Made by a program: the position numbers and the translations under genes. Of a stretch of DNA of 64,000 nucleotides, positions 1 to 64,000 are shown in pieces. The DNA lies in assembly GCF_000384815.1 (NCBI RefSeq), contig NZ_ARQF01000020.1, forward strand, positions 310,001 to 374,000, written 5' to 3'. The DNA comes from Halodesulfovibrio aestuarii DSM 17919 = ATCC 29578 (GTDB lineage Bacteria > Desulfobacterota > Desulfovibrionia > Desulfovibrionales > Desulfovibrionaceae). The notes below the pieces were generated by a model. It ran no database searches, was not told the origin of the DNA, and was given only the letters and a program-made list of their open reading frames with translations. The stretch's first letter is position 1, and each line of letters begins with the position of its first letter.

Positions 1-295
1 TGTCGCCTTCAACAGTTACATTCTGCCCAAGATACGACACAGGATTGACTCTATTACTGACAGCATCTTCCAAATCCGTAATCTGATCTCCAATGTTTTG
101 CAGTTCATCCAACTGTGAAAACATGCAGGTTTGCTCTGTCAACTTGTCTGTATCCATAGGGTCCGTTGGATCCTGATACTGAAGCTCTGTTGCGAGCAAC
201 AACATGTAGTCTATTTCGCTGAAAGTACTGCTACTTGTACTGTCGGTAGTCGTTGAAGTTACATTTTGACTGGAGCTAATACTGCTAATGGTCAT
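1..295 (-). CDS. flgD: Flagellar hook assembly protein FlgD, N-terminal part (cut by window edge)
   Basis: FlgD is the scaffold (hook cap) needed to assemble the flagellar hook outside the cell. About 98 codons are visible before the window ends. A Ser/Thr-rich start is followed by a FlgD-like block: a leucine-rich helix, then ELQYQDPTDPMD, the family's LQNQDPxxPMD signature, then FSQLDELQNI and SYLGQNVTVEGD, which matches the start of the FlgD beta domain. The start at 295 is preceded by a run of G residues able to act as a ribosome binding site. It overlaps the last 11 bases of the upstream sigma-factor gene, so the two are probably co-transcribed and translationally coupled. The rest lies outside the window. 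Confidence 0.85.
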   Translation of the reverse strand, partial: MTISSISSSQNVTSTTTDSTSSSTFSEIDYMLLLATELQYQDPTDPMDTDKLTEQTCMFSQLDELQNIGDQITDLEDAVSNRVNPVSYLGQNVTVEGD

Positions 296-833
296 GCTTC
301 CCCCCGTAGGAGTTGTATTTAGTATAGTAGTTACGTAAACGTCGTAGTGCCTGATGCTTCATGCAACGGACAGCACTCTCTGATAAACACAACACAGTTG
401 AGGCTTCTTTTGTTGAATACTCTTTTTCAATAGTGAGAAGTAAAATCTCCATTTGTCTTTCAGTTAGCAAACTTTTTGGAATGTAGTTTCTCACTGTAAA
501 AAAATGCGTTGTCACGCCTATTGTAAAAGTTTCGTCTAATGTTTCCGTTTTATGTTTTTGTTGTTTTCTTAAATCATCAATAATTGAAGTCTCAACAATG
601 ACGTAAATCCAAGATGATAACTTTGCTTTTGCACTGTCATATTTATCTAAATAATTATTTTTGATAATCTTAAGTGCTACATTTTGAAAAAATTCATCTA
701 CTATTACTGAATCTATGCGTGAATTAAACTTCTTTAATACAGATACAATTGTTCTTTTAATTAAATTTGTATGGTTAACAAAGAAATCATTATAGATATC
801 TGAATTTTGTCTATCTACTAAGCATTGTTTCAT
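285..833 (-). CDS. Small sigma-70-family RNA polymerase sigma factor
   Basis: A 182-residue protein with a region-2-like helical segment (about residues 30-95, including SSWIYVIVETSIIDDLRKQ) and a C-terminal region-4 helix-turn-helix (LLTERQMEILLLTIEKEYSTKEAS followed by LSESAVRCMKHQALRRLR). This is the layout of ECF-type sigma factors. The frame is open to a GTG at 866, but I chose the ATG at 833 because GGAG lies six bases before it; the upstream candidates have no such site. It lies directly before flgD and overlaps it by 11 bases, so a role in late flagellar or surface gene expression is plausible. That role is inferred from position only. The gene is more AT-rich than its neighbours. Confidence 0.7.
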   Translation of the reverse strand: MKQCLVDRQNSDIYNDFFVNHTNLIKRTIVSVLKKFNSRIDSVIVDEFFQNVALKIIKNNYLDKYDSAKAKLSSWIYVIVETSIIDDLRKQQKHKTETLDETFTIGVTTHFFTVRNYIPKSLLTERQMEILLLTIEKEYSTKEASTVLCLSESAVRCMKHQALRRLRNYYTKYNSYGGKHDH

Positions 834-1521
834 ATTGAACTCCATAGTTTCAATAGAGCAACACACATGCCCAACAACATTATGTTTCTATAAAAATATA
901 CTAAAGTTACAGTTAACGTTTCTTTGAGAAATATTGAGAAGAAGAAAAAGCAGTTTAGATAAAGCTAGATTGCTTAACCTTTCTTTAGATTCAGGCGCAT
1001 TTTTTAAGTATTTTCCCGCAAAAAAAGAGGAAAATTTTGCCTAGTGGAGGGTTTTACAGTGCATATTTGTCAGGCGGTAAATATTGCCTGGTATTCAAAA
1101 GGGGAGAGAAATTGCTGGTTGCGAAGCTGTAAACCTACGCGACGGAGAGTCTCTTGCTTCCAATAATAAGCATTTTTTGCCCATTAAGCCCAAACTAGCA
1201 GAAATTATTTTATGAAGAATGCTGTGTATGTGGTGGGGGGGGGACTGAAGACTTAGAGGCCACCCATTTGAGCAGCCTCAACTCATTCAACAATAACTAA
1301 TAAAAAAAAACGGTATATTACTAAAATTCATCAGTCGTATTTTATGAACCTTCTTCCAGATCTCAAAACGCGAAAAGCCAATCTTCACATTGATCTAAGT
1401 AACTACTTTGAATCAAAACCTACCAGTTCATCTGTAACGCAAAGGTTTAAAAGAAAAGTTACAAGCAACAGATGAATCTTATACCAGAAAAAGAACACGT
1501 ATTCCGTATATCAGACCACTA
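834..1521. other. AT-rich intergenic stretch between the sigma-factor gene and flagellin 1
   Basis: No convincing gene in either direction. It contains a GGAAAATTTTGCC element (listed separately), an isolated run of nine or ten G residues near 1235, and A/T-rich tracts. Promoters for the minus-strand sigma-factor gene should lie at its left end, but I cannot assign a clear -35/-10 pair. Confidence 0.5.
1029..1062. promoter_or_regulatory. Copy 1 of a 34-bp flagellar-region element
   Basis: The core GGAAAATTTT(G/T)CCTAGT and a downstream TTTTAC are shared with positions 5519-5552, roughly 25 of 34 bases identical. The core is close to a palindrome. This copy lies about 200 bp upstream of the sigma-factor gene. 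Function unknown; a regulator site is an inference. Confidence 0.35.
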
Positions 1522-1523
1522 AA

Positions 1524-1557
1524 AAGCCCCCGATTCCTGCAGGAGAACCGGGGGCTT
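1524..1557 (-). terminator. Rho-independent terminator of flagellin 1
   Basis: Inverted repeat AAGCCCCCG / CGGGGGCTT with a 16-base loop. Read on the minus strand it is followed by a T run and lies about 40 bases after the flagellin stop codon. Confidence 0.85.
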
Positions 1558-1599
1558 ATAGCAAGCAGAAGCTGTTTACTGCTTCCGACAAATATACAG

Positions 1600-3333
1600 T
1601 TAGCCGCTAATTAATTTTAATGCATTTTCCGGCAAAGAGTTTGCCTGAGCTAACATTGAAGTTGCAGCGGATGAAATGGTCTGACGTAAGGTGTATTCTG
1701 TCATTTCTGTTGCTACATCAACGTCTGAAATTCGAGACTCAGCAGCCCCGAGGTTTTCTGATTGAATCTCAAGGTTAGAAATAGTTGCGCTTAGACGGTT
1801 TTCGTACGCACCAAGGTTTGCACGGTTTTTATCTTTAATTTCAATGGCTTTTTCAATAGCAGCAAGTGCCGCCTCTGCACCTTCTTGCGTTGCAATACTG
1901 GAACCTGCATATTCATCTGTTTTACCAAGTTCTTGTTCAAAACTTGTAACCTTGTCATCCGACACACTGGAAATAGTCATGTCAAAAGCTGCTGCGGCAG
2001 CGCCCGTACCAGCTGCGGCAGCAGTCAACGCATAGCCTGAACCACCTTCCTGAATAGTTACAGTACCCAATGTTGCGCTGCCGTCATCAGCAACGCTGAA
2101 GTTCTGCTCTACAACATCCCTGTCCACATTCATCACAGCGGCATCGTCCGGAATATTCTCGGAAACATCTTCAATATAGTATTGGGTTGTACCGTCAGAC
2201 GCTACGGAAGTAAGGAGCTTTTTATCTTCGCCACCAACGTTAACAGTGTAATTCCCATCACTATCAACCTCTACGGCTGTGCCTGCTTCCGGAATCGGAT
2301 CGCCTGCATTGGCTACGGTCTTGAATGACACCGTACCGTCTGTGCCTACTGTTGTGTAAACAGATTTTGCGGATGCGCCGGTTCCGATATTTAACTGTCC
2401 GCTGTCAGTTACCGCGATGTCTGTTGTAGCATTTGCAGTACCGTCTACGGTGTAGACAAGGTTACCATCTGCATCAATGGTACCGTGAACAGAGGAACCG
2501 TCAACTGTTGCAGCACCTGCAGTACCAAGAGCTGGAACGGATACAAGGTCTTCCAGATCAGTTTTGGCGCCACTCTCTTCTGTCGGGTCTGCAACTACCC
2601 TTTCTTTGAGTTGAACCTGAGTATACCCAACAGGACCACCTGTAACTGCAGGATTGTCACCTTCAATGTAGATCTCACCATCTTCATTTTCATAGATAGC
2701 ATTACCGTCCTTGGTGGTTACAAGTCCTTCATCATTGATTTGGTAATCCAATGAACCACTACCTATACCTAAGGAGTCGGAACTTACATCTTCAATATTA
2801 ATTGCATACTTATCTTCATCAGCATCGTTACCGGTACCAAAGTGAATAGTCATAGAACTACCGGTTTGAAGCTGCCCATCGTCATCCAAATATTCTACAC
2901 CGTCGTTCAGCGAACCATCCAACAATTTGGTGCCGTTAAAATCTGTTGCATCTGAAATTCGAGTAATTTCTTCCGCCATTGACTGATATTCCTGATCAAT
3001 AATAACGCGCTGCTCATCAGTATAGGTACCAGTAGCAGCCTGTTCTGCTAACTCATTCATTCGAATAAGTTTTTCATCAATAACAGACAATGCGCCATCT
3101 GCAGTCTGAATCATAGAGATTGCGTCGTTCGCATTTCGAATCCCCTGATTCAATGTAGTCACTTCTGCGCGCATCATTTCGCGAACAGCAAGGCCTGCGG
3201 CATCATCCGCTGCGCTATTAATACGCATTCCGGAAGAAAGACGTTCTGTAGATTTGGTTAAATCAGAATATGCGCTATTCAGATTACGAGCTGCGGTGTT
3301 TGCCATAGAGTTGTTGTTGATGATGAGAGACAT
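1600..3333 (-). CDS. Flagellin 1 with large variable central domain
   Basis: Structural subunit of the flagellar filament, exported by the flagellar type III apparatus. The 577-residue product has conserved flagellin ends: residues 1-140 (MSLIINNNSMANTAARNL, then ERLSSGMRINSAADDAAG, the D0/D1 helices) and the last 110 residues (RISDVDVATEMTEYTL, SMLAQANSLPENALKLI). Between them lies about 300 residues of Gly/Asp/Thr-rich beta sequence (D2/D3-like). I chose the start at 3333 because GGAGG lies six bases upstream and the protein then begins with the standard flagellin sequence; an in-frame extension to 3366 does not fit the family. It is paralogous to the gene at 3667-5409, each having its own terminator. 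The terminal domains are nearly identical while the centres have diverged. Confidence 0.93.
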   Translation of the reverse strand: MSLIINNNSMANTAARNLNSAYSDLTKSTERLSSGMRINSAADDAAGLAVREMMRAEVTTLNQGIRNANDAISMIQTADGALSVIDEKLIRMNELAEQAATGTYTDEQRVIIDQEYQSMAEEITRISDATDFNGTKLLDGSLNDGVEYLDDDGQLQTGSSMTIHFGTGNDADEDKYAINIEDVSSDSLGIGSGSLDYQINDEGLVTTKDGNAIYENEDGEIYIEGDNPAVTGGPVGYTQVQLKERVVADPTEESGAKTDLEDLVSVPALGTAGAATVDGSSVHGTIDADGNLVYTVDGTANATTDIAVTDSGQLNIGTGASAKSVYTTVGTDGTVSFKTVANAGDPIPEAGTAVEVDSDGNYTVNVGGEDKKLLTSVASDGTTQYYIEDVSENIPDDAAVMNVDRDVVEQNFSVADDGSATLGTVTIQEGGSGYALTAAAAGTGAAAAAFDMTISSVSDDKVTSFEQELGKTDEYAGSSIATQEGAEAALAAIEKAIEIKDKNRANLGAYENRLSATISNLEIQSENLGAAESRISDVDVATEMTEYTLRQTISSAATSMLAQANSLPENALKLISG

Positions 3334-3336
3334 AGT

Positions 3337-3350
3337 AAACCTCCAGGTTT
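3337..3350 (-). promoter_or_regulatory. SD-sequestering hairpin with GGA loop (CsrA-type site) before flagellin 1
   Basis: On the minus strand the leader reads AAACCTGGAGGTTT immediately before ACTATG. It folds into a five-base-pair stem AAACC/GGUUU with loop UGGA, placing a GGA in the loop and hiding the ribosome binding site. This is the known architecture of CsrA binding sites, including those in flagellin leaders controlled by FliW/CsrA. The same sequence precedes flagellin 2. CsrA binding is inferred. Confidence 0.55.
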
Positions 3351-3585
3351 GTAATTCTGCATCCATGCAATGACTTTTTCATTTTCGCTTTACGCTATGC
3401 ATATAAATACGCGGAGGCTTACTGTTTCGTTTATAAAGCAATATATGATTTTACTGATTTTTCATCTAACAATGCAGCATATTAACACTTGCTTTATAGT
3501 TACTAAAAAAGCACAAACAAAACCTCACAAGCCCTTTAGAGTTCTTGCGAGATTGTTTGCGCTCTATATTTTTTGTCGTGTAAAA

Positions 3586-3619
3586 ACCACCCCTGATCCC
3601 TGGAAAAATCAGGGGTGGT
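3586..3619 (-). terminator. Rho-independent terminator of flagellin 2
   Basis: Perfect 12-base arms ACCACCCCTGAT / ATCAGGGGTGGT with a 10-base loop, followed on the minus strand by a T run, about 50 bases after the stop of flagellin 2. Confidence 0.88.
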
Positions 3620-3666
3620 AAGTCATTATAGCGTAAAGCCGATCAAGTCAGACGGCTTCAAAGTAC

Positions 3667-5409
3667 TTATCCGATAAGTTTCAATGCATTCTGCGGCAGG
3701 GAGTTAGCCTGTGCGAGCATTGAAGTTGCAGCGGATGAAATGGTCTGACGTAAAGTGTATTCAGTCATTTCAGTAGCTACGTCCACATCAGAGATGCGGG
3801 ACTCTGCTGCTGAAAGGTTTTCACCCTGAATTTCAAGGTTAGAGATAGTGGCTTCAAGACGGTTTTCGTACGCACCAAGGTTTGCACGGTTTTTATCTTT
3901 CATCTCGATAGCTTTTTCAATAGCTGCCAAAGCTGCCTCTGCACCTTCCTGAGTAGCAATGCTGGAGCCTGCATACTCATCTGTTTTACCAAGTTCTTGT
4001 TCAAAACTGGTAACCTTGTCATCTGACACCATATCCACTCGCATATCGAAAGAGGTATCAGCAACAGTACCTGTCAAAGCAGTGCCAGTACCTGTTAAGG
4101 CATAGTTAGTACCGTTATCCTGCACAACTACACTTCCGAGCTTCGCACCACCATCTTCAGCCACTTCAAATCCCTGCTCTACTGCATCCTGAGCAATATT
4201 CATTGCAGTTGCATCAGAGGGAATATCTGTTGACTCATCTTCAACATAATACTGGGCAGAGCCGTCAGAAGCTGTCGAGGTAAGCAGTTTCTTGTCATCA
4301 CCACCGACATTCACAGTCAGGTCGCCAGTAGAACTAACCTGCACAGCATACCCGGCAGTAGGTACGGTTGCACTTGAAGACTGTTTAACTGATACAGTAC
4401 CGTCTGCATCAATAGTGGCATACATAGCTTTGCCATCAACAAGCAAATTGCTGGTATCTGCTTCAATAGTAGTGTTAGCAGTGCCGCCGACATCATATGT
4501 TAACTTACCATCTGCATCGATACTTGTATTCAAGCTAGCGCCGTCAAAAGTGATGGCTGTAGTTGTACCACCAGCAGCAGCAGTCTGTGCAGTACCAATG
4601 GTTGTCTCACCACGGGCCACCAAATCGTCTTTCGCTGTCTGCTCGCTAGCAGGATCAGCCACGACCTTCTCTTTCAGTTGAACCTGCGTATAGCCCTCGG
4701 CAGCAATTTTGCTTGCATCCATTGTCGGGTCAGAACCATCGATGTAAATTTCGCCACTTTCATTCTCATAAATGGCCTTACCATCCTGAGTTGTAGCAAG
4801 ACCGTCATCATTGATTTTGTAATCCAAAGAATCGTTACCAACTCCCAACGCGCTTGCGCTCACGTTTTCCAGTTCAATGCTGTACTTGTCTTCATCTGCA
4901 TCGTTACCACTACCGAAATGAATATTCATGGACTGGCCGGTCTGGGTGTTACCGTTTGCATCCTCGTATTCAGCACCTTCTTGAAGGGCACCGTTCAGCA
5001 AGCTCTGACCATTAAAGTCAGTTGAGTCAGAAATACGGGTAATTTCGTCAGCCATAGTCTGGTATTCCTGATCAATGATAGCACGCTGCTCATCGGTGTA
5101 CGTACCGGTAGCAGCCTGTTCTGCAAGCTCATTCATACGAATCAGCTTTTCATCGATAACAGAAAGAGCACCATCAGCGGTCTGAATCATTGAGATCGCA
5201 TCGTTCGCGTTACGAACACCCTGATTCAGGGTAGTCACCTCTGCACGCATCATTTCACGTACAGCAAGGCCTGCGGCGTCATCAGCTGCACTGTTAATAC
5301 GCATACCGGAAGAAAGTCGTTCCGTTGATTTAGTTAAATCAGAATATGCGCTGTTCAAGTTACGAGCTGCGGTATTCGCCATTGAGTTGTTGTTAATGAT
5401 GAGAGACAT
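3667..5409 (-). CDS. Flagellin 2, paralogue of flagellin 1
   Basis: Second filament subunit, 580 residues. The N-terminal 140 and C-terminal 110 residues are almost identical to flagellin 1 (same MSLIINNNSMANTAARNL start and RISDVDVATEMTEYTL block). The middle (about 160-480) differs extensively in Thr/Ala/Gly-rich segments. The start at 5409 follows GGAGG with a six-base spacer; a longer frame to 5469 is rejected because it adds residues foreign to flagellins. The region upstream carries the same GGA-loop hairpin as flagellin 1 and, further up, the 34-bp element at 5519. Each gene has its own leader hairpin and terminator, so this looks like a tandem duplication with independent transcription units. 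Confidence 0.93.
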   Translation of the reverse strand: MSLIINNNSMANTAARNLNSAYSDLTKSTERLSSGMRINSAADDAAGLAVREMMRAEVTTLNQGVRNANDAISMIQTADGALSVIDEKLIRMNELAEQAATGTYTDEQRAIIDQEYQTMADEITRISDSTDFNGQSLLNGALQEGAEYEDANGNTQTGQSMNIHFGSGNDADEDKYSIELENVSASALGVGNDSLDYKINDDGLATTQDGKAIYENESGEIYIDGSDPTMDASKIAAEGYTQVQLKEKVVADPASEQTAKDDLVARGETTIGTAQTAAAGGTTTAITFDGASLNTSIDADGKLTYDVGGTANTTIEADTSNLLVDGKAMYATIDADGTVSVKQSSSATVPTAGYAVQVSSTGDLTVNVGGDDKKLLTSTASDGSAQYYVEDESTDIPSDATAMNIAQDAVEQGFEVAEDGGAKLGSVVVQDNGTNYALTGTGTALTGTVADTSFDMRVDMVSDDKVTSFEQELGKTDEYAGSSIATQEGAEAALAAIEKAIEMKDKNRANLGAYENRLEATISNLEIQGENLSAAESRISDVDVATEMTEYTLRQTISSAATSMLAQANSLPQNALKLIG

Positions 5410-5412
5410 AGT

Positions 5413-5426
5413 AAACCTCCAGGTTT
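5413..5426 (-). promoter_or_regulatory. SD-sequestering hairpin with GGA loop before flagellin 2
   Basis: Identical to the element at 3337-3350: AAACCTGGAGGTTT on the minus strand, six bases before the start codon, with a UGGA loop on a five-base-pair stem. Conservation in both leaders supports a shared post-transcriptional control, most simply CsrA. Confidence 0.55.
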
Positions 5427-5518
5427 GTAATTTTGCATCCTTGCAATTGTCTTTCGTTAAGAGCGACATGCCCTTTGCAAATGATTACGGAGGTTGACCC
5501 CATTTTTGTTTATTAAGC

Positions 5519-5552
5519 GGAAAATTTTTCCTAGTTGGTGCTTTTACTCTAC
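5519..5552. promoter_or_regulatory. Copy 2 of the 34-bp flagellar-region element
   Basis: GGAAAATTTTTCC is a near-perfect palindrome, followed by TAGTTGGTGCTTTTAC; about 25 of 34 bases match 1029-1062. It lies about 110 bp upstream of flagellin 2 (minus) and about 95 bp upstream of the response regulator (plus), so it could serve either. Confidence 0.4.
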
Positions 5553-5646
5553 CCCAATATTTTTCTTAGCCCTGCTTAACATTTATTAAGTTGATGAAAA
5601 AAACATAAACACCGTATAGTTCTCTCATGTTTCCGTTGGAGGTGGT

Positions 5647-6378
5647 ATGAAACGCATTTTATTTATCGATGACGACTTTGAATTGGGTGAACTGCTTGGC
5701 AGCTACCTGAATGGAGAAGGTTTTTCACTCCAGACAGCACATGATGCAATGAGCGGTGTTGAAAAACTGAAAGAAGATACTTTTGACATTGTGCTGCTGG
5801 ACATCATGCTTCCGGACATGAATGGCTTTGATCTTCTACAAAAGATCAGAAACGAATACATGATGCCCGTTATAATGCTGACTGGACGCAGCGACGAAAT
5901 CGACAAAGTTGTCGGACTGGAAATGGGGGCAGACGACTACGTTGCCAAGCCATGTCAATTGCGAGAACTGGCAGCACGCATCCGTGCAATTTTGCGCCGT
6001 ACAATACCTGCAAAAGCAGCACGGGCAACTATTGCATCCCAGCGAATCGATCCTACGCATAAAATCATTATCGGAAGTATGTCGCTCACTCCTTCCGCAC
6101 GCAGTGTTCAAATTGAAGACTCTCCGGTTCAACTTACAAGTGCCGAATATAATGTTCTTGAAATGCTTACCAGCAACGCCGGCGCGCTGATCACCCGGGA
6201 ACAACTCCTTGAGGACGCCCTAGGACGCGATCCCTCTCTTGATGACTATGTGCTGAACGTACATATGAGTAATTTGCGCAGAAAACTTAAGCACTGCGCC
6301 ACAATTAAAACTATTCGTGGAAATGGCTACTTGTTGGCCATACCGGAACAAACGCCGCAACAAATTATGCATATGTAG
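5647..6378 (+). CDS. OmpR/PhoB-family response regulator
   Basis: 243-residue cytoplasmic DNA-binding regulator. The N-terminal receiver (1-120) has the acidic triad DDD at 8-10, phosphoacceptor Asp52 in LLDIMLPDMNG, the Thr of MLTGR and the Lys of YVAKP. The C-terminal winged helix (about 145-235) has the usual QLTSAEYNVLEML, LEDALGRD and VHMSNLRRKL signatures, closest in style to CpxR/OmpR. The start has GGAGG with a short spacer. A sensor kinase follows, so the two probably form a two-component pair. The signal is unknown. A stretch of Ala/Thr/Arg links the two domains. Confidence 0.92.
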   Translation: MKRILFIDDDFELGELLGSYLNGEGFSLQTAHDAMSGVEKLKEDTFDIVLLDIMLPDMNGFDLLQKIRNEYMMPVIMLTGRSDEIDKVVGLEMGADDYVAKPCQLRELAARIRAILRRTIPAKAARATIASQRIDPTHKIIIGSMSLTPSARSVQIEDSPVQLTSAEYNVLEMLTSNAGALITREQLLEDALGRDPSLDDYVLNVHMSNLRRKLKHCATIKTIRGNGYLLAIPEQTPQQIMHM

Positions 6379-6524
6379 AATACTAACCCTATCTCCCTAT
6401 TGGGGCATGTCTTATCATGACCTCGACAAGGGTTGAATTACATATGGATTTTGAGGCATCCGGTACATCCCCCCTTCCTTCCGGATGCCTCTATACGCAC
6501 CCTTCAACTCTCGTGAGCACAGTA

Positions 6525-8057
6525 ATGTTCCGCTCTTTTTTTGCGCCATTAAACCGCAGAATTATCTTCTTTATTACAGCAATGTCCGCCATCGCCATCT
6601 GTATCGTTGTCCTTGTATCCGCGTCCTGCATAATTCTTACAAGGGATTCTCGTTCAACAAGACCTCTTGAAGACTGTGCACGTAGCCTTGCGGTCAGCTT
6701 ACCTCGTCCGTTCACAATAGAAACAGCACGCTCAACCATCCATAACGTTGGCAATGCAAAGCCATGGCCGTTTGTGGAATACATAGCTATCGCCAGATCT
6801 GACAGTACGCTGCTGGAAGCTTCCGGTTCTTTTACATTTAATATGGATGAGCTACTCACCAAGCGAAAAGTTAAAAGCGCCTCCGGTATCATTGTCTCGC
6901 AGCCCATCATTGAAGGTGGTGAAATCAAAGCATACATATTGATAGGTTCAAATTCTCAGTTTTTCGGCAAGGGTATCACTATGTATCTTCTGCTATCTTC
7001 TATTGCAGGGACAGGCGGAATCCTTGCAAGCTTCTTCATTGCCAGAAAGCTGTATAAAAAAATGCTTCAACCATTATATGACCTCACCGCTGCGGCTAAA
7101 GAAATAGGCGTAAGTAAAGACTACACACTACGAGTTCCTTACGCATCCAATGACGAGCTGGGTGACCTAGTCTCGCAGTTCAACGCAATGCTGGATCAAA
7201 TTGAAAAGCGTGATAAGCTGCTCACCTCACACAAAAAAATGCTGGAACAAGCTGTAAAATTACGAACTGCTGAACTGGCAAAAAAAAATTCCCAGCTGGT
7301 CTTAGAAGTAGCGGAACGTAGAGAAGCGGAAATGATCCGCTGCGAAGTGGAGAGAATTAACCAGCACGACCTGAAGTCACTGCTAAACCTTGTCATCGGG
7401 TATCCTGAATTGCTGCTCTCCAAAGGCAACCTCACCGCACAGCAGGAAAACTACATCAAAAAAATTGAAATGGCAGGCTATCGTATCCTTGATATGATCA
7501 ACAACAATCTGGATATTTTCAAAATGGAACAAGGTATCTACAAACTGCGTGCAACATCTGTGGAACTTGTCCATCTTCTCTTTGAAATTCAGGATGACAT
7601 TACTTCCATGCTGACACGGCTCGACGTGACGTTGCGCATCACTTTCAACAACTATCCTGTTTCCACCAGCAACACTTTTTTTGTCGCCGGTGAATATCGC
7701 CTGCTTCAGACTCTATTTTCCAACCTCATTGTGAATGCGGTGGAAGCTTCCAACCCAAACGACATAGTAACAGTAGCTATCCAGACTGACGACCAGACCA
7801 TCACTGTCCATAACAACACGCTCGTTCCTGAAAAAATCCAAGAAAAATTCTTCAACAAATATGCAACATATGGAAAAGAGGACGGCACAGGGTTAGGCAC
7901 CTATTCGGCCAAACTTATTGCGAATGCCCATAAGGCTCACATCAGTATGACCAGTACCAAACCAAGCGGGACTCTTATCACTGTGGAATTTTCCGAACAA
8001 CTGAGTCTTGCAGACAATTCCTCCCTTGAACCGGCAGTAGAACAAATGTTTATATAA
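6525..8057 (+). CDS. Membrane sensor histidine kinase
   Basis: Likely partner of the preceding regulator. With the chosen start the product is 510 residues: an N-terminal membrane segment (RRIIFFITAMSAIAICIVVLV), a periplasmic region of about 110 residues, a second membrane segment (MYLLLSSIAGTGGILASFFIA), HAMP, coiled coil, a HisKA-like helix with QHDLKSLLNLV carrying the probable phosphoacceptor His, and an HATPase domain with N box FSNLIVNAVEAS and G2 box GTGLGTYSAKLI. The usual DxGxG box is replaced by VHNNTLVPEK, so nucleotide binding is atypical. The frame extends to an ATG at 6417, but that adds a Thr/Pro-rich stretch lacking kinase features. No start has a strong ribosome binding site, so the start is uncertain. 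Confidence 0.82.
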   Translation: MFRSFFAPLNRRIIFFITAMSAIAICIVVLVSASCIILTRDSRSTRPLEDCARSLAVSLPRPFTIETARSTIHNVGNAKPWPFVEYIAIARSDSTLLEASGSFTFNMDELLTKRKVKSASGIIVSQPIIEGGEIKAYILIGSNSQFFGKGITMYLLLSSIAGTGGILASFFIARKLYKKMLQPLYDLTAAAKEIGVSKDYTLRVPYASNDELGDLVSQFNAMLDQIEKRDKLLTSHKKMLEQAVKLRTAELAKKNSQLVLEVAERREAEMIRCEVERINQHDLKSLLNLVIGYPELLLSKGNLTAQQENYIKKIEMAGYRILDMINNNLDIFKMEQGIYKLRATSVELVHLLFEIQDDITSMLTRLDVTLRITFNNYPVSTSNTFFVAGEYRLLQTLFSNLIVNAVEASNPNDIVTVAIQTDDQTITVHNNTLVPEKIQEKFFNKYATYGKEDGTGLGTYSAKLIANAHKAHISMTSTKPSGTLITVEFSEQLSLADNSSLEPAVEQMFI

Positions 8058-8086
8058 CTTTTCAATTGTTGTTACTTCTACATAAC

Positions 8087-8123
8087 AAAAAATCTCCTTC
8101 ATCGTTAGTGTAGGAGATTTTTT
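8087..8123 (+). terminator. Terminator after the two-component operon
   Basis: AAAAAATCTCCT / AGGAGATTTTTT inverted repeat with a 13-base loop, 30 bases after the kinase stop. The A and T runs make it usable from either side. Confidence 0.8.
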
Positions 8124-8175
8124 GATTTGAAAAGGAAATTTTTTTACATATCATTTTTCTTAAAAATATTGGGAC

Positions 8176-8212
8176 TGATCCTACAACGAAAATGTGGACA
8201 CCAAGTTAAGCC
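8176..8212. repeat. Terminal inverted repeat remnant resembling IS3 ends
   Basis: Begins TGATCCTACAACG and continues with GTGGACACC and GTTAAG. From memory the ends of IS3 itself begin TGATCTTACC and contain GTGGACAC and TAAG, so this looks like one end of another IS3-type element left beside the IS407-group copy. No second end or transposase belonging to it is visible. Confidence 0.35.
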
Positions 8213-8260
8213 GTAAGCTTCGGTAATCATCCCATTTTCAATAGCCGTTAAAAGTAGAAA

Positions 8261-9061
8261 CTAGGCAGCAAGTTGTAGTTTTTGGATAGGGGTAATTCCG
8301 CCTATCCCCATGTTTGGACGCTCATTATTATAAGCCCATAACCATGCACTAGCATAGTCTTGAGCCTGTTTGATACTGCTAAACAAATGCTGATTTAACC
8401 AGTCATATCGAACCGTCCGGTTATACCGTTCGATATATGCATTTTGCTGAGGATTGCCAGGCTGAATATAATCTAAGCGAATCCCGTGAGTGTTGGCCCA
8501 CGATTTAAGCTTGTGGCTTATGTATTCTGGCCCATTGTCACAGCGAAGAGCAACTGGTTTACCACGCCATTCAATAATCTGAGTTAATGACCGAATTACG
8601 CGTTCTGCGGGTAAGGAAAAATCTATTTCAATACCTAGCCCTTCACGATTAAAGTCGTCGATCACGTTGAATAACCGGAAGCTTCTACCATCTTCAAGCT
8701 GGTCGTGCATAAAATCCATAGACCATATCTGATTCGGGGCTTCGGGAACGGCCAAGGGTTCTGGTCTTTCGCGCTTAATCCGTTTTTTGGGTTTGATACG
8801 TAAGTTTAGCTCTAACCCACAGTAAATTCTGTAGACGCGCTTATGGTTCCATTTAAAGCCTCTTACATTTCGCAAATGCAAAAAGCATAAACCAAAACCC
8901 CAATTCTTTTCCTTCAGGGTTAGTTTTAACAGCCACTTCGCAATGAGAGTATTTTCATCTGCAAGCTTCGGCTGATAGCGATAACATGCCTGACTTATGC
9001 AAAAAGCTACACACGCTTGACGTATATTTAGCTTTGAGCTGGATACATATTTCTTGGCCAT
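8261..9061 (-). CDS. IS3-family transposase OrfB (DDE integrase)
   Basis: Catalytic part of the transposase: an N-terminal HTH_21-like region (to about residue 90), then an rve integrase core with [22 protein letters not shown] and the final glutamate in [12 protein letters not shown], giving a complete D-D-E set. It is normally made as an OrfAB fusion. The OrfB frame stays open upstream through a run of seven A residues at the end of OrfA (about 9089-9097), where -1 slippage on A-AAA-AAG would join the frames. The isolated ATG at 9061 is only a nominal start. The gene ends at the left inverted repeat. Confidence 0.9.
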
Positions 9062-9084
9062 CTCTCGACGGCAGGATGGCCGTT

Positions 9085-9348
9085 TTACTTTTTTTCAAGC
9101 ACCTCACGCAACACTTCTGCCATCATTTGAGATTCAGCATACATCTTCTTTAAGCGACTATTTTCATGCTCTAATTCTTTAAGCCTCGCCATCATAGATG
9201 CATCCATCCCACCATATTTTGCACGCCATTTATAAAATGAGGCGCTACTCATGCCATGTTCTCGACAAAGCTCTGGAACAGGTGTGCCGTTTTCTGCCTG
9301 TTTGAGAATATTCATGATCTGGCTATCAGTGTAACGTGATCTTTTCAT
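9085..9348 (-). CDS. IS3-family transposase OrfA (helix-turn-helix)
   Basis: 87-residue DNA-binding subunit. An HTH_Tnp_1 domain ([18 protein letters not shown], then [23 protein letters not shown]) is followed by a leucine-rich coiled coil ([20 protein letters not shown]) used for multimerisation. The KYGGMD motif and layout are typical of the IS407 group. The last codons lie in an A-rich slippery run that links it to OrfB by programmed -1 frameshifting. OrfA alone usually acts as a regulator of transposition. Confidence 0.9.
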
Positions 9349-9419
9349 GTAGAATCTCCTATGGTTGCCCTAGCGGATAATTCTACTTTTGAGGACTATT
9401 ATTTTGCGGGGGGATTACC

Positions 9420-9561
9420 CTTCCCCGTTGGAACCCTCAATGTCTGGCGCTGTCGCAAACAAGGTCCGCGCTATGTAAAGTTCCCACGAGGCGTATTCTA
9501 CAGGCCGGACACGCTCAAAAAGTATTTCGAATCGTGTGAAGTTCGGACGGTTGATATGTAG
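9420..9561 (+). pseudogene. C-terminal remnant of an excisionase-like HTH_17/AlpA-type protein
   Basis: The readable frame encodes FPVGTLNVWRCRKQGPRYVK, then GVFYRPDTLKKYFES. This matches the small winged-helix excisionase/AlpA pattern (tLrrwrxxGpGPkyvkxGrrvxYrxxdLexw). The 5' part is missing: the IS3-family element ends at 9419, and on the far side (before 8222) the same frame meets a stop, so no intact N-terminus can be rebuilt. It may once have been the recombination directionality factor or regulator of the mobilisable element whose integrase lies at 14614-15510. A terminator follows directly. Confidence 0.6.
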
Positions 9562-9570
9562 AAAGAAAAG

Positions 9571-9592
9571 CTCCCCAGTTGGGGAGTTTTTT
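9571..9592 (+). terminator. Terminator after the excisionase-like remnant
   Basis: CTCCCC AGTT GGGGAG followed by six T residues, nine bases after the TAG stop. Its survival supports the remnant having been a real transcribed gene. Confidence 0.85.
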
Positions 9593-9730
9593 GACTTTAA
9601 AAGTTCTTTTCTAGATGAGAGGCCACAACAGATCGCTAACGTTGACGCCACAGCAAAGACTACTCGACAACTAAGTACTGAGGAATGAAGATATGTAAGC
9701 GTCCAGACAGCCCCACCTTCCGCTAGTTAA

Positions 9731-11299
9731 CTATTCCGTTGTAAGCAGCATTCCCCGAACAGGAAGTAGCTTTTCAATATCATCAGGTGTTGTAGCGTTA
9801 GGCATCTTTTCGAAAACATGGAGTAAATATTCGTATGGATTTAGATCGGCAGCCTTTGCAGATTCAACAAGGCTGTAGAGGAAGGCGCTGGCATGGGCAC
9901 CAGCTGGCGAGCCGGAGAACAGCCAGTTCTTTCGGCCTACGGCGAAAGGGCGTATAGCATTTTCTGCGATGTTGTTGTCGGGTGCGAGGCGGGGATCTTT
10001 TACGTAATTCTCAACATACGGAAGCTGCTTCATGGTGTAGCTGATGGCAATGCCGAGCAAACTTTTAGGAGGCGTGCGCAACACCGCATCAGTGCAAAGC
10101 TCTTTTAGTTTCGCCAATAATAGAGTCACTTTTTCTTCACGCAACGCTTGTATAGCATCTGAGGAAAACTTTTTCTTTTGGGCGGCAGACTCCAGTTTGT
10201 AAATGTCTTTAATCAGCGCAACAGCACGTGATGCAACGCCTTTTTTCTTGTTAGAACCTGCCTTCAAAACATCCATGAACTTACGGCGCACATGCGCGAG
10301 ACATCCCACTCGTGTGATATGGTCATTCTCACCAAGTGCGTTATAGCCTACATATCCGTCAACTTGCAGATATCCTTTAAAATCGCCCAACATCTGCGTT
10401 GCTACTTCACCAGCACGGCTCGGCGAATAGCGGAACAGCACCACGGGCGTATCAGAGCTGCCACCACGGCAGACCCACATATACGACTTTGACGTGTTCT
10501 TCCGGTCATGTTCGTCCAGAACCTGCACCGTCGTTTCATCCATATTAATGATATCGCTTTGATGAAGCCGTGCATACATAGCATCCTGTAGCGGCGCGCA
10601 TGCTTTCGCTGCCAGCATCGCCCAGTTCGACATGGTTGAGCGTGGAATATCAATGCCCAGCCGTGCGAACATTGAAGTCTGCCGGTAGAACGGAAGCCCG
10701 TCGCAAAACTTGTTGACGAGGATGTATGCAAGCAGCCCCGGTGTCGCGATCCCTTGTTTGAAAAGCTGTGGCGGCATCGGGGCGATCTTCACTGTGGGGG
10801 ATAAACCTTCTGAGGTTGCCCCCTCGCACTCCTTGCAGGCATACTTAGGTCTGATATGTCGGATGACTTGTATCTTTTGCGGGATAATATCCAGTTTTTC
10901 GCTGATTTCCTCTCCAATTCTCGTCAACGTGCAACCGCACGGGCATGTCTTTTTTTCTTCCGGGATGTCATGGACGATATCAACTCGCGGAATATTCGCA
11001 GGGATCGGCTTGCGTCCACGTTTTGCACGGGTGTGGGAAGGGACTTCAATCTGCTCAGGTTCAGCAGGCTTGTCGTCGGAGGCAGCGAACTCTGCTTCAT
11101 CAAACAGGCAGTACTGGTCTTCGTCTTTGGCAGGTTTCTTCTGCTGCTCACTGGATTTTGTGAACTGCATGGCCTTGAGAAGGCGAACCTGTTCTTGAAG
11201 TATTTCGATGAGAGAATTTTGCTCTGCCAAACGTGTTTGAAATGAAACAACAAGTTGCTTCAACTCTTCTGGGTCATGTGGCAAAGCTGATATATTCAT
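9731..11299 (-). CDS. tnpC: IS66 transposase TnpC (DDE)
   Basis: Main IS66 transposase, about 522 residues. It has an N-terminal leucine-zipper-like helix (LVVSFQTRLAEQNSLIEIL), a zinc-finger-type region with CPCGC and CKEC (about 130-165), and a DDE catalytic core with the aspartate in INMDETTVQV, VDGYVGYNA, GCLAHVRRKF and the glutamate in NIAENAIRPFAVGRKNWLF. The C-terminal extension is typical (SLVESAKAADLNPYEYL). The start is uncertain: ATG at 11299 begins the standard MNISALPHD sequence, and a GTG-type start at 11317 is also open. It lies 30-50 bases after tnpB in the element's own operon. No frameshift or stop is visible, so it appears functional. Confidence 0.92.
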   Translation of the reverse strand: MNISALPHDPEELKQLVVSFQTRLAEQNSLIEILQEQVRLLKAMQFTKSSEQQKKPAKDEDQYCLFDEAEFAASDDKPAEPEQIEVPSHTRAKRGRKPIPANIPRVDIVHDIPEEKKTCPCGCTLTRIGEEISEKLDIIPQKIQVIRHIRPKYACKECEGATSEGLSPTVKIAPMPPQLFKQGIATPGLLAYILVNKFCDGLPFYRQTSMFARLGIDIPRSTMSNWAMLAAKACAPLQDAMYARLHQSDIINMDETTVQVLDEHDRKNTSKSYMWVCRGGSSDTPVVLFRYSPSRAGEVATQMLGDFKGYLQVDGYVGYNALGENDHITRVGCLAHVRRKFMDVLKAGSNKKKGVASRAVALIKDIYKLESAAQKKKFSSDAIQALREEKVTLLLAKLKELCTDAVLRTPPKSLLGIAISYTMKQLPYVENYVKDPRLAPDNNIAENAIRPFAVGRKNWLFSGSPAGAHASAFLYSLVESAKAADLNPYEYLLHVFEKMPNATTPDDIEKLLPVRGMLLTTE

Positions 11300-11346
11300 G
11301 TGATAAACATACACCAAAACTTGCCCAAAGTCCCGTAAAACAAGGC

Positions 11347-11700
11347 TTAAAATAATTTTTCAAAGTACAGATCTGGATGTGCTTTTAGTTGCCCCGGGGT
11401 AAGTCCGTCCAGCAGCCACCGGAGTTCTCGCTGGCTAAATTCAAGAACCTCTTCTGCCTGTTCAGGCCATGCGAAGCGATGTTTTTCAAGACGCTTCTGC
11501 CAGAGACAGAAACCATTGCGTTCCCAGTAAAGAATTTTGATGATTGTTCGCGAACGATTGCAGAACACAAAGAAATTGCCTGTGAAGATATCAAGATCAA
11601 GATGGTCAGCAACCAGCATGGACAACCCGTTCACAGCCTTACGCATATCTGTGGCACCTAGCACAATGAACACCTGTGTTTTTGAATCGATGGGCAGCAT
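11347..11700 (-). CDS. tnpB: IS66 accessory protein TnpB
   Basis: 117-residue IS66 Orf2 protein. Family signatures are all present: VFIVLGATDMRKAVNGL near the N-terminus, FVFCNRSRTIIKILYWERNG in the middle and FAWP near residue 78. It is required for IS66 transposition, but its biochemical role is unsettled. Its ATG overlaps the TGA of tnpA by one base (TGATG), indicating translational coupling. Confidence 0.93.
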   Translation of the reverse strand: MLPIDSKTQVFIVLGATDMRKAVNGLSMLVADHLDLDIFTGNFFVFCNRSRTIIKILYWERNGFCLWQKRLEKHRFAWPEQAEEVLEFSQRELRWLLDGLTPGQLKAHPDLYFEKLF

Positions 11701-12008
11701 CAGGCACCGATTACGTCAAGAATGCGTCTTAAAGTCTGCTGGCAGAACCCCGGCTCGATATTGAGCATCAGATTGTCACAAACATACAATTTTATCGCGA
11801 TGCCGCCAGCATTAAGCGATGCTGGCGGCATCGCGATATTCGGAACCGCAACAATTTCTTGCAGTTCAGAAGCTGAGGCAAGCTTTCGCTTGTAATACCC
11901 GAAGGCCTTGCTCGAAATATCATGCCCCCGACAATACGCCGCCTGTGACAGTCCGCTGTTTTGCCAATCTGCAATATGTTTTTTCCAACAACGCTGTTTT
12001 CTCGTCAT
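11700..12008 (-). CDS. tnpA: IS66 accessory protein TnpA
   Basis: 102-residue first gene of the IS66 element, with a helix-turn-helix segment (WKKHIADWQNSGLSQAAYCR then ISSKAFGYYKRKL) typical of IS66 TnpA. The C-terminal half carries the usual beta segment GGIAIKLYVCDNL. A GGAGG-type site (AAGGAGGATTTGT) lies directly before the start. It overlaps tnpB at TGATG. Confidence 0.9.
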   Translation of the reverse strand: MTRKQRCWKKHIADWQNSGLSQAAYCRGHDISSKAFGYYKRKLASASELQEIVAVPNIAMPPASLNAGGIAIKLYVCDNLMLNIEPGFCQQTLRRILDVIGA

Positions 12009-12084
12009 ACAAATCCTCCTTAGATAAAAGAGGATTATGACATGAATGGGATATGTTGGAAGATGGGGTTGTTTGGACGGTTAC

Positions 12085-12154
12085 ATTTATTGTCATAACC
12101 TTGCTTGTGATAACGAACATAAATCAACTCGACTTCTTTCTTAACAACTAGCAT
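12085..12154 (-). pseudogene. Start of a gene downstream of the relaxase, cut by IS66
   Basis: Three bases after the relaxase stop an ATG with a GGAAGG ribosome binding site begins MLVVKKEVELIYVRYHK and runs 23 codons into the IS66 right end, where it is lost. No continuation is found on the other side of the IS66 element. It was evidently the next gene of the mobilisation operon; too little remains to identify it. Confidence 0.5.
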
Positions 12155-12157
12155 GGG

Positions 12158-13903
12158 CTACCTTCCTTTCCCTTGCGACTTATTTTTCCCAAACCGCCTA
12201 AGTTTCAACTTCTCAGCAAATTCTCTTGCTTCATTATCCTTGCTCGCAATAATCTCTTTTCGAGTATCCCGTACCACCCCACCATCTTTAAGCTTGTAAG
12301 TAATATTCCCCTCATTATCGACGGTGTAGGTCATACCTTCCAACAACTTCACCACAGGGCGTTCTTTATAGGCCTTCTTCTCTTTCGTCTTTGATGACTG
12401 AAGCACGGACAGCGCTACCGTGTTACCAGCTTCGGCCTGTTGACGGAGGAAGTCGTTCCAGTTGCCGTATGGAATTTCTTCTTTGATCTTCGTACGCTGC
12501 CCTGCGTACTTTTTCTTCAGCAGCTCTTCATGGCGTAGTTGTTCGGCCTTGGCCGCATTGACCAAGTATCGCTTTTCTTTCCAGCTCAAGGTGCTATCAA
12601 TTCGATATTTCTTGATCTTAATCTTCCATTTAAGCTTCTGCTCTCGGGTCTCTTGTTCCCTTCGCTCCTTTTGTTCTTTGAACAAGCGCTTACGCCTTTC
12701 AATGCCGACTTTATATTTCTGATACAGGTCACCACGCTCCGGATCACGATGAAGAGGCTTGCTGCTGTACTGACGTTTCGGCTTGGCCCGTCTCCCCTCT
12801 TCAAGTTTTTTAAGCGTGCCGAACTCAGCTTCAAGCTTAGCCCGTGAATATCCTTGTCCAAGGCTGCTAAGTTTTGCATGAGGCTGATTCTTGCCCCTAA
12901 CGGTAAGATCTGCGATCACAGCCCCTCTGCCGCGCTCTTTAATTGTGATGTTCAGTTCGTCCTGTAAAACAGCTTGAAACTCTTGCCAGGAAGATGATGA
13001 CTCACGAGCCCTATTGATGATCTTTTCATTGCGCTTCAAATATCCGTCAAAACTTTCCTGACCAGTGTATGCCTCCAGAGCCTCAGCCTTTTCGTTCTTC
13101 AGAGCCACCTCTCTCTTTTCGCTTGGAGCAAACGAATCCATAGTTGGATAAAACCCTTTTTTATCCTGAAATGAGCCAAGGCGAGCCTCTAAGACCTCCT
13201 TGCTAAATGAGGTATGAAGTTCGTAACCTTTCAAGCGGTAGGCCAATCCTGAACGATCAAATGGGATAATTGAAATCTCTTTCTTACACGAAACCTGAAG
13301 GCCATACGCTGCCATCGCTCCATGTACATCTTCCCATGATTTTGCGTTCCCGACTGCGGGTACCAACTCCTTATTTCTACCAGATACGTACTGGTAAAAC
13401 TCACGGCGCTGCTTCCGACCAGGATCAAGCTCAAGCTTATACTTCTGCTCAAGTTCACGACACAATTCATCTCGCTTCCAATAATCGCGATACGGCTCAT
13501 GTCTCGTTCTCTTCTTTGGGTGAATCATATTATAGGCAACATGCATATGGAGATTGTTGGTATTGGTGTGCACACCGCAATGACGCTGGTGCTCTTCAAA
13601 GCCAAGCACCTCAGCAAAATGCTGCTCAATATCTTTGAAATCTTGTTCGGTAAGTTTGTCCTGGTCTTCAGGGCGGAGGGAAACAATTAGGTGGTAGGTC
13701 TTTTCTTTCTTGGTGCGCTCATTACACGCCTGAGTGGCCAGAACTTCTGATATGCCTAGCTGGAAGTCATCTCCGGCCATGCAGCCGGCACTCCATACCG
13801 CCATGCATTTTTCACCCTTATGTGAGGCATCAGCAATATAGTTTGCCAGACGCGCGTAATTATCGTTCTTGGGAGATGGAGAAGGCTGTTTCTTGGAAAT
13901 CAT
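12158..13903 (-). CDS. MOBP-type relaxase (TraI/MobA/VirD2-like)
   Basis: 581-residue DNA nicking enzyme that would cut the nearby oriT and lead transfer of the element through a helper conjugation system. The N-terminal relaxase domain (1-190) carries a tyrosine in NYARLANYIADA (motif I position), KTYHLIVSLRPED, and the three-histidine motif III NLHMHVAYNMIHPKK (HxHxxxN) preceded by HCGVH. The rest is long, charged and helical (about 300-520 is rich in Lys/Arg/Glu), as in other MOBP relaxases. It overlaps the MobC-like gene by four bases (ATGA). The reading frame is intact. IS66 is inserted 74 bp downstream and has cut the next gene. Confidence 0.9.
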   Translation of the reverse strand: MISKKQPSPSPKNDNYARLANYIADASHKGEKCMAVWSAGCMAGDDFQLGISEVLATQACNERTKKEKTYHLIVSLRPEDQDKLTEQDFKDIEQHFAEVLGFEEHQRHCGVHTNTNNLHMHVAYNMIHPKKRTRHEPYRDYWKRDELCRELEQKYKLELDPGRKQRREFYQYVSGRNKELVPAVGNAKSWEDVHGAMAAYGLQVSCKKEISIIPFDRSGLAYRLKGYELHTSFSKEVLEARLGSFQDKKGFYPTMDSFAPSEKREVALKNEKAEALEAYTGQESFDGYLKRNEKIINRARESSSSWQEFQAVLQDELNITIKERGRGAVIADLTVRGKNQPHAKLSSLGQGYSRAKLEAEFGTLKKLEEGRRAKPKRQYSSKPLHRDPERGDLYQKYKVGIERRKRLFKEQKERREQETREQKLKWKIKIKKYRIDSTLSWKEKRYLVNAAKAEQLRHEELLKKKYAGQRTKIKEEIPYGNWNDFLRQQAEAGNTVALSVLQSSKTKEKKAYKERPVVKLLEGMTYTVDNEGNITYKLKDGGVVRDTRKEIIASKDNEAREFAEKLKLRRFGKNKSQGKGR

Positions 13904-14286
13904 GAGGCAGAGCCTTTTGAACTTCGATTAAGCACGGCCTGTTCAGTCGAACGGATCAGCTGCCTTAATTCTTCTTGCCGATCTTCTATTTCATGCAGGA
14001 TCCTTCGCACCTTTCTGTGACTTGTCACCTTTCTGGCATTCTCTGTTAATGCCAACTTAAATAAGCCTCCAAGACGACCAAGATCAGCATTTACCTTCAG
14101 TAGATCTAAAAAAGCCTCCTTATCCACTTTGGAGTTAAGCTCATGCCCCAACGCAAGACGACGCAGAAGCTCTGAAATAGAGATCCCGCATTGCTTTGCT
14201 AGCGCAACTACTTTCTCGTGCTCGGCCCTTGTAATGTAGGATTCGATACGAACTTTTCTAACTTTTTCTGATGGCTTTTTATTCAT
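13900..14286 (-). CDS. MobC/TraJ-like relaxosome accessory protein
   Basis: 128-residue protein with a ribbon-helix-helix-type N-terminus (VRKVRIESYITRAEHEKVV, then QCGISISELLRRLALG) and a helical C-terminal region with LGRLGGLFKLAL, a segment common to MobC/TraJ-type proteins. Such proteins bind the inverted repeat of oriT and recruit the relaxase. I chose 14286 because GGAG lies seven bases before that ATG; the frame is open to 14340 without a better site. The ATGA overlap with the relaxase gene and the oriT 145 bp upstream complete the module. Confidence 0.82.
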   Translation of the reverse strand: MNKKPSEKVRKVRIESYITRAEHEKVVALAKQCGISISELLRRLALGHELNSKVDKEAFLDLLKVNADLGRLGGLFKLALTENARKVTSHRKVRRILHEIEDRQEELRQLIRSTEQAVLNRSSKGSAS

Positions 14287-14430
14287 GAATATTCTCCGGT
14301 CGGAGACAGTGTGAGATGGGCAGCGTGTAGTGAGCTGCATAGAGTGAATCGACTCAGAAATGAGTCCTCTTTTTTTGTACGTTGAGCCGATAGGCGAATA
14401 AGTTCTTCTCCACCTTTACGGTGGCAGGCA

Positions 14431-14476
14431 GTAAACTCCCCCACTTGAAAAGTGGGGGTAGTTTACCTGTCCTGCC
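14431..14476. other. Origin of transfer (oriT) with RP4-like nic site
   Basis: Inverted repeat GTAAACTCCCCCACTT / AAGTGGGGGTAGTTTAC (14431-14466, one bulged T), followed at once by CTGTCCTGCC. In RP4 the arrangement is an inverted repeat ending TTCAC followed by CTATCCTG^CC; 12 of 14 bases match here. Nicking is predicted between 14474 and 14475. The site lies upstream of the MobC-like and relaxase genes, as expected for a MOBP system. The rest of the 14287-14613 spacer carries no gene, only a leader region and AT-rich sequence before the integrase stop. Confidence 0.75.
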
Positions 14477-14613
14477 TTCGGACTCCGATCAAAAGGATTA
14501 ACACAACATTATCTTTTTTATAACAAGATGTTTGCATTCTACACTCTTTTACTGTCTGCTACACTTTGACAACACTCTGCTATGCTTTTTTACGTGATAT
14601 AAACCTATAATAA

Positions 14614-15510
14614 TTAGAAAAATACAGTTGACCTATTAACATTAACAATATAATTGTTTAAAGAAGTTACAGCCTTTCTTCCTTGTTCGGGAGACAAATG
14701 AGCATAGCGCATAGTCATTTTGATATCACTATGCCCTAACAAATGACTGACAACAGCTATGGGATATCCTTCAAGAACTAACCATGAGGCAAAGGTGTGA
14801 CGCAAGGAATGAAACACAACTTTATTGCGCCGATCCGTTACTCCTTCATTTAAACCACACGCTTTGACGGCACTTTTGAATGGTTTTCCAGCCATTGGGA
14901 TTTTATTTCCAAAAATAGTTGTGAATAGATATTTGTCTTTGCAGTTCACTTTTGAAGAATATTTTTTTGCGATAATCAATGCAGTAGGATTCAGAGCAAC
15001 ATTCCGGTCTTTGGATTTTCCTCCGACGACATGGACGTGCTCTGTAGCAAGATTAATGTGCTCTGGCTTTAAACTAAAAATCTCACCGGCACGCAATCCT
15101 GTACTTAATGCAAATACAGAAATATCGTGCCACAATGGAGATCGTTGCTGTAAGTCATAAAGCAGTAGATTTGCTTCTTTCTTACTTAGAAATCTCGTAC
15201 GTTCATTCTGAACTTGAGGCATCTCAAAAAAAGGAAGAGGGCCATCATATAGATCCCATTGAATCGCTTTTTTTAACACTCGCCTTAACAGGCCAAGTAC
15301 ATGCTTTACTGTTTGCGGACTCAATTTTTTTGCTTCAATGAGAACCCGCAATTGCATAATATGAATGTTTTTTATTTCAAAAAGTTGCATATGCGCCATA
15401 TAAGGTTCAATATGCATTTGCCAATTTCTTTTGTCATTTTTGGCATTTCGAATTGATGGTAGCTTGAGTTCTGCGTAAAGATCCCAAGCATGTTTCAGTG
15501 TGTTGCTCAT
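14614..15510 (-). CDS. Tyrosine recombinase / integrase
   Basis: 298-residue site-specific recombinase. An N-terminal SAM-like core-binding domain (about 5-105) is followed by the catalytic domain with the full residue set: Arg in STGLRAGEIFSL, Lys in GGKSKDRNV, HxxR in FHSLRHTFASW, His in HLLGHSDI and the nucleophile Tyr in MTMRYAHLS. It is intact. It sits between the oriT and tRNA-Arg(UCU), so it is probably the integrase of the mobilisable element. It lies on the 5' side of that tRNA rather than the usual 3' side, so its true attachment site is not settled. Confidence 0.9.
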   Translation of the reverse strand: MSNTLKHAWDLYAELKLPSIRNAKNDKRNWQMHIEPYMAHMQLFEIKNIHIMQLRVLIEAKKLSPQTVKHVLGLLRRVLKKAIQWDLYDGPLPFFEMPQVQNERTRFLSKKEANLLLYDLQQRSPLWHDISVFALSTGLRAGEIFSLKPEHINLATEHVHVVGGKSKDRNVALNPTALIIAKKYSSKVNCKDKYLFTTIFGNKIPMAGKPFKSAVKACGLNEGVTDRRNKVVFHSLRHTFASWLVLEGYPIAVVSHLLGHSDIKMTMRYAHLSPEQGRKAVTSLNNYIVNVNRSTVFF

Positions 15511-15663
15511 AACATTTCCCCATTATTCATTTTTTCATTGATTAATGGGTAAACAATAATTATGACTTCTGCATTCGTTTTAACCATAGTAAGCCTTCAC
15601 GGAGTGAGGACTTATCTTTAAAAAATGAAGCGCTCCAACGTGTCAAATAATTACATATTTGAC

Positions 15664-15692
15664 TTGACCATTGTTCGCGTATTCGATAGACA
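15664..15692 (+). promoter_or_regulatory. Promoter of tRNA-Arg
   Basis: TTGACC, 17-base spacer, TAGACA; the predicted transcription start would be a few bases before the tRNA at 15707. Confidence 0.55.
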
Positions 15693-15706
15693 ACGTCTCT
15701 CAACGC

Positions 15707-15783
15707 GCGCCAGTAGCTCAGTTGGATAGAGCAACGGCCTTCTAAGCCGTTGGCCGAGGGTTCGAATCCTTCCTGGCGCACCA
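15707..15783 (+). tRNA. tRNA-Arg (anticodon UCU)
   Basis: 77 bases including an encoded CCA. The acceptor stem GCGCCAG pairs with CTGGCGC; the D arm AGCTCAGTTGGATAGAGC, anticodon stem ACGGC/GCCGT with loop CTTCTAA (anticodon TCT), and T arm GGGTTCGAATCC are all standard. A strong terminator follows. The 3' half would be a typical integrase target, but I found no second copy of this 3' end in the window. Confidence 0.97.
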
Positions 15784-15794
15784 TATTTCCTTAG

Positions 15795-15828
15795 AAAACC
15801 CCGACAGTTACATAACTGTCGGGGTTTT
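15795..15828 (+). terminator. Terminator after tRNA-Arg
   Basis: Perfect 16-base arms AAAACCCCGACAGTTA / TAACTGTCGGGGTTTT with a CA loop, followed by CTTTT. Confidence 0.92.
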
Positions 15829-15901
15829 CTTTTATCTTCTGAAAGTACTTGGGGGCAACAGTGTGTCACACTCTTTACTTTTAAGGTACAGAAACACCAG
15901 C

Positions 15902-16111
15902 TTATTCTAACCACCATTGCACAGGTATTCTTCCCACCTTTTTCTTTCTCTGCTCCCCGATAATACCCACATCCAATCTACCAGCAAGAGCAAGGTAAAA
16001 CAGATTCTCTTCGAATATAGTCGCTTCTGGATAGTGCTGTTTGATTTCATCAACCTGCGTGTTCGTATCTTGTCCAGTACTTAAAACGCGGCAGTGAGCA
16101 AGTGTCTTCAT
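15902..16111 (-). pseudogene. Remnant of a serine recombinase (resolvase/invertase)
   Basis: A 69-codon frame reads AHCRVLSTGQDTNTQVDEIK, which matches the resolvase N-terminal pattern YxRVSTxxQDxxxQ around the catalytic Ser, with one inserted residue. After about 45 residues similarity stops; the sequence runs into an unrelated Lys/Arg-rich tail. It is far shorter than the usual 180-200 residues. It is a relic of a transposon or phage recombinase in the decayed part of the island. Confidence 0.55.
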
Positions 16112-16304
16112 GATAAGCCCGCAGGTTGATTCATTAGGATTTAGCCCCATCACCCTAAGATAGGTTCATAATTCCGTTTCCACCCCTAATAGCCCCTTTT
16201 GAACTAGGGTCAATAGGGTATAGTTAAAAAAAACATCCAGATAATAACGTTATTACTTTTAATCTATTGATATGAGGAAAGTGAAATGAAGTATGGAGGT
16301 TATC

Positions 16305-17114
16305 GTGAGTGATAGTAAAAATTATCCAGATGTTCCTAAGCATAATAACTTTAACAAACACGCTCGATCTGCCTTGCAAGGTTTGAGCGGAGCAATTCCT
16401 TTTGCTGGTGGGCTATTAGCAGCAGCTGCTAGCGGGTGGGGAGAGCGTGAGCAGCAAGAGTGGTTTGATTTTTTGAAACAGTGGAAAGAGATGATTGAAG
16501 ACGAATTGCAAGAAAAGCAAAGAACAATTGTGGAAATTGCGATGCGTCTGGATTTACATGACGAGGAAATTAAGAAAAGAATTTCAAGCGATGAGTATAA
16601 GTCACTGCTGCGGAAAGCGTTTAGAGAATGGGGGGGCACAGAGAGCGAGCAAAAAAGGGAATATGTACGAAATATACTTTCGAATGCTGCTGCTACTCGG
16701 CTTGCATCTGATGATGTTGTTCGATTGTTTTTAGATTGGATTTCTAAGTACTCTGAAATGCACTTCACGGTTATTGCCGTCATATATAAACATTCGGAAG
16801 GGATCTCTCGTGGTGAAATATGGAATTTGGTGGGCACTGGAGGAGTGAGAGAGGATTCAGCAGAAGCAGATTTATTCAAGCTACTTTTTCATGACTTGTC
16901 CACTGGGCATGTGGCAAGACAACATCGACCGGTAGATTATGCGGGAAACTATATTAAGCAAACAGCAAGGAAGCGTACTAAATTGTCAACATTAACTTCT
17001 GCTTTTGATTACGAAAAGTTATATGTGCTAACTGCATTGGGAAAACAATTTGTGCACTATGCTATGACGGATGTTGCGCCACAAATTGATTCTGATGAAA
17101 TGAATTCAGCTTAG
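16305..17114 (+). CDS. Unrecognised protein with Gly/Ala-rich N-terminal hydrophobic segment
   Basis: I do not recognise a family with confidence. The 269-residue product has a Gly/Ala-rich stretch LSGAIPFAGGLLAAAASGWG at about residues 28-47, which could insert in or lie on a membrane, then a charged helical region (EDELQEKQRTIVEIAMRL) and a mixed alpha/beta C-terminal half ending in a probable winged-helix-like part. A GTG at 16305, preceded by GGAGG with a five-base spacer, is the likely start; an ATG at 16293 lies inside that ribosome binding site. It sits next to a toxin-antitoxin pair in a mobile region, so a defence or stability role is possible but only by context. Confidence 0.6.
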   Translation: MSDSKNYPDVPKHNNFNKHARSALQGLSGAIPFAGGLLAAAASGWGEREQQEWFDFLKQWKEMIEDELQEKQRTIVEIAMRLDLHDEEIKKRISSDEYKSLLRKAFREWGGTESEQKREYVRNILSNAAATRLASDDVVRLFLDWISKYSEMHFTVIAVIYKHSEGISRGEIWNLVGTGGVREDSAEADLFKLLFHDLSTGHVARQHRPVDYAGNYIKQTARKRTKLSTLTSAFDYEKLYVLTALGKQFVHYAMTDVAPQIDSDEMNSA

Positions 17115-17145
17115 CGCTGACCATACTGCAATATTGAATTATTGC

Positions 17146-17628
17146 TTAGAATTGAGCGTTGAGCGTCTCAAGAAGGTCAAATGTATCTATGTATTGCACT
17201 CCATATTGGATGCATACGTCTGGAATAAATATTTTTTTCTTGCTTTGAGGGACTGATTTTTCGTGTGTGACGATGGTTGCATTAATTGATTTTGCTTTTG
17301 CAATTAACCATGGGTCGCCACACGATAGGAATTCGTTCTTTGCTGTTTGGTGAAATTGTTGGTGAGTGATTACCCAGTGCGCAATGCTAGAAAAATTCTG
17401 CTGCGTTTGTATGTCGCTTTCTTGCAGAAACCAATTAGAGGAAGCTGCCTTTGCCCAACTTGCCAACGTATCGTTACCATTTGCAAGTTCTTGTTTTATG
17501 AAGTTGATGCTTGCAAGTTGTCCATTGGTATTACACTCGTCTAACCAGCTCCAAAAACATGGAAAAGTTGGGAAACGATAATGCAAGTTTTTAGCTTGAA
17601 TAAAGACGTTAGCGTCTAACAGATACAT
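17146..17628 (-). CDS. PIN-like domain protein (DUF4411 type), probable toxin
   Basis: 160 residues beginning MYLLDANVFIQAKN, the first acidic motif of PIN-fold RNases, with further acidic positions in FIKQELANGND, CGDPWLIAKAKSINATIVTHE and FIPDVC. This is the DUF4411 pattern, a PIN-like group often paired with an HTH/ImmA-type protein. It starts three bases after the stop of the gene at 17632-18792, so the two form one operon, antitoxin first. By family it would be a metal-dependent RNase; toxicity is inferred. Confidence 0.75.
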   Translation of the reverse strand: MYLLDANVFIQAKNLHYRFPTFPCFWSWLDECNTNGQLASINFIKQELANGNDTLASWAKAASSNWFLQESDIQTQQNFSSIAHWVITHQQFHQTAKNEFLSCGDPWLIAKAKSINATIVTHEKSVPQSKKKIFIPDVCIQYGVQYIDTFDLLETLNAQF

Positions 17629-17631
17629 TGC

Positions 17632-18792
17632 TTACCGTGCTCCCATCTCAGTAGCCAATTTTTTAATTTTGGCAGGTTTTATGTTGAGCAACTTTCCAGC
17701 ATCACGAAGTAAGATGTTATTAGCTCTGGCAGAACTAATTACAGCAGAAGTAAAGGTTTTGCTGTTTTTGGCTGGTAGGGTGTTATAGTAGTTTCCCCCA
17801 GAGGAGTTTTTCTTGTTATTCCATTTAACAGATTGCATTGCATAGTAGTCACTATATGCCTTCCATGGAATTAATTGGCAGCTGTAGGCTCTTCTGGCGA
17901 TAACAACAGAGCTAACTCTGAAAAATGGTGCTAAATTTTCTGCGTTATCAGAGACAGTCAGATGCTTGCTCCACTTAGCAATGAGATAGTTTCGGGGAAC
18001 TAAAACTTCAGCAGCAACCTCGTTACATAATTGCTCTGTTTTTTTAGAATGAGAAGTAGCAGGGCGCTCAATTGCAGGGTCAGAAATTCCACTCTGACCT
18101 ATCCAGAGGTGTACGAGTTCATGAATGAGGGTAAATGTTTGAGCTGCTTTTGCGTCCCGACCATTAATGAAGATAAGTGGCGCGTAGGGATCGAAGAGAG
18201 CAATACCTCTAAATTCATCAATATCTAATATTTTTTGATTGTTGCTGCCAACAACACCACTTCGCATTACGAGAATTCCAAGAGATTCAATCTTTTGGAT
18301 TAACAACGTAAAGTAAGCCTCCCAGCTTTTTGCAATCTTTCTGTCTTCAATGGAAAGCTCTAATGTCTTTGTTATGTCGTTCGCTATAACAGAAGCTGGG
18401 GTATTGCTGTTAAAACGCCCAATGTATTTAATTGGTTCACCAGTATGCTCTTGAACATAGTCTCGGTACCAATCTTGTTTCATGAGGAGGCTCATGAGGA
18501 GTTCTCTTAGGTTGAGACTTAACTTTGTGGTTACATGGCTTCCAATCGTGCGAAGATCTGGAACTGCGGGATCCATTTCTGGCGGAGTGGTGAGAAACAG
18601 GTAGCCAAAAGGAATTCTAAGTTTTTGTGCAAGAGTTTGAGCTTGGTTGAAGGTTGGTTTTGTTTCACCTTTCTCCCATTGCTCAAGCTTATCTAACTTG
18701 AATTTTGTTTGTGCAGAAAGAATCTCTAAATCAATAGAGGCACGCTGAATTGCCCAATTGAGCATTTTGTGATTGATATGTGCTTCTGCCAT
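17632..18792 (-). CDS. HTH plus ImmA/IrrE-type metallopeptidase, probable antitoxin/regulator
   Basis: 386 residues. The N-terminal XRE-type helix-turn-helix (about 10-70, IDLEILSAQTKFKLDKLEQW, KPTFNQAQTLAQKLRIPFGYLF) is followed by a COG2856 ImmA/IrrE domain with the zinc motif HELVH in FTLIHELVHLWIG (about residue 225) and the downstream segment EQLCNEVAAEVLVPR. This architecture commonly precedes DUF4411 PIN-like proteins and is thought to act as antitoxin and autorepressor. The peptidase motif is intact. The upstream 330 bp probably contain its promoter and operator. Confidence 0.8.
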   Translation of the reverse strand: MAEAHINHKMLNWAIQRASIDLEILSAQTKFKLDKLEQWEKGETKPTFNQAQTLAQKLRIPFGYLFLTTPPEMDPAVPDLRTIGSHVTTKLSLNLRELLMSLLMKQDWYRDYVQEHTGEPIKYIGRFNSNTPASVIANDITKTLELSIEDRKIAKSWEAYFTLLIQKIESLGILVMRSGVVGSNNQKILDIDEFRGIALFDPYAPLIFINGRDAKAAQTFTLIHELVHLWIGQSGISDPAIERPATSHSKKTEQLCNEVAAEVLVPRNYLIAKWSKHLTVSDNAENLAPFFRVSSVVIARRAYSCQLIPWKAYSDYYAMQSVKWNNKKNSSGGNYYNTLPAKNSKTFTSAVISSARANNILLRDAGKLLNIKPAKIKKLATEMGAR

Positions 18793-19105
18793 GTTAAAAT
18801 CTCGTTAGCCATATTTGGTTAGTGGCGTTGTTTTTCAGATTTTGATCACACATTGTTTAATCTGTCTATTACTTACGAATAAAAAAAATACGCATAACAA
18901 TAGCATGTTGTGTCTTTTTTTAAAAGATTATTGATCAAAGAATGGATATCCCCAATAAATAGAGATTACTTGCTTTTGGGTGATTGATGGGGCACATTGC
19001 CAACAATCACTTGCAACGAAGCGTCAGTTTATTCGAGTGATTCCTGTTGTAAAACAATGGGTTAACGCTTCTTGATTTCGGACGGCATGGGTGATCCAAT
19101 GGGCT
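18793..19105. other. Spacer upstream of the antitoxin operon
   Basis: AT-rich on the left (likely promoter/operator of the minus-strand operon), less so on the right. No gene or clear regulatory repeat seen. A longer tRNA-like structure ending at 19122 was sought and not found. Confidence 0.4.
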
Positions 19106-19122
19106 TCCCTCCCTCTCCGCCA
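19106..19122 (+). repeat. Possible attachment-site remnant: 3' end of a tRNA (Ser-like)
   Basis: TCCCTCCCTCTCCGCCA matches the usual 3' terminus of a bacterial tRNA-Ser including CCA, and is followed 12 bases later by a terminator. The rest of a tRNA is absent upstream. Such a fragment is what an integrated island leaves at its distal end. No intact tRNA-Ser is in the window, so the pairing is untested. Confidence 0.35.
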
Positions 19123-19419
19123 TTAAAGATATAAGCTCTTAGCCTCCAAGGCTAAGAGCTTTTTATTACCTACAGGATAAGACACACCGCCGTAGCTCCA
19201 ATATCCTTTAAAAGATCCACAACTCGCCTGAACGGCAAGCTTATCAGCTCGTTCATTCCATGTGTTCCCAGCATGTCCCTTCGTAGGCTTATCAGTTTCT
19301 TTTACAGAAGGAACTGAGGGGCAACGGAGTTGCCACCCCTTTGCAGGATAAAATGCAAAGCAGCCCAACCTGACAGGCTGCTTATGATTTAAGCAGATAG
19401 AATTGGTATCAACTTTCAT
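19123..19419 (-). pseudogene. Fragment of an RNase H-like gene
   Basis: The frame contains KGHAGNTWNERADKLAVQAS, the conserved C-terminal motif of RNase HI (KGHxGxxxNExADxLA) including the last active-site acidic position. The N-terminal catalytic strands (DGS and the middle Glu/Asp) are missing, and the C-terminus reads through a terminator hairpin. It is best seen as a leftover of a truncated RNase H gene at the island border. Confidence 0.45.
19134..19165 (+). terminator. Terminator next to the tRNA-like remnant
   Basis: AGCTCTTAGCC TCCAA GGCTAAGAGCT followed by TTTTATT. Its position just after the CCA of the tRNA-like fragment fits the original terminator of the interrupted tRNA gene. 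Confidence 0.8.
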
Positions 19420-19494
19420 GACGCTTATTCTATGACCGAAATATCTGAACACACTTGCATGGATTTCACTCACTAAAAATGCTAAAAAAGCCCC

Positions 19495-20334
19495 ATGCAG
19501 CACTCAGATAAAAGCATATTCGCCATTGGTGACATACATGGGGACAACGACGCTCTAACGCGCCTGTTGAGGCGTCTTCCTGTACGGCCCGACACCGACC
19601 AGCTCGTATTTATGGGAGATTACATAAACCGTGGAGAAGACACGCGCGCTGTGCTGGAAACACTTATTGAAGTAAAAAAACAATACGCGCATACCGTATT
19701 TTTGATGGGAAACCACGAGCACCTGCTGCTGGAATATGCCTCGCATCCGGATGTAGAAATTTTACGCACCCTACGAAAAATGGGGATAGAAACAACGCTC
19801 GCCAGTTACGACGCAACCGTGCGGGAGCTACAGGGACTCTCCTTCATGCCGGAATCTCACAGAAAATTTTTGCAGTCACTTGTTCTTTCATATTCCTGTG
19901 ATCCCTATCTCTTTGTTCATGCAGACACAGAGGAAGCTGATATTGCAGCCTCCATGACCGCCTCGGAGATTTCCAATCCGCATAGGGCTGTGCTGGTGGA
20001 CAAAGCGCTTTCAAACAGACGCTTGATACGGGAGTACGTTAAAGACGAATCACGCCAAAACATTACCAGCAAAACAGAGCAAGAAAACGGTGAGCCTGCC
20101 TCTGCAGGTGCATCAAATTCCGGATCATCCACAATATGCGCTTTCAACGCGTCTGACGCAGGAGGCGTAACAGTCACAACTCCATACAAACAAGAGCGCC
20201 TTGTTGTATTCGCCCATGTATCGTTTGAGATGCCGCTCGTCATGCCGGACAGGATATGTGTGGACACCGGCTCTGTTTACGGAAATATGCTGACGGCACT
20301 TGAATTACCTGCGATGCGGTTTCATCACGCCTGA
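19495..20334 (+). CDS. PP1/PP2A-like serine/threonine protein phosphatase (calcineurin-like)
   Basis: 279-residue metallophosphoesterase with the ordered motifs GDIHG (12-16), GDYINRG (41-47), GNHE (72-75), FVHA (about 141) and a final histidine in VVFAHVSFE near residue 240, which together bind a dinuclear metal centre. This matches bacterial PrpA/ApaH-type phosphatases. A Ser/Ala/Gly-rich insert (about 195-225) separates the last two motifs and is unusual. The ATG has no strong ribosome binding site. It marks the return to core genes after the mobile region and converges on the large operon to its right. Confidence 0.85.
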   Translation: MQHSDKSIFAIGDIHGDNDALTRLLRRLPVRPDTDQLVFMGDYINRGEDTRAVLETLIEVKKQYAHTVFLMGNHEHLLLEYASHPDVEILRTLRKMGIETTLASYDATVRELQGLSFMPESHRKFLQSLVLSYSCDPYLFVHADTEEADIAASMTASEISNPHRAVLVDKALSNRRLIREYVKDESRQNITSKTEQENGEPASAGASNSGSSTICAFNASDAGGVTVTTPYKQERLVVFAHVSFEMPLVMPDRICVDTGSVYGNMLTALELPAMRFHHA

Positions 20335-20417
20335 TGTTTCCTTAGGTAATTCGCAACCCAAGAGCCTCTCCGCCCCCAAAAAACAATCCCCAGCATGCTC
20401 CGTTCAACAACGCGCAA

Positions 20418-23153
20418 CTATGCTACGCCCTCCTCGAGATCACGGGAGTCGAAGTGCCCTTTCAGAAAACTTTCGGCAAGTTTCTTAGGCGCATCATCAT
20501 CGGTCATATTACCATCCAGAAAACGGCTGAAGCCTAGCAACCGTCCCAACATAACAAGCTGCTCGCGGACAACACTTCGGGATGCCCCGGTCAGTGAAGC
20601 CGTGATGAGGTCTCCGATGACGCTGGTAACAAATCCGTGTCCTTCCAACACCAGTTTGAGAAAGACTGCACGCCTATGACCTCGTACGAGACCGGCACCA
20701 CCACCCTTGAAACGGAAACGGATATAATTAGCCTGTGCATCGCCGCCGCAAACCGCATCCAGCATAGCAAAATGAAACTCAACGCGGGCATTAAGATTTA
20801 GATAGTCACGTGCCGCCAGAGCATAGTTAAACGAGCCGGCGGGTCGCACCCCTCGCCCGTCAAGCATAGTGCGGGAAACAATGCCGGAGAAAGCCTCGGC
20901 ATCCGGTTTGGAGTGCCAGTTCAATTCAGGAGTAAGCAGACCTTCACACAGAGCAACAAGAGGTACGGACAGTACGTCATCTTTGCACAAAGGATTCCGG
21001 ATAGCGCGTTTCAGAAACGATCCACATGCAGATGCCTCATGCCGACGGGTAGCCCCGCCCAGATCAATGACAAGAAAATGAAAGGGGATGCCCAAATCAA
21101 GCGGACGCAACAGCCCGCCGGCCTCCTCCATAACGGAATCACCGGCATCGAACATGGCAAGCACAGCCAATTCGTGCGTATAACGCACAAGATCATGCAC
21201 AGAACGGCACTCCTGCCACGAAAACGTGGGGCCGTATGCCTCGGTCAGATTCAAAGGAACCAACAGTTCCCATAACGCCTTACGGGCCTCTGGCATCCCT
21301 ATTATTTTTATAGAAGACGATGACGTTTCCAGAGAGGGGGCAACAATTTGGGCAGCAGATTTACCAGCACCAGATGCGCCGGAGACATTTTGTGCAAAGG
21401 AATTCCAAAGATGCTCGGAGGCTGGCTGTACCAGCCCGTTATCTGCATCCAGCACAATCCATTGGCCGGTTTGCAACACCTCGCAGCCGTTACGTACTGA
21501 CGTAACAAGGGGAATACCATATTCACGGGCAATGCAAGAAAGATGATCCGTAGGGTTTCCAGAATCAATAATGACACCGGCATACGAATGCAGACTGCGG
21601 GCCGCATCGACCAACGCCTGCGGCAGTACAAGAATACGAGGCTCTATGTCTTGCGTCATTTCCGCCCCCTGCAACTCATCAACATTACGGACAAGATATG
21701 CCCTGCCGACAGCTTTGCCTGATGAAGCGCAGATACCTGTGACCAGCGGCTCGGCGCTGCTAGGCGCAGGAAGTGAGTGCCCTGAGCGGGTGGTGAGCCG
21801 CAAAGGTCGAGCTTGCAACAACTGGATCGTGCCATCATGGGTAACGGCCCACTCCACGTCCTGTGCTACACCCTCAATATTCTCAATCATTTCACCATAG
21901 TTAACCAATCGCTGCAATGTATCCACGGAAAGAAGTGGTGCGTCCGATTCCGATTCCGGCACAGCCTCCGTCGTCACCCCTCCTGCCTGAGCGGAGACCT
22001 CACGGATAGTCTTTCGAGCGATCTCTGCACCATCCATCAAGCGCAACCGTGGTTCTTTCTGGTGTGCAGTGGAGACTCCATCGCTGTCCGAACGCCATGG
22101 ATAGTATATATCAACGGGAGCGAGTCCCCCTACCGCCAGTGTTCCCAGTCCCGGAGCCGCGCTAATGAGCAGTCTGTTGCTATCAGGACGGGCGGGGTCA
22201 CGAGTCATCATTACCCCTGCGCACTGCGCATCCACCATGCGTTGGCACAGCACGGCCAAATCGAAGTCGACCGGAGACAACCCTGCATTAATACGGTAGG
22301 CAATAGCCCGTGCGCTGAACCCGCTGGCAATAACCTCTTTGTACGCATCACACAAAGCATCAAACGTAGTAACATTCAATACAGAAGTGAACTGCCCTGC
22401 AAAGGAATGATCAGGCCTGTCTTCCGCTACACCGCTGCTTCGGACAGAAATAGCAAAACGTCCGTTGCCCCCTTCCTTGGAGTTGCCTGTCTTTCCCAGA
22501 GCAGTGTATGCGTCTCGCAATTCCTGCATGAAAACTTGCGGCAAGGAAGCCTTAAATATGGATTCGCGTATTAGCTGCGCTGCTGCAGAAATCTCCAAAT
22601 CCCCCTGCTCCACCTCGCGCATCAGATTACGGATACTCGACACAAGATCGTTATCCGCCAAAAAATCTCTACAGCAACGTGTGGTACAAACAAATCCGTC
22701 CGGAACCGGCAAATGTATGCGCTGCAGTTGCGCAAGGTTGGCCGCCTTGTTACCGGCAAGGGGATACAGCGAAGGTTCCAGCGAATCCAAGGCGATGCAG
22801 CAACGCGGCGTTGCTGCTTGCGTGGTGAGAGTACGCAGAGCCTCCTGAATTCTTTCTCCCATCGTGCCGTGCAACACAAATAAATTTGTATAAGCTTCGC
22901 CGGAAAGCAGGTTCAGACCGTCCACAAGCTCCCCTGTAACGGACAGCAGCCTGTCGGTTGTAGTCTGCAGGACTTCGTATTCACCATGGTTCATGGCGGT
23001 ATCCGCCTCAACAAGCAGTTCAAGAGCGCGACCATTATTTTCCAAGAAGATACGAAACGCATGGTAGCGTGCCTTCAGTTCATGCAATGCCAGCTGTTCG
23101 CGCCGCCGCTGACGGTTAGCTATAGCGGTACGTATTTCTGAAAAGACACTCAT
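20418..23153 (-). CDS. ATP-grasp/phosphohistidine protein, paralogue 1 (PPDK_N + His domain + novel C-terminal domain)
   Basis: 911 residues. Order: an N-terminal helical domain (about 1-115); an ATP-grasp PPDK_N domain (120-455) with intact nucleotide-binding motifs VRSSGVAEDRPDHSFAGQ (237-254), QRMVDAQCAGVMMTRDP and LLQARPLRL; a swivelling PEP-utiliser domain (470-580) with the phosphohistidine His537 in PTDHLSCIAREYGIP; and a C-terminal domain (about 625-905) with CRSVHDLVRYTHE and NYIRFRFKGGGAG shared only with the two paralogues here. The PEP/pyruvate TIM barrel of PEP synthase is absent. By analogy with rifampin phosphotransferase and glucan water dikinase, it probably moves an ATP phosphate via His to an acceptor bound by the C-terminal domain. 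Its ATG overlaps the stop of paralogue 2 (ATGA). Confidence 0.8.
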   Translation of the reverse strand: MSVFSEIRTAIANRQRRREQLALHELKARYHAFRIFLENNGRALELLVEADTAMNHGEYEVLQTTTDRLLSVTGELVDGLNLLSGEAYTNLFVLHGTMGERIQEALRTLTTQAATPRCCIALDSLEPSLYPLAGNKAANLAQLQRIHLPVPDGFVCTTRCCRDFLADNDLVSSIRNLMREVEQGDLEISAAAQLIRESIFKASLPQVFMQELRDAYTALGKTGNSKEGGNGRFAISVRSSGVAEDRPDHSFAGQFTSVLNVTTFDALCDAYKEVIASGFSARAIAYRINAGLSPVDFDLAVLCQRMVDAQCAGVMMTRDPARPDSNRLLISAAPGLGTLAVGGLAPVDIYYPWRSDSDGVSTAHQKEPRLRLMDGAEIARKTIREVSAQAGGVTTEAVPESESDAPLLSVDTLQRLVNYGEMIENIEGVAQDVEWAVTHDGTIQLLQARPLRLTTRSGHSLPAPSSAEPLVTGICASSGKAVGRAYLVRNVDELQGAEMTQDIEPRILVLPQALVDAARSLHSYAGVIIDSGNPTDHLSCIAREYGIPLVTSVRNGCEVLQTGQWIVLDADNGLVQPASEHLWNSFAQNVSGASGAGKSAAQIVAPSLETSSSSIKIIGMPEARKALWELLVPLNLTEAYGPTFSWQECRSVHDLVRYTHELAVLAMFDAGDSVMEEAGGLLRPLDLGIPFHFLVIDLGGATRRHEASACGSFLKRAIRNPLCKDDVLSVPLVALCEGLLTPELNWHSKPDAEAFSGIVSRTMLDGRGVRPAGSFNYALAARDYLNLNARVEFHFAMLDAVCGGDAQANYIRFRFKGGGAGLVRGHRRAVFLKLVLEGHGFVTSVIGDLITASLTGASRSVVREQLVMLGRLLGFSRFLDGNMTDDDAPKKLAESFLKGHFDSRDLEEGVA

Positions 23154-26026
23154 TGTACCATCGCTCCTTCTGCTCCCGTTGTCTCATCCGCAACCGTATC
23201 AGCCATGGCATTCGCACATGCATCCATTCTCGCTATCATGTCATATGCCGGGGAAAACCGGTCGTAATGGCACAAAAACAGTCGTTGGAAGGCATCATAT
23301 AAAGCATGCATGTCCGCATCACTATGGAGGCCTGTATCCCGTTGCCGTGAAAAAGCAGTCAGTCCGCCCAACACAAATAAAGCTGAACGCATGGCCTGCA
23401 TGTCTTCCCCTTTAAGGCTGCCCACTACCAGATCCCCCTTACGTACAACCTTAAATCCCATATCCTCCAGCACAGAGCGGATAAGTCGTGCCCTGCGTTT
23501 ACGCCGTTCGGGGTCAGCGAGTCCTCCAGCAAAACGGAAATATACATGATTGCGGTGTGTATCCGGCCCTAGATAGGCATCTACCACGCTAAAGTGGTAC
23601 CCAAGACGCAGACTTATATTCACGTAATCTTTTGAAACAATGGCTAAATTCTCGCCCAAAGTGTTACCTGAAGAAGAAAGCATAGTCATACTATGCGGCA
23701 TGCTGGAAATGACATCGCGAATGCCGAGTGAAACAGGCGAGAGATCCCACCCTTCTTTGCGCAAAAAGCCGTCCAGAAAAGCTGAGAACGGAAGAGAACG
23801 AACATCCTCAGGTACCGGACGAGTTGAGGCATCAGATGCAAGTCCACCTGCGATATCCAGCACGCGCAGATCCATAGGCCGACTTAACTGCATACTGCGG
23901 GTGCGGATGGCACCAAGTCCCGGCCTGCGTTCCTGAAAGTAGGCAAGTTCTTCCACGGATTTTTCATGGCAATAATGAATCAGGTCATGAAAGGTACGGC
24001 ACCCCGAAGGGGCAAAATCAGGGGATTCCGGATTCACAAGATGAAGGGGGGAAATAAACCTCAGCAGCCTGCGCAGAGTATGGTACTCAGGAGAGGTCGG
24101 ATACAGATCATCTCCGGCCATTGAAAATTGTAGCAGAAAAGGAAGCACACCTGCATACAGAGTCGTTTCCCCTGCGTCTAATGTAATTTCAGAACCTTCC
24201 GGAATGCGTTCCATGACATCCGCAATCCCGAACACAGTAGGCAACCGTAATTCTCGGGCAACAGTGGCAAGATGCCCTGCAACGGTACCGTTTTCGCATA
24301 TGATAGCTGATGCCCGCTGAAGGATGGGCGTCAGGCGAGGCGAGGCCACCTGCGCCACAGCAATGGCTCCGACAGGAAAATCTTCCGTGCGCATGTTCTC
24401 AGCTACATGCACCGCCCTGCCTGCGACTACACCGGATTGCACCATATGGCCACCGCGAGCCAATATAGTGGCGTTATGCAACTCTTCTGCAAGAGCATCA
24501 GCTAACTGTGTCTGTGCTTCGGACGAGTCTTCCTGAGCAGACGGACGGTAGGGAGTAGCCCGTAAAATACGGCATCTACCGCTGGCATCAAATTCCCAGT
24601 CCAACGAAACAGGAAGCCCCAGCATACGCTCCATAGTCATGGCAGTTTCAGCGAGAGCCTGCATATCCTGTCTACGCAACAAAGCAGAGCCACGGAAGCT
24701 GCCCCCCTCCATTACGGAAGTGGCGCGCTTGCCATCAGGAAACCGAAAACCCGGTTGCCGCGCAGCAATCTCTGACTGTATGGGAATAAAAGGGTAGGTG
24801 CGTTGCAACAGGTAGCAGTCAGCCGTGGCTGTCTGCCCGTTTGCCCCGTCCGATGCCGTATCGCCCGAATGAATCGCGGTGATAGACAACGCATCCTGCC
24901 ATGCCAAAGCATTGTGTGGATTTTCACAGCCAATACGGCTTGTCACGGAACCGCGTGCTGTTGTCATTTTTGACCGCACTAACAGGACAGATAAACGAGG
25001 GGCTTTAGTATCCCCCCACGAAGAGAACTCAAGAATATTGTGTAGAATAGATTCAAGCAGAACAACATAAGACTCAGGCGCGGCAGTGTCAGTGCGCAAA
25101 GCAAGCAATCGGGAAATTGCCAGTTGGTCGGGGGGGATTTCACTTCCTGATTCGCCACGCAAATCAGGTGCTCCGTCTTCAACAACAACGCTCAGTCCAC
25201 CATCTTTGTGTTGCTGCAGGCGCAGGACGGCACGACAATCACTATCCTCGTCAGCCCACGCATCGTCATCCACCAGTGCATTCACTCTGGAGATTACAAC
25301 ACGCAGACCAGAAAACTCCTGATCCGATTTTGAATTCGCCTGCAAAAGTTCGGCAATGTGCTCTGCCAGTTGTTCCCTCAACTGATCTGCATCTGCGTCC
25401 CTGTCTTTATCGCTGTTTCCTAAAGGCTCAGTCATGCTGTGTACAGACTGTATTCCATGCAGATATCGTTGGGAGAGGTTTTCGTCAGAAGAAATAACAG
25501 AACACCTGTTCTTCGTTAACTTCAGCAGAATGTCCACACCTTCGGTGGTCAGCACACAGCCTCCGGCAACGGGAAGCCCTGTATGATTATGCAACTCAGC
25601 AAGACAAACAGCGTCTATTCCCGCCAAGGGCTCCAGTTCCCATCCCACCTTCTGCAAAGGCAACACAGGGGCTCCGGCCAGTGCGCGTACATCACCAGCC
25701 AAAATGTCGTCCAGTATGGTACGGATGTCCTGATACCGATCATATAATGGCACATACGCATTACCGGTCAGGGCATTCAGGCTGTAGACCACATGGTGTA
25801 CATCTGAAGCCACACGCCGAACCGACTGTTCGAGAAAAGCACGGTCAAAAATATATTCGCCACCAAGGGCCCGATCCATGTTGGCAACAGTTTCCAGAAT
25901 CTTGTTATTCAACTCCAGAATACGGCGAAAATTATTAAACATGGATTGCAAACGCCAGAAAGCGATATCCGGCTCTGCCGTATCCTGCTTGCATCGTATT
26001 CGTTCAAGAAAGCGCTGCCACCACAT
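23150..26026 (-). CDS. ATP-grasp/phosphohistidine protein, paralogue 2, degenerate ATP-binding part
   Basis: 958 residues with the same architecture as its neighbours: an N-terminal helical domain (NFRRILELNNKILE, GGEYIFDR), a PPDK_N-like region (120-495), a His domain with His585 in GTVAGHLATVARELRLPT, and the shared C-terminal domain (GCRTFHDLIHYCHEKSVEE; NHVYFRFAGGL). In the ATP-grasp region the RSS...ED...SFAGQ motif is gone (it reads ISRVNALVDDDAW) and the QxRP end is CRILRATPYRP. This copy therefore probably cannot use ATP itself, but it keeps the phosphohistidine. It could receive phosphate from a paralogue or act as a regulator. A good AGGAG site precedes the start. Confidence 0.78.
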   Translation of the reverse strand: MWWQRFLERIRCKQDTAEPDIAFWRLQSMFNNFRRILELNNKILETVANMDRALGGEYIFDRAFLEQSVRRVASDVHHVVYSLNALTGNAYVPLYDRYQDIRTILDDILAGDVRALAGAPVLPLQKVGWELEPLAGIDAVCLAELHNHTGLPVAGGCVLTTEGVDILLKLTKNRCSVISSDENLSQRYLHGIQSVHSMTEPLGNSDKDRDADADQLREQLAEHIAELLQANSKSDQEFSGLRVVISRVNALVDDDAWADEDSDCRAVLRLQQHKDGGLSVVVEDGAPDLRGESGSEIPPDQLAISRLLALRTDTAAPESYVVLLESILHNILEFSSWGDTKAPRLSVLLVRSKMTTARGSVTSRIGCENPHNALAWQDALSITAIHSGDTASDGANGQTATADCYLLQRTYPFIPIQSEIAARQPGFRFPDGKRATSVMEGGSFRGSALLRRQDMQALAETAMTMERMLGLPVSLDWEFDASGRCRILRATPYRPSAQEDSSEAQTQLADALAEELHNATILARGGHMVQSGVVAGRAVHVAENMRTEDFPVGAIAVAQVASPRLTPILQRASAIICENGTVAGHLATVARELRLPTVFGIADVMERIPEGSEITLDAGETTLYAGVLPFLLQFSMAGDDLYPTSPEYHTLRRLLRFISPLHLVNPESPDFAPSGCRTFHDLIHYCHEKSVEELAYFQERRPGLGAIRTRSMQLSRPMDLRVLDIAGGLASDASTRPVPEDVRSLPFSAFLDGFLRKEGWDLSPVSLGIRDVISSMPHSMTMLSSSGNTLGENLAIVSKDYVNISLRLGYHFSVVDAYLGPDTHRNHVYFRFAGGLADPERRKRRARLIRSVLEDMGFKVVRKGDLVVGSLKGEDMQAMRSALFVLGGLTAFSRQRDTGLHSDADMHALYDAFQRLFLCHYDRFSPAYDMIARMDACANAMADTVADETTGAEGAMVQ

Positions 26027-26090
26027 AGATCGCTCCTGTACATGGAAGTTTGGAAATCCATTTCCGCACCATCAGTCCAGCTAGTTGCTG

Positions 26091-26498
26091 TTATTGTGTT
26101 TCGCCCCGAAGCTCCTGCTCAATTTTTCGCACGCAATCCAGAATATCACCCAACTTGAACGGCTTGGCCACAAAGTCAAATGCACCCTTACGGTACGACT
26201 CCTTGGCAGTTTCCAATGTAGCAAAACCAGTTATGATAATCACACGAGTTTCCGGTGCAACAGCTTTAGCTGCGGAAAGTACTTGCATGCCGTCCGCACC
26301 TTCCATCTTTAAATCGGTGATAATTATATCGAATGCAGTATCTTTGAGTCGAGCCAAAGCTGAAGCGCTTTCGGTGAAGGTTTCCACTTCATAGCCCTGC
26401 TTCTGAAACGCGGGTTTGAGGCGTTTACAAACGATGGGTTCATCATCAAGAATCAGTATTCGAAAACGCTTGCCGTTTCCGTTGCTCTCTTCCGTCAT
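26091..26498 (-). CDS. Single-domain response regulator (stand-alone receiver)
   Basis: 135 residues made only of a CheY-like receiver: acidic pair in ILDDE (18-20), phosphoacceptor Asp62 in IIITDLKMEG, Thr in IIITGFA and Lys in DFVAKPF. No output domain. The segment DDEPIVCKRL closely matches DDEEIVCKRL in the NtrC-type regulator at 32935, suggesting the same kinase serves both. The start overlaps the end of paralogue 3 by 53 bases and has AGGAG six bases upstream. It sits between paralogues 3 and 2, so it may control or relay phosphate to them. Confidence 0.88.
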   Translation of the reverse strand: MTEESNGNGKRFRILILDDEPIVCKRLKPAFQKQGYEVETFTESASALARLKDTAFDIIITDLKMEGADGMQVLSAAKAVAPETRVIIITGFATLETAKESYRKGAFDFVAKPFKLGDILDCVRKIEQELRGETQ

Positions 26499-29067
26499 AT
26501 CTGGCTCCTAAAAAATGCTTCATGGCCGTTATGAATGCTTCTGCATGCTCCTGAATATCCTTATCGGTATGCATCCGTGCATCAAGCTGTCTGGTATAAC
26601 CTACCAAGCTGCCTAGCATTCGCATGCGTAAAGACATCCGCTCACATGACAGCTTCTTCAACCTGCCTACCACAAGGTCCCCATGTACCTCTACCCGAAA
26701 ATCGAAATGCTCCAGAACCGTTGCAATAAACTGCGCCCTTCGGGAGCGGCGGACGAATTCGGTAACACCGCCCAGAAACCGGAAATAAATGTAGTTATCA
26801 TTTATGATATCAGAAATATAGGCATCGATGATGTTAAAATGATACCCCAACCGCATGTTGATGTTCATATAGTGCTTCAACACCACCGCGAGATTGCGCC
26901 CCACCTCGTCCGGACTGGCAAGCAATGTAGGAAACGTACGCGTGAAGCTGGACATAAAGCTGCCCAGATTCACTGAAACAGGATCCATGCACCACATGTC
27001 TGCGCATTCCATACCCTTAAGAAATTCCTGTAGAGGGATAGAAGCAATTTGCTCTGGAGTAGCAGTACGAACCTCAGGCCGGCAAGTGGTTCCCTCTCCC
27101 GCATCAATAAGCATAAGCCCCAAAGGATACTTTGTTTCCAACCTCTTAGGGGCGGAAAGATGCTGCACTTCCTGCCGCTCGCTGAGTCGAATGAGGTACT
27201 CAACGGCCTTTTCATGAATATAACGGGTAATATCGTGGTATGTACGGCAAGCGGAAGGTTTAAAGTTTTCCGCATGCGGGTCGAGCAAGTTCAATGGACT
27301 GGTATGCTTAATAACTCTTCGTAATAGACGATATTCATAAGAGTCTTCAAACACATCTTCTTCTGTCAGTGTAAAGCGATCCAAAGCGCAGATGCTGCCA
27401 CGATACGCCACATTCTGTGTAGCATCGAGAGTGATTTCATCACCCGAGCGAAGCAAGGATGTGGCTACCTCAGTATTGACGACAGTTGGAACCCTGTATT
27501 CACGGGCAATGGTAGCCATATGCCCCGTTGGCGATCCCACATCGGTGATGATCCCCTGCGCCTTGTGCATCACACGCGAAAAACGTGGCGAAGTGTATCG
27601 GGACACCAGAATAGCCCCGTACGGGAATGTTGTCAGATCAGTGTTGTGATCGACCAGAAAAACTTTACCTACTGCCACACCGCGCTGTGCCACTACTCCT
27701 TTACCGGAAAAAACAATCTCAGCGTTGCGGGTCACGTCCTCAAGTTGCGGCTCAGAGTTCAACGGAGCGGCCCAAAAACGTAGAGGGCGCGACTGCAGAA
27801 TCTGCAACGCCCCGCTAGCATCATAGCCCCATTCAATATCCTGCGGACGTTTGTAGTACCGTTCTATACTCATGGCGGCCTGTGCCAGATGCTCTAACTG
27901 CTCAAGCGTAAGGCTTGGGACCAAATGTAACCCTTCTGGAATATCCTTCCATTCCGTACCGCCTCCCGGTGCAAGCACAAGTCGCCTTTGCTTATCTGCT
28001 ATGGACAAAGATCGCAAAGAATACGGAGCTGCCCTGTCCAGCACAAGAGTGTCCGAGGGAGCATCACCATCAACAACGGGAGAACAAAGTCCCCATACGG
28101 CGTTGGCTACCATGACACCATCAGCAACGTGCGGGGCATATGTATGCAACACGCCACCGACCACACTTTCCACCATCAACTGGCACCCCACCGCCATAGC
28201 TATTTCATGTTCATGAAAGCCTTTTACTAGGCGATATTTCCAAGCTTTATAGGAGTATGTACTAGCTATAACTTTACGGTAGGCATCCATTATCTGTCCG
28301 CGGGGCACATTCAGAACAGTTTCATACTGTCCGGCAAAGCTGGCATCGCCATCTTCACCCCACGCGCTGCTGCGCAAGGCTACACGGATATTCCGTATCC
28401 CCTGAGCCCGCGCCAAGTCATCCAAAGCAGCCAAGACCTGTGAGGTCAGGCTGCGTGGCAGGGGAGCGCTCATAATACGCTCTTGTATGGTGTCGGCAAG
28501 CTGTTCAAGAGCGGCTTCATCCTGCCCGTCCCACGCCTCTATACCCTCTCTGGCCAACGCAAGTAAGCCGTTCTGTTGCATAAAGTCATAGAACGCACGG
28601 GTGCTGATGACAAATCCGTCCGGTGTGGAAAGCCCCAGCCGGTTTCGGATATCTCCCATGTTGGACATTTTTCCGCCGGCCTGCTCACTCAGATCATGCC
28701 CAAGTTCTCGCAAAGGGAGAATGTAGCTTTTCCCTGAGGGAGCATGTGTTCCGTCCAATTCTTCCTGAATGGCCTGACGAATATGCTCAAAGGCCAGAAA
28801 GAGTTCGACGTTCTTACTCTGAGTCAAAATACTGAGATCGGAAATCAGCTTGAACACCATGTCATCAAGCTGCTCCGCCGTATCTAATATGTACTGACGA
28901 TCAAAGACGTACTCGCCTCCCGACTTGTCTCCCATGTCAGCCATGAGTTCCAAGATGCGGTTGTTCCTTTCCAGAATACTCTGGAATTTTTTAAAATGCA
29001 CTCCGAACGGAAGTACACGTTTTTTGGATCGCCAGGAGGCGAGAACGTCTTTGAATTTACGTAACAT
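26446..29067 (-). CDS. ATP-grasp/phosphohistidine protein, paralogue 3
   Basis: 873 residues. N-terminal helical domain (FQSILERNNRILELMADMG, GGEYVFDR); PPDK_N ATP-grasp (115-430) with VALRSSAWGEDGDASFAGQ (229-247), QLMVESVVGGVLHT and LQILQSRPLRFW; swivelling domain with His516 in GSPTGHMATIAREYRVPT; C-terminal domain (about 580-870) with ACRTYHDITRYIHEKAVE and NYIYFRFLGGV. The nucleotide-binding motifs are present, so it should be ATP-competent. It is the first of the three paralogues to be transcribed, after the TIGR02186 gene. No PEP/pyruvate barrel is present, so PEP synthase activity is not expected despite the likely automated name. Confidence 0.8.
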   Translation of the reverse strand: MLRKFKDVLASWRSKKRVLPFGVHFKKFQSILERNNRILELMADMGDKSGGEYVFDRQYILDTAEQLDDMVFKLISDLSILTQSKNVELFLAFEHIRQAIQEELDGTHAPSGKSYILPLRELGHDLSEQAGGKMSNMGDIRNRLGLSTPDGFVISTRAFYDFMQQNGLLALAREGIEAWDGQDEAALEQLADTIQERIMSAPLPRSLTSQVLAALDDLARAQGIRNIRVALRSSAWGEDGDASFAGQYETVLNVPRGQIMDAYRKVIASTYSYKAWKYRLVKGFHEHEIAMAVGCQLMVESVVGGVLHTYAPHVADGVMVANAVWGLCSPVVDGDAPSDTLVLDRAAPYSLRSLSIADKQRRLVLAPGGGTEWKDIPEGLHLVPSLTLEQLEHLAQAAMSIERYYKRPQDIEWGYDASGALQILQSRPLRFWAAPLNSEPQLEDVTRNAEIVFSGKGVVAQRGVAVGKVFLVDHNTDLTTFPYGAILVSRYTSPRFSRVMHKAQGIITDVGSPTGHMATIAREYRVPTVVNTEVATSLLRSGDEITLDATQNVAYRGSICALDRFTLTEEDVFEDSYEYRLLRRVIKHTSPLNLLDPHAENFKPSACRTYHDITRYIHEKAVEYLIRLSERQEVQHLSAPKRLETKYPLGLMLIDAGEGTTCRPEVRTATPEQIASIPLQEFLKGMECADMWCMDPVSVNLGSFMSSFTRTFPTLLASPDEVGRNLAVVLKHYMNINMRLGYHFNIIDAYISDIINDNYIYFRFLGGVTEFVRRSRRAQFIATVLEHFDFRVEVHGDLVVGRLKKLSCERMSLRMRMLGSLVGYTRQLDARMHTDKDIQEHAEAFITAMKHFLGARYDGREQRKRQAFSNTDS

Positions 29068-29079
29068 TAAGATTCCTTG

Positions 29080-29859
29080 TTAGTGAGCACCCTTGCTCTG
29101 GAAAACCATACCAATGATCAAGCCGCTGAATATAGCAATAATGGTTGCCAACACGCCATAAAGCAGAGAGTTGTCAAATGCCATGGAGCTAAGCCATTTC
29201 GGGAAACCTACCAAAGCAGCCTCTACAGGAGCTGTGTTTTTCCCGATTATGATGCCGTCACGAAGGACTGCGGCCTCCACAAGGTATTTTCCAGGAGAAA
29301 GCGCGGAAGGGATATGCAGCTTAGCCGTGTACGACTGCATGCCGTCAACAACTTTGCCAAACACAATACCACCTTCGGACTCATGGTACATACCGTCCTG
29401 TTCTTTCAACAGGATCAGTTCATGAGCAACGTCTATCTTAGGCAACTCGGTCGTCTTTTCCACTTCAACGGCATCCCGCAGTCCTTCCAGACGGTAGGAA
29501 GCAACAGCAGCCCCGAGCTGGTCAAAAGGACGACTTGAATCCACAAGACAAACGTTAGGGACGTTTTTAACGGCAACTTTTCCTACGTTCATCCAAAGCA
29601 GACCGAAAAGTTTGCCTTTTTCACGCAGATGCATGTCGGCAGGAGGGCCGGTAAAACGCAAAACAACGTCACTGCCTTCCGGTACGGTACCATGAACGGT
29701 AAGATCTATACCGTCATACTGTGCCCCCATAGCAATAGATTCTGGAGCAGCCTTTATAGCACTGATGTCTGTTTCTGCATGTGCAGGCACGGAAACAGCA
29801 CTCACGACAAACAAACAGAATGCTGCCATTGCAAGGCGAAAGAAGGTAACAGTCTTCAT
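29080..29859 (-). CDS. TIGR02186-family membrane-anchored protein
   Basis: 259 residues: a signal peptide (FFRLAMAAFCLFVVSAVSVPAHA), an extracytoplasmic beta-rich domain (about 30-220, GAQYDGIDLTVHGTVPEGSD and VVLRFTGPP), and one C-terminal membrane helix (LLYGVLATIIAIFSGLIIGMVF). This is the TIGR02186 (putative transmembrane protein) pattern, usually found beside a TauE/SafE permease, as here, where the permease gene ends one base upstream. Function unknown; it may be an extracytoplasmic partner of the permease. A GGGAGG site precedes the start. Confidence 0.8.
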   Translation of the reverse strand: MKTVTFFRLAMAAFCLFVVSAVSVPAHAETDISAIKAAPESIAMGAQYDGIDLTVHGTVPEGSDVVLRFTGPPADMHLREKGKLFGLLWMNVGKVAVKNVPNVCLVDSSRPFDQLGAAVASYRLEGLRDAVEVEKTTELPKIDVAHELILLKEQDGMYHESEGGIVFGKVVDGMQSYTAKLHIPSALSPGKYLVEAAVLRDGIIIGKNTAPVEAALVGFPKWLSSMAFDNSLLYGVLATIIAIFSGLIIGMVFQSKGAH

Positions 29860-29860
29860 A

Positions 29861-30796
29861 TTAATGACCTCCCATGTATGCCAACAGCACGTCAGGACGA
29901 GCCAGCAGGTCGTACAGCATCTTTACCATCACAACAAGAACCAACGAGGCGAGACAAATCTTAAGCTGTTCGCCACCCAATTTTTTGCCTACCTTGGTAC
30001 CAACCTGTGCCCCGATAGAGGAGCCGAGCAGAAGCAAAAGCGCCAGCACGAAGTCTACAGTATGGTTTTGCCATGATTGCATGATAGTAACGTTCACGCA
30101 GGTAAAGAGGATCTGGAACAGACTTGTACCAACAACTACATGCATCGGCATACGTAGCAAATAAACCATAACCGGCACCATAATGAATCCGCCGCCCACA
30201 CCCATAATTGCAGCGAGAACACCTACAAGCACACCGAGTAACAACGGCATAAGCACCGATAACTGTACTCCGGAACGCGGAAAGTCCATCTGGAACGGCA
30301 AGGCGCCTATCGCCCGCGCATAACGTGATTCCTGTTTAGGTGCTTCCTCCACCTTGGTAGCTGTTGGCTTACGCATAGCTTGCAGGCTTTCCAAAAACAT
30401 GAAACCGCCAACAAACCCGAGCATCAGCACGTACGTGATGCTAATAAGAAAATCGGCATTGCCGAGTTGACGCAGGATCTTGATGAGCTGCACCCCGAGA
30501 CTGCCGCCGCCGACACCACCTAGAAGCAGCAGCATGCCCATTTTAAAATCCACATTGCCCAGCTTAAAGTGAGCAAAAGTACCGGATGTGGATGCACCCA
30601 CAATCTGGTTGGAGTCCGACGCCGCTGCCACGGTCGGCGGAATGCCAAGCATAATAAGAAGCGGTGTCATCAAAAAGCCGCCTCCGACACCAAAAATGCC
30701 GGAAAGCAAACCAACCACGCCGCCAAGCCCAAGAATTGCGAGACAATTCACGCTATTGCCCGCTATGGGAAGATATAGATTTAAATCCAGACTCAT
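29861..30796 (-). CDS. TauE/SafE-family sulfite/organosulfur exporter-like permease
   Basis: 311 residues, about eight membrane helices in two internally similar halves: GLGGVVGLLSGIFGVGGGFLMTPLLIML near the N-terminus and LGVLVGVLAAIMGVGGGFIMVPVMVYLL in the second half. The repeated GxGGGFxxxP motif is diagnostic of TauE/SafE (DUF81). Family members are proposed to move sulfite, sulfoacetate or related anions across the inner membrane; the substrate here is unknown. It is co-transcribed with the TIGR02186 gene and the phosphohistidine proteins, in an organism likely to handle sulfite. Confidence 0.88.
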   Translation of the reverse strand: MSLDLNLYLPIAGNSVNCLAILGLGGVVGLLSGIFGVGGGFLMTPLLIMLGIPPTVAAASDSNQIVGASTSGTFAHFKLGNVDFKMGMLLLLGGVGGGSLGVQLIKILRQLGNADFLISITYVLMLGFVGGFMFLESLQAMRKPTATKVEEAPKQESRYARAIGALPFQMDFPRSGVQLSVLMPLLLGVLVGVLAAIMGVGGGFIMVPVMVYLLRMPMHVVVGTSLFQILFTCVNVTIMQSWQNHTVDFVLALLLLLGSSIGAQVGTKVGKKLGGEQLKICLASLVLVVMVKMLYDLLARPDVLLAYMGGH

Positions 30797-30816
30797 ATAA
30801 CCTCTCCTACAATTCG

Positions 30817-31233
30817 TTATACGCCTTTTTTAGGGACCAAGATCTCCACTCTGCACGAAACCCGATGCCGGATTGAATGCAACGTGGAGTAGTATCTCTC
30901 TGGTGATCGCGCATCTTCTTCAGGTATTTCATGCACCAACAAAGAGATCTTGTTATTATTAATGAATTCAATGACTTCATTATCGTAACTACCCTCAGCC
31001 AAGAAATAGTTGATGCAAATACCTTCTGACTTTGCCGCTTCGATGTTCAGCCCAAGACGTACACGTACATCTTCCTCCACCTGCTGTTCCGCACGCGAAA
31101 GCGCACGTTCTACAGGCGGGACTACGAGCAGGACATTAAGCTTCACATCCATGCGTTTTGCCAGTGCACATGCTCTGGATAGAGCTCCCCAAGCCCCGTG
31201 TTTTCCATCAATTGCGACAAGTATACTTTCCAT
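30817..31233 (-). CDS. Universal stress protein (UspA family)
   Basis: 138 residues with a Usp-like start (ESILVAIDGKHGAWGALSRACALAKRMDVKLNVLLV) and a single alpha/beta domain. The usual ATP-binding Gly motif (GxxGxxxxxxxxGS) near the C-terminus is replaced by RSPERYYSTLHSIRH, so it is probably a non-ATP-binding type. It is the first gene after the sigma-54 promoter at 31258-31273. It may sense stress for the downstream system; that is inference. Confidence 0.75.
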   Translation of the reverse strand: MESILVAIDGKHGAWGALSRACALAKRMDVKLNVLLVVPPVERALSRAEQQVEEDVRVRLGLNIEAAKSEGICINYFLAEGSYDNEVIEFINNNKISLLVHEIPEEDARSPERYYSTLHSIRHRVSCRVEILVPKKGV

Positions 31234-31257
31234 GAGAGTCCTCTACGGATAGTGCAT

Positions 31258-31273
31258 AGCAATGAAGATGCCG
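31258..31273 (-). promoter_or_regulatory. Sigma-54 promoter of the usp-tauE-phosphohistidine operon
   Basis: Read on the minus strand: CGGCATCTTCATTGCT, with GG (-24) and GC (-12) separated by exactly ten bases and a TTGC -12 box (consensus TGGCAC-N5-TTGC). The predicted start near 31247 leaves a short leader to the usp ATG at 31233. A sigma-54 activator is encoded divergently. Confidence 0.75.
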
Positions 31274-31346
31274 AAATAAGATGTACTTTTTTATTTAAAT
31301 AATTCAGACAGATAAGAGTATGGGCAGATTTTTAAAATATATTTTA

Positions 31347-31401
31347 TTTCATTTTGAAACAAAAAAAGGGTATCCTAAACACCTCATGTTTCATTTTGAA
31401 A
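31347..31401. promoter_or_regulatory. Two identical 13-bp palindromes, probable enhancer sites
   Basis: TTTCATTTTGAAA occurs at 31347-31359 and 31389-31401, centres 42 bp apart (four helical turns). They lie 75-130 bp upstream of the sigma-54 promoter, the usual place for activator dimers, and just upstream of the kinase/regulator genes. The binder is probably the NtrC-type protein at 32935-34275. Confidence 0.65.
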
Positions 31402-31438
31402 TACAAATATCCTCGCTGTCGCAATTATGGAGACTGAG

Positions 31439-32935
31439 ATGGAAGTGAAAGAATCTATTAGCGGATCAAATCTGGGACGATGGATTGTCCAGCATACACG
31501 GCTGGACTCCATCAAAGGGAAAATCTTTGTCATCTTTATTATGACGTTCCTTTTCATTGGAGGCCTCTCCGCCCTGCATTTTTGGAACCTGGATACCGTC
31601 AAAGAGCGCATGATCCTTAGTCAACAGTACGACGACCTTCTGAATAACATTCTTGAACTCCGACGCATGGAGAAAAATTTCTTCATTTACGGAGGCAGAG
31701 AAAGCCTGAAAGAATCACGTCAGTACATCGAGCATATAAATAAACTGGTAGACAGTCTGGCGGATGACTTACCAGTCCTTGTAGGTCAGAAAGTTTTTCT
31801 TCGTTTCCAATCCACGCTAAACAGGTACAACAAGCAGGTGGAACTAGTCCTCAGTGGAGAGCCCCTCACTCGCAAGGCGCTACGGGTTCTAGGGAAAGAA
31901 CTTACGGACTCTGCTGAACAATTCCGCCACATCAAGCGGGAACGTATACATAAAGCCATCTCTCGCTCATCTATCCTGCCTTTCGCTTTTCTTGGCATTT
32001 TCCTGTTCCTTATGATTCTCGTCATCAAGATTATCGCTCTGGGACTATTACGCCCACTGGATGTAGTAAAAGCCACCACTCAACAAGTTGCACGGGGGGA
32101 CTTCAGCCCCATCCGTTATAAAGGCAAACGTCTCGAAGAAATTTATGCCCTGATCGAAGCCTTCAACCGTATGGCGCAAGAATTAGAAACGAATCATGAA
32201 GATCTGGTTCAGACGCGCAAAATCGCGGCTATAGGCACGCTTACAGCCGGAGTTGCACACGAGTTGAACAACCCGATCAACAACATCTCGCTAACAGCGG
32301 AAGCTTTTGGTGAAATATACGGCGATGCCGTAGACGAGGAAGGACAGGACATGTTGCGCGACATTCTGAGCCAGACAGCCCGCGCGGCAGATATCGTAAA
32401 GAATTTACTGGACTTCTCCCGGACGGAAAGGCCTGTTTTTGCCCATCTCGCCCCGGCAAATGTCATGGACAGTTCCATTGCGCTAGTGAAAAATCAATTC
32501 CGTATCGCCGGAGTATATCTGGAAACGTCCATTACCGACGATCTTCCACCTATTGCGGGCAATCTACGCAACCTGCAACAAGTATTTACAAACCTGTTGC
32601 TCAATGCCGTTCAGGCAAGCCCTCAGGAAGGTACAGTTAAAGTCTGCGTTGAGCTCGCAGACGATCAACAACATATTCGCTTTTCTGTTAAAGACAGCGG
32701 CCCCGGCATCGCTCCTGAAATCCGGCAACAGATTTTCGAACCCTTTTTCTCCACAAAGCAAGTTGGGAAAGGTACAGGACTGGGGTTAGCCGTCAGCTTC
32801 TCAATCATCAAGCGCCACTACGGACGCATTGATGTGAAAGGCAAAGAAGGGGAAGGCGCTGAATTTATAGTCTTACTCCCCTGTGTTTCAGAACAAAACA
32901 ATGTGTTCAGTAACAGTTTAAGGAGTAAAGCCTGA
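31439..32935 (+). CDS. Sensor histidine kinase with HAMP domain
   Basis: 498-residue inner-membrane kinase. Membrane segment 1 (GKIFVIFIMTFLFIGGLSALHFW), a periplasmic helical sensor of about 130 residues (ILELRRMEKNFFIYGGRESL, four-helix-bundle type), membrane segment 2 (SSILPFAFLGIFLFLMILVIKIIAL), HAMP, HisKA with phosphoacceptor His in GVAHELNNPINNISL, HATPase with DSGPGI, PFFSTK and GTGLGLAVS. I chose the ATG at 31439 (GGAG six bases upstream) over the one at 31427. It is translationally coupled to the regulator (TGATG), so the two are a cognate pair. It likely also serves the stand-alone receiver. Confidence 0.92.
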   Translation: MEVKESISGSNLGRWIVQHTRLDSIKGKIFVIFIMTFLFIGGLSALHFWNLDTVKERMILSQQYDDLLNNILELRRMEKNFFIYGGRESLKESRQYIEHINKLVDSLADDLPVLVGQKVFLRFQSTLNRYNKQVELVLSGEPLTRKALRVLGKELTDSAEQFRHIKRERIHKAISRSSILPFAFLGIFLFLMILVIKIIALGLLRPLDVVKATTQQVARGDFSPIRYKGKRLEEIYALIEAFNRMAQELETNHEDLVQTRKIAAIGTLTAGVAHELNNPINNISLTAEAFGEIYGDAVDEEGQDMLRDILSQTARAADIVKNLLDFSRTERPVFAHLAPANVMDSSIALVKNQFRIAGVYLETSITDDLPPIAGNLRNLQQVFTNLLLNAVQASPQEGTVKVCVELADDQQHIRFSVKDSGPGIAPEIRQQIFEPFFSTKQVGKGTGLGLAVSFSIIKRHYGRIDVKGKEGEGAEFIVLLPCVSEQNNVFSNSLRSKA

Positions 32936-34275
32936 TGCTGCGTGTCGCTATTGTTGATGATGAAGAAATAGTATGTAAACGACTTAGTCTGGTTCTTGGA
33001 CGTGAAGACTTTGAAGTGGAGGCATTCATTATGGCGCGTTCCTTTTTGGAACGTGCAGTGCAGCAGCCCTTTGACATCGTCTTTTTGGACATGCGGTTGC
33101 CCGACCAAAATGGTCTGGAGGTGCTCTCACGCATTAAGTCGCTGCATCAGCAGACAGAAGTGATTATCGTAACCGGACACGGATGTATGGAGACGGCTAT
33201 TGAGGCCATCCGTAATGGCGCCTATCATTATATTACGAAACCGGTAAACCTGACCGAAATACGACTGCTGGCAAAACAGGTACAGGACAAAATTTCCATG
33301 CGTCTGGAAAATATAAGGCTGCGTGAAACACTCAAAGGAGATTCCGGCCTTACGTCAATCATCGGGAACAGCCCTGCCATCCAAAAACTGTTTACGTTAA
33401 TCCGCAAAGTGGCTCCCGTGGACTGCAACGTGCTCATTCAAGGAGGCAGCGGCACCGGCAAGGCGCTAGTCGCCCGTGCAATCCATCAGCTCAGTCCTAA
33501 ACGGGATTTTCCTTTTGTAGCCTTTAACTGTGGCGGATTTTCAGACGAGTTAATCAACAGTGAACTCTTCGGGCATGAACGAGGCGCATTCACAGGAGCA
33601 ACGGCGACCAAAATTGGCCTGCTGGAAGCAGCATCCGGTGGCACGGTTTTTCTCGATGAAATAGGAGAAATGCCACTTGCTATGCAGGTGAAGCTGCTCC
33701 ATGTAATACAGGAACGGCAAATCAGGCGTGTGGGCGGTACAACCCCCATCGATCTGGACATCCGCGTTATTGCCGCTACCAACAAGGATCTGAAGCATGA
33801 GGTGGAACATGGAACCTTCCGTGAAGATTTATTTTTCCGCCTGAACGTGGTTTCCATCTCCCTGCCCCATCTTTCCGAACGACGCGAAGACATTCCGCTG
33901 CTGGTACGTCATTTCATCGAAAAATACAGCCTAGCCTTCCACAAAGAAGTTATCGGCATTCGTCCGCAGGCCATGCAAATTCTTAATAACTACAGTTACC
34001 CCGGGAACGTGCGTGAACTGGAAAATATTATTGAACGAGCCGTGGCCCTGACAGAAGGTGAAGAAATTCACGCCAGTGACTTGCCGGGAGACATGCAACA
34101 ATTGGAGTTTGACACCATGGAAGGCGACGGCCTTCCTACGTTGGAAGAAATGGAGCGACGGTATGTTATCAAAGTACTTGAAAAAACAGGATATAACAAA
34201 GGCATGACGGCACAAATTCTGGCAATTCCCCGAACCACCTTATGGCGTAAACTCAAAGCCTACGGTGTTGAATAG
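32935..34275 (+). CDS. NtrC-family sigma-54-dependent response regulator
   Basis: 446 residues: receiver (1-120; DDE at 8-10, Asp52 in VFLDMRLPD, Lys in YITKPVN), AAA+ domain (about 140-375; Walker A GGSGTGKA, sigma-54 contact loop GAFTGA, Walker B TVFLDEIGEM, arginine finger region REDLFFRLNV) and a Fis-type helix-turn-helix (GYNKGMTAQILAIPRTTLWRKLKAYG). All motifs needed to activate sigma-54 polymerase are present. It probably binds the TTTCATTTTGAAA palindromes and drives the divergent usp-to-phosphohistidine operon. Its receiver shares IVCKRL with the stand-alone receiver in that operon. Confidence 0.95.
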   Translation: MLRVAIVDDEEIVCKRLSLVLGREDFEVEAFIMARSFLERAVQQPFDIVFLDMRLPDQNGLEVLSRIKSLHQQTEVIIVTGHGCMETAIEAIRNGAYHYITKPVNLTEIRLLAKQVQDKISMRLENIRLRETLKGDSGLTSIIGNSPAIQKLFTLIRKVAPVDCNVLIQGGSGTGKALVARAIHQLSPKRDFPFVAFNCGGFSDELINSELFGHERGAFTGATATKIGLLEAASGGTVFLDEIGEMPLAMQVKLLHVIQERQIRRVGGTTPIDLDIRVIAATNKDLKHEVEHGTFREDLFFRLNVVSISLPHLSERREDIPLLVRHFIEKYSLAFHKEVIGIRPQAMQILNNYSYPGNVRELENIIERAVALTEGEEIHASDLPGDMQQLEFDTMEGDGLPTLEEMERRYVIKVLEKTGYNKGMTAQILAIPRTTLWRKLKAYGVE

Positions 34276-34729
34276 AAGCAGAGGGATCGTGGTGAGCTAC
34301 CCGCCGCAACAGCCTCTATTGCTGACTTATGCACACATAACTACAAAAATCGTTTGGACTCTGGCACGTGTACTGAATGCATCAGCCACGCACATACTAT
34401 CGTGCAAAAATCAAATACATCTATTCCAAGCCGTTAAAAGAGAGAACAAAACCTTTCCGGCACTACGCATAAAAAAATATGACTTACGAGTAAAATCGTA
34501 AGTCATATTTTTTGTCTGTTTTATGTTTCCACAGCTCTTGCACGTTCTCTAATATCTGACTTTATATCATCCCGACACGTATCTCTTTAACGCTCTTCAT
34601 CAAATCTTAAAAAGCAAATTTTAAAATGAAAAACGAGAGGCTAATACTTCGCAGCTTACCGCCAAATGCTATAGGCCAGATAGATTTTTATACGTTATGG
34701 AGAGCCTGCAAGTGAACAGATAGTTCGTA
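34276..34729. other. Intergenic region after the NtrC-type regulator
   Basis: No convincing gene; a short plus-strand frame starting inside the regulator gene is not supported. It contains one strong bidirectional terminator (listed separately), then AT-rich sequence. Confidence 0.5.
34472..34513 (+). terminator. Terminator, usable in both directions
   Basis: AAAAAATATGACTTACGA / TCGTAAGTCATATTTTTT, perfect 18-base arms with a 6-base loop. It would end transcription from the regulator gene and, in reverse, from the flavodoxin/ferredoxin gene. Confidence 0.9.
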
Positions 34730-35530
34730 TTATAAAAAACATTCCGGCTGCTTGGGTTCTTTACAAAGATTATTAAGCCGTTCTGAGGCATCTTTTACCG
34801 GACTGGGTTTCATTGTTCTAGCGCCTTGAGGACAACTCTTTATACATGCACAACACGTAATGCATTTTTCATGATTAATTATCGAGCTATGTTGCGAATC
34901 AATAGCACCTACAGGGCATACGTCTGCACAACTTCCGCATTGTGTGCATGTGCTATTCACAGCGATAAAATCAACACTCCATAATTCCGTACGTCCCCCA
35001 TAAGGATAACTGCCAGGCACTGCTACATCGGAGAGTTGAGAGAGTGATGAAACAGCTTGCAGTTTTTCACAAATCTTACGCCCGAATTCTTCCGCATGAG
35101 TTACATCGGCTTTGTCGGGACGTCCTTCAGCTATTGGCGTATCTGAATTTGAAAATGAATGTTCACCAACGTATGCCCCGCATGCAATAGGAATACATCC
35201 ACATTTTTCTACAGTATCTTTTAATTCAAGCAAGGCATCATCATAAGCACGGTTACCATAGACAACAACGCAAACCGCGGGAGTATTATCAGCTTTAATT
35301 GTCTTAAGCCATTCAGTTGCCAAAGCCGGAACTCTTCCCATGTAGACAGGAACTGCGACCACAAGCAATTCATCCTTTGCAGCTAGCAAAGACTGTTCTC
35401 TTCCGCTTGGTGTGGTTAGATCTACAAGTTCGATTGACGAAGAATCAATGCCATGAGCAATGCCATGAGCGACCGCTTTTGTTGTTTCTGTTGGTGAAAA
35501 GTATACTAATTTTACAGGATCTATTTCCAT
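34730..35530 (-). CDS. EFR1-type flavodoxin-ferredoxin fusion protein
   Basis: 266 residues: a flavodoxin-like domain (1-165) with the FMN loop YFSPTETTKAVA and AVPVYMGRVPA, then two ferredoxin-type 4Fe-4S motifs, CTQCGSCADVCPVGAID and CITCCACIKSCPQGART (about 200-240). This is the EFR1 family (EFR1 = flavodoxin plus 2[4Fe-4S]), soluble electron carriers of anaerobes. It stands alone with its own ribosome binding site. Its partner is not evident from neighbours. No truncation seen. Confidence 0.88.
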   Translation of the reverse strand: MEIDPVKLVYFSPTETTKAVAHGIAHGIDSSSIELVDLTTPSGREQSLLAAKDELLVVAVPVYMGRVPALATEWLKTIKADNTPAVCVVVYGNRAYDDALLELKDTVEKCGCIPIACGAYVGEHSFSNSDTPIAEGRPDKADVTHAEEFGRKICEKLQAVSSLSQLSDVAVPGSYPYGGRTELWSVDFIAVNSTCTQCGSCADVCPVGAIDSQHSSIINHEKCITCCACIKSCPQGARTMKPSPVKDASERLNNLCKEPKQPECFL

Positions 35531-35633
35531 TCCATTTGCTCCATCAATTTAATTGGGAAGTTATCCCTAGCCTCTTACTGGACAAGATCTAAAACATCAC
35601 GCCAATAAAGCTAAAGAACGTATCGCACAAAAA

Positions 35634-35668
35634 GCTCCCCCGCAATTTTTTCTACAGGGGAGCGTTTT
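35634..35668 (-). terminator. Terminator of the hybrid kinase / sigma-54 activator operon
   Basis: GCTCCCC / GGGGAGC with a 16-base loop; on the minus strand it is followed by TTTTT, 35 bases after the activator stop. Confidence 0.75.
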
Positions 35669-35702
35669 ATTCTATTCATTGCATGCGAACTACGTAATAT
35701 CC

Positions 35703-37481
35703 TTAATCGATATTATACTGTTTCATCTTGCGGAATAAGGTTCGTCTGTCGACCTGTAAAGTACGGGCTGTATGAGATCGATGCCAATCATTCGCCTTGA
35801 GAATATCCATAATATACTGACGTTCGAAACGTGACATCGCAGTTTCAAGCGGCTCCTGAAGAACTTGCATCCCGGTCCTGTCGCTTCCGGTTATAATGCG
35901 CTCCCCACCCAAGGTGAGTGTCCCGAGATTCAGGTACTGATGCAGAGCATTCTGCATCTCCCTGATGTTACCCGGCCAATGATATGCCATAAAAGCATTA
36001 AGCACTTCTGTTGTAACCGGAGGGCGGTTATCGAGCTCTGGTAATATACGGAGAAAATGATCGATAAGCAAAGGAATGTCTTCCTTACGGTCACGCAAAG
36101 GAGGAATATAAATCGGCACAACGTGGATACGGTAATAGAAGTCACTCCGCATCTGTCCCTGTTGTACCAGCTCCATCAAATCTCTGTTTGTTGCTGCCAC
36201 AATACGCGGACGCGTATGCACAAGTTCTGTGCCCCCTACCGGAATAAATCCCCCGCCTTCTATGGCACGCAACAGCTTGATCTGCCCCATAAGGCTTATC
36301 TCGCCTAATTCATCAAGAAATAGTGTACCATTATCTGCCTGCTCCAAATACCCTTTGCGGTTTGTAACAGCTCCGGTAAAGGCCCCCTTCTTATGCCCAA
36401 AAAACTCGCTTTCAAAAAGCTGCTCAGGAATGGCACCACAGTTAACCGGAACATAGTTACGATCAAATCGGGAACTATGGTCATGCACGGCGCGGGATAC
36501 AAGCTCCTTACCTGTGCCGGACTCGCCGTACACAATCACGTTATCATCGGTTGCGCCAGCCTTCAGAATCATTTCATAGATGTTCTGCATCGGATCAGAA
36601 TTACCAACAATGTTACCGAAGTAGTGTGCTTTCATTTTACTTTTCAGCAAACGGTTTTCTTCGCAAATGCCCAATTCCTGCATTTTGCTTTCGGTGACAT
36701 CAGAAATAAACCCCTCGATGGCAAACGGGGTTCCATCATCGTCATACAGACCTACTGCCTGCTCTCGAACCCATCTGGCATCACCGGATTTTGTTTGAAT
36801 ACGATAGACATGTTCAAACCGAAGCTGCGCAGCTAAAGCGGCCTGTAATCGTTCGGTAAGCTCCGCCTTATCTTCTTCTACAACAACAGAGATAAAGGGT
36901 TCCCTGCCGCCTTCAGTAAAATATGTGTGAGAAAATCCGGTAATCTCATAGGTACCGACACTCATAAACAGCATGGTGCGCTGATCATCCACTTCGCTCC
37001 GGTATGCAATCCCCGGCAAATTATCCATCAGCGTATTCAGCTGGCGACGGTTTTCGATAAGCTCCTGTTTGACGAGTACGTTTTTTTCTTCAAGACGTTC
37101 ACGCATCCCCTTTAAGAGTAGGTGAGTATGAACTCTGGCAACCACTTCCGCCTGATGAAACGGTTTGGTTACATAGTCTACCCCTCCAACACTGAAAGCA
37201 CGGGTTTTGCACTCTGGATCCTGCATATTAGAAATAAATATTACAGGAATACTGCGGGTAGCATCCTGCTGTTGCAACTCCTCACAAACAGCAAAACCGT
37301 CCATATCCGGTAACACAATATCCAGCAGAATAAGATCCGGCCGTTGTACAACAGCATGTTCCAACGCTTTTTCACCGGTTTTTGCCACAATCAGTGCATA
37401 CTTTTCTTGTAGATTGTCCACAAGAATACGAAGGTTTACCGGATTATCGTCGACAACAAGAATTAACGGCTTTGTTCTCAC
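35703..37481 (-). CDS. Sigma-54-dependent regulator with receiver and PAS domains
   Basis: 592 residues: receiver (1-120; VVDDN, Asp54 in LLDIVLPDMDG, Lys in VTKPFHQ), PAS/PAC domain (about 145-275; ending GFISDVTESK), AAA+ domain (about 295-530; Walker A GESGTGKE, GAFTGA, LFLDELGEI) and a C-terminal Fis-type helix-turn-helix (DWHRSHTARTLQVDRRTLFRKM). The start is a GTG with AAGGAGG somewhat far upstream (about nine bases). It follows the hybrid kinase gene by 18 bases in one operon, so it is the likely output regulator of that kinase. The TRAP and microcompartment genes next door have sigma-54-type promoters, making them plausible targets. Confidence 0.93.
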   Translation of the reverse strand: MRTKPLILVVDDNPVNLRILVDNLQEKYALIVAKTGEKALEHAVVQRPDLILLDIVLPDMDGFAVCEELQQQDATRSIPVIFISNMQDPECKTRAFSVGGVDYVTKPFHQAEVVARVHTHLLLKGMRERLEEKNVLVKQELIENRRQLNTLMDNLPGIAYRSEVDDQRTMLFMSVGTYEITGFSHTYFTEGGREPFISVVVEEDKAELTERLQAALAAQLRFEHVYRIQTKSGDARWVREQAVGLYDDDGTPFAIEGFISDVTESKMQELGICEENRLLKSKMKAHYFGNIVGNSDPMQNIYEMILKAGATDDNVIVYGESGTGKELVSRAVHDHSSRFDRNYVPVNCGAIPEQLFESEFFGHKKGAFTGAVTNRKGYLEQADNGTLFLDELGEISLMGQIKLLRAIEGGGFIPVGGTELVHTRPRIVAATNRDLMELVQQGQMRSDFYYRIHVVPIYIPPLRDRKEDIPLLIDHFLRILPELDNRPPVTTEVLNAFMAYHWPGNIREMQNALHQYLNLGTLTLGGERIITGSDRTGMQVLQEPLETAMSRFERQYIMDILKANDWHRSHTARTLQVDRRTLFRKMKQYNID

Positions 37482-37499
37482 AGTGTTTATCCTCCTTGC

Positions 37500-40400
37500 C
37501 TATGCGTCTCTAAAAGAGGAAACCTGCCTGCAAGCAAGCAGATGGTCACGCGCTTTTTCATAGTCATACTGGAAGACCAATGACTCAAGGGCGACAGAGT
37601 CTTCCGGTTGTAAAAATACAGCAGTTTGAGGGAGTAATTCTTCAATTTTTACAGGATCTGCGGCTTTGAGTGCAACCGCAAGGTTCTTTGCAATGGCAAA
37701 TTCAGAAGCCGTCAGCGGTTTTCCAGTTGCATCAACAACAGGCTTCTTCAAGGCTTCCTGCTTAACTGCGATCTCTTCAAGCAATGGTGTTAACTCTCGC
37801 TCGAGTGATAGAATGAGATCATCCACCCCTAACGGTGTACAGTCGCCATTTACAACGCCTTCAGCCTGCACCTCAATCTGCTTGGCAATTGCCCCGCTCT
37901 GCGCTGCACCAATATTAGAAGCTGCGCCGGAAATGGTATGTGCCATCTTCATTACACGCTCGTACTCATGATTAACGCAAGCAGCACGCAAATGCTCTAT
38001 AGCTTCGGCATGTTCCTGTGCAAAAAGTTTGAGTAACGTATCGAAAGATTCCTGCGTAACCCCCAATCGCTTTGCGACCTCAGGACAAACACCATACGGC
38101 ACCGATAGTGTCTGAGTCTTCTCTGAATAATCCTGCACAGAAGCCTCCACGTCTCCCTTCGAAGTTAACGCACTTGCAATAGTTGAATACAATGACTCTT
38201 TGCCAAACGGCTTGGATAGATAAAACTCCATACCGGCATCCTTAGCTCGCTGCCTGCTGCCTTTGATAGCGTGCGCAGTTAACGCAATTATAGGAGGCGC
38301 TGCCGACCCAAGCTCTTTAGTAATCAACGTTGCAGCTTCGTATCCGTCCATTTCCGGCATTTGAATATCCATAAGTACAACGTCATACATAATTTTACGT
38401 ACAGCCTCCACCGCTTCACGGCCGTTGGTTACAAACGTAAGCAACCCGCCAGTCGGCTCAAGCAGCATGGTAACTATTTCCCGGTTTGTCTGTGTGTCTT
38501 CCGCAATAAGGATTCGTTTCCCTTTAAACCTGTCTTCATCCGCTATCCCCAACGGCTTCATCTCTGTATTCGCAAGCACCGAGCCATCTGCCCCGAGCAT
38601 GGTACAAAGGGAACTCAGCAGCACACGCATAGTCAAAATATCTGTTACCAGATGTACGTTAGCAGGGAGTTTTGCACTCGAAAGCACCAGCTTGCCATGC
38701 TTAGCAGCCATCAGCAAAACAGGAATTGGTTCACCGTCATTGGTAAAATTAAATAGAAGTTCCGGGCGCTCTGCCAGTGGAATATTATGACCTATGCAGA
38801 TAACGTTTGGCTTCACCACGCCCGACTCAAGCTTCAGCACGGCATCATCGACGCCATACGCAATTGAAGTCATCATATTAATGGCATTAAAATGAGAACG
38901 GACAACTCTACCGGACTGCTCAGACTTAGTAACTACAAGCGCCGTAATGTCGGCCAGTTCTTCCGGCAATTCCCAAATATCACAACATGACTCTTCAAGT
39001 TCAAACGGAATTGAGAAAGCAAACAGACTTCCCTGCCCCAGTTCTGACTCAACCCATATTTCTCCGCCCATGTGTTCCACAAGTTGCTTACAGATACTCA
39101 GTCCTAAGCCGGTACCACCATAACTACGTAATTCCGGAGCACTCAGCTGCTGGAACGGAATAAACAATTGTTCCATAGAACCGGACGGAACCCCGATGCC
39201 AGAGTCCTGAACAAAACACTGTAACAATATATTACTGTCGCTAGTCTGATGATAACGGAATGACAGAGAAATAGTCCCCCCGGGAGGAGTAAACTTCAAT
39301 GCGTTGCTGGTAAGGTTTAACATAACCTGCTGCAACTTTCCGGAATCTCCACACAGTCTGGTAGGCACACTTGATGGAAGATCAACAATAAACTCGAGGT
39401 CCTTTGCGGCAGCCCTGCCTAGGACAAGATTGCAGACTCGTTGGACAGTGCTGTCCAGATGAAACGGCATGTTTTCTACTGCAACATGGCCTGCTTCAAT
39501 TTTGGAGAAGTCCAGCAGCTCATTAATGATGTCGAGCAAGGTAAAAGAGGAATCCAAAATGTTTCTCAAGTACTTGTGTACAGGTGCAGATGCTTCGAGC
39601 ATACGAACCTGCTCCGCAAATGAGATGATTCCATGCAGGGGGGTTCTAATTTCATGGCTGATACTTGCAAGGAATTGACTTTTTGCCTGTGTTGCGGCAT
39701 CCGCAGCCTCTTTTGAACGCTGCAGTTCTTTGTTCATTTCTCTCAGATCACGGGTACGTTCTTCAACACGGGATTCAAGCTCAAGGTTAGCCTTACTCAA
39801 CATTTTTTCATATTCAACACGCGTCGTAACATTACGTACTGAACCAACAAATTCCGCAGGATTGCCCTTTGTATCATACAGCATTTTACCCGTTACGGAA
39901 CAATGCATTGCATGCTCGCCTGTACCAAAAACAAAAGCAAAGTCTTCCAGCTTCCCGCGCTTACGCAATTCTTTTTTCAGCATCAGAACCACATCCGGTT
40001 CCATAAAAGCGTAAACAGAAGCACGTTGCGCCTCTTCAGGTGTCCAGCCGAACACCTGCTGAACAGAAGGGCTTACCTCCCGAATGCGCCCGTCGGGAAG
40101 CGCCTGAAAGTACACATCCTGAATATTTTCAAAAATTCTTCGATAGCGAACTTCACTATTCCGCAACGCAGCCTCAACTGAGTCCCGTTTAACAAGCTCC
40201 GCATTAAGTTCACTTGTTTTCTTCTCTACAAGTTTTTTTAGAGAAAGGTTCCACAAGACAATGATGCACGTGGCACCAATAAGAAATGTAAAACACATTA
40301 AGATAAGAACGATAGCACGCGTAGAAACAGGATCTCCTTCCTCCATACGCACCCATTTTCCGACAATAGCGCTATGCTCTTCCGAAGTAATATTATTCAG

Positions 40401-41189
40401 TGCCTTGTTAAGAATGCTTAGCAACAGCGGTAAATCTTTGCTTATACCAACAGATAGGCTTGCGGTTAGCCCCACAACGCCCCCGACCTGCAAATCAAGT
40501 ACGCCGCTTTTTTTAATCTGATGAGTGATACTGAACTGATAATCTACAAGTGCGTCTGACTGCCCGAACGCTACGCGTTGCAGTCCCTCTTCGCTATTTT
40601 CCACCACATCAATGATGATATCCTTATAATAGTCCTCAAGATAATCATGCCATGCGTAACGGCGGACAACAGCAACACGCTTACCACTTAAATCGTCCAG
40701 TGTAAGATCTTTCCAATCCCCTTTTCGGACAACAATGATGCCGGGCATTTTAATAAACGGAGTACTGAAATTAAGAAAATCATCACGACTTGGAGTTCGC
40801 ATCAACGCCGCGATCATATCCAACTTACCGTCGCGCATATCTTGCATTACCTGCGTCCACTCGCCCACGGCTGAAATTTTAAATTTCAACCCAGTAAGCT
40901 TTTCAAGAATACGCAAGTAGTCGCTCGTCATACCAACATGATGACCATCTTCAGTTCTGGCCTCAATTGGGAAAAAATTGTTATCAATACCGACCTGAAC
41001 AGTACTATGCGTTGAAAGCCAATTACGTTCTTCCGGCGAGAAGTTCGCCCATACAAACTCTTTGTTCTCGATCAACCGCTCAACAGTGTTATCCCGAGAA
41101 TCCAAAGAAGAGAGCACGGTCTTATATATTGCCCCCATTCCTAGAAGCAACATTCCGCACACAAGAAGAGTCAACATTTTCAAGCGCAT
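37500..41189 (-). CDS. Hybrid sensor kinase with periplasmic solute-binding domain, PAS, receiver and HPt
   Basis: 1229 residues. Signal/membrane segment (about 3-24), SBP_bac_3-type periplasmic domain (about 60-285; VQVGIDNNFFPIEARTEDG, DMRDGKLDMIAALMRTPSR), membrane helix (about 290-312), PAS (345-465), HisKA (His in FLASISHEIRTPLHGI), HATPase (NLTSNALKFTPPGG, DSGIGVP, GGTGLGLSI), a degenerate receiver-like segment, an intact receiver (ILIAEDTQTNREI, Asp in VVLMDIQMPEMDG, LSKPFG) and a C-terminal HPt (MAHTISGAASNIGA). Like BvgS/EvgS it should sense a small ligand in the periplasm and relay phosphate through receiver and HPt to the regulator downstream. It stands next to the TRAP solute transporter, so the ligand may be the transported substrate. 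Start supported by AGGAG. Confidence 0.93.
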   Translation of the reverse strand: MRLKMLTLLVCGMLLLGMGAIYKTVLSSLDSRDNTVERLIENKEFVWANFSPEERNWLSTHSTVQVGIDNNFFPIEARTEDGHHVGMTSDYLRILEKLTGLKFKISAVGEWTQVMQDMRDGKLDMIAALMRTPSRDDFLNFSTPFIKMPGIIVVRKGDWKDLTLDDLSGKRVAVVRRYAWHDYLEDYYKDIIIDVVENSEEGLQRVAFGQSDALVDYQFSITHQIKKSGVLDLQVGGVVGLTASLSVGISKDLPLLLSILNKALNNITSEEHSAIVGKWVRMEEGDPVSTRAIVLILMCFTFLIGATCIIVLWNLSLKKLVEKKTSELNAELVKRDSVEAALRNSEVRYRRIFENIQDVYFQALPDGRIREVSPSVQQVFGWTPEEAQRASVYAFMEPDVVLMLKKELRKRGKLEDFAFVFGTGEHAMHCSVTGKMLYDTKGNPAEFVGSVRNVTTRVEYEKMLSKANLELESRVEERTRDLREMNKELQRSKEAADAATQAKSQFLASISHEIRTPLHGIISFAEQVRMLEASAPVHKYLRNILDSSFTLLDIINELLDFSKIEAGHVAVENMPFHLDSTVQRVCNLVLGRAAAKDLEFIVDLPSSVPTRLCGDSGKLQQVMLNLTSNALKFTPPGGTISLSFRYHQTSDSNILLQCFVQDSGIGVPSGSMEQLFIPFQQLSAPELRSYGGTGLGLSICKQLVEHMGGEIWVESELGQGSLFAFSIPFELEESCCDIWELPEELADITALVVTKSEQSGRVVRSHFNAINMMTSIAYGVDDAVLKLESGVVKPNVICIGHNIPLAERPELLFNFTNDGEPIPVLLMAAKHGKLVLSSAKLPANVHLVTDILTMRVLLSSLCTMLGADGSVLANTEMKPLGIADEDRFKGKRILIAEDTQTNREIVTMLLEPTGGLLTFVTNGREAVEAVRKIMYDVVLMDIQMPEMDGYEAATLITKELGSAAPPIIALTAHAIKGSRQRAKDAGMEFYLSKPFGKESLYSTIASALTSKGDVEASVQDYSEKTQTLSVPYGVCPEVAKRLGVTQESFDTLLKLFAQEHAEAIEHLRAACVNHEYERVMKMAHTISGAASNIGAAQSGAIAKQIEVQAEGVVNGDCTPLGVDDLILSLERELTPLLEEIAVKQEALKKPVVDATGKPLTASEFAIAKNLAVALKAADPVKIEELLPQTAVFLQPEDSVALESLVFQYDYEKARDHLLACRQVSSFRDA

Positions 41190-41811
41190 TCAGCCTACTC
41201 CTGCAAACCATACGGACAGCATCCGTCAAGTTTACCTAATGATAATTCCATAACATATGCACTCTGCTGCCAACTGAACGCATAGTCTTCCTTATCCCCG
41301 CTCTATCTATAACTACACAAAGGGCGATGCCTGACTGCATTGCGCTGCATCAGCATCTATTCCTTACATGGGGGCAAAAAGACTCACCATGTATGTCCTT
41401 CTCTTTGCAACATTCATTCTCAATTGATTGTTATCTAAGGCACAAACCTACAGCATGGGCAGGCAAAGCCCGCACCACTCTCTCATCCTGCTAATATTGC
41501 ATATCATTTTCACATCTAAGAAAATTTAAAACTACTCTCGCGCAATATTGGACTTCATACTGAGGCATCTTCGTCCTATTTGTCCTGTTGAATTCAACGA
41601 GGTATTCGAACCAGCATTAATACGGGGTAATTTTGCCTCAAATAAAGAGAATACAGACCCTAGCACATCCAATCTGTTACTCAAAACATCAAAAAAATGT
41701 TGCATTTTTGCACAAAACTACATCTTAACCAGACACTTTACTGATTTTTGGGACTTTTTTGTCACATTCAATCACCCCACTTTCGCGCTTTTTTTCACAA
41801 ACCCTCTTTGC

Positions 41812-41901
41812 GGGACATATGCACCCCATTATTTATTCCATTATTTTTAGTTAGTTAGTTTAAATGAAGAAAAAATGGGACATCCATACCCCATTTTTTT
41901 C
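41812..41901. repeat. Two similar blocks GGGACAT-N4-ACCCCATT
   Basis: 41812-41836 and 41877-41901 share GGGACAT, a following ACCCCATT and a T-rich tail, about 18 of 24 bases. Spacing is 65 bp. Possible regulator sites; function unknown. Confidence 0.3.
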
Positions 41902-42037
41902 ACCCGCCCAACCTCTTCAAATGACGCCCTGATCAACAATTCATTAACTATTACTGAATGATATCTGCAAATACCCTTAGGCCTGCATTTTTTGGTCTCT
42001 TCTTTGCTTTACACGCTGCATATGGTTTATGCCCCCG

Positions 42038-42084
42038 GGAAACGACATGACCTGTCCCACCAGTTAAAGACATGTCGTTTCCCT
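42038..42084. promoter_or_regulatory. Perfect 13-bp inverted repeat upstream of the TRAP operon
   Basis: GGGAAACGACATG and CATGTCGTTTCCC separated by 21 bases. No T run follows, so it is not a terminator. It lies about 90-135 bp upstream of the sigma-54-like promoter of dctP, the usual enhancer position, and may bind the activator encoded at 35703-37481. Confidence 0.5.
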
Positions 42085-42170
42085 CCGGACAATAAATTTC
42101 TTCAGCATAAGAAATAGTGCCTCTACCAACTTTCGGCCAGTTGATGAGGGCGAATAACAACATTCCATAA

Positions 42171-42186
42171 CGGCAAGCTACACGCT
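42171..42186 (+). promoter_or_regulatory. Sigma-54-like promoter of the TRAP operon
   Basis: CGGCAAGCTACACGCT: GG and GC separated by ten bases; the -12 box is CACGC rather than TTGC, so the match is partial. A start near 42197 would give a short leader to dctP. Confidence 0.45.
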
Positions 42187-42230
42187 CTGATTTGAGACGT
42201 ATCTAGTATGGAATACATTCAGGAGGAAGT

Positions 42231-43229
42231 ATGTTTAGGAAAGCATTAGTGCTGGTTGCACTGGTAGCAATGATGGCAGTTTCGTCTGTGTCATTTGCTC
42301 AGGACCCAACGATTCTTCGCATCGGTATGGGCGACCCTATTGATTCCGAAATGGGTGCTATCGCAACCCGCTTCAAGGAAATCGTAGAAGGTCGTACCGA
42401 CGGAAAAGTAGAAGTACAGATTTTCCCAAGTGGTCAGCTCGGTGATGAAACCGAAATGATTCAGAACGTTCGCCGCGGAAACCTCGACATGGCAGTAGTA
42501 GGTATCGCGAACACCGTTCCTTTCGTTAAAAAACTCGGCATTCTTACCCTGCCGTACCTCTTCGAAAACATGTACGACGTAGTACGCGGTGCTACTGGCC
42601 CTGCTCACGAAATGCTTAACGAATTTGCAGTGAAAGAAGGCGGATTCCGTGTTCTTGGCTGGACCTACACTGACTACCGTTACCTTTCCAACTCTCAGCA
42701 CCCGATTAAAAAACTTGCTGACGTTAAGGACATGAAATTCCGTGTTCCACAGTCCGCAGTTATTCTTGAAACTTACCGTTCATGGGGCGCAAACCCAGTA
42801 CCTATCTCCTGGGCAGAAACCTTCACAGCTCTCCAGCAGGGAGTAGTAGATGGTCAGTGCTACGGTTACATCACGTTCCAGGCTGCTAAATTCAACGAAG
42901 TACAGAAGTACATCACTGAAGTTCATTACACTTACCAGCTCCAGCCAATGATGATTTCTGAACGTCTTTACAAAAAGCTCACTCCAGAAATGCAGCAGCT
43001 CGTAGTAGACGCTGGCCGTGAAGCTCAGGAATATTGCCTTGCATTCCAGCTCGTAGACGCTGGCCGCGCTAAAGCAGAACTCATCGCGTCCGGTATCCAG
43101 ATTGATACTCTCGAAGATGAAGCTGAATGGAAAAAACTCGCAGTCGATAATGTATGGCCTAAAATGACCGACTTTGTTGGCGGCCAGAAAGTGCTTGATC
43201 GTTACCTCGGTTACATCGGCAAAAAATAA
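42231..43229 (+). CDS. dctP: TRAP transporter solute-binding protein (DctP family)
   Basis: 332 residues with a signal peptide (ALVLVALVAMMAVSSVSFA, cleavage near residue 24) and a DctP fold: RIGMGDPIDSEMGAIATRFKE, then IFPSGQLGDETEMIQNVRRG, the conserved arginine region FRVPQSAVILETYRSWGANPVPISWAE and QQGVVDGQCYGY. It delivers a carboxylate or sulfonate anion to the membrane subunits; the conserved arginine in RVPQS usually binds the acid group. AGGAGG precedes the start. A terminator-like hairpin separates it from dctQ, which would allow more binding protein than permease. It lies beside the microcompartment genes, so its substrate may feed the compartment. Confidence 0.92.
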   Translation: MFRKALVLVALVAMMAVSSVSFAQDPTILRIGMGDPIDSEMGAIATRFKEIVEGRTDGKVEVQIFPSGQLGDETEMIQNVRRGNLDMAVVGIANTVPFVKKLGILTLPYLFENMYDVVRGATGPAHEMLNEFAVKEGGFRVLGWTYTDYRYLSNSQHPIKKLADVKDMKFRVPQSAVILETYRSWGANPVPISWAETFTALQQGVVDGQCYGYITFQAAKFNEVQKYITEVHYTYQLQPMMISERLYKKLTPEMQQLVVDAGREAQEYCLAFQLVDAGRAKAELIASGIQIDTLEDEAEWKKLAVDNVWPKMTDFVGGQKVLDRYLGYIGKK

Positions 43230-43245
43230 TCTAGCAGATACTACA

Positions 43246-43268
43246 GAGCCGGTGGTACCCACCGGCTC
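43246..43268 (+). terminator. Attenuator/terminator between dctP and dctQ
   Basis: GAGCCGGTGG TAC CCACCGGCTC, perfect ten-base stem followed by ATTTCATTTTAATT. It probably terminates part of the transcription or stabilises the dctP mRNA end. Confidence 0.75.
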
Positions 43269-43294
43269 ATTTCATTTTAATTAGGGGACACCTG

Positions 43295-43837
43295 ATGTTC
43301 AAAAAAATCCTTTTTAATACTCTCGACCATGTTGAGAGTTACATCTGCCAAGCACTCCTTGCATTCTTTGTTGTGGTTCTTTTCTTACAGATTATTCTGC
43401 GTGAAATCGGCACACCATTGTACTGGAGTGAGGAAGTCGCCCGCTTCTCTTTTGTTTGGTTTGTATTTTTTGGCGCTTCCTACGCGGCAAGACTCGCTGC
43501 TCACAACCGTGTAACGCTTCAGTTCAAACTATTCCCGCCTATCGTGGGTGAAATTTCCATGCTTCTCATGGATGTTGTCTGGATCGTTTTTAACAGCGTG
43601 ATGACTTGGAAAGGCATCCAGACCATTCAGGACCTGATCGAATTTCCGTACTCCACCCCTGCTCTCGATTGGCAGCTCAGCTGGGTATATCTGATCTTCC
43701 CAATCAGCTTCACACTTATGTCTCTGCGTATTTTGCAGGTTAACTACATTAAATGGATTCTGAAGCAGGAAATTGAAGACCCTGACAAAGCTGATATTGA
43801 AAAGAGTAAAAATGCTCTGAAGGGTGAGGAGGGTTAG
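43295..43837 (+). CDS. dctQ: TRAP transporter small membrane subunit (DctQ)
   Basis: 180 residues with four membrane helices: ALLAFFVVVLFLQIILRE, FSFVWFVFFGASYAARLAAH, ISMLLMDVVWIVFNSVMTW and LSWVYLIFPISFTLMSLRIL. The WSEEVARFSFVWFVFFGA motif is typical of DctQ. A hydrophilic C-terminal tail follows. Together with DctM it forms the sodium-driven permease. GGGG-type ribosome binding site; the dctM start lies two bases after its stop. Confidence 0.92.
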   Translation: MFKKILFNTLDHVESYICQALLAFFVVVLFLQIILREIGTPLYWSEEVARFSFVWFVFFGASYAARLAAHNRVTLQFKLFPPIVGEISMLLMDVVWIVFNSVMTWKGIQTIQDLIEFPYSTPALDWQLSWVYLIFPISFTLMSLRILQVNYIKWILKQEIEDPDKADIEKSKNALKGEEG

Positions 43838-43839
43838 TC

Positions 43840-45120
43840 ATGGGTGTTGCAGAAGTTTTATTTCTAACATTTCTGGTGCTCATGCTTTTGGGAGCACCAA
43901 TCACAGTAGCACTTGGTGTGTCTGCCATGTTCTCATTCATGGTTGTAGGTCAGGATCTGAGCACACTCATCCAGATCGCATTCACCTCAGTTAACAGCTT
44001 TCCTATCATGGCACTGCCGGCATTTGTACTTGCAGGGGCCTTGATGGAATGTGCCGGCGTATCAAAACGCTTAGTTCTCATTGCTGAAAACCTCGTTGGC
44101 CCTGTTCGTGGCGGACTTGCAATTTCTACCGCTCTTGCTTGTGTATTCTTCGGCGCCATTTCCGGCTCCGGTCCGGCTACCACTGCTGCGGTTGGCATGC
44201 TGATGATTCCTGCAATGATTAAAAGGGATTACGAGCCAGGATACGCTGCAGCAGCAACTGCTACTGCGGGTGGCGTAGGTATCATTATTCCACCTTCTAT
44301 TCCTATGGTTATCTACGGCGTTGCAGCACAGGAATCCATTACAAAGATGTTCCTTGGTGGTGTTATTCCAGGCCTCTTAATTGCTGTCGGTCTTATTTGC
44401 ATGCACTTATTTAAGTGTCGTAAAATGGAAGTACATGAAGATATGGCGGCATGGTCTGCATCCACTCTTCTTACATCCATGAAAGAAGGTATCTGGGCGA
44501 TGATGGCACCTATCGTTATTCTGGGTGGTATCTACTCTGGATTCTTTACACCGACAGAAGCTGCTATTGTAGCAATTTTCTACACATTGTTTGTCGGCTT
44601 CTTCATCTACAAAGAACTTTCAATCAAAGCTTTGATGAAGTCTCTTGAGACAACCTCATGGCTTACCGGACGCGTACTCATCATTATGTTTACCGCATAT
44701 GCATTCGGTAGACTTCTTGTACAGTACCGCATTCCAGACCAGATCGTTGAGATGCTCCTCAACTTTACATCTGACGTAATGGTAGTTTGGATCTTTGTAG
44801 TGCTTATTCTTCTGTTCCTTGGCATGTTCATGGAAACTCTGGCAATCATCCTTCTCGTTACCCCGGTACTGCTTCCAGTTATGAAAGCATTCGGCGTGGA
44901 TCCAATTCACTTCGGTATCGTTCTTGTGTGTTGCTGTGGCGTAGGCTTCTCTACTCCACCACTGGGAGAAAACATGTTTATCGCCTCAGGTATTGCAGAC
45001 GTCTCGCTTGAAGAAATATCTGCAAAAGCAATTCCTTTCTGCTGCATCACTATCGGTGTTATCTTCCTGCTCGTGATGTTCCCGCAGCTTATTCTCTTCT
45101 TGCCAAAAATGCTCATGTAA
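43840..45120 (+). CDS. dctM: TRAP transporter large membrane subunit (DctM)
   Basis: 426 residues, about twelve membrane helices, with DctM signatures: LGAPITVALGVSAM near the N-terminus, FGAISGSGPATTAAVGMLMIPAM, GIIIPPSIPMVIYGV, FTPTEAAIVAIFYTL, and GMFMETLAIILLVTPVLLPVMKAFGVDPIHFG. It forms the transport channel of the TRAP system. It is followed by a strong terminator, closing the dctPQM operon. Confidence 0.94.
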   Translation: MGVAEVLFLTFLVLMLLGAPITVALGVSAMFSFMVVGQDLSTLIQIAFTSVNSFPIMALPAFVLAGALMECAGVSKRLVLIAENLVGPVRGGLAISTALACVFFGAISGSGPATTAAVGMLMIPAMIKRDYEPGYAAAATATAGGVGIIIPPSIPMVIYGVAAQESITKMFLGGVIPGLLIAVGLICMHLFKCRKMEVHEDMAAWSASTLLTSMKEGIWAMMAPIVILGGIYSGFFTPTEAAIVAIFYTLFVGFFIYKELSIKALMKSLETTSWLTGRVLIIMFTAYAFGRLLVQYRIPDQIVEMLLNFTSDVMVVWIFVVLILLFLGMFMETLAIILLVTPVLLPVMKAFGVDPIHFGIVLVCCCGVGFSTPPLGENMFIASGIADVSLEEISAKAIPFCCITIGVIFLLVMFPQLILFLPKMLM

Positions 45121-45152
45121 TACCTTTAAGCTTAAAACCTTACTCGAAAATT

Positions 45153-45182
45153 GCGGAGCCCCCAAAAGGGCTCCGCTTTTTT
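45153..45182 (+). terminator. Terminator of dctPQM
   Basis: GCGGAGCCC / GGGCTCCGC with a CCAAAA loop and six T residues. Confidence 0.93.
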
Positions 45183-45403
45183 ATGCTTTTTAGCCTCCGA
45201 CAAACGGGCACCGCTTCTGCATCCTGTTTCGGATAAAAACATTCTGACTCAAGCCTGCAGTATCCAATCGACAGCAACCATACCCACGATTCTAACGAGG
45301 CTCTCCTAAGCATCATCGTTCTCGGGCAAAACGTTTCCTAAACGTCATGCCGGTCAGGAGGGTCCTTGCGGGTGAAGAGCTGCCCCCAAAAGGAACAAGA
45401 AAA

Positions 45404-45433
45404 AAACCGGCTGTCCTTTCGGACAGCCGGTTT
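45404..45433 (-). terminator. Terminator of the microcompartment operon
   Basis: AAACCGGCTGTCC TTTC GGACAGCCGGTTT, perfect 13-base arms; on the minus strand it is followed by a T run, 22 bases after the eutJ-like stop. Confidence 0.93.
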
Positions 45434-45454
45434 AGTATTTCTAATCGCTTCAGT

Positions 45455-46270
45455 CTAACGCAGAGCTAACGACGCAATAGATAACGGGGTTAGCATAAGC
45501 GGCTGACTTGGAAGATGTACAGGAAGCTTAAGCTCTTTTTCAAAGATAGTCTCAATTCCCGGCAGGCAGCAAGTACCACCTGAAAGAAGAACTGAATCAA
45601 CCTCGTGCCCTGCCATATGAGCCGAAACGATGTCACTAACACGCTCAAGAGTCGGCTTTGCAATGGAGAGAATTTTGTATTCCTCCGCTTTGCGTTTGTA
45701 CTCTTCAGCTTTTTCAAGAGCGACATCATAGTGCCCAGCAATGGTAAGCGTAATATGCTTACCACCAGTCGGCTCATCATCACTGAAAACAATCTCGCCG
45801 CCTTTAACGATTGCAGTACCAGTGGTACCACCGCCGATATCAACAACTGCTGCTTTATCCAACTCAAGAAGGGATGCAACACAGCTTGGTTCGTCTTCAA
45901 CATAGGTCACATCGAGACCTGCGGTTTCCAAAATATTTGTGGAAAGACGCGCATCAGTCCCCGGAGGAAAAGAGGTGGAAGCTTCGGTGATTTCGATACC
46001 AAGGCGTTCTTCCGCCATGGCTACAAATTTGCGAACAACATCGCAGGCACCGACAAAGTCTACCACAACTCCGTCACGTACAACTTCTGTCCATTCCAGG
46101 AAGACAGCAACAGGCTCGCCTTCGCCATCAACAGCCATAAGCACAACATCCGCTGTACCTAAGTCAATGCCAATGTGAATCGGGCCTTCAACCGAAACAG
46201 GGTCGGTGTCATTCATCATGGCGGCGGCGCGATCAAGTCGCTCGCATGCTAACTCCCAAGAAATGGCCAT
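45455..46270 (-). CDS. eutJ: EutJ-like actin/DnaK-fold protein of the microcompartment
   Basis: 271 residues with an ASKHA ATPase fold: phosphate 1 motif IHIGIDLGTADVVLMAV, phosphate 2 region AAVVDIGGGTTGTAIV, adenosine motif VDSVLLSGGTCCLPGIE. The match is to EutJ, a putative chaperone of ethanolamine-type compartments whose exact role is unproven; reactivation or assembly of encapsulated enzymes is proposed. It is the last gene of the shell operon, two bases after the aldehyde dehydrogenase stop. Its presence without an ethanolamine ammonia-lyase is notable. Confidence 0.88.
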   Translation of the reverse strand: MAISWELACERLDRAAAMMNDTDPVSVEGPIHIGIDLGTADVVLMAVDGEGEPVAVFLEWTEVVRDGVVVDFVGACDVVRKFVAMAEERLGIEITEASTSFPPGTDARLSTNILETAGLDVTYVEDEPSCVASLLELDKAAVVDIGGGTTGTAIVKGGEIVFSDDEPTGGKHITLTIAGHYDVALEKAEEYKRKAEEYKILSIAKPTLERVSDIVSAHMAGHEVDSVLLSGGTCCLPGIETIFEKELKLPVHLPSQPLMLTPLSIASLALR

Positions 46271-46272
46271 AA

Positions 46273-47694
46273 CTAAACGATCCTAAAGCAATCAACGAGG
46301 GCACAACGACGGATACGGGTAAATGTAGCCGCGTTAGTAACACCTTCACCGGTAGGGGTGGAAATGGTCATGGAAGTCCAACCTTCACCACCAGCACCAA
46401 GACCGGCTACGTGAGGGCCGTTTTTAACAAAAAGGCTGGTATTAGTAGCACGAGCCATTGCTTCCATATTGTTAACGTTGGTGGAATGCAGACCAGCGGT
46501 GTGGCTGAGACCACGCTCAAGTTTAAGTGCCCACTCAAGTGCTTCTGCAAAGTTGTGCGCACGAAGTACAGGCACGAGAGGCATCATCTGCTCTACTTTT
46601 GCGAAAACGTAATCAGAATCACGGCCAGCATCTACGATAAGAAGCTTACAGGTATCCGGAACAGTTACGCCTGCAATTGCAGCGAGTTTTTTAGCGTCAC
46701 GACCAACCCATTTTGGATTAGCACGAGCTTTATCAGTGCCGTAATCAAGAATAACGGTCTGAGCGATGGTGTTAGCCTGCTCAAGAGTCAACTCGTACGC
46801 ACCAACTTTTTTCATCTCAGCTTTAAGCTGATCAGCAATAGAATCAACTGCAATAACTTCTTTTTCGTCAGCGCAGATGAGGTTGTTATCGAAAGATGCG
46901 CCAATGTAAATGGATTCAGCGGCACGGGCGATGTCAGCAGTTTCGTCAACAACTACAGGAGGGTTACCAGCACCAGCAGCCATAAGGCGTTTGTTGGTAG
47001 TTTTACGTGCAGCTTCAACTACAGCTTCACCACCTGTTACTACGAGGAGGTTAATTCCGTCGTAAGTAAAGAGGCGCTTAGCAGCATCGATGGAAGGTTC
47101 CTTAACTGCAACGAGAAGGTTAGCAATACCGGTTTCAGCAACAACAGCTTTGTTGATGATCTTGATTGCTTCCTGAGTAATACGTTTAGCAGCAGGATGC
47201 GGAGCAAATACAACAGAGTTACCGGCGGCAATCATGCTGATACCGTTGTTGATAACAGTAGAGCCAGGGTTGGTGGAAGGAGTTACAGATGCGATAACGC
47301 CCCAAGGAGCTTTTTCGATCATGGTAAAACCGTTGTCACCAGTAATTGCTTCAGCAGATACTACTTCAGTACCCGGGGTGCGGTCTGCAACAAGAAGAGT
47401 TTTCGCGATCTTGTCTTCAACATTACCCATGCCAGTTTCTTCAACAGCCATTTCAGAAAGACGACGGGCATTGTTACGTGCAGCGCGGCGGATAATATCG
47501 ATAATTTTATTGCGCATTGCAATAGTACCGATTTTAGTCTGTGCTACTTTTGCTGCAGCTACAGCGTCATCCAATTCGTCAAAAATACCCCAGTCACCTG
47601 CGGTAGGAGCAGCAACAGAAGTCTGTGCGACACCGTTCAGCTGAGTAAGAACTTCAGAAACAATAGACTCTATCTGTTCACGTGCGATAGCCAT
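46273..47694 (-). CDS. Acylating aldehyde dehydrogenase of the microcompartment (EutE/PduP type)
   Basis: 473 residues. It converts an aldehyde, CoA and NAD+ to acyl-CoA and NADH in the compartment lumen. Residues 4-20 (REQIESIVSEVLTQL) form an N-terminal amphipathic encapsulation peptide, followed by a flexible Ala/Thr/Pro linker and the catalytic domain: APWGVIASVTPSTNP, the nucleotide loop region VVTGGEAVVEAA, the catalytic Cys274 in FDNNLICADEKEV, and GLHSTN near the C-terminus. GGAG precedes the start. Its lumen peptide closely matches that of the amidohydrolase-fold protein at 53678-54595, so they probably share a compartment. The aldehyde cannot be specified; acetaldehyde is the simplest guess. 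Confidence 0.92.
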   Translation of the reverse strand: MAIAREQIESIVSEVLTQLNGVAQTSVAAPTAGDWGIFDELDDAVAAAKVAQTKIGTIAMRNKIIDIIRRAARNNARRLSEMAVEETGMGNVEDKIAKTLLVADRTPGTEVVSAEAITGDNGFTMIEKAPWGVIASVTPSTNPGSTVINNGISMIAAGNSVVFAPHPAAKRITQEAIKIINKAVVAETGIANLLVAVKEPSIDAAKRLFTYDGINLLVVTGGEAVVEAARKTTNKRLMAAGAGNPPVVVDETADIARAAESIYIGASFDNNLICADEKEVIAVDSIADQLKAEMKKVGAYELTLEQANTIAQTVILDYGTDKARANPKWVGRDAKKLAAIAGVTVPDTCKLLIVDAGRDSDYVFAKVEQMMPLVPVLRAHNFAEALEWALKLERGLSHTAGLHSTNVNNMEAMARATNTSLFVKNGPHVAGLGAGGEGWTSMTISTPTGEGVTNAATFTRIRRCALVDCFRIV

Positions 47695-47711
47695 GTTATC
47701 TCCAAACTATA

Positions 47712-47996
47712 TTATTTATTGTAAACCGTTTCGCCCTGTGAGGTAATCTGATCAATTATTGCGATTACACTCAGGTCAAGAGGAGGTCTATCTGTCATAG
47801 TAAAACGCGCGGAACTACCACGGACTAACAGGACAATTTCCCCTTCTCCGGCACCAAGGGTGTCAGCTGCGACCTGGCCAGAACGAACAACTTCACCGTC
47901 AGCGGTAACAAGATCCACCAGCAGCAACGTTACGGGAGGCACGCCGGGATCACGAACAGTAGAAACTACCTGTCCTCGTACTCTTCCTAATTCCAT
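47712..47996 (-). CDS. eutN: Microcompartment vertex protein (EutN/CcmL, BMC-P)
   Basis: 94 residues with the EutN/CcmL OB-fold pattern: MELGRVRGQVVSTVRDPG, then LLLVDLVTADGE, VAADTLGAGEGEIVLLVRGSSAR and a final DLSVIAIIDQI strand. Pentamers of this protein close the vertices of the shell. Only one BMC-P gene is present. AGGAG ribosome binding site; next is the aldehyde dehydrogenase. Confidence 0.93.
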   Translation of the reverse strand: MELGRVRGQVVSTVRDPGVPPVTLLLVDLVTADGEVVRSGQVAADTLGAGEGEIVLLVRGSSARFTMTDRPPLDLSVIAIIDQITSQGETVYNK

Positions 47997-48043
47997 GTTG
48001 TATCTCCTTTTCGTACGCCACCAAGCAATCTTCCGTTGGCAGT

Positions 48044-48322
48044 TTACTTAGTTTTAATAGGGAACACTTCCTCAAGATCAGCATGAGGACGCGGGATAAC
48101 GTGAGTTGCTACAACTTCACCAACTCGCTGTGCTGCAGCAGCACCAGCATCGATAGCAGCTTTGCAAGCAGCAACATCGCCACGGATAAGAGCAGAAACA
48201 AGTGCCCCGCCGATGCGCTCGTAACCTACGAGTTCAACGCGTGCAGACTTAGTCATAGCATCAGCTGCTTCAACAAGAGCAGTCATGCCTTTTACTTCAA
48301 TAATACCAAGAGCATCGCCCAT
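48044..48322 (-). CDS. Microcompartment shell hexamer protein (BMC-H, PduA/EutM type)
   Basis: 92 residues, a standard single BMC domain: [20 protein letters not shown], pore-loop segment [26 protein letters not shown] and [17 protein letters not shown] at the end. It should form flat hexamers with a central pore near the GGA. It is very similar to the BMC-H at 50702-50974, apart from the pore (RIGGA here, QIGAG there), so these are recent paralogues with possibly different permeability. Confidence 0.95.
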
Positions 48323-48360
48323 GTGTATCTCCTGTTTATATAAGACCGGAATAAGCCGGT

Positions 48361-48714
48361 TTATTTTTTCTTCTGAGCTGGCTTAGCAGGCTTATCGTCA
48401 ACTTTTGCTGGCTTTGCCTTTGACTCATCAAAGATAGAACCAATTTTATTGGCAATCATGTCACCAAGACCATCACCCGGACGTGCGATAACGTTGGTAC
48501 CGACGCATTCACCAAGACGGGCAGCAGCAGCTTTACCAGCATCAACAGCGGCACCAACTGCAGCAAGGTCCCCCTCGCAGATAACAGTCAGTAATCCTGA
48601 ATCAGCGTTAGCTACGCTTCGTACGTGTACGCGAGCTGCTTTGGACATAGCATCCGCAGCTTCAACAGCAGCTACGAGACCTACAACTTCAACTAAACCT
48701 AAAGAGTCGTTCAT
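48361..48714 (-). CDS. Microcompartment shell hexamer protein with Lys-rich C-terminal tail (BMC-H)
   Basis: 117 residues. The BMC domain occupies 1-85 ([20 protein letters not shown], pore segment [24 protein letters not shown]); then a linker ([14 protein letters not shown]) and a Lys/Pro/Ala tail ([19 protein letters not shown]). The tail resembles extensions of some shell proteins that may contact nucleic acid or cargo; that is inference. The pore residues differ from the two PduA-like paralogues, suggesting a different metabolite selectivity. Confidence 0.92.
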
Positions 48715-48763
48715 AACGATACGTTCCTTTCGTTCTTCAAACGACGCAACCTAAAGGATGCGT

Positions 48764-49321
48764 CTACAAAATATTACGCAAAACTTCCGGAGCTGCGCTT
48801 GGGATTACGACTTTGCGAACCAGCATAGCACTCCGGGAAACAACATTGGCTGCTGCTTCAACTGCCATGCTGACTGCTGCAACGTCACCTGTGAGGATAC
48901 AGAACGCCTTACCGCCGAGCCCCATTGCAATGCGTACTTCCGCGATATCAACATCAGCAGTTTTTGCAGCAGTATCAGCTGCAAGAATTGAAGATGCTGC
49001 GGAGAAAGTTTCGATAACACCAAGTGCGGAGCCGGTAGGTTCCGGAGTAGCACATGCCATTGCGGAAACAACGGCATCATTGATGTTAGGAATTACAAAA
49101 TGATCAGCTACAGTACCGTCAGAGCTGCTCATACCTGCATCTACTGCAGACTGCACTGCTGCAACATCACCATGCACAGCAACAACAAATTTACCCGGAC
49201 AGATGGTTTTAAGCATGAGAGGTTCTACGAGAGAGGCTTTCATCATGCGATCTGCTGCTTCAATACCTGCCGCAATGGAAGTGAATTCAATCATTCCGAC
49301 AGACTGGAGTTGAGTTACCAC
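48764..49321 (-). CDS. PduT-like tandem shell protein with Fe-S pore cysteine (BMC-T)
   Basis: 185 residues with two BMC domains (SVGMIEFTSIAAGIEAADRM and SALGVIETFSAASSILAADTA). The first pore loop is LKTICPGKFVVAVHGD with Cys41, matching the PduT cysteine that holds a 4Fe-4S cluster at the trimer pore. It would carry electrons through the shell. It starts with GTG two bases after the stop of the PduS/RnfC-like gene, with AGGAG upstream; PduT and PduS are known partners, and their adjacency supports an electron conduit for regenerating lumen cofactors. Confidence 0.92.
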   Translation of the reverse strand: MVTQLQSVGMIEFTSIAAGIEAADRMMKASLVEPLMLKTICPGKFVVAVHGDVAAVQSAVDAGMSSSDGTVADHFVIPNINDAVVSAMACATPEPTGSALGVIETFSAASSILAADTAAKTADVDIAEVRIAMGLGGKAFCILTGDVAAVSMAVEAAANVVSRSAMLVRKVVIPSAAPEVLRNIL

Positions 49322-49323
49322 AA

Positions 49324-50661
49324 CTATGCTCCTTTAATGACGATGTTGTTGCCAACTTCTACTACAGTACCTGCAATCGAAGCATGAACGGTTGCACCAA
49401 GAGCGCCTTCAGGCACGGCACCGATAAGCTGACCAACAGTTACGGTATCTCCTACTTTCACCTGAGCAACAGAAGGTGCTCCAATGTGCATGCGAAGCGG
49501 GAGGCTAACCTGAGCTGGTTTGTAATCGCCTTCAAAATCAGGATGAATATTCATGTAATCAGCAATGCCGATTTTAGATGCAAGGCGCGGTACTGGAATC
49601 TTACGGTACGGACGCATTGCAGACTGCTCAGAACGGACTTCACGCGGGCCAGTGTACTGAACACCTTTTTCACGGAACTGCCCTTTCAAAGCGCTGTTGA
49701 TACGACGCGGGGAAAGCCCCATTGGACAACTGAAGAGTTCGCAAACACCACATTCACAGCACATAGCTGCCTGCGTGGCTCCCATTGCTACATCCTGCCC
49801 GCCACCGAAGGCACGCATCACTTTGTGAGTTTCAAAGCTGTGTCCTACGAGATAGCGCGGGCACAACTCAGTACACATGCGGCACTGAATACAGGCGGTT
49901 GCAGCACGACGCTGCATGGTGTGAAGGTCGACCGTCGCCTGCTTATGCAGGTAGTGCCCACGAGGAAGTACAATAAGGCCACCACTGGTTTTAGTGATTA
50001 CTTCATTCTCAAAAGCTGCCTGTGAATCACACATACGTCCCATCATCGGGCCGCCAAGAATGTACACAGGGTCTGAGTTGGTTGCACCACCACAGAACTC
50101 GAGGCATTCTTTAAGGCTTGTACCAAGCGGTACACGGATAACAGAAGGTTTGGCGACATCACCGGTGACAGTTAGCACCTTGTGGGTAAGCGGCTTGCCG
50201 TCCATAGCTGCTGCAACTGTGTGCAGAGTACCAACGTTAGCAACTACAGCGCCTACATCTTTAGGCAATCCCAAAGGTGGAATAGTTTTTCCGGTTATTT
50301 CATGAACCAGAATCTGCTCATCACCAGCAGGGTAGAAGTTATCGAGCTGTGCAAGCTCAAGGCCAGTACCCTCAATACCCTTAGCAAAAATTTCTGCAAT
50401 TTCAGTGTATTTGCGCTTTATGCCAATAACACCACGTGTAGCCCCTGTAGCTGTAACAACAGCCTGCATGGCACGAATGATGTCAGAAGCATGGGACTTC
50501 ATGATGTACTGATCTGTATGGAGCAATGGTTCACATTCACAACCATTGGCAATGACCGTATCTACTTGTGTATCGTATTTGACGTGGGCCGGAAAACCGG
50601 CCCCGCCTTCTCCGACAACACCAGCATTCTGGATCGAACGGATAAGTGTTACTTTGTCCAT
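49324..50661 (-). CDS. PduS/RnfC-like flavoprotein of the microcompartment
   Basis: 445 residues: Gly-rich RnfC-type nucleotide/flavin motif NAGVVGEGGAGFPAHVK (12-28), SLBB-like region (about 160-240), and two 4Fe-4S motifs, CIQCRMCTELCP (257-268) and CCECGVCELFSCP (301-313), then a C-terminal barrel-sandwich lobe (VKVGDTVTVGQLIGAVPEG). PduS-type proteins oxidise NADH and pass electrons, here probably to the PduT-like shell pore. It lies between a BMC-H gene and the BMC-T gene in the shell operon. It is not part of a full Rnf complex, since no rnfABDEG are present. Confidence 0.92.
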   Translation of the reverse strand: MDKVTLIRSIQNAGVVGEGGAGFPAHVKYDTQVDTVIANGCECEPLLHTDQYIMKSHASDIIRAMQAVVTATGATRGVIGIKRKYTEIAEIFAKGIEGTGLELAQLDNFYPAGDEQILVHEITGKTIPPLGLPKDVGAVVANVGTLHTVAAAMDGKPLTHKVLTVTGDVAKPSVIRVPLGTSLKECLEFCGGATNSDPVYILGGPMMGRMCDSQAAFENEVITKTSGGLIVLPRGHYLHKQATVDLHTMQRRAATACIQCRMCTELCPRYLVGHSFETHKVMRAFGGGQDVAMGATQAAMCCECGVCELFSCPMGLSPRRINSALKGQFREKGVQYTGPREVRSEQSAMRPYRKIPVPRLASKIGIADYMNIHPDFEGDYKPAQVSLPLRMHIGAPSVAQVKVGDTVTVGQLIGAVPEGALGATVHASIAGTVVEVGNNIVIKGA

Positions 50662-50701
50662 GACATTCTTCTTTGTGCGTTAAGGGCTACAAAGAGCGCG
50701 A

Positions 50702-50974
50702 CTAGCGCTTAAATGGAAAAACGTCTTCCAGATCGCCGTGAGGACGAGGAATTACGTGAACCGCTACAACTTCACCGATACGCTGTGCAGCTGCTGCACC
50801 TGCGTCGGTAGCAGCTTTACAAGCAGCTACGTCACCACGAACGATTGCAGTAACAAGACCAGCACCAATCTGCTTGTAACCAACGAGCTGTACACGTGCA
50901 GCTTTTACCATTGCGTCAGAAGCTTCGATAAGAGCGGTAAGACCTTTAGTTTCGATCATTCCTAATGCGTCCAT
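50702..50974 (-). CDS. Microcompartment shell hexamer protein (BMC-H)
   Basis: 90 residues with a standard BMC domain: [21 protein letters not shown], pore segment [21 protein letters not shown] and [18 protein letters not shown] chose the ATG at 50974 because GGAGG lies five bases before it; the longer frame would begin with a TTG inside that region. It is close to the BMC-H at 48044-48322 across its length and is the first shell gene after phosphotransacetylase. Confidence 0.95.
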
Positions 50975-51030
50975 TGTATCCTCCAATTAATTAGTCAGTA
51001 ACTGACGTATGTTTTACTTTGTTTGCCGGG

Positions 51031-52011
51031 CTAGAGGCACTGGCCTACTACAGCAACTTTATAAATATCATCTGCACTACAGCCACGGGAAAGGTCATGC
51101 CAACCAGCAGCAAACCCCTGCAAAAGCGGCCCTAATGCGGTGTACCCACCAAGCCGCTGTGCAAGCTTGTATGCAATGTTTCCAGCTTCAAGAGATGGAA
51201 ATACCAATACGTTTGCCTCACCCTTAACAGGACTGTCAGGAGCCTTGGATGCTGCAACACTTGGTACAATCGCAGCATCAAGCTGCAATTCGCCATCAAT
51301 AAGAAGATCAGATTCACGTTCACGGACATTTGCCAAAGCTTCCTGAACAAGAGTTACGCGATCATGCTTTGCGCTACCTTTGGTAGAGAAAGACAACATA
51401 GCAACTCTAGGTTCTTCACTAAGAAGTTTTCGGGCTTTATCCGCAGAAGCAATGGCAATATCTGCAAGTGTAGCTGCATTAGGAGCAGGTACAACACCAC
51501 AGTCCGCGAATATGTAGTCCTTACCGCCTTCAGGCGCGATCATGAAAAAGAAACTAGAAACAGTTTTAAGACCTTTCTGTTTAGGCAAAATATGCAACCC
51601 TGCACGAATAACATCCCCGGTAGAGGAGAGGTTACCGGCAACACCCAGCTGTGCTTCATCGCGACGAACCAGCATCGCAGCACCAGCAAGAGGACAACGC
51701 ATGGCTTTAACAGCAGCATCCATTGTCACTGGTTTGCCTTTCTTTTCGCGCATTGCGAAAAATTCGGTTGCATTTTTTTCAAGCAATGTAGGACTGGTGT
51801 GATCCACTACGGTAATACCTGTAGTGCGGATTTTTGCTTCACGCATCTTATTACGCACTGCAAAAGGAGACTGAACAAGTACAGGCTCACAAAGTCCGTC
51901 TGCCTTCAGGCGGGTGACTGCTTCGAGTACTCGTTCATCAAGACAATCCGGAAACACAACAGTCTTTGGATTCTGTCTACATGCTTCTTTACAACGTTCC
52001 AGAATACTCAC
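51031..52011 (-). CDS. pta: Phosphate acetyltransferase (Pta, PTA_PTB family)
   Basis: 326 residues. It converts acyl-CoA and phosphate to acyl phosphate and CoA, recycling CoA for the aldehyde dehydrogenase. The family start [30 protein letters not shown] is followed by [56 protein letters not shown] and [21 protein letters not shown]. The frame opens earlier (to a TTG at 52047), overlapping the upstream gene, but GTG at 52011 has GGAG six bases upstream and starts like other Pta proteins. This is a Pta of the EutD type rather than PduL. No encapsulation peptide is obvious at its ends. Confidence 0.92.
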
Positions 52012-52025
52012 ATCAATCTCCGCGA

Positions 52026-52814
52026 TTACTGGATGTTGTTTACGCAAGCGATGCGTACAGAAGAAGGGGTACTGTATGTAATATCAATACCTTCAGGGAA
52101 GTACATCATGTCGCCAGCCTTACCGATTTTGGTTTCACTGCCGATAGTAAGATGCAATTCACCATCAAGGATGATGCCAATCTCAGGAGATTCTACAGTA
52201 CGGGTAAAGGAAGCACGTTCCCATTCCATGTAACCAGCCGCAAGCTTAGCATCATCACATACGCCAATAGCGTCTGCGATAAACACCTGCTCATCGAGTG
52301 GAACTGGACTGGAACCCTGCTTTTGCAAACGCTGCCCATCAATAAAGCAAACACCGTTGCTGCAAGTTGCATCCTCTACAACAGTGGCAGCTGCAGGATC
52401 ACTAGTTGCGCATGCTGTTTCGCCAAGCTTTGCGGAAACAACACGACGAACAATAGCTTCAAGTACATCACTACTTGTTCCTGCCGGAAGCTTATCTCGA
52501 AGCAGCGTACAAACCTGCAGCGCTACGTCAGCTGCTTCAGAGCACTCTGGTGCTGGTGCAGCTGACGCTGCAGGAGCAACCGGAGCTTCGGCTTGTACAG
52601 GCACTGCAGCACATGCTTCAGAAGCAGGAGCACTGCAAACCTGTGCAGACGCAGCATCTTCAAGAGAAGATTCAATGAAAGTTACTCCCAGTTCCTCAGC
52701 TTTATCCTGAGCCTGTGGAGTAATAATGCATTCACAAAGAGTAAGTCTAAGGGTCTTAGTGCCATTATCAATTGCTTTGTGAACATCAGCCTCGGTGACT
52801 ATCCGTTTTCCCAT
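52026..52814 (-). CDS. eutQ: EutQ-like cupin protein, possible acetate kinase of the compartment
   Basis: 262 residues in three parts: an N-terminal segment common to EutQ and related proteins ([32 protein letters not shown]), a long Ala/Pro/Glu-rich linker (55-95) and a helical piece ([16 protein letters not shown]) resembling an encapsulation peptide, then a cupin (about 165-260; [27 protein letters not shown]). EutQ of Salmonella has acetate kinase activity, which would turn acyl phosphate into ATP and complete the pathway; no classical ackA is present. It is the first gene of the shell operon, with a GGAGG ribosome binding site. The internal amphipathic helix is unusual in position. Confidence 0.82.
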
Positions 52815-52942
52815 GCAGTACCTCCAGTGTTGGCTGTTCGTGTATGGGGCTTTCAGTCATTCGCTCAGGTTTTTCCAGGCTAAGAAAACCTGCGCTTACA
52901 TATATAGAGACCTGCAAAATGAAAGCAGGCACTACGCTCTCT

Positions 52943-52958
52943 TGCAACAACTGTGCAC
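52943..52958 (-). promoter_or_regulatory. Sigma-54-like promoter of the microcompartment operon
   Basis: Minus strand GTGCACAGTTGTTGCA: a perfect TTGCA -12 box, and TG rather than GG at -24 with ten bases between. The predicted start near 52932 gives a leader of about 120 bases to eutQ. Confidence 0.5.
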
Positions 52959-53191
52959 AAAGAAACGCACGTCTCTACATAGTGTTAAACGGCATTTAAT
53001 TACCGTGGCTGGTTAAAAATAAAGTGTTGTTTTCTGCATGTTGGAAGAGAATATACAAAGAAAAATAGTCAGGCAGAGTTTATTGTGATTTTTCGCACAA
53101 ACTAAAAGCAAAACAAATTTATTTTATTTGACTTCGCACAAGATGCAAAAGCGCAGCATCTTACTATAAATATTAATGATTACTATTAGTT

Positions 53192-53202
53192 TGATTAAAT
53201 CA
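53192..53202. promoter_or_regulatory. Palindrome TGATTAAATCA
   Basis: Perfect 11-base palindrome (centre A) in the divergent region, about 235 bp upstream of the shell-operon promoter. It shares TGATTA with the palindrome at 53418. Confidence 0.4.
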
Positions 53203-53417
53203 TTCAATTTCATACAGTTAGATTGTTCAATTTAACTAACCATTAGCAACAATCCAACTTACGCTGCACAGTTGCAACATAGCTCTATTTCGCGCAAGGC
53301 ATTGCATTCCGTACAATTAAATTATTGTCTCCCACCAATGCTGCATGAACGCATCAATTTTTAACCAAAAGAAAAGCTGCACCACATCGCTAGTCAGGTG
53401 TTTTTTCATGAAAAACT

Positions 53418-53433
53418 TTGATTAACTAATCAA
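53418..53433. promoter_or_regulatory. Palindrome TTGATTA-AC-TAATCAA, probable activator site
   Basis: Perfect seven-base arms around a two-base centre, 125-140 bp upstream of the strong sigma-54 promoter of the amidohydrolase gene, the typical enhancer distance. Confidence 0.5.
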
Positions 53434-53556
53434 TCTGCTTTGCGGAATAATTGTCGCTTTATCAATGATTCATCTGGTTACTCCCTCGCATTCAAGCATT
53501 TTCACCGTTGAGAATGCGCTTAAATATTCTTTTCACAAAGCCGCGCACACCCATTC

Positions 53557-53572
53557 TGGCATTCTACTTGCT
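53557..53572 (+). promoter_or_regulatory. Sigma-54 promoter of the amidohydrolase-fold gene
   Basis: TGGCATTCTACTTGCT: GG at -24 and GC at -12 exactly ten bases apart, with a TTGC box; one mismatch in the -24 box. Start near 53583, about 95 bases before the ATG. Confidence 0.75.
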
Positions 53573-53677
53573 GTTGCACTGTCGGCAGTATGTTACATTC
53601 TACCAATTATTTAATAACGCCATGAAGCATACTACGTATGCATCTGGCGATGGATGAAAACCCATAGGGGATTTGCA

Positions 53678-54595
53678 ATGAACGTGATTGACTTCCGTTT
53701 CCGTCCAAACACCGCGGAAACTCTGAGCGGAATCCAGAACAGCTCTATGTTCAAAGGTCTCTGCCAGCACATCGACTTTTCAAAAATGAAAGCTCAGACC
53801 GTAGCTGAGTGTGTTCAGGATCTTACTGCTAACAACGTTGTGCGCGCTGTTATCACTGGTCGTGACTGTGAAACCACCTACGGCTCCAAAGCTAACAACC
53901 AGAGTGTTATTGACTTTGTTCAGGCTCATCCAGAGAAGTTTATCGGCTTCTTCGGTATGGATCCACACAAAGGCATGCAGGGCATCCGTGACTTGAACCA
54001 CGCGGTTCAGACTTTCGGCCTTCGCGGTGCAGCTGTTGACCCGTACCTTGCTCAGCTCTACCCTAACGATGCTAAGTACTACCCAATTTATGCAAAATGT
54101 TGTGAACTCGAAATTCCTCTCGTATTCACAACTGGTCCTGCTACCCTCGTTCCTGCAGCGGTAGTTGACCACGTTGCACCTCGTTACATCGACTTTGTTG
54201 CTCGCGACTTCCCTGAGCTCAAAATCGTAATCAGTCACGGTGGCTACCCATGGGTTAACGAAGCGATCATTGTTGCTGAACGTAACAAAAACGTATTCAT
54301 CGAAATTTCTGAATACGAACGTTCCCCAATGTCTGAAGCATACATTCAGGCTGCAAACACAATGATTTCTGACAAGTTGCTTTATGCTTCTGCTCACCCA
54401 TTCATTGATTTCCGTCAGGCACTTCAGACCTACAGTGAACTTCCATTCACTCCTGAAGTTCGCCAGAAAGTAATGCACGACAACGCTGCTAAATTGCTTG
54501 GTCTCGAAACTGCTCCTGCAGTTGCTCCAAGTGCAGCATCTGCTGACCTCGTAAGAGATATCGTTTCCGAAGTTCTCGCACGACTCGGCAAATAG
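53678..54595 (+). CDS. Amidohydrolase-fold (COG2159) protein with C-terminal encapsulation peptide and missing metal ligands
   Basis: 305 residues of the amidohydrolase-2/ACMSD type TIM barrel: IDFRFRP at 4-10, HPEKFIGFFGMDP, YYPIYAKCCELEIPLVF, LKIVISHGGYPWVNEA, LLYASAHPF, HDNAAKLLGL. The expected metal ligands are largely lost: HxH is R7-x-R9, the strand-5 His is Thr151/152, and the Asp of GSDxP is Ala239; only His187 remains. After an Ala/Pro linker the last 16 residues (LVRDIVSEVLARLGK) form an amphipathic helix nearly identical to the lumen peptide of the aldehyde dehydrogenase. GGGG lies seven bases before the chosen ATG; an upstream in-frame ATG at 53654 lacks one. It could be a metal-independent enzyme, a pseudoenzyme or a scaffold. 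Its reaction is unknown. Confidence 0.85.
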   Translation: MNVIDFRFRPNTAETLSGIQNSSMFKGLCQHIDFSKMKAQTVAECVQDLTANNVVRAVITGRDCETTYGSKANNQSVIDFVQAHPEKFIGFFGMDPHKGMQGIRDLNHAVQTFGLRGAAVDPYLAQLYPNDAKYYPIYAKCCELEIPLVFTTGPATLVPAAVVDHVAPRYIDFVARDFPELKIVISHGGYPWVNEAIIVAERNKNVFIEISEYERSPMSEAYIQAANTMISDKLLYASAHPFIDFRQALQTYSELPFTPEVRQKVMHDNAAKLLGLETAPAVAPSAASADLVRDIVSEVLARLGK

Positions 54596-54620
54596 TCGTA
54601 CAACGTACATTGCTTCCATA

Positions 54621-54659
54621 TTTCCAGTCTGTGCACACCCTGTGTGCACAGACTGGAAA
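54621..54659 (+). repeat. Long perfect hairpin just after the amidohydrolase stop
   Basis: TTTCCAGTCTGTGCACA / TGTGCACAGACTGGAAA, 17-base arms with a CCCTG loop, no T run. It may protect the mRNA 3' end or stop transcription inefficiently. Confidence 0.6.
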
Positions 54660-54904
54660 GTACGCTACAGCCGCACACCACATTTTTTTTAACCGGAGAG
54701 TTGGCCAGCTCCTCCTTTGATCATGCCTCTAAGGCTGTTCACCTGCTCCGGTTACATTACGGAACACTCCATTCCGAACCCTGCTGAGGTGACATAAGCG
54801 CAGGTACCACGCACGGCTATTAAGATTCTCCCCGCTTCTTCTAGCCAACATTGTCCCCTCTTCTTTCAAGCCTTGTCTGGGCACGGGAACACACTCCCTG
54901 CAAA

Positions 54905-54943
54905 TGCCCTGATTTCCCTTGCCAGGAAATCAGGGCATTTTGT
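54905..54943 (+). terminator. Terminator downstream of the amidohydrolase gene
   Basis: TGCCCTGATTTCC / GGAAATCAGGGCA with a 7-base loop, then TTTTGTT; it is 310 bases after the stop codon, implying a long 3' untranslated region or a lost or short gene between. Confidence 0.8.
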
Positions 54944-55036
54944 TATTCAACAAAGTTAATTCATACCTCTGCGCATACCTCACACCAGACTGCATGTAAT
55001 CCAGCAGACTGACATTAATATTAATAAGCACAAAAA

Positions 55037-55066
55037 AAAGCACCTGACAGGAACTGCCAAGTGCTT
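55037..55066 (-). terminator. Terminator of the alcohol dehydrogenase gene
   Basis: AAAGCACCTGACAG / CTGCCAAGTGCTTT (two G-U pairs), followed by a T run on the minus strand, about 25 bases after the stop. Confidence 0.8.
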
Positions 55067-55090
55067 TGCTATTCAATATCTATCTAACAG

Positions 55091-56278
55091 CTATAAAATT
55101 TTACGGTAGATTGCGATGATGTCTTCTTTACGCATACCGCGAGGGTTTGTAGCTGCACAAGCATCTTTCATTGCGCTTTCTGCCATAACTTCGAAGTCTT
55201 CAGGATTCACAGTTTTGCCGTATTTTTTGGCGAGCAGTGTAAGGCTGGCTGGAATACCAACGTCCTGCATGAGGTCGCGTATTGCCTGAATTACATTACT
55301 TGCAGCTTCGCGCTGAGTACGTGCAGAACCTTGCACCCCAAAAAATTCTGCCATTTCTGCAAAGCGATCCATAGCTGCAAGCATGTTAAATTCACATACA
55401 TGCGGCAAGAGAATTGCGTTACATTCACCATGAGGCAGGTTCAGGTAACCACCAAGCTGGTGCGCCATCGCATGGACGTATCCAAGGCCAGCGTTATTGA
55501 AGGCCATGCCTGCCTGATACTGTGCATAGCACATTGCTTCACGAGCTTCGAGGTTGCGACCGTTGCCTACTGCACGGCGCAAGTACTTAGAAATAAGCTT
55601 AATAGCTTTTTCAGCGTTTGCATCAGTCATATGAGTTGCACCGGTAGAAACGTAAGCTTCCACTGCATGTGTGAGCGCATCAAGACCTGTCGCAGCAGTA
55701 AGACTTGGCGGCATGCCCATCATCAACTCCGGATCATCCAAGGCAATACCGGGAGTCACGCGCCAATCAACAAGAGCCATTTTAACTTTACGAGCAGTAT
55801 CAGTAATGATGCAAAAACGAGTCATTTCAGATGCAGTGCCTGCGGTTGTGTTGACTGCAAGGAATGGTGGCATAGCCACGCGCGCCTTATTTACACCTTC
55901 ATACTGATGAATTGTCCCACCGTTAGTTGCCACGATCCCGATACCTTTACCACAATCATGAGCGCTGCCGCCACCGAGAGTAATAATACAGTCACAACCA
56001 TTAGCGACGTACTGTGCAAGCCCATCACTGACGTTTTTATCAGTCGGGTTAGGCACAGTCTCATCATAAACTGCGCACTGCATGCCGGCAGCCTGCATAA
56101 GCTGTACGATAGAAGCGGTAACTCCAAGCTGTGTCATTCCTTTATCTGTTACGAGCAAAGGCTTGGAACCTCCTAGAGACGCAAGTCTTGCTGGGATCTC
56201 TTTAACTGCGCCAGAACCGATAACTGTAACTGGCGGCATATAAAACTCGACAGGTGTGGCTGTCTGCTGAAAGCTCAT
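55091..56278 (-). CDS. Iron-containing alcohol dehydrogenase
   Basis: 395 residues of the group III Fe-ADH family. NAD-binding region with GGGSAHDCGKGIG (about 100-112), VNTTAGTASEMTRFCIIT, and metal ligands in DALTHAVEAYVS, HAMAHQLGGYLNLPHGECNAI. It interconverts an aldehyde and an alcohol with NAD(H), so it could recycle NAD+ for the aldehyde dehydrogenase or bring an alcohol into the pathway. It is a separate single-gene unit with its own terminator, facing the amidohydrolase gene. I see no clear encapsulation peptide at its ends, so it may act outside the shell. AAGGA ribosome binding site. Confidence 0.92.
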   Translation of the reverse strand: MSFQQTATPVEFYMPPVTVIGSGAVKEIPARLASLGGSKPLLVTDKGMTQLGVTASIVQLMQAAGMQCAVYDETVPNPTDKNVSDGLAQYVANGCDCIITLGGGSAHDCGKGIGIVATNGGTIHQYEGVNKARVAMPPFLAVNTTAGTASEMTRFCIITDTARKVKMALVDWRVTPGIALDDPELMMGMPPSLTAATGLDALTHAVEAYVSTGATHMTDANAEKAIKLISKYLRRAVGNGRNLEAREAMCYAQYQAGMAFNNAGLGYVHAMAHQLGGYLNLPHGECNAILLPHVCEFNMLAAMDRFAEMAEFFGVQGSARTQREAASNVIQAIRDLMQDVGIPASLTLLAKKYGKTVNPEDFEVMAESAMKDACAATNPRGMRKEDIIAIYRKIL

Positions 56279-57175
56279 CTCAAATCCTTCCGGTGATGAA
56301 AGTTGCTGTTTGCACCAAATAAAATTCAGTAAACCCTAAAAAACTTTTTATTGCTTTGCCAGAACGAGCCACTACCCCAGTGACTCATCACGCTCTTCAT
56401 TCCGTTTGTTCCAGCAAGCTAAAAACAGCGATCACGCTGCATGCTTGTAATTTTGTCCGGCCAAGAGACCTTGTTCAAAATTTAACAAGCATCTTTATTA
56501 AGCAATAAATGTGCAAACAACCAACCATCGGATATGCCAATAAGTATTCGTCAGAACATAAAACATTTTACACATTGATATCAAACCCTTAGTGTGCTCA
56601 AAAAATAATATTTTTTTTCCTCCCTTCATTCTGGCACTGTGTACGTAAACAACACACTAACTTATCGGGGAATTACTTCTTCTCTATTCCCTTGTGAAAC
56701 CGTTATCTCCGCCTCATTTATGCAACATGCAACACATGAGTTGCAATTATGCACCAACCTGTCTCATAAAAAGGCTCTCTGGTTCGCATCACTTTATCAC
56801 CCTTATTTGTTATCTTTAAAAAAAAACGGTTACCGTACCTGGTTATCAAATTTTCTTCAAAAGAAGAGACAGCTTGTGCAATATCGCAACTATCAAAATA
56901 TCAGCTCTATACGTGAAAAACTAAATACCCCAGACATGGTAGAGAGTCCTGCTCCAGTATTATCTCAAATCCACAACTCGATTTTGACAATATGATAATT
57001 TAAATTCCGGCATGTTATGCTTACTGTCTAAATAATTTGACATAGATGATTTGACCAACTAATTTTGTTAAAATTTTTATCAAATCAGCGGTGCTAACTC
57101 ACTTATGCTGAGCTAGCACTTCGTTCTTCTTATGGCATAAGAGAATTCTATCCCAGCTACGGACAATCATACAAA
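56279..57175. other. AT-rich intergenic region upstream of the O-antigen ligase gene
   Basis: About 900 bp. It contains the leader of the alcohol dehydrogenase gene, an inverted repeat CTTGTTCAAAATTTAACAAG (56470-56489), a plus-strand 118-codon frame (GTG at 56639 to 56995) that has no recognisable homology and no ribosome binding site, and a promoter at 57037. I do not support the frame as a gene. Confidence 0.5.
57037..57065 (+). promoter_or_regulatory. Sigma-70-type promoter of the wzy-like/glycosyltransferase operon
   Basis: TTGACA, 17-base spacer, TAATTT, about 110 bases before the start codon. Confidence 0.55.
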
Positions 57176-58447
57176 ATGAATTACAAAACCAACCTGCTCT
57201 CAGTATGGCATAATATCTCACAAGAACAAATCCACTCAGTACTTGTGGCCTTTTTTTGCCTCTACATGCTCCTTTTTGCCTTTGGCAGAATCATTATTAA
57301 CATCGGCCAACTAGGCTCTCTTGTACTTCTTTGTGCGTACTATGCTAAAGGCTTTAATAACAGCAACTTAAAAAAATTCGGTGGAAAAAAGTTCTTTGCA
57401 ATATTCTTTGCATACTTAGTTCTCAATGTCATATTGTCTCAATTTCCGGAAAAATCTTTTCGTGCAATTTCCGTAAACTGGTGGAAAAGCTTCGTAGTTC
57501 CATTCATTGCTATGGAACTTGTTAAATCTGAAAAGGACTTACGCAAACTAATTTTAGCATTTGCCGGTGCCGCATTTCTTCAAGGGGTAGATGGGGTTTG
57601 GCAATATTTTTCAGGAATGGATCTCATTCATCAAACCCTTTTTAATGGTAAAAGACTAACTGGCTCTATGAAAACACCTCGTGTTGGCAACTATATGGCA
57701 ATCATTTTACCAGCAGCATTTGGCATACTCTATTTTGTAAAACAGCAAGGATATAGATGGGGTAAAGTCGTCTGTAGTCTTTTACTTGCTCCGGCAATTT
57801 TCTTATGGATATTCAGCCTAACACGAAGTGGATATGCAGGTGCTGGCATAGCTCTGTTCACACTTTGGGCTTTTGTCTGGCCACCCTTCCGCATTTACAG
57901 ACTTGCACTCCCTGCATCTGCAGTGGGTGCCCTACTTCTATTCGGCCCTTCAAGAATATCTTTTGAACGCCTTATGCAGGATCCACGTTGGGAAATATGG
58001 TCCTACGCACTAAAAATATTTGAACATTTTCCCATATTCGGCGCAGGGTTAAAAACCTACGCCCCAGCGCGAGACTTTTTAGGACTTAAACAACACATTG
58101 CACATGCCGGCATTCCACATCCCCACAATATGTACCTGCAATTCCTTTCAGATGGTGGAGTAGTTGGTTTTACAGTGAGTGTTCTTTTTCTTTTTGGACT
58201 CCTTTATTTCGCGTTCAAAACAATCCGCCCACACATCATCAATGAAATTCAGACAAAATCTTCAGACTATTTTTGGAGATACACAGCCCTGTTCTGGGCC
58301 AGCTATCTTGCCTATTTAGGAACGGGGATATCTGCTCATGACTTTTTCCGTCCGTGGTGGCTTACCATGGGCATGGCAATGCTCGGAATTACACTTGGTG
58401 CATGCACTGCCGGGAAAAAGCAGCCGGCCTCCCGTACTTCCATTTAA
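57176..58447 (+). CDS. O-antigen ligase/polymerase-family membrane protein (Wzy_C)
   Basis: 423 residues with about eleven membrane helices and a large periplasmic loop. The Wzy_C domain carries SLTRSGYAGAGIALFTLWAF and, in the loop region, GAGLKTYAP and HPHNMYLQFLSDGGVVGF, whose histidines are typical of WaaL/PglL-type ligases. It attaches or polymerises glycans on the periplasmic side of the inner membrane. A GT4 glycosyltransferase follows after 20 bases, so the pair belongs to lipopolysaccharide or surface-glycan synthesis. Ligase versus polymerase cannot be decided from sequence. The ribosome binding site is weak. Confidence 0.87.
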   Translation: MNYKTNLLSVWHNISQEQIHSVLVAFFCLYMLLFAFGRIIINIGQLGSLVLLCAYYAKGFNNSNLKKFGGKKFFAIFFAYLVLNVILSQFPEKSFRAISVNWWKSFVVPFIAMELVKSEKDLRKLILAFAGAAFLQGVDGVWQYFSGMDLIHQTLFNGKRLTGSMKTPRVGNYMAIILPAAFGILYFVKQQGYRWGKVVCSLLLAPAIFLWIFSLTRSGYAGAGIALFTLWAFVWPPFRIYRLALPASAVGALLLFGPSRISFERLMQDPRWEIWSYALKIFEHFPIFGAGLKTYAPARDFLGLKQHIAHAGIPHPHNMYLQFLSDGGVVGFTVSVLFLFGLLYFAFKTIRPHIINEIQTKSSDYFWRYTALFWASYLAYLGTGISAHDFFRPWWLTMGMAMLGITLGACTAGKKQPASRTSI

Positions 58448-58467
58448 ATTTTAGCTAAGGATTGGTA

Positions 58468-59526
58468 ATGAAAATAGCATTTTTCAATGCTACTACCGGT
58501 TGGGGTGGTGTAAAGACGTGGACGATTGATGTAGCTGAGGAGCTTCAAAATCTAGGGCACGACGTTGTTCTCATTGGTAAAGATGATCGATTCCGCAACC
58601 GTGCTGTTTCTAAAAATATACGAGCTTTCAACGTAAAATTTGGGGCAGACTTCAGCCCTATCAGTATTATCAAGTTTCTTTTATTTCTCCAAAAAGAACA
58701 ACCTGATGCCATTATAGTTAACGTAAGCAAAGAACTCAGGACTGTTGGCATTGCCGCAAAACTACTCGGCATTCCACTTATACAAAGAATTGGCCTTCCC
58801 AAAGACATGAAACGTTGCGCGAAGGTCCAGTTGTTAGACAAAATTCTTAGGCCTCACTACTTATTCCCGTGCAACTATAACCTCGACGGAATGCTGGAGC
58901 ACCTACCTTTTGTTAAAAAAGATAGAACATCCACAGTCTACACAGGTAAACCGACTCGCCCAAACCTTCTTTCTACCTCTTCTGATACGATTCAATTTGT
59001 CACAACAAGTCAGTTAAATAGAAAAAAAGGACATGCAGAACTCATGGAAGCCATGAGCCTTCTAGCTAAACAGGGCTCCCCATTCCATTGGCACATTGTA
59101 GGAACAGGCACAGAAGAAGAATTACTTAAAAAAAGATGCAGTGAATTAAACCTCTCTGAACACGTCACATGGCATGGTTGGGTTCAAAATGTTTTTCCAC
59201 TCCTTGAAAAAGCTGACTGTTTTGTTCTTCCATCTTTTTTCGAAGGCCTTCCAAATACATTATTAGAGGCCATGTCTTGTGGGCTTATCCCAATAGCAAG
59301 AGATGTTGGAGGAATACATGAAGCCTGGCCACAAGGTTTTGAAGATCTGCTCATTGCAAAAGCAGAAAAAGCCAGCACATGGGCATCTCGTTTACAGGAA
59401 ATTATCGAACTCCCAAAAGAGACGCTATTTCAGAAAAAACTCTCTGTTAAGCAGCACATGGAAACTAACTTTAATATTACAACTCAGGCAGCTATGCTAG
59501 CTGAAGAGATAAAACGTATCTCATAA
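58468..59526 (+). CDS. Glycosyltransferase family 4
   Basis: 352 residues, GT-B fold. N-terminal half begins MKIAFFNATTGWGGVKTW (acceptor-side Gly loop) and the C-terminal Glycos_transf_1 domain contains VTTSQLNRKKGHAELMEAM, WHIVGTGTEEELL, HVTWHGWV, FVLPSFFEGLPNTLLEAMSCGLIPIA (the EGLPNTLLEA block carries the nucleotide-sugar binding glutamate) and DVGGIHEA. It transfers a sugar to a surface-glycan acceptor in the cytoplasm. I start it at 58468 because AAGGA lies seven bases before that ATG. Co-transcribed with the ligase-like gene. Confidence 0.9.
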   Translation: MKIAFFNATTGWGGVKTWTIDVAEELQNLGHDVVLIGKDDRFRNRAVSKNIRAFNVKFGADFSPISIIKFLLFLQKEQPDAIIVNVSKELRTVGIAAKLLGIPLIQRIGLPKDMKRCAKVQLLDKILRPHYLFPCNYNLDGMLEHLPFVKKDRTSTVYTGKPTRPNLLSTSSDTIQFVTTSQLNRKKGHAELMEAMSLLAKQGSPFHWHIVGTGTEEELLKKRCSELNLSEHVTWHGWVQNVFPLLEKADCFVLPSFFEGLPNTLLEAMSCGLIPIARDVGGIHEAWPQGFEDLLIAKAEKASTWASRLQEIIELPKETLFQKKLSVKQHMETNFNITTQAAMLAEEIKRIS

Positions 59527-59554
59527 GCAATATTCCAGTAACACAAACAACATA

Positions 59555-59596
59555 AAGCTACGTATACATATCACAACGTATACGTAGCTTTTCTTT
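59555..59596 (+). terminator. Terminator of the glycan operon
   Basis: AAGCTACGTATAC / GTATACGTAGCTT with a 10-base loop, then TTCTTTT. Confidence 0.85.
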
Positions 59597-59785
59597 TGCA
59601 TGCTAACCTAAAATAGCTGAAAAAGCTTACTGCAATAAACCGTTACCCATCGTTATTTCTTTAACAAACACAATACAGCTTTTTCACGTAAAAAATCAGT
59701 TTTCTTTTAATTGTAAACGCTATCACCCTTGTATTTATAACTTTTTGTGATATGTAACCGTATAATATTTTATGAGGAGTTTATT

Positions 59786-60880
59786 ATGAAAAAGTTGCTG
59801 TCATTTTTACTTCTTGCCCTGATGGTATTAGGCGCAAGCACTGCCTTTGCCGGTGGTAACAAAATCGTAATTGCACACCGCGGTGCTTCCGGCTATTTGC
59901 CCGAGCACACTCTTGAAGCTAAAGCTGCTGCGTATTTTATGGGAGCTGACTACCTTGAGCAGGACCTTGTTATGACCAAGGATGACCAGCTTGTAGTACT
60001 TCACGATCATTATCTTGACCGTATCACAGACGTTATGGACAAATTTCCAAATCGTTTCCGTATGGTTGACGGCGAAAAACGCTGGTTCGCAATCGACTTT
60101 ACGTTAGCTGAAATTAAAACCCTTAACGTGACTGAAGGTTTTACAGTCAAAGACGGTAAAAAAGTTCAGGGATTCGGAGCCCGTTTCCCGATGTTCACAT
60201 CTTCATTTGAAGTACCAACTTTTGAAGAAGAACTTCAACTCATTCAAGGCTTAAATAAATCTACCGGTAAAAATGTTGGTATTTACCCTGAAATCAAGGC
60301 TCCTTGGTTCCACCGTGCCGAAGGCAAAGACATCAGTTTGGCTGCTTTGAACATGCTTAAAAAATATGGCTACACAACTAAAGGGGATAAAGTATACCTA
60401 CAGTGCTTCGATCCAAATGAGACCCGTCGCATCAGTAAAGAACTTCTTCCTAAACTTGGTATGAACATTAAAGTTGTTCAACTGATAGCTGAAACCAGTT
60501 GGAACGAAACCATGGAAAAGAAAAACGGCAAGTTCGTTCCTTACAACTACGACTGGATGTTTAAAAAAGGTGCAATGCAGCGAATTGCTGAATACGCAGA
60601 CGGCATCGGCCCTTGGAAGCCAATGCTCGTGAAAGATGAATCCACCCGTAACCATCTTGTTATTACAGATATGGTTAAAGAAGCTCATGCAAACGGCATG
60701 GAAGTTCATCCTTACACCTTCCGTCTTGATAACGGTCGTATTCCTGCATATGCTGCAAGCTTTGAAGACATGCTCGACATTTTCTACTACACAGTAGATG
60801 TAGACGGTGTCTTCACTGACTACGCAGACCGTGCTGTCAACTTCTTGCGCCGCGCTGAATACCAGCGTCAGGGATTATAA
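59786..60880 (+). CDS. glpQ: Periplasmic glycerophosphodiester phosphodiesterase
   Basis: 364 residues. Signal peptide MKKLLSFLLLALMVLGAST ending AFA, then a GDPD TIM barrel: IVIAHRGASGYLPEHTLEA (first catalytic His and Arg), YLEQDLVMTKDDQLVVLHDHYLDRITDV (metal-binding Glu/Asp and second catalytic His), and NVGIYPEIKAPWF. This is the GlpQ arrangement: calcium-dependent hydrolysis of glycerophosphodiesters to glycerol 3-phosphate and an alcohol. The chosen ATG has GAGGAG six bases upstream; the longer frame to 59747 is rejected because the signal peptide begins at this ATG. It is a single-gene unit with a strong terminator. Confidence 0.93.
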   Translation: MKKLLSFLLLALMVLGASTAFAGGNKIVIAHRGASGYLPEHTLEAKAAAYFMGADYLEQDLVMTKDDQLVVLHDHYLDRITDVMDKFPNRFRMVDGEKRWFAIDFTLAEIKTLNVTEGFTVKDGKKVQGFGARFPMFTSSFEVPTFEEELQLIQGLNKSTGKNVGIYPEIKAPWFHRAEGKDISLAALNMLKKYGYTTKGDKVYLQCFDPNETRRISKELLPKLGMNIKVVQLIAETSWNETMEKKNGKFVPYNYDWMFKKGAMQRIAEYADGIGPWKPMLVKDESTRNHLVITDMVKEAHANGMEVHPYTFRLDNGRIPAYAASFEDMLDIFYYTVDVDGVFTDYADRAVNFLRRAEYQRQGL

Positions 60881-60926
60881 GTTTGTCGTAAAGGCAAACA
60901 CTCTCCCAAAGACAATAGCATAAATA

Positions 60927-60954
60927 AAGCCCGCCTCAATTGAGGCGGGCTTTT
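60927..60954 (+). terminator. Terminator of glpQ
   Basis: AAGCCCGCCTCAA / TTGAGGCGGGCTT palindrome followed by TT; essentially loopless on paper, with AATT at the centre as the loop. Confidence 0.92.
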
Positions 60955-61048
60955 CTATTCCATTATAATGCAATATGGTTAACTCACGAAGCAGCGTTCT
61001 GCTTTACAACAAAACCTCCCCCCATAAGAACCACGCACCAAATATCTA

Positions 61049-61981
61049 TTACTTATCCAATGCCAGTTTGATATCACGCAATCTATTTGCTGTAATATCA
61101 AGCTTAGATGCCAATGCCTGCACCTGATTCGGAAGCATTGAATCACCATTTTTATTACCGCCAGCAAATACATACAAAGGATTAAAGCTGGCAATAGTAT
61201 CAAGCGTCTCCAAAGCAACGGCAACATTCTGCTCACCACCGCGATTCATCAACTCAGGGTATGCCAGAGTTACAGTATTCAGCACGTCACGCACAACCAG
61301 ACAGACCCCCTTAGCGAAGTAGATAGCATCATCAGCTTCAAAATGAGAATCAACACCAGTTTTTAAACGAGACTGCGGCATTTCAATAAGTGATTCCAGA
61401 GTGTCAATAAGAGTATACAGATCATCAGTCTTAACATTGAACACAGCCTTGCCGTTTTCAACATCTTCCAAGTATGAATTAATAGACTGAATACCTTCCT
61501 TGTATCTGCTCTCTGATGATGCAAACATCCAAACGTCTTCAGCATACGGGAAGGATGATGTCTGTGCTTTCAGTAAATGTTTATTTATTTCTTCACCGGA
61601 ACCACTACGTGCGAAATGAGTGGTGTAGACATTAATAACACCGCGAGTCGCAAAAATAATCCCTCGCTGAAGATTCTTTTTATTATCGAACCACGAAGTA
61701 GGAGAAATCATTAAGTCGTTAGGCACCCAGCCAATAGCCGAATTATTCAGTTCTCTGTCCAACGAGAAATAAGCAGCCTTAAAAACTAACGGCGCAATAT
61801 CTGCATCGCTTTTAATTTCGCCTGTAACCGGCATTACAGGCTGTTCTGCTACCTGAGCACGAATTCCAAGAATGCTGACACCTATACCAAAAATCAAAAA
61901 AATCAGTACTACTATTAAAGACCTTGAACCACTTTTACTGTGAAAAAGCTGTTTCAAGGAGGCAATTCCTATGCGTGACAT
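61049..61981 (-). CDS. DUF2333-family membrane-anchored protein
   Basis: 310 residues: a short cytoplasmic N-terminus, one membrane helix (SLIVVLIFLIFGIGVSILGI), and a large extracytoplasmic domain with FSLDRELNNSAIGWVPNDLM and SPTSWFDNKKNLQRGIIFATRG, which match the DUF2333 pattern. Helical segments follow (SYLEDVENGKAVFNVKTDDLY). Function unknown; the family is found in many proteobacteria. GAGGAG precedes the start. It is transcribed divergently from the aldo/keto reductase and stands alone. Confidence 0.82.
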   Translation of the reverse strand: MSRIGIASLKQLFHSKSGSRSLIVVLIFLIFGIGVSILGIRAQVAEQPVMPVTGEIKSDADIAPLVFKAAYFSLDRELNNSAIGWVPNDLMISPTSWFDNKKNLQRGIIFATRGVINVYTTHFARSGSGEEINKHLLKAQTSSFPYAEDVWMFASSESRYKEGIQSINSYLEDVENGKAVFNVKTDDLYTLIDTLESLIEMPQSRLKTGVDSHFEADDAIYFAKGVCLVVRDVLNTVTLAYPELMNRGGEQNVAVALETLDTIASFNPLYVFAGGNKNGDSMLPNQVQALASKLDITANRLRDIKLALDK

Positions 61982-62217
61982 TTAGGGTCTCCTCGTATGA
62001 CTATTTAAAAACTTTGCGTTCAATTTCTATATGCTAAGTTAAATTATTACTTCTTGTCCACAAGATCTAAATATACCAAAAAGCACAGCGTCCCTTTATC
62101 TGGTGCATATGATTGGGCCTCATCTCTTCTAACATCGTATTTACATACACAACATCTCTGTTATGCTAAATCAGATACCTTTCTACCCGACGTATAGATG
62201 CATAGTGGAGGCATCCT

Positions 62218-63174
62218 ATGAAGCATTTCCAATTACCGACTGGAGAAAAAATACCAGCGTTAGGACTTGGCACCTACCTTAGTCCACCAGAAAAAATAGA
62301 GCGCGCTATCCTGTCGGCTCTTGATGCTGGGTACAGACACATAGATTGTGCCGCAATTTACGGTAATGAAAAGCACATTGGTGCCGTATTAAAAAAAGCA
62401 TTCAACCAATATCCACGTAAAGATTTATGGATCACCTCAAAACTCTGGTGTGACGCTCATAAACCGGAAGATGTACTTCCTGCTCTCACACGGACTCTTG
62501 AAGATCTCGGACTGGACTATCTGGATTTGTACCTCATACATTGGCCGGTCGCATTAAAACGCGGAGTAGAACTTCCTGAAACAAAAGAAGATTACCTTAC
62601 GCTGGAAGAAGTACCGCTACGTACTACATGGCGCGCCATGGAAGATTGCGCTGATCGAGGGATTGTCCGAAATATCGGCGTAAGCAATTTCAGCACAAAA
62701 AAACTTACAACACTACTCTCCACTGCCGCCATTCCTCCTGCTGTCAACCAAATCGAAATGCATCCTTACCAGCAACAACGGGTACAAGTTGCCTTTGCTA
62801 AAAAGCACGACATTACCCTCACAGCATATTGCCCACTCGGCTCCGTGGGAGAGGCTAGGACAACACGAAAAGGCTGCACGCCTCCGCCTCTGCTCAAACA
62901 TCCCCTCATTATGACGATTGCAAAAAAGCATGGAAGTACTGCGGCTCAAGTACTGATCGCCTGGCTTTTGAAACAAGACATTGTTGCAATTCCAAAATCT
63001 GTTACTCCGGAAAGAATCCAAGAAAACTTCAAAGGCTCAGAATTATCTTTAGACGCGAATGACATGAGAGTTATCGCAGAGCTAGACATGGGAGCACGTA
63101 TTATCGACGGAAAAGTGTTCACACTCCACAACTCGCCGTACACCTTTGAAAACTTGTGGGATGGAGAATGCTAA
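62218..63174 (+). CDS. Aldo/keto reductase
   Basis: 318 residues of the AKR (beta/alpha)8 family. Start MKHFQLPTGEKIPALGLGTYL; catalytic tetrad: Asp and Tyr in AGYRHIDCAAIYGNE, Lys in LWITSKLW, His in DLYLIHWPV. NADPH-binding segment: IPKSVTPERIQENF. It reduces aldehydes or ketones with NADPH; the physiological substrate cannot be told. GGAGG with a six-base spacer precedes the start. Its last four bases overlap the end of the convergent metallophosphoesterase gene. Confidence 0.92.
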   Translation: MKHFQLPTGEKIPALGLGTYLSPPEKIERAILSALDAGYRHIDCAAIYGNEKHIGAVLKKAFNQYPRKDLWITSKLWCDAHKPEDVLPALTRTLEDLGLDYLDLYLIHWPVALKRGVELPETKEDYLTLEEVPLRTTWRAMEDCADRGIVRNIGVSNFSTKKLTTLLSTAAIPPAVNQIEMHPYQQQRVQVAFAKKHDITLTAYCPLGSVGEARTTRKGCTPPPLLKHPLIMTIAKKHGSTAAQVLIAWLLKQDIVAIPKSVTPERIQENFKGSELSLDANDMRVIAELDMGARIIDGKVFTLHNSPYTFENLWDGEC

Positions 63175-64000
63175 GCCCTAATGCCTGTAACCGTATGCAC
63201 AGTAACCTCCGGAGGAACTGTAAGACGCATCGGCGGCCCCCAGAATCCGGTTCCCGTGCTCACATACAACCTGCTTCCATCAACACAGTGCATCCCTTTT
63301 ACATAGGGCTGGAATAAATGCACCGCGTACGTCCATGGAAAGTATTGTCCACCATGTGTATGACCTGAAAGCTGTATATCAAATTTTGCCTTACTAGCTT
63401 CAAAAATACTTTTAGGCTGGTGTGCCAGCAGGATAGAAAGATCATGTTCCGGTGCACCGGCTTTTGCAGCAAACGGATCAGAAACATATTGTTCACCAAA
63501 TCGTTCGCCATGATAATCCCAGACACCTGCCATTAAAAGCTTACCTTCTCCTTTGCGTACAAGAGTATGCTCATTATTCAGCACAGTAAAATTAAGTGCC
63601 CGCAGTTGTTCGACCCAACCATCAACACCGGAATAAAATTCATGATTACCGGTCACAAAAAAATTCCCTAATGGTGCTTCAAACTTGAGCAATGCATCGA
63701 GTTCTTTTCCAACACGAGAGACTCTGCCATCTATAGCATCTCCAGTAAGTACAAATACGTCAGGACGTAACGCTTCAATCTGTACCATCAATGCATTAAG
63801 CCATTTCCCATCCAATATCGATCCAACATGTAAATCGGAAATTTGGACAATTCGCAACCCTTCCAAATCAGAGTGCAATCCTGCAATTCGTAATACGTTT
63901 TGTTTCACAAGAGGAGTCGCAAACGCCTCCTTTACGGAAAGTGACATTGTAGGAAGCACAGCCGCCATGACAACCGCATTGCCTGCGTTGTGCAAAAAAG
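63171..64000 (-). CDS. Membrane-associated metallophosphoesterase (YaeI/YkoQ-like), cut by window edge
   Basis: About 276 codons to the window end; the N-terminus lies outside. All calcineurin-like motifs are present in order: ISDLHVG, LTGDAIDG, GNHEFYSG, ILLAHQP and SGHTHGGQYFPW. The residues before the domain (GNAVVMAAVLPTMSLSV) look like the end of a membrane helix, as in the YaeI/YkoQ group. YaeI-type enzymes act on UDP-2,3-diacylglucosamine or related phosphoesters; the substrate here is not determined. It converges on, and overlaps by four bases, the aldo/keto reductase gene. Confidence 0.87.
   Translation of the reverse strand, partial: FLHNAGNAVVMAAVLPTMSLSVKEAFATPLVKQNVLRIAGLHSDLEGLRIVQISDLHVGSILDGKWLNALMVQIEALRPDVFVLTGDAIDGRVSRVGKELDALLKFEAPLGNFFVTGNHEFYSGVDGWVEQLRALNFTVLNNEHTLVRKGEGKLLMAGVWDYHGERFGEQYVSDPFAAKAGAPEHDLSILLAHQPKSIFEASKAKFDIQLSGHTHGGQYFPWTYAVHLFQPYVKGMHCVDGSRLYVSTGTGFWGPPMRLTVPPEVTVHTVTGIRA

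Follow-up and report, generated by a model that had tools for sequence, protein, structure and literature searches.

The microcompartment locus and the amidohydrolase-fold gene

The window analyzed here is a stretch of 64,000 nucleotides from Halodesulfovibrio aestuarii DSM 17919, in which genes for an iron-containing alcohol dehydrogenase and a TRAP transporter flank a minus-strand set of microcompartment genes (Table 1). The shell proteins, aldehyde dehydrogenase, phosphotransacetylase, PduS, and EutQ encoded there are like those of the GRMguf/isethionate microcompartment, and the core of shell, aldehyde dehydrogenase, and phosphotransacetylase is present. Unlike that system, the window locus lacks the glycyl radical enzyme isethionate sulfite-lyase (IslA), which is encoded in the same genome but on another contig.

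Table 1. Features of the window, with positions counted from its first nucleotide
Feature	Position	Strand	Basis
TRAP transporter (DctP, DctQ, DctM), possible sulfonate importer	42231..45120	+	PF03480 for DctP; related TRAP sets beside IslA elsewhere
EutJ-like protein	45455..46270	-	NF011660, 342 bits
CoA-acylating aldehyde dehydrogenase, microcompartment core	46273..47694	-	NF011927 subfamily, 633.7 bits
Aldehyde dehydrogenase N-terminal encapsulation peptide (QIESIVSEVLTQL)	47638..47676	-	Top hit class for the amidohydrolase-tail matrix
EutN/CcmL vertex shell protein	47712..47996	-	PF03319
BMC-H shell protein	48044..48322	-	ORF; conserved in orthologous loci
BMC-H shell protein	48361..48714	-	ORF; conserved in orthologous loci
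BMC-T shell protein (PduT-like)	48764..49321	-	PF00936, two stretches
PduS/RnfC-like electron-transfer protein	49324..50661	-	PF01512, PF13375, PF10531
BMC-H shell protein	50702..50986	-	77-100% identical in orthologous loci
Phosphotransacetylase	51031..52047	-	PF01515, E 1.5e-105
EutQ-like protein	52026..52814	-	PF06249
Amidohydrolase-fold protein CDS, 305 aa, R-x-R subfamily, predicted IslA partner	53678..54595	+	PF04909, E 6.7e-38; orthologue co-occurrence with IslA
TIM-barrel domain, residues 1-277	53678..54508	+	AlphaFold2 mean pLDDT 90; VIA Z 30.5 to 3irs, 23.0 to 2,6-dihydroxybenzoate decarboxylase
R7-x-R9, replaces HxH metal motif	53696..53704	+	Invariant in 58/58 orthologues
R62-D63, conserved charged residues after strand 2	53861..53866	+	Invariant in 58/58; mouth clustering
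H187, sole canonical site residue retained	54236..54238	+	Invariant in orthologues
E212-x-E214, acidic pair after strand 7	54311..54319	+	55/58 each; E212 typical of IslA-linked members
Flexible linker, residues 278-285	54509..54532	+	pLDDT below 50 at 280-285
C-terminal encapsulation-type helix (predicted), residues 286-303 (LVRDIVSEVLARL)	54533..54586	+	Model helix; motif scan; tail only in microcompartment-linked orthologues
Iron-containing alcohol dehydrogenase	55091..56278	-	PF00465/PF25137

The amidohydrolase-fold ORF starts with the ATG at 53678; another in-frame ATG is at 53654. Its product matches positions 25 to 289 of the 289-position Amidohydro_2 profile (PF04909), and an NCBIfam search returned no family for it. 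The AlphaFold2 model is a TIM barrel from which the C-terminal helix is set apart, and VIA ranked 3irs first for the barrel, 3cjp next, and then gamma-resorcylate-type decarboxylases. The profile match over most of the length, the model, and the VIA similarity place the protein in the Amidohydro_2/COG2159 fold and bear out the ACMSD/COG2159 layout proposed in an earlier, sequence-only reading of this DNA. Its nearest named relatives are from Halodesulfovibrio sp. N3 (98% identical) and H. spirochaetisodalis (96%).

Other features were seen by eye in the window: a minus-strand gene at 29861-30796 for a TauE/SafE-like membrane protein, an exporter class that also adjoins the studied gene elsewhere, and three large paralogous minus-strand ORFs (20418-29067) resembling PEP/pyruvate-binding enzymes. 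The same genome holds a second microcompartment locus (L031, G000:C19:126000-144000) with a different glycyl radical enzyme, possibly of the choline type. An ORF of 3528 aa lies beside microcompartment genes in a Desulfovibrionaceae genome (L170, 4149-14735).

Replacement of the metal site and conservation of the barrel mouth

The metal-dependent COG2159 enzymes gamma-resorcylate decarboxylase, ACMSD, and LigJ share the fold of the protein (VIA Z 20 to 23 to decarboxylases and a Foldseek match to LigJ) and its strand-6 His, H187. In contrast to these enzymes, the HxH motif, the strand-5 His, and the strand-8 Asp (GSDxP) are replaced in every orthologue. The residues R7, R9, T151, H187 (SHGG), and A239 (SAHP) are present just as the sequence-only reading had described them. 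When the protein was aligned with canonical relatives, such as L068, which keeps IDTHVHP, FH, and GSDHP, the HxH pair coincided with R7 and R9, the strand-5 His with T151, and the GSDxP Asp with A239. Intact ligands elsewhere in the barrel would have spoken against that description, but no substitute ligands were seen in this alignment, and hidden metal ligands were rejected. Because three of the four metal-ligand features tested failed, the protein should not be classed among the metal-dependent decarboxylases; judged from its sequence, it has an amidohydrolase-fold TIM barrel but no metal ligands.

Residue conservation was assessed in 58 nonredundant orthologues, 41 to 100% identical. R7, R9, R62, D63, D95, H187, Y190, and A239 were invariant, T151 was present in 57 orthologues and replaced by Ala in the remaining one, and E212 and E214 were each found in 55. 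The invariance of R7, R9, H187, and A239 and the near invariance of T151 indicate a family trait rather than decay, and a degenerate pseudogene was rejected since the pocket is the same in all 58 orthologues despite their divergence. In barrels of this kind, active sites are found just after the strands, and the pocket was placed from these strand ends, not from coordinates. The barrel mouth so defined holds 13 of the 19 invariant charged residues, compared to 16 of the 64 charged residues overall (P = 8e-7), and the cluster consists of three Arg, the His, and acids. This clustering indicates that a ligand or catalytic site is kept and that the site was remodelled, not lost. The conserved Arg pocket that had been suggested for inspection at the barrel mouth is thus retained, as inferred from the strand ends.

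The clade with this R-R-R set is wider than the IslA partners, as R7, R9, R62, and H187 are shared by 3irs, a Caballeronia plasmid protein (L110), and clostridial proteins. The uncharacterised BB4693 of Bordetella bronchiseptica (PDB 3irs) resembles the window protein in its barrel (27% identity), DFRxRP motif, R62, and H187 but lacks D63, E65, T151, E212, and E214. Relatives without IslA linkage (BB4693, L110, L182, and L183) belong to ordinary catabolic operons or are functionally uncharacterised, and no shared substrate was found in the catabolic contexts of the plasmid relatives L110 to L113. E212 is missing from the R-R-R relatives without IslA. IslA-linked members add H97 and E212 to R7, R9, R62, and H187, and their full signature was defined as R7, R9, R62, H97, T151, H187, and E212. 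In L182 (8155-11209) and L183 (6602-10418), two R-R-R copies flank an MFS-type transporter near a sigma-54 regulator, with no IslA; this arrangement may show the ancestral substrate class.

Association with IslA and distribution of the C-terminal tail

We compared the gene neighborhoods of 25 related loci. In many of them, genes for a glycyl radical enzyme and its activase lie directly beside the gene, besides microcompartment genes. This enzyme scored 1324 and 1270 bits to solved IslA/IseG versus 529 to choline lyase, by which it is assigned as IslA. Isethionate is cleaved by IslA to acetaldehyde and sulfite (PMC6386719, PMC6453916). In the window genome, IslA is an 831-aa open frame at C19:299905-302382 (69% to L011 IslA and 89% to L020 IslA), next to genes for an activase, a TRAP transporter, a TauE-like exporter, and a regulator, whereas the microcompartment locus is on C20. 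TauE/SafE-like exporter genes often adjoin the amidohydrolase-fold gene in other genomes. When the genomes of loci with no IslA close by, plus a small number of others, were searched, 14 of 15 had the enzyme, the exception being a distant Actinomycetota relative.

Among 217 Desulfovibrionaceae genomes, the protein was present in 69 and IslA in 76, and no genome had the protein without IslA (Fisher P = 4e-49, not corrected for common descent). Seven genomes had IslA without the protein; five of these have a completeness of 54 to 93%, and in one of the seven (G456) the contig stops just past the dehydrogenase gene. A copy of the protein lay within 15 kb of IslA in 57 of the 69 genomes (median, 1.7 kb), and the copy numbers of the two were correlated (Spearman 0.61). 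In a phylum sample (n = 395), the protein was found in 14 (at least 50% identity), all of them among the 16 with IslA (at least 59% identity). In a Firmicutes order, all five full-signature members (L172 to L176) have IslA (71 to 73% identity), the L177 to L179 genomes, without the signature, have none, and R-R-R members without E212 lack it as well. IslA-like enzymes without the protein occur in G457, G277, G392, G646, G661, and G664. In the genus of the Mailhella locus L023, the genomes G490, G514, and G543 each encode at least four IslA paralogues along with as many as five copies of the protein, which suggests several sulfonate substrates.

The tail (RDIVSEVLARL) and the aldehyde dehydrogenase N-terminus (ESIVSEVLTQL) have IVSEVL in common. 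With a matrix made from window-type tails alone, aldehyde dehydrogenase N-termini were the eight best matches among 43,461 windows of 162 locus proteins, in agreement with the near identity of the two peptides noted in the earlier reading. The tail has the short terminal helix, the flexible linker, and the kinship with a same-locus aldehyde dehydrogenase peptide that are typical of encapsulation peptides. The amphipathicity of the helix against its own composition (hydrophobic-moment shuffle) gave P = 0.14 for the window protein and 0.014 to 0.83 for single orthologues. As the hydrophobic moment alone is not decisive, targeting is argued from the conserved motif and from the correlation between tail and microcompartment.

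A tail, defined as 19 to 47 extra residues after the barrel, was present in 26 of 26 distinct orthologues from microcompartment-bearing loci or genomes (one, which ends at a contig end, was counted as at least 19) but in none of 39 others (P = 1e-18). The split also holds inside one genus and in the Firmicutes. In the window's genus, five have a tailed protein, one has a tail-less copy beside IslA (L161, a species without the window-type aldehyde dehydrogenase), and four have neither IslA nor the protein. Three tail types were seen: the window-type helix, an ending PLPFQPFxPxxR, and a different helix-like tail in the Firmicutes locus L184. The N- and C-termini of IslA showed no shell-specific extension in microcompartment loci. 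These results support the prediction that the C-terminal helix is an encapsulation-type tail, one apparently gained only where the isethionate pathway is housed in a microcompartment.

The isethionate pathway of Bilophila works in a microcompartment (PMC8667426). The cluster of Bilophila wadsworthia includes HMPREF0179_00649, a "hypothetical protein, predicted amidohydrolase" with no function assigned (PMC8667426). Compared via the sequence of L166, which reproduces the gene order and carries the full motif, it is like the window protein in its slot beside RnfC/PduS but unlike it in the tail, which ends PLPFQPFxPxxR in the L166 lineage (L164 to L166).

Candidate roles of the protein

The sequence-only reading had offered two possibilities, a metal-independent enzyme that makes the aldehyde or a scaffold. 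The loss of the metal site, the encapsulation-type tail, and the Arg-rich pocket stand, whereas the aldehyde-making role does not, and a scaffold survives only as a carrier of IslA. The microcompartment aldehyde dehydrogenase was found in just 13 of the 69 Desulfovibrionaceae genomes with the R-x-R protein, indicating that most carriers are unlinked to microcompartments, in spirit the outcome named beforehand as counting against a microcompartment-specific link. IslA accompanies the protein in all 69 and is on C19 in the window genome. The aldehyde source is IslA, and the orthologues follow IslA and not microcompartments. The protein is not an enzyme specific to microcompartments, and it is unlikely to be what produces the aldehyde. 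That it is nevertheless the signature enzyme making aldehyde for the window microcompartment itself is suggested by the lack of any aldehyde-making enzyme encoded in the window locus. This reading was rejected as highly improbable, since IslA adjoins these genes in orthologous loci and lies elsewhere in the window genome, and since the microcompartment is missing from most genomes with the protein.

A partner role with IslA is very probable from this distribution. The gain of the tail whenever the pathway is enclosed indicates that the protein must work where IslA works, which would be the cytosol in most species and the microcompartment in shell lineages, where the gene would have acquired the tail. 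Our main reading, to which we give a probability of roughly 0.35, is that this amidohydrolase-fold protein partners IslA without needing a metal and acts on the products of IslA, most plausibly by splitting the acetaldehyde-sulfite adduct. The splitting reaction itself is tentative and follows from the premise that the protein's substrates come from IslA. The two products, acetaldehyde and sulfite, combine readily, and the adduct is stable. Formed in equal amounts in a small volume, the two would give 1-hydroxyethanesulfonate, whose sulfonate would be held by R7, R9, and R62, while H187 or an acid (D121, E212, or E214) would take the hydroxyl proton, so that sulfite would be expelled and acetaldehyde freed. 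Such a retro-addition of sulfite would need no metal, and an arginine-lined, metal-free pocket with a base may suit both the holding of a sulfonate and the expulsion of sulfite from an alpha-hydroxysulfonate. Sulfite reductase and the dehydrogenase would then be supplied with sulfite and acetaldehyde, respectively.

A point against the splitting reaction is that the adduct also falls apart uncatalyzed. In addition, IslA and its activase work in vitro without the amidohydrolase-fold protein (PMC6386719, PMC6453916). Together with the IslA-like enzymes that occur without the protein, this argues against an essential catalytic step. R-R-R and H187 in relatives without IslA linkage suggest that the pocket may bind carboxylates in general. 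One main alternative is a carrier role, in which the protein would bind IslA and deliver it to the shell interior by means of the tail, since IslA itself has no encapsulation peptide; in species without a shell, the protein would steady IslA or the activase. The strict co-occurrence fits a binding partner, every microcompartment case seen shows a tail gained by the amidohydrolase but no shell-specific extension of the IslA termini, and Bilophila IslA occurs in microcompartment fractions (PMC8667426). We nevertheless consider a carrier unlikely, since conservation is centred on the barrel mouth, as in a ligand or catalytic site, and full conservation in shell-less species requires a second reason. 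Similarly doubtful is the other main alternative, a role on a different sulfonate, in which the protein would form isethionate from a precursor or remove a side product (such as an ester or related sulfonate). An Amidohydro_2 fold with an anion-type pocket, the varied catabolic operons around R-R-R relatives, and the pairing of Mailhella paralogues of the protein with IslA paralogues would fit, but a precursor enzyme would have no need of the shell interior, whereas all shell lineages have the tail, and no common extra sulfonate gene was seen beside the protein.

A literature search found no enzyme for the acetaldehyde-bisulfite adduct, and a search for isethionate, sulfite-lyase, and amidohydrolase together found no function assigned to this protein. 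If adduct splitting is correct, the protein might be the first dedicated aldehyde-bisulfite adduct-splitting enzyme (alpha-hydroxysulfonate lyase), based on an amidohydrolase barrel with an arginine pocket in place of the metal site and retained as partner of a sulfite-releasing radical enzyme, a proposal that is more doubtful still than the reaction itself. Isethionate desulfonation feeds sulfide production by gut Bilophila and Desulfovibrio and by marine sulfate reducers, and the pathway as described assigns nothing to this protein, an almost constant companion of IslA that has been overlooked. The near-constant pairing of the gene with IslA suggests that a step or partner is missing from that pathway. 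With some lineages having the tail and others lacking it, the family also offers a clean natural experiment on becoming microcompartment cargo. The PLPFQPFxPxxR ending of L164, L165, and L166 is a second, non-helical C-terminal motif and possibly another kind of cargo tag.
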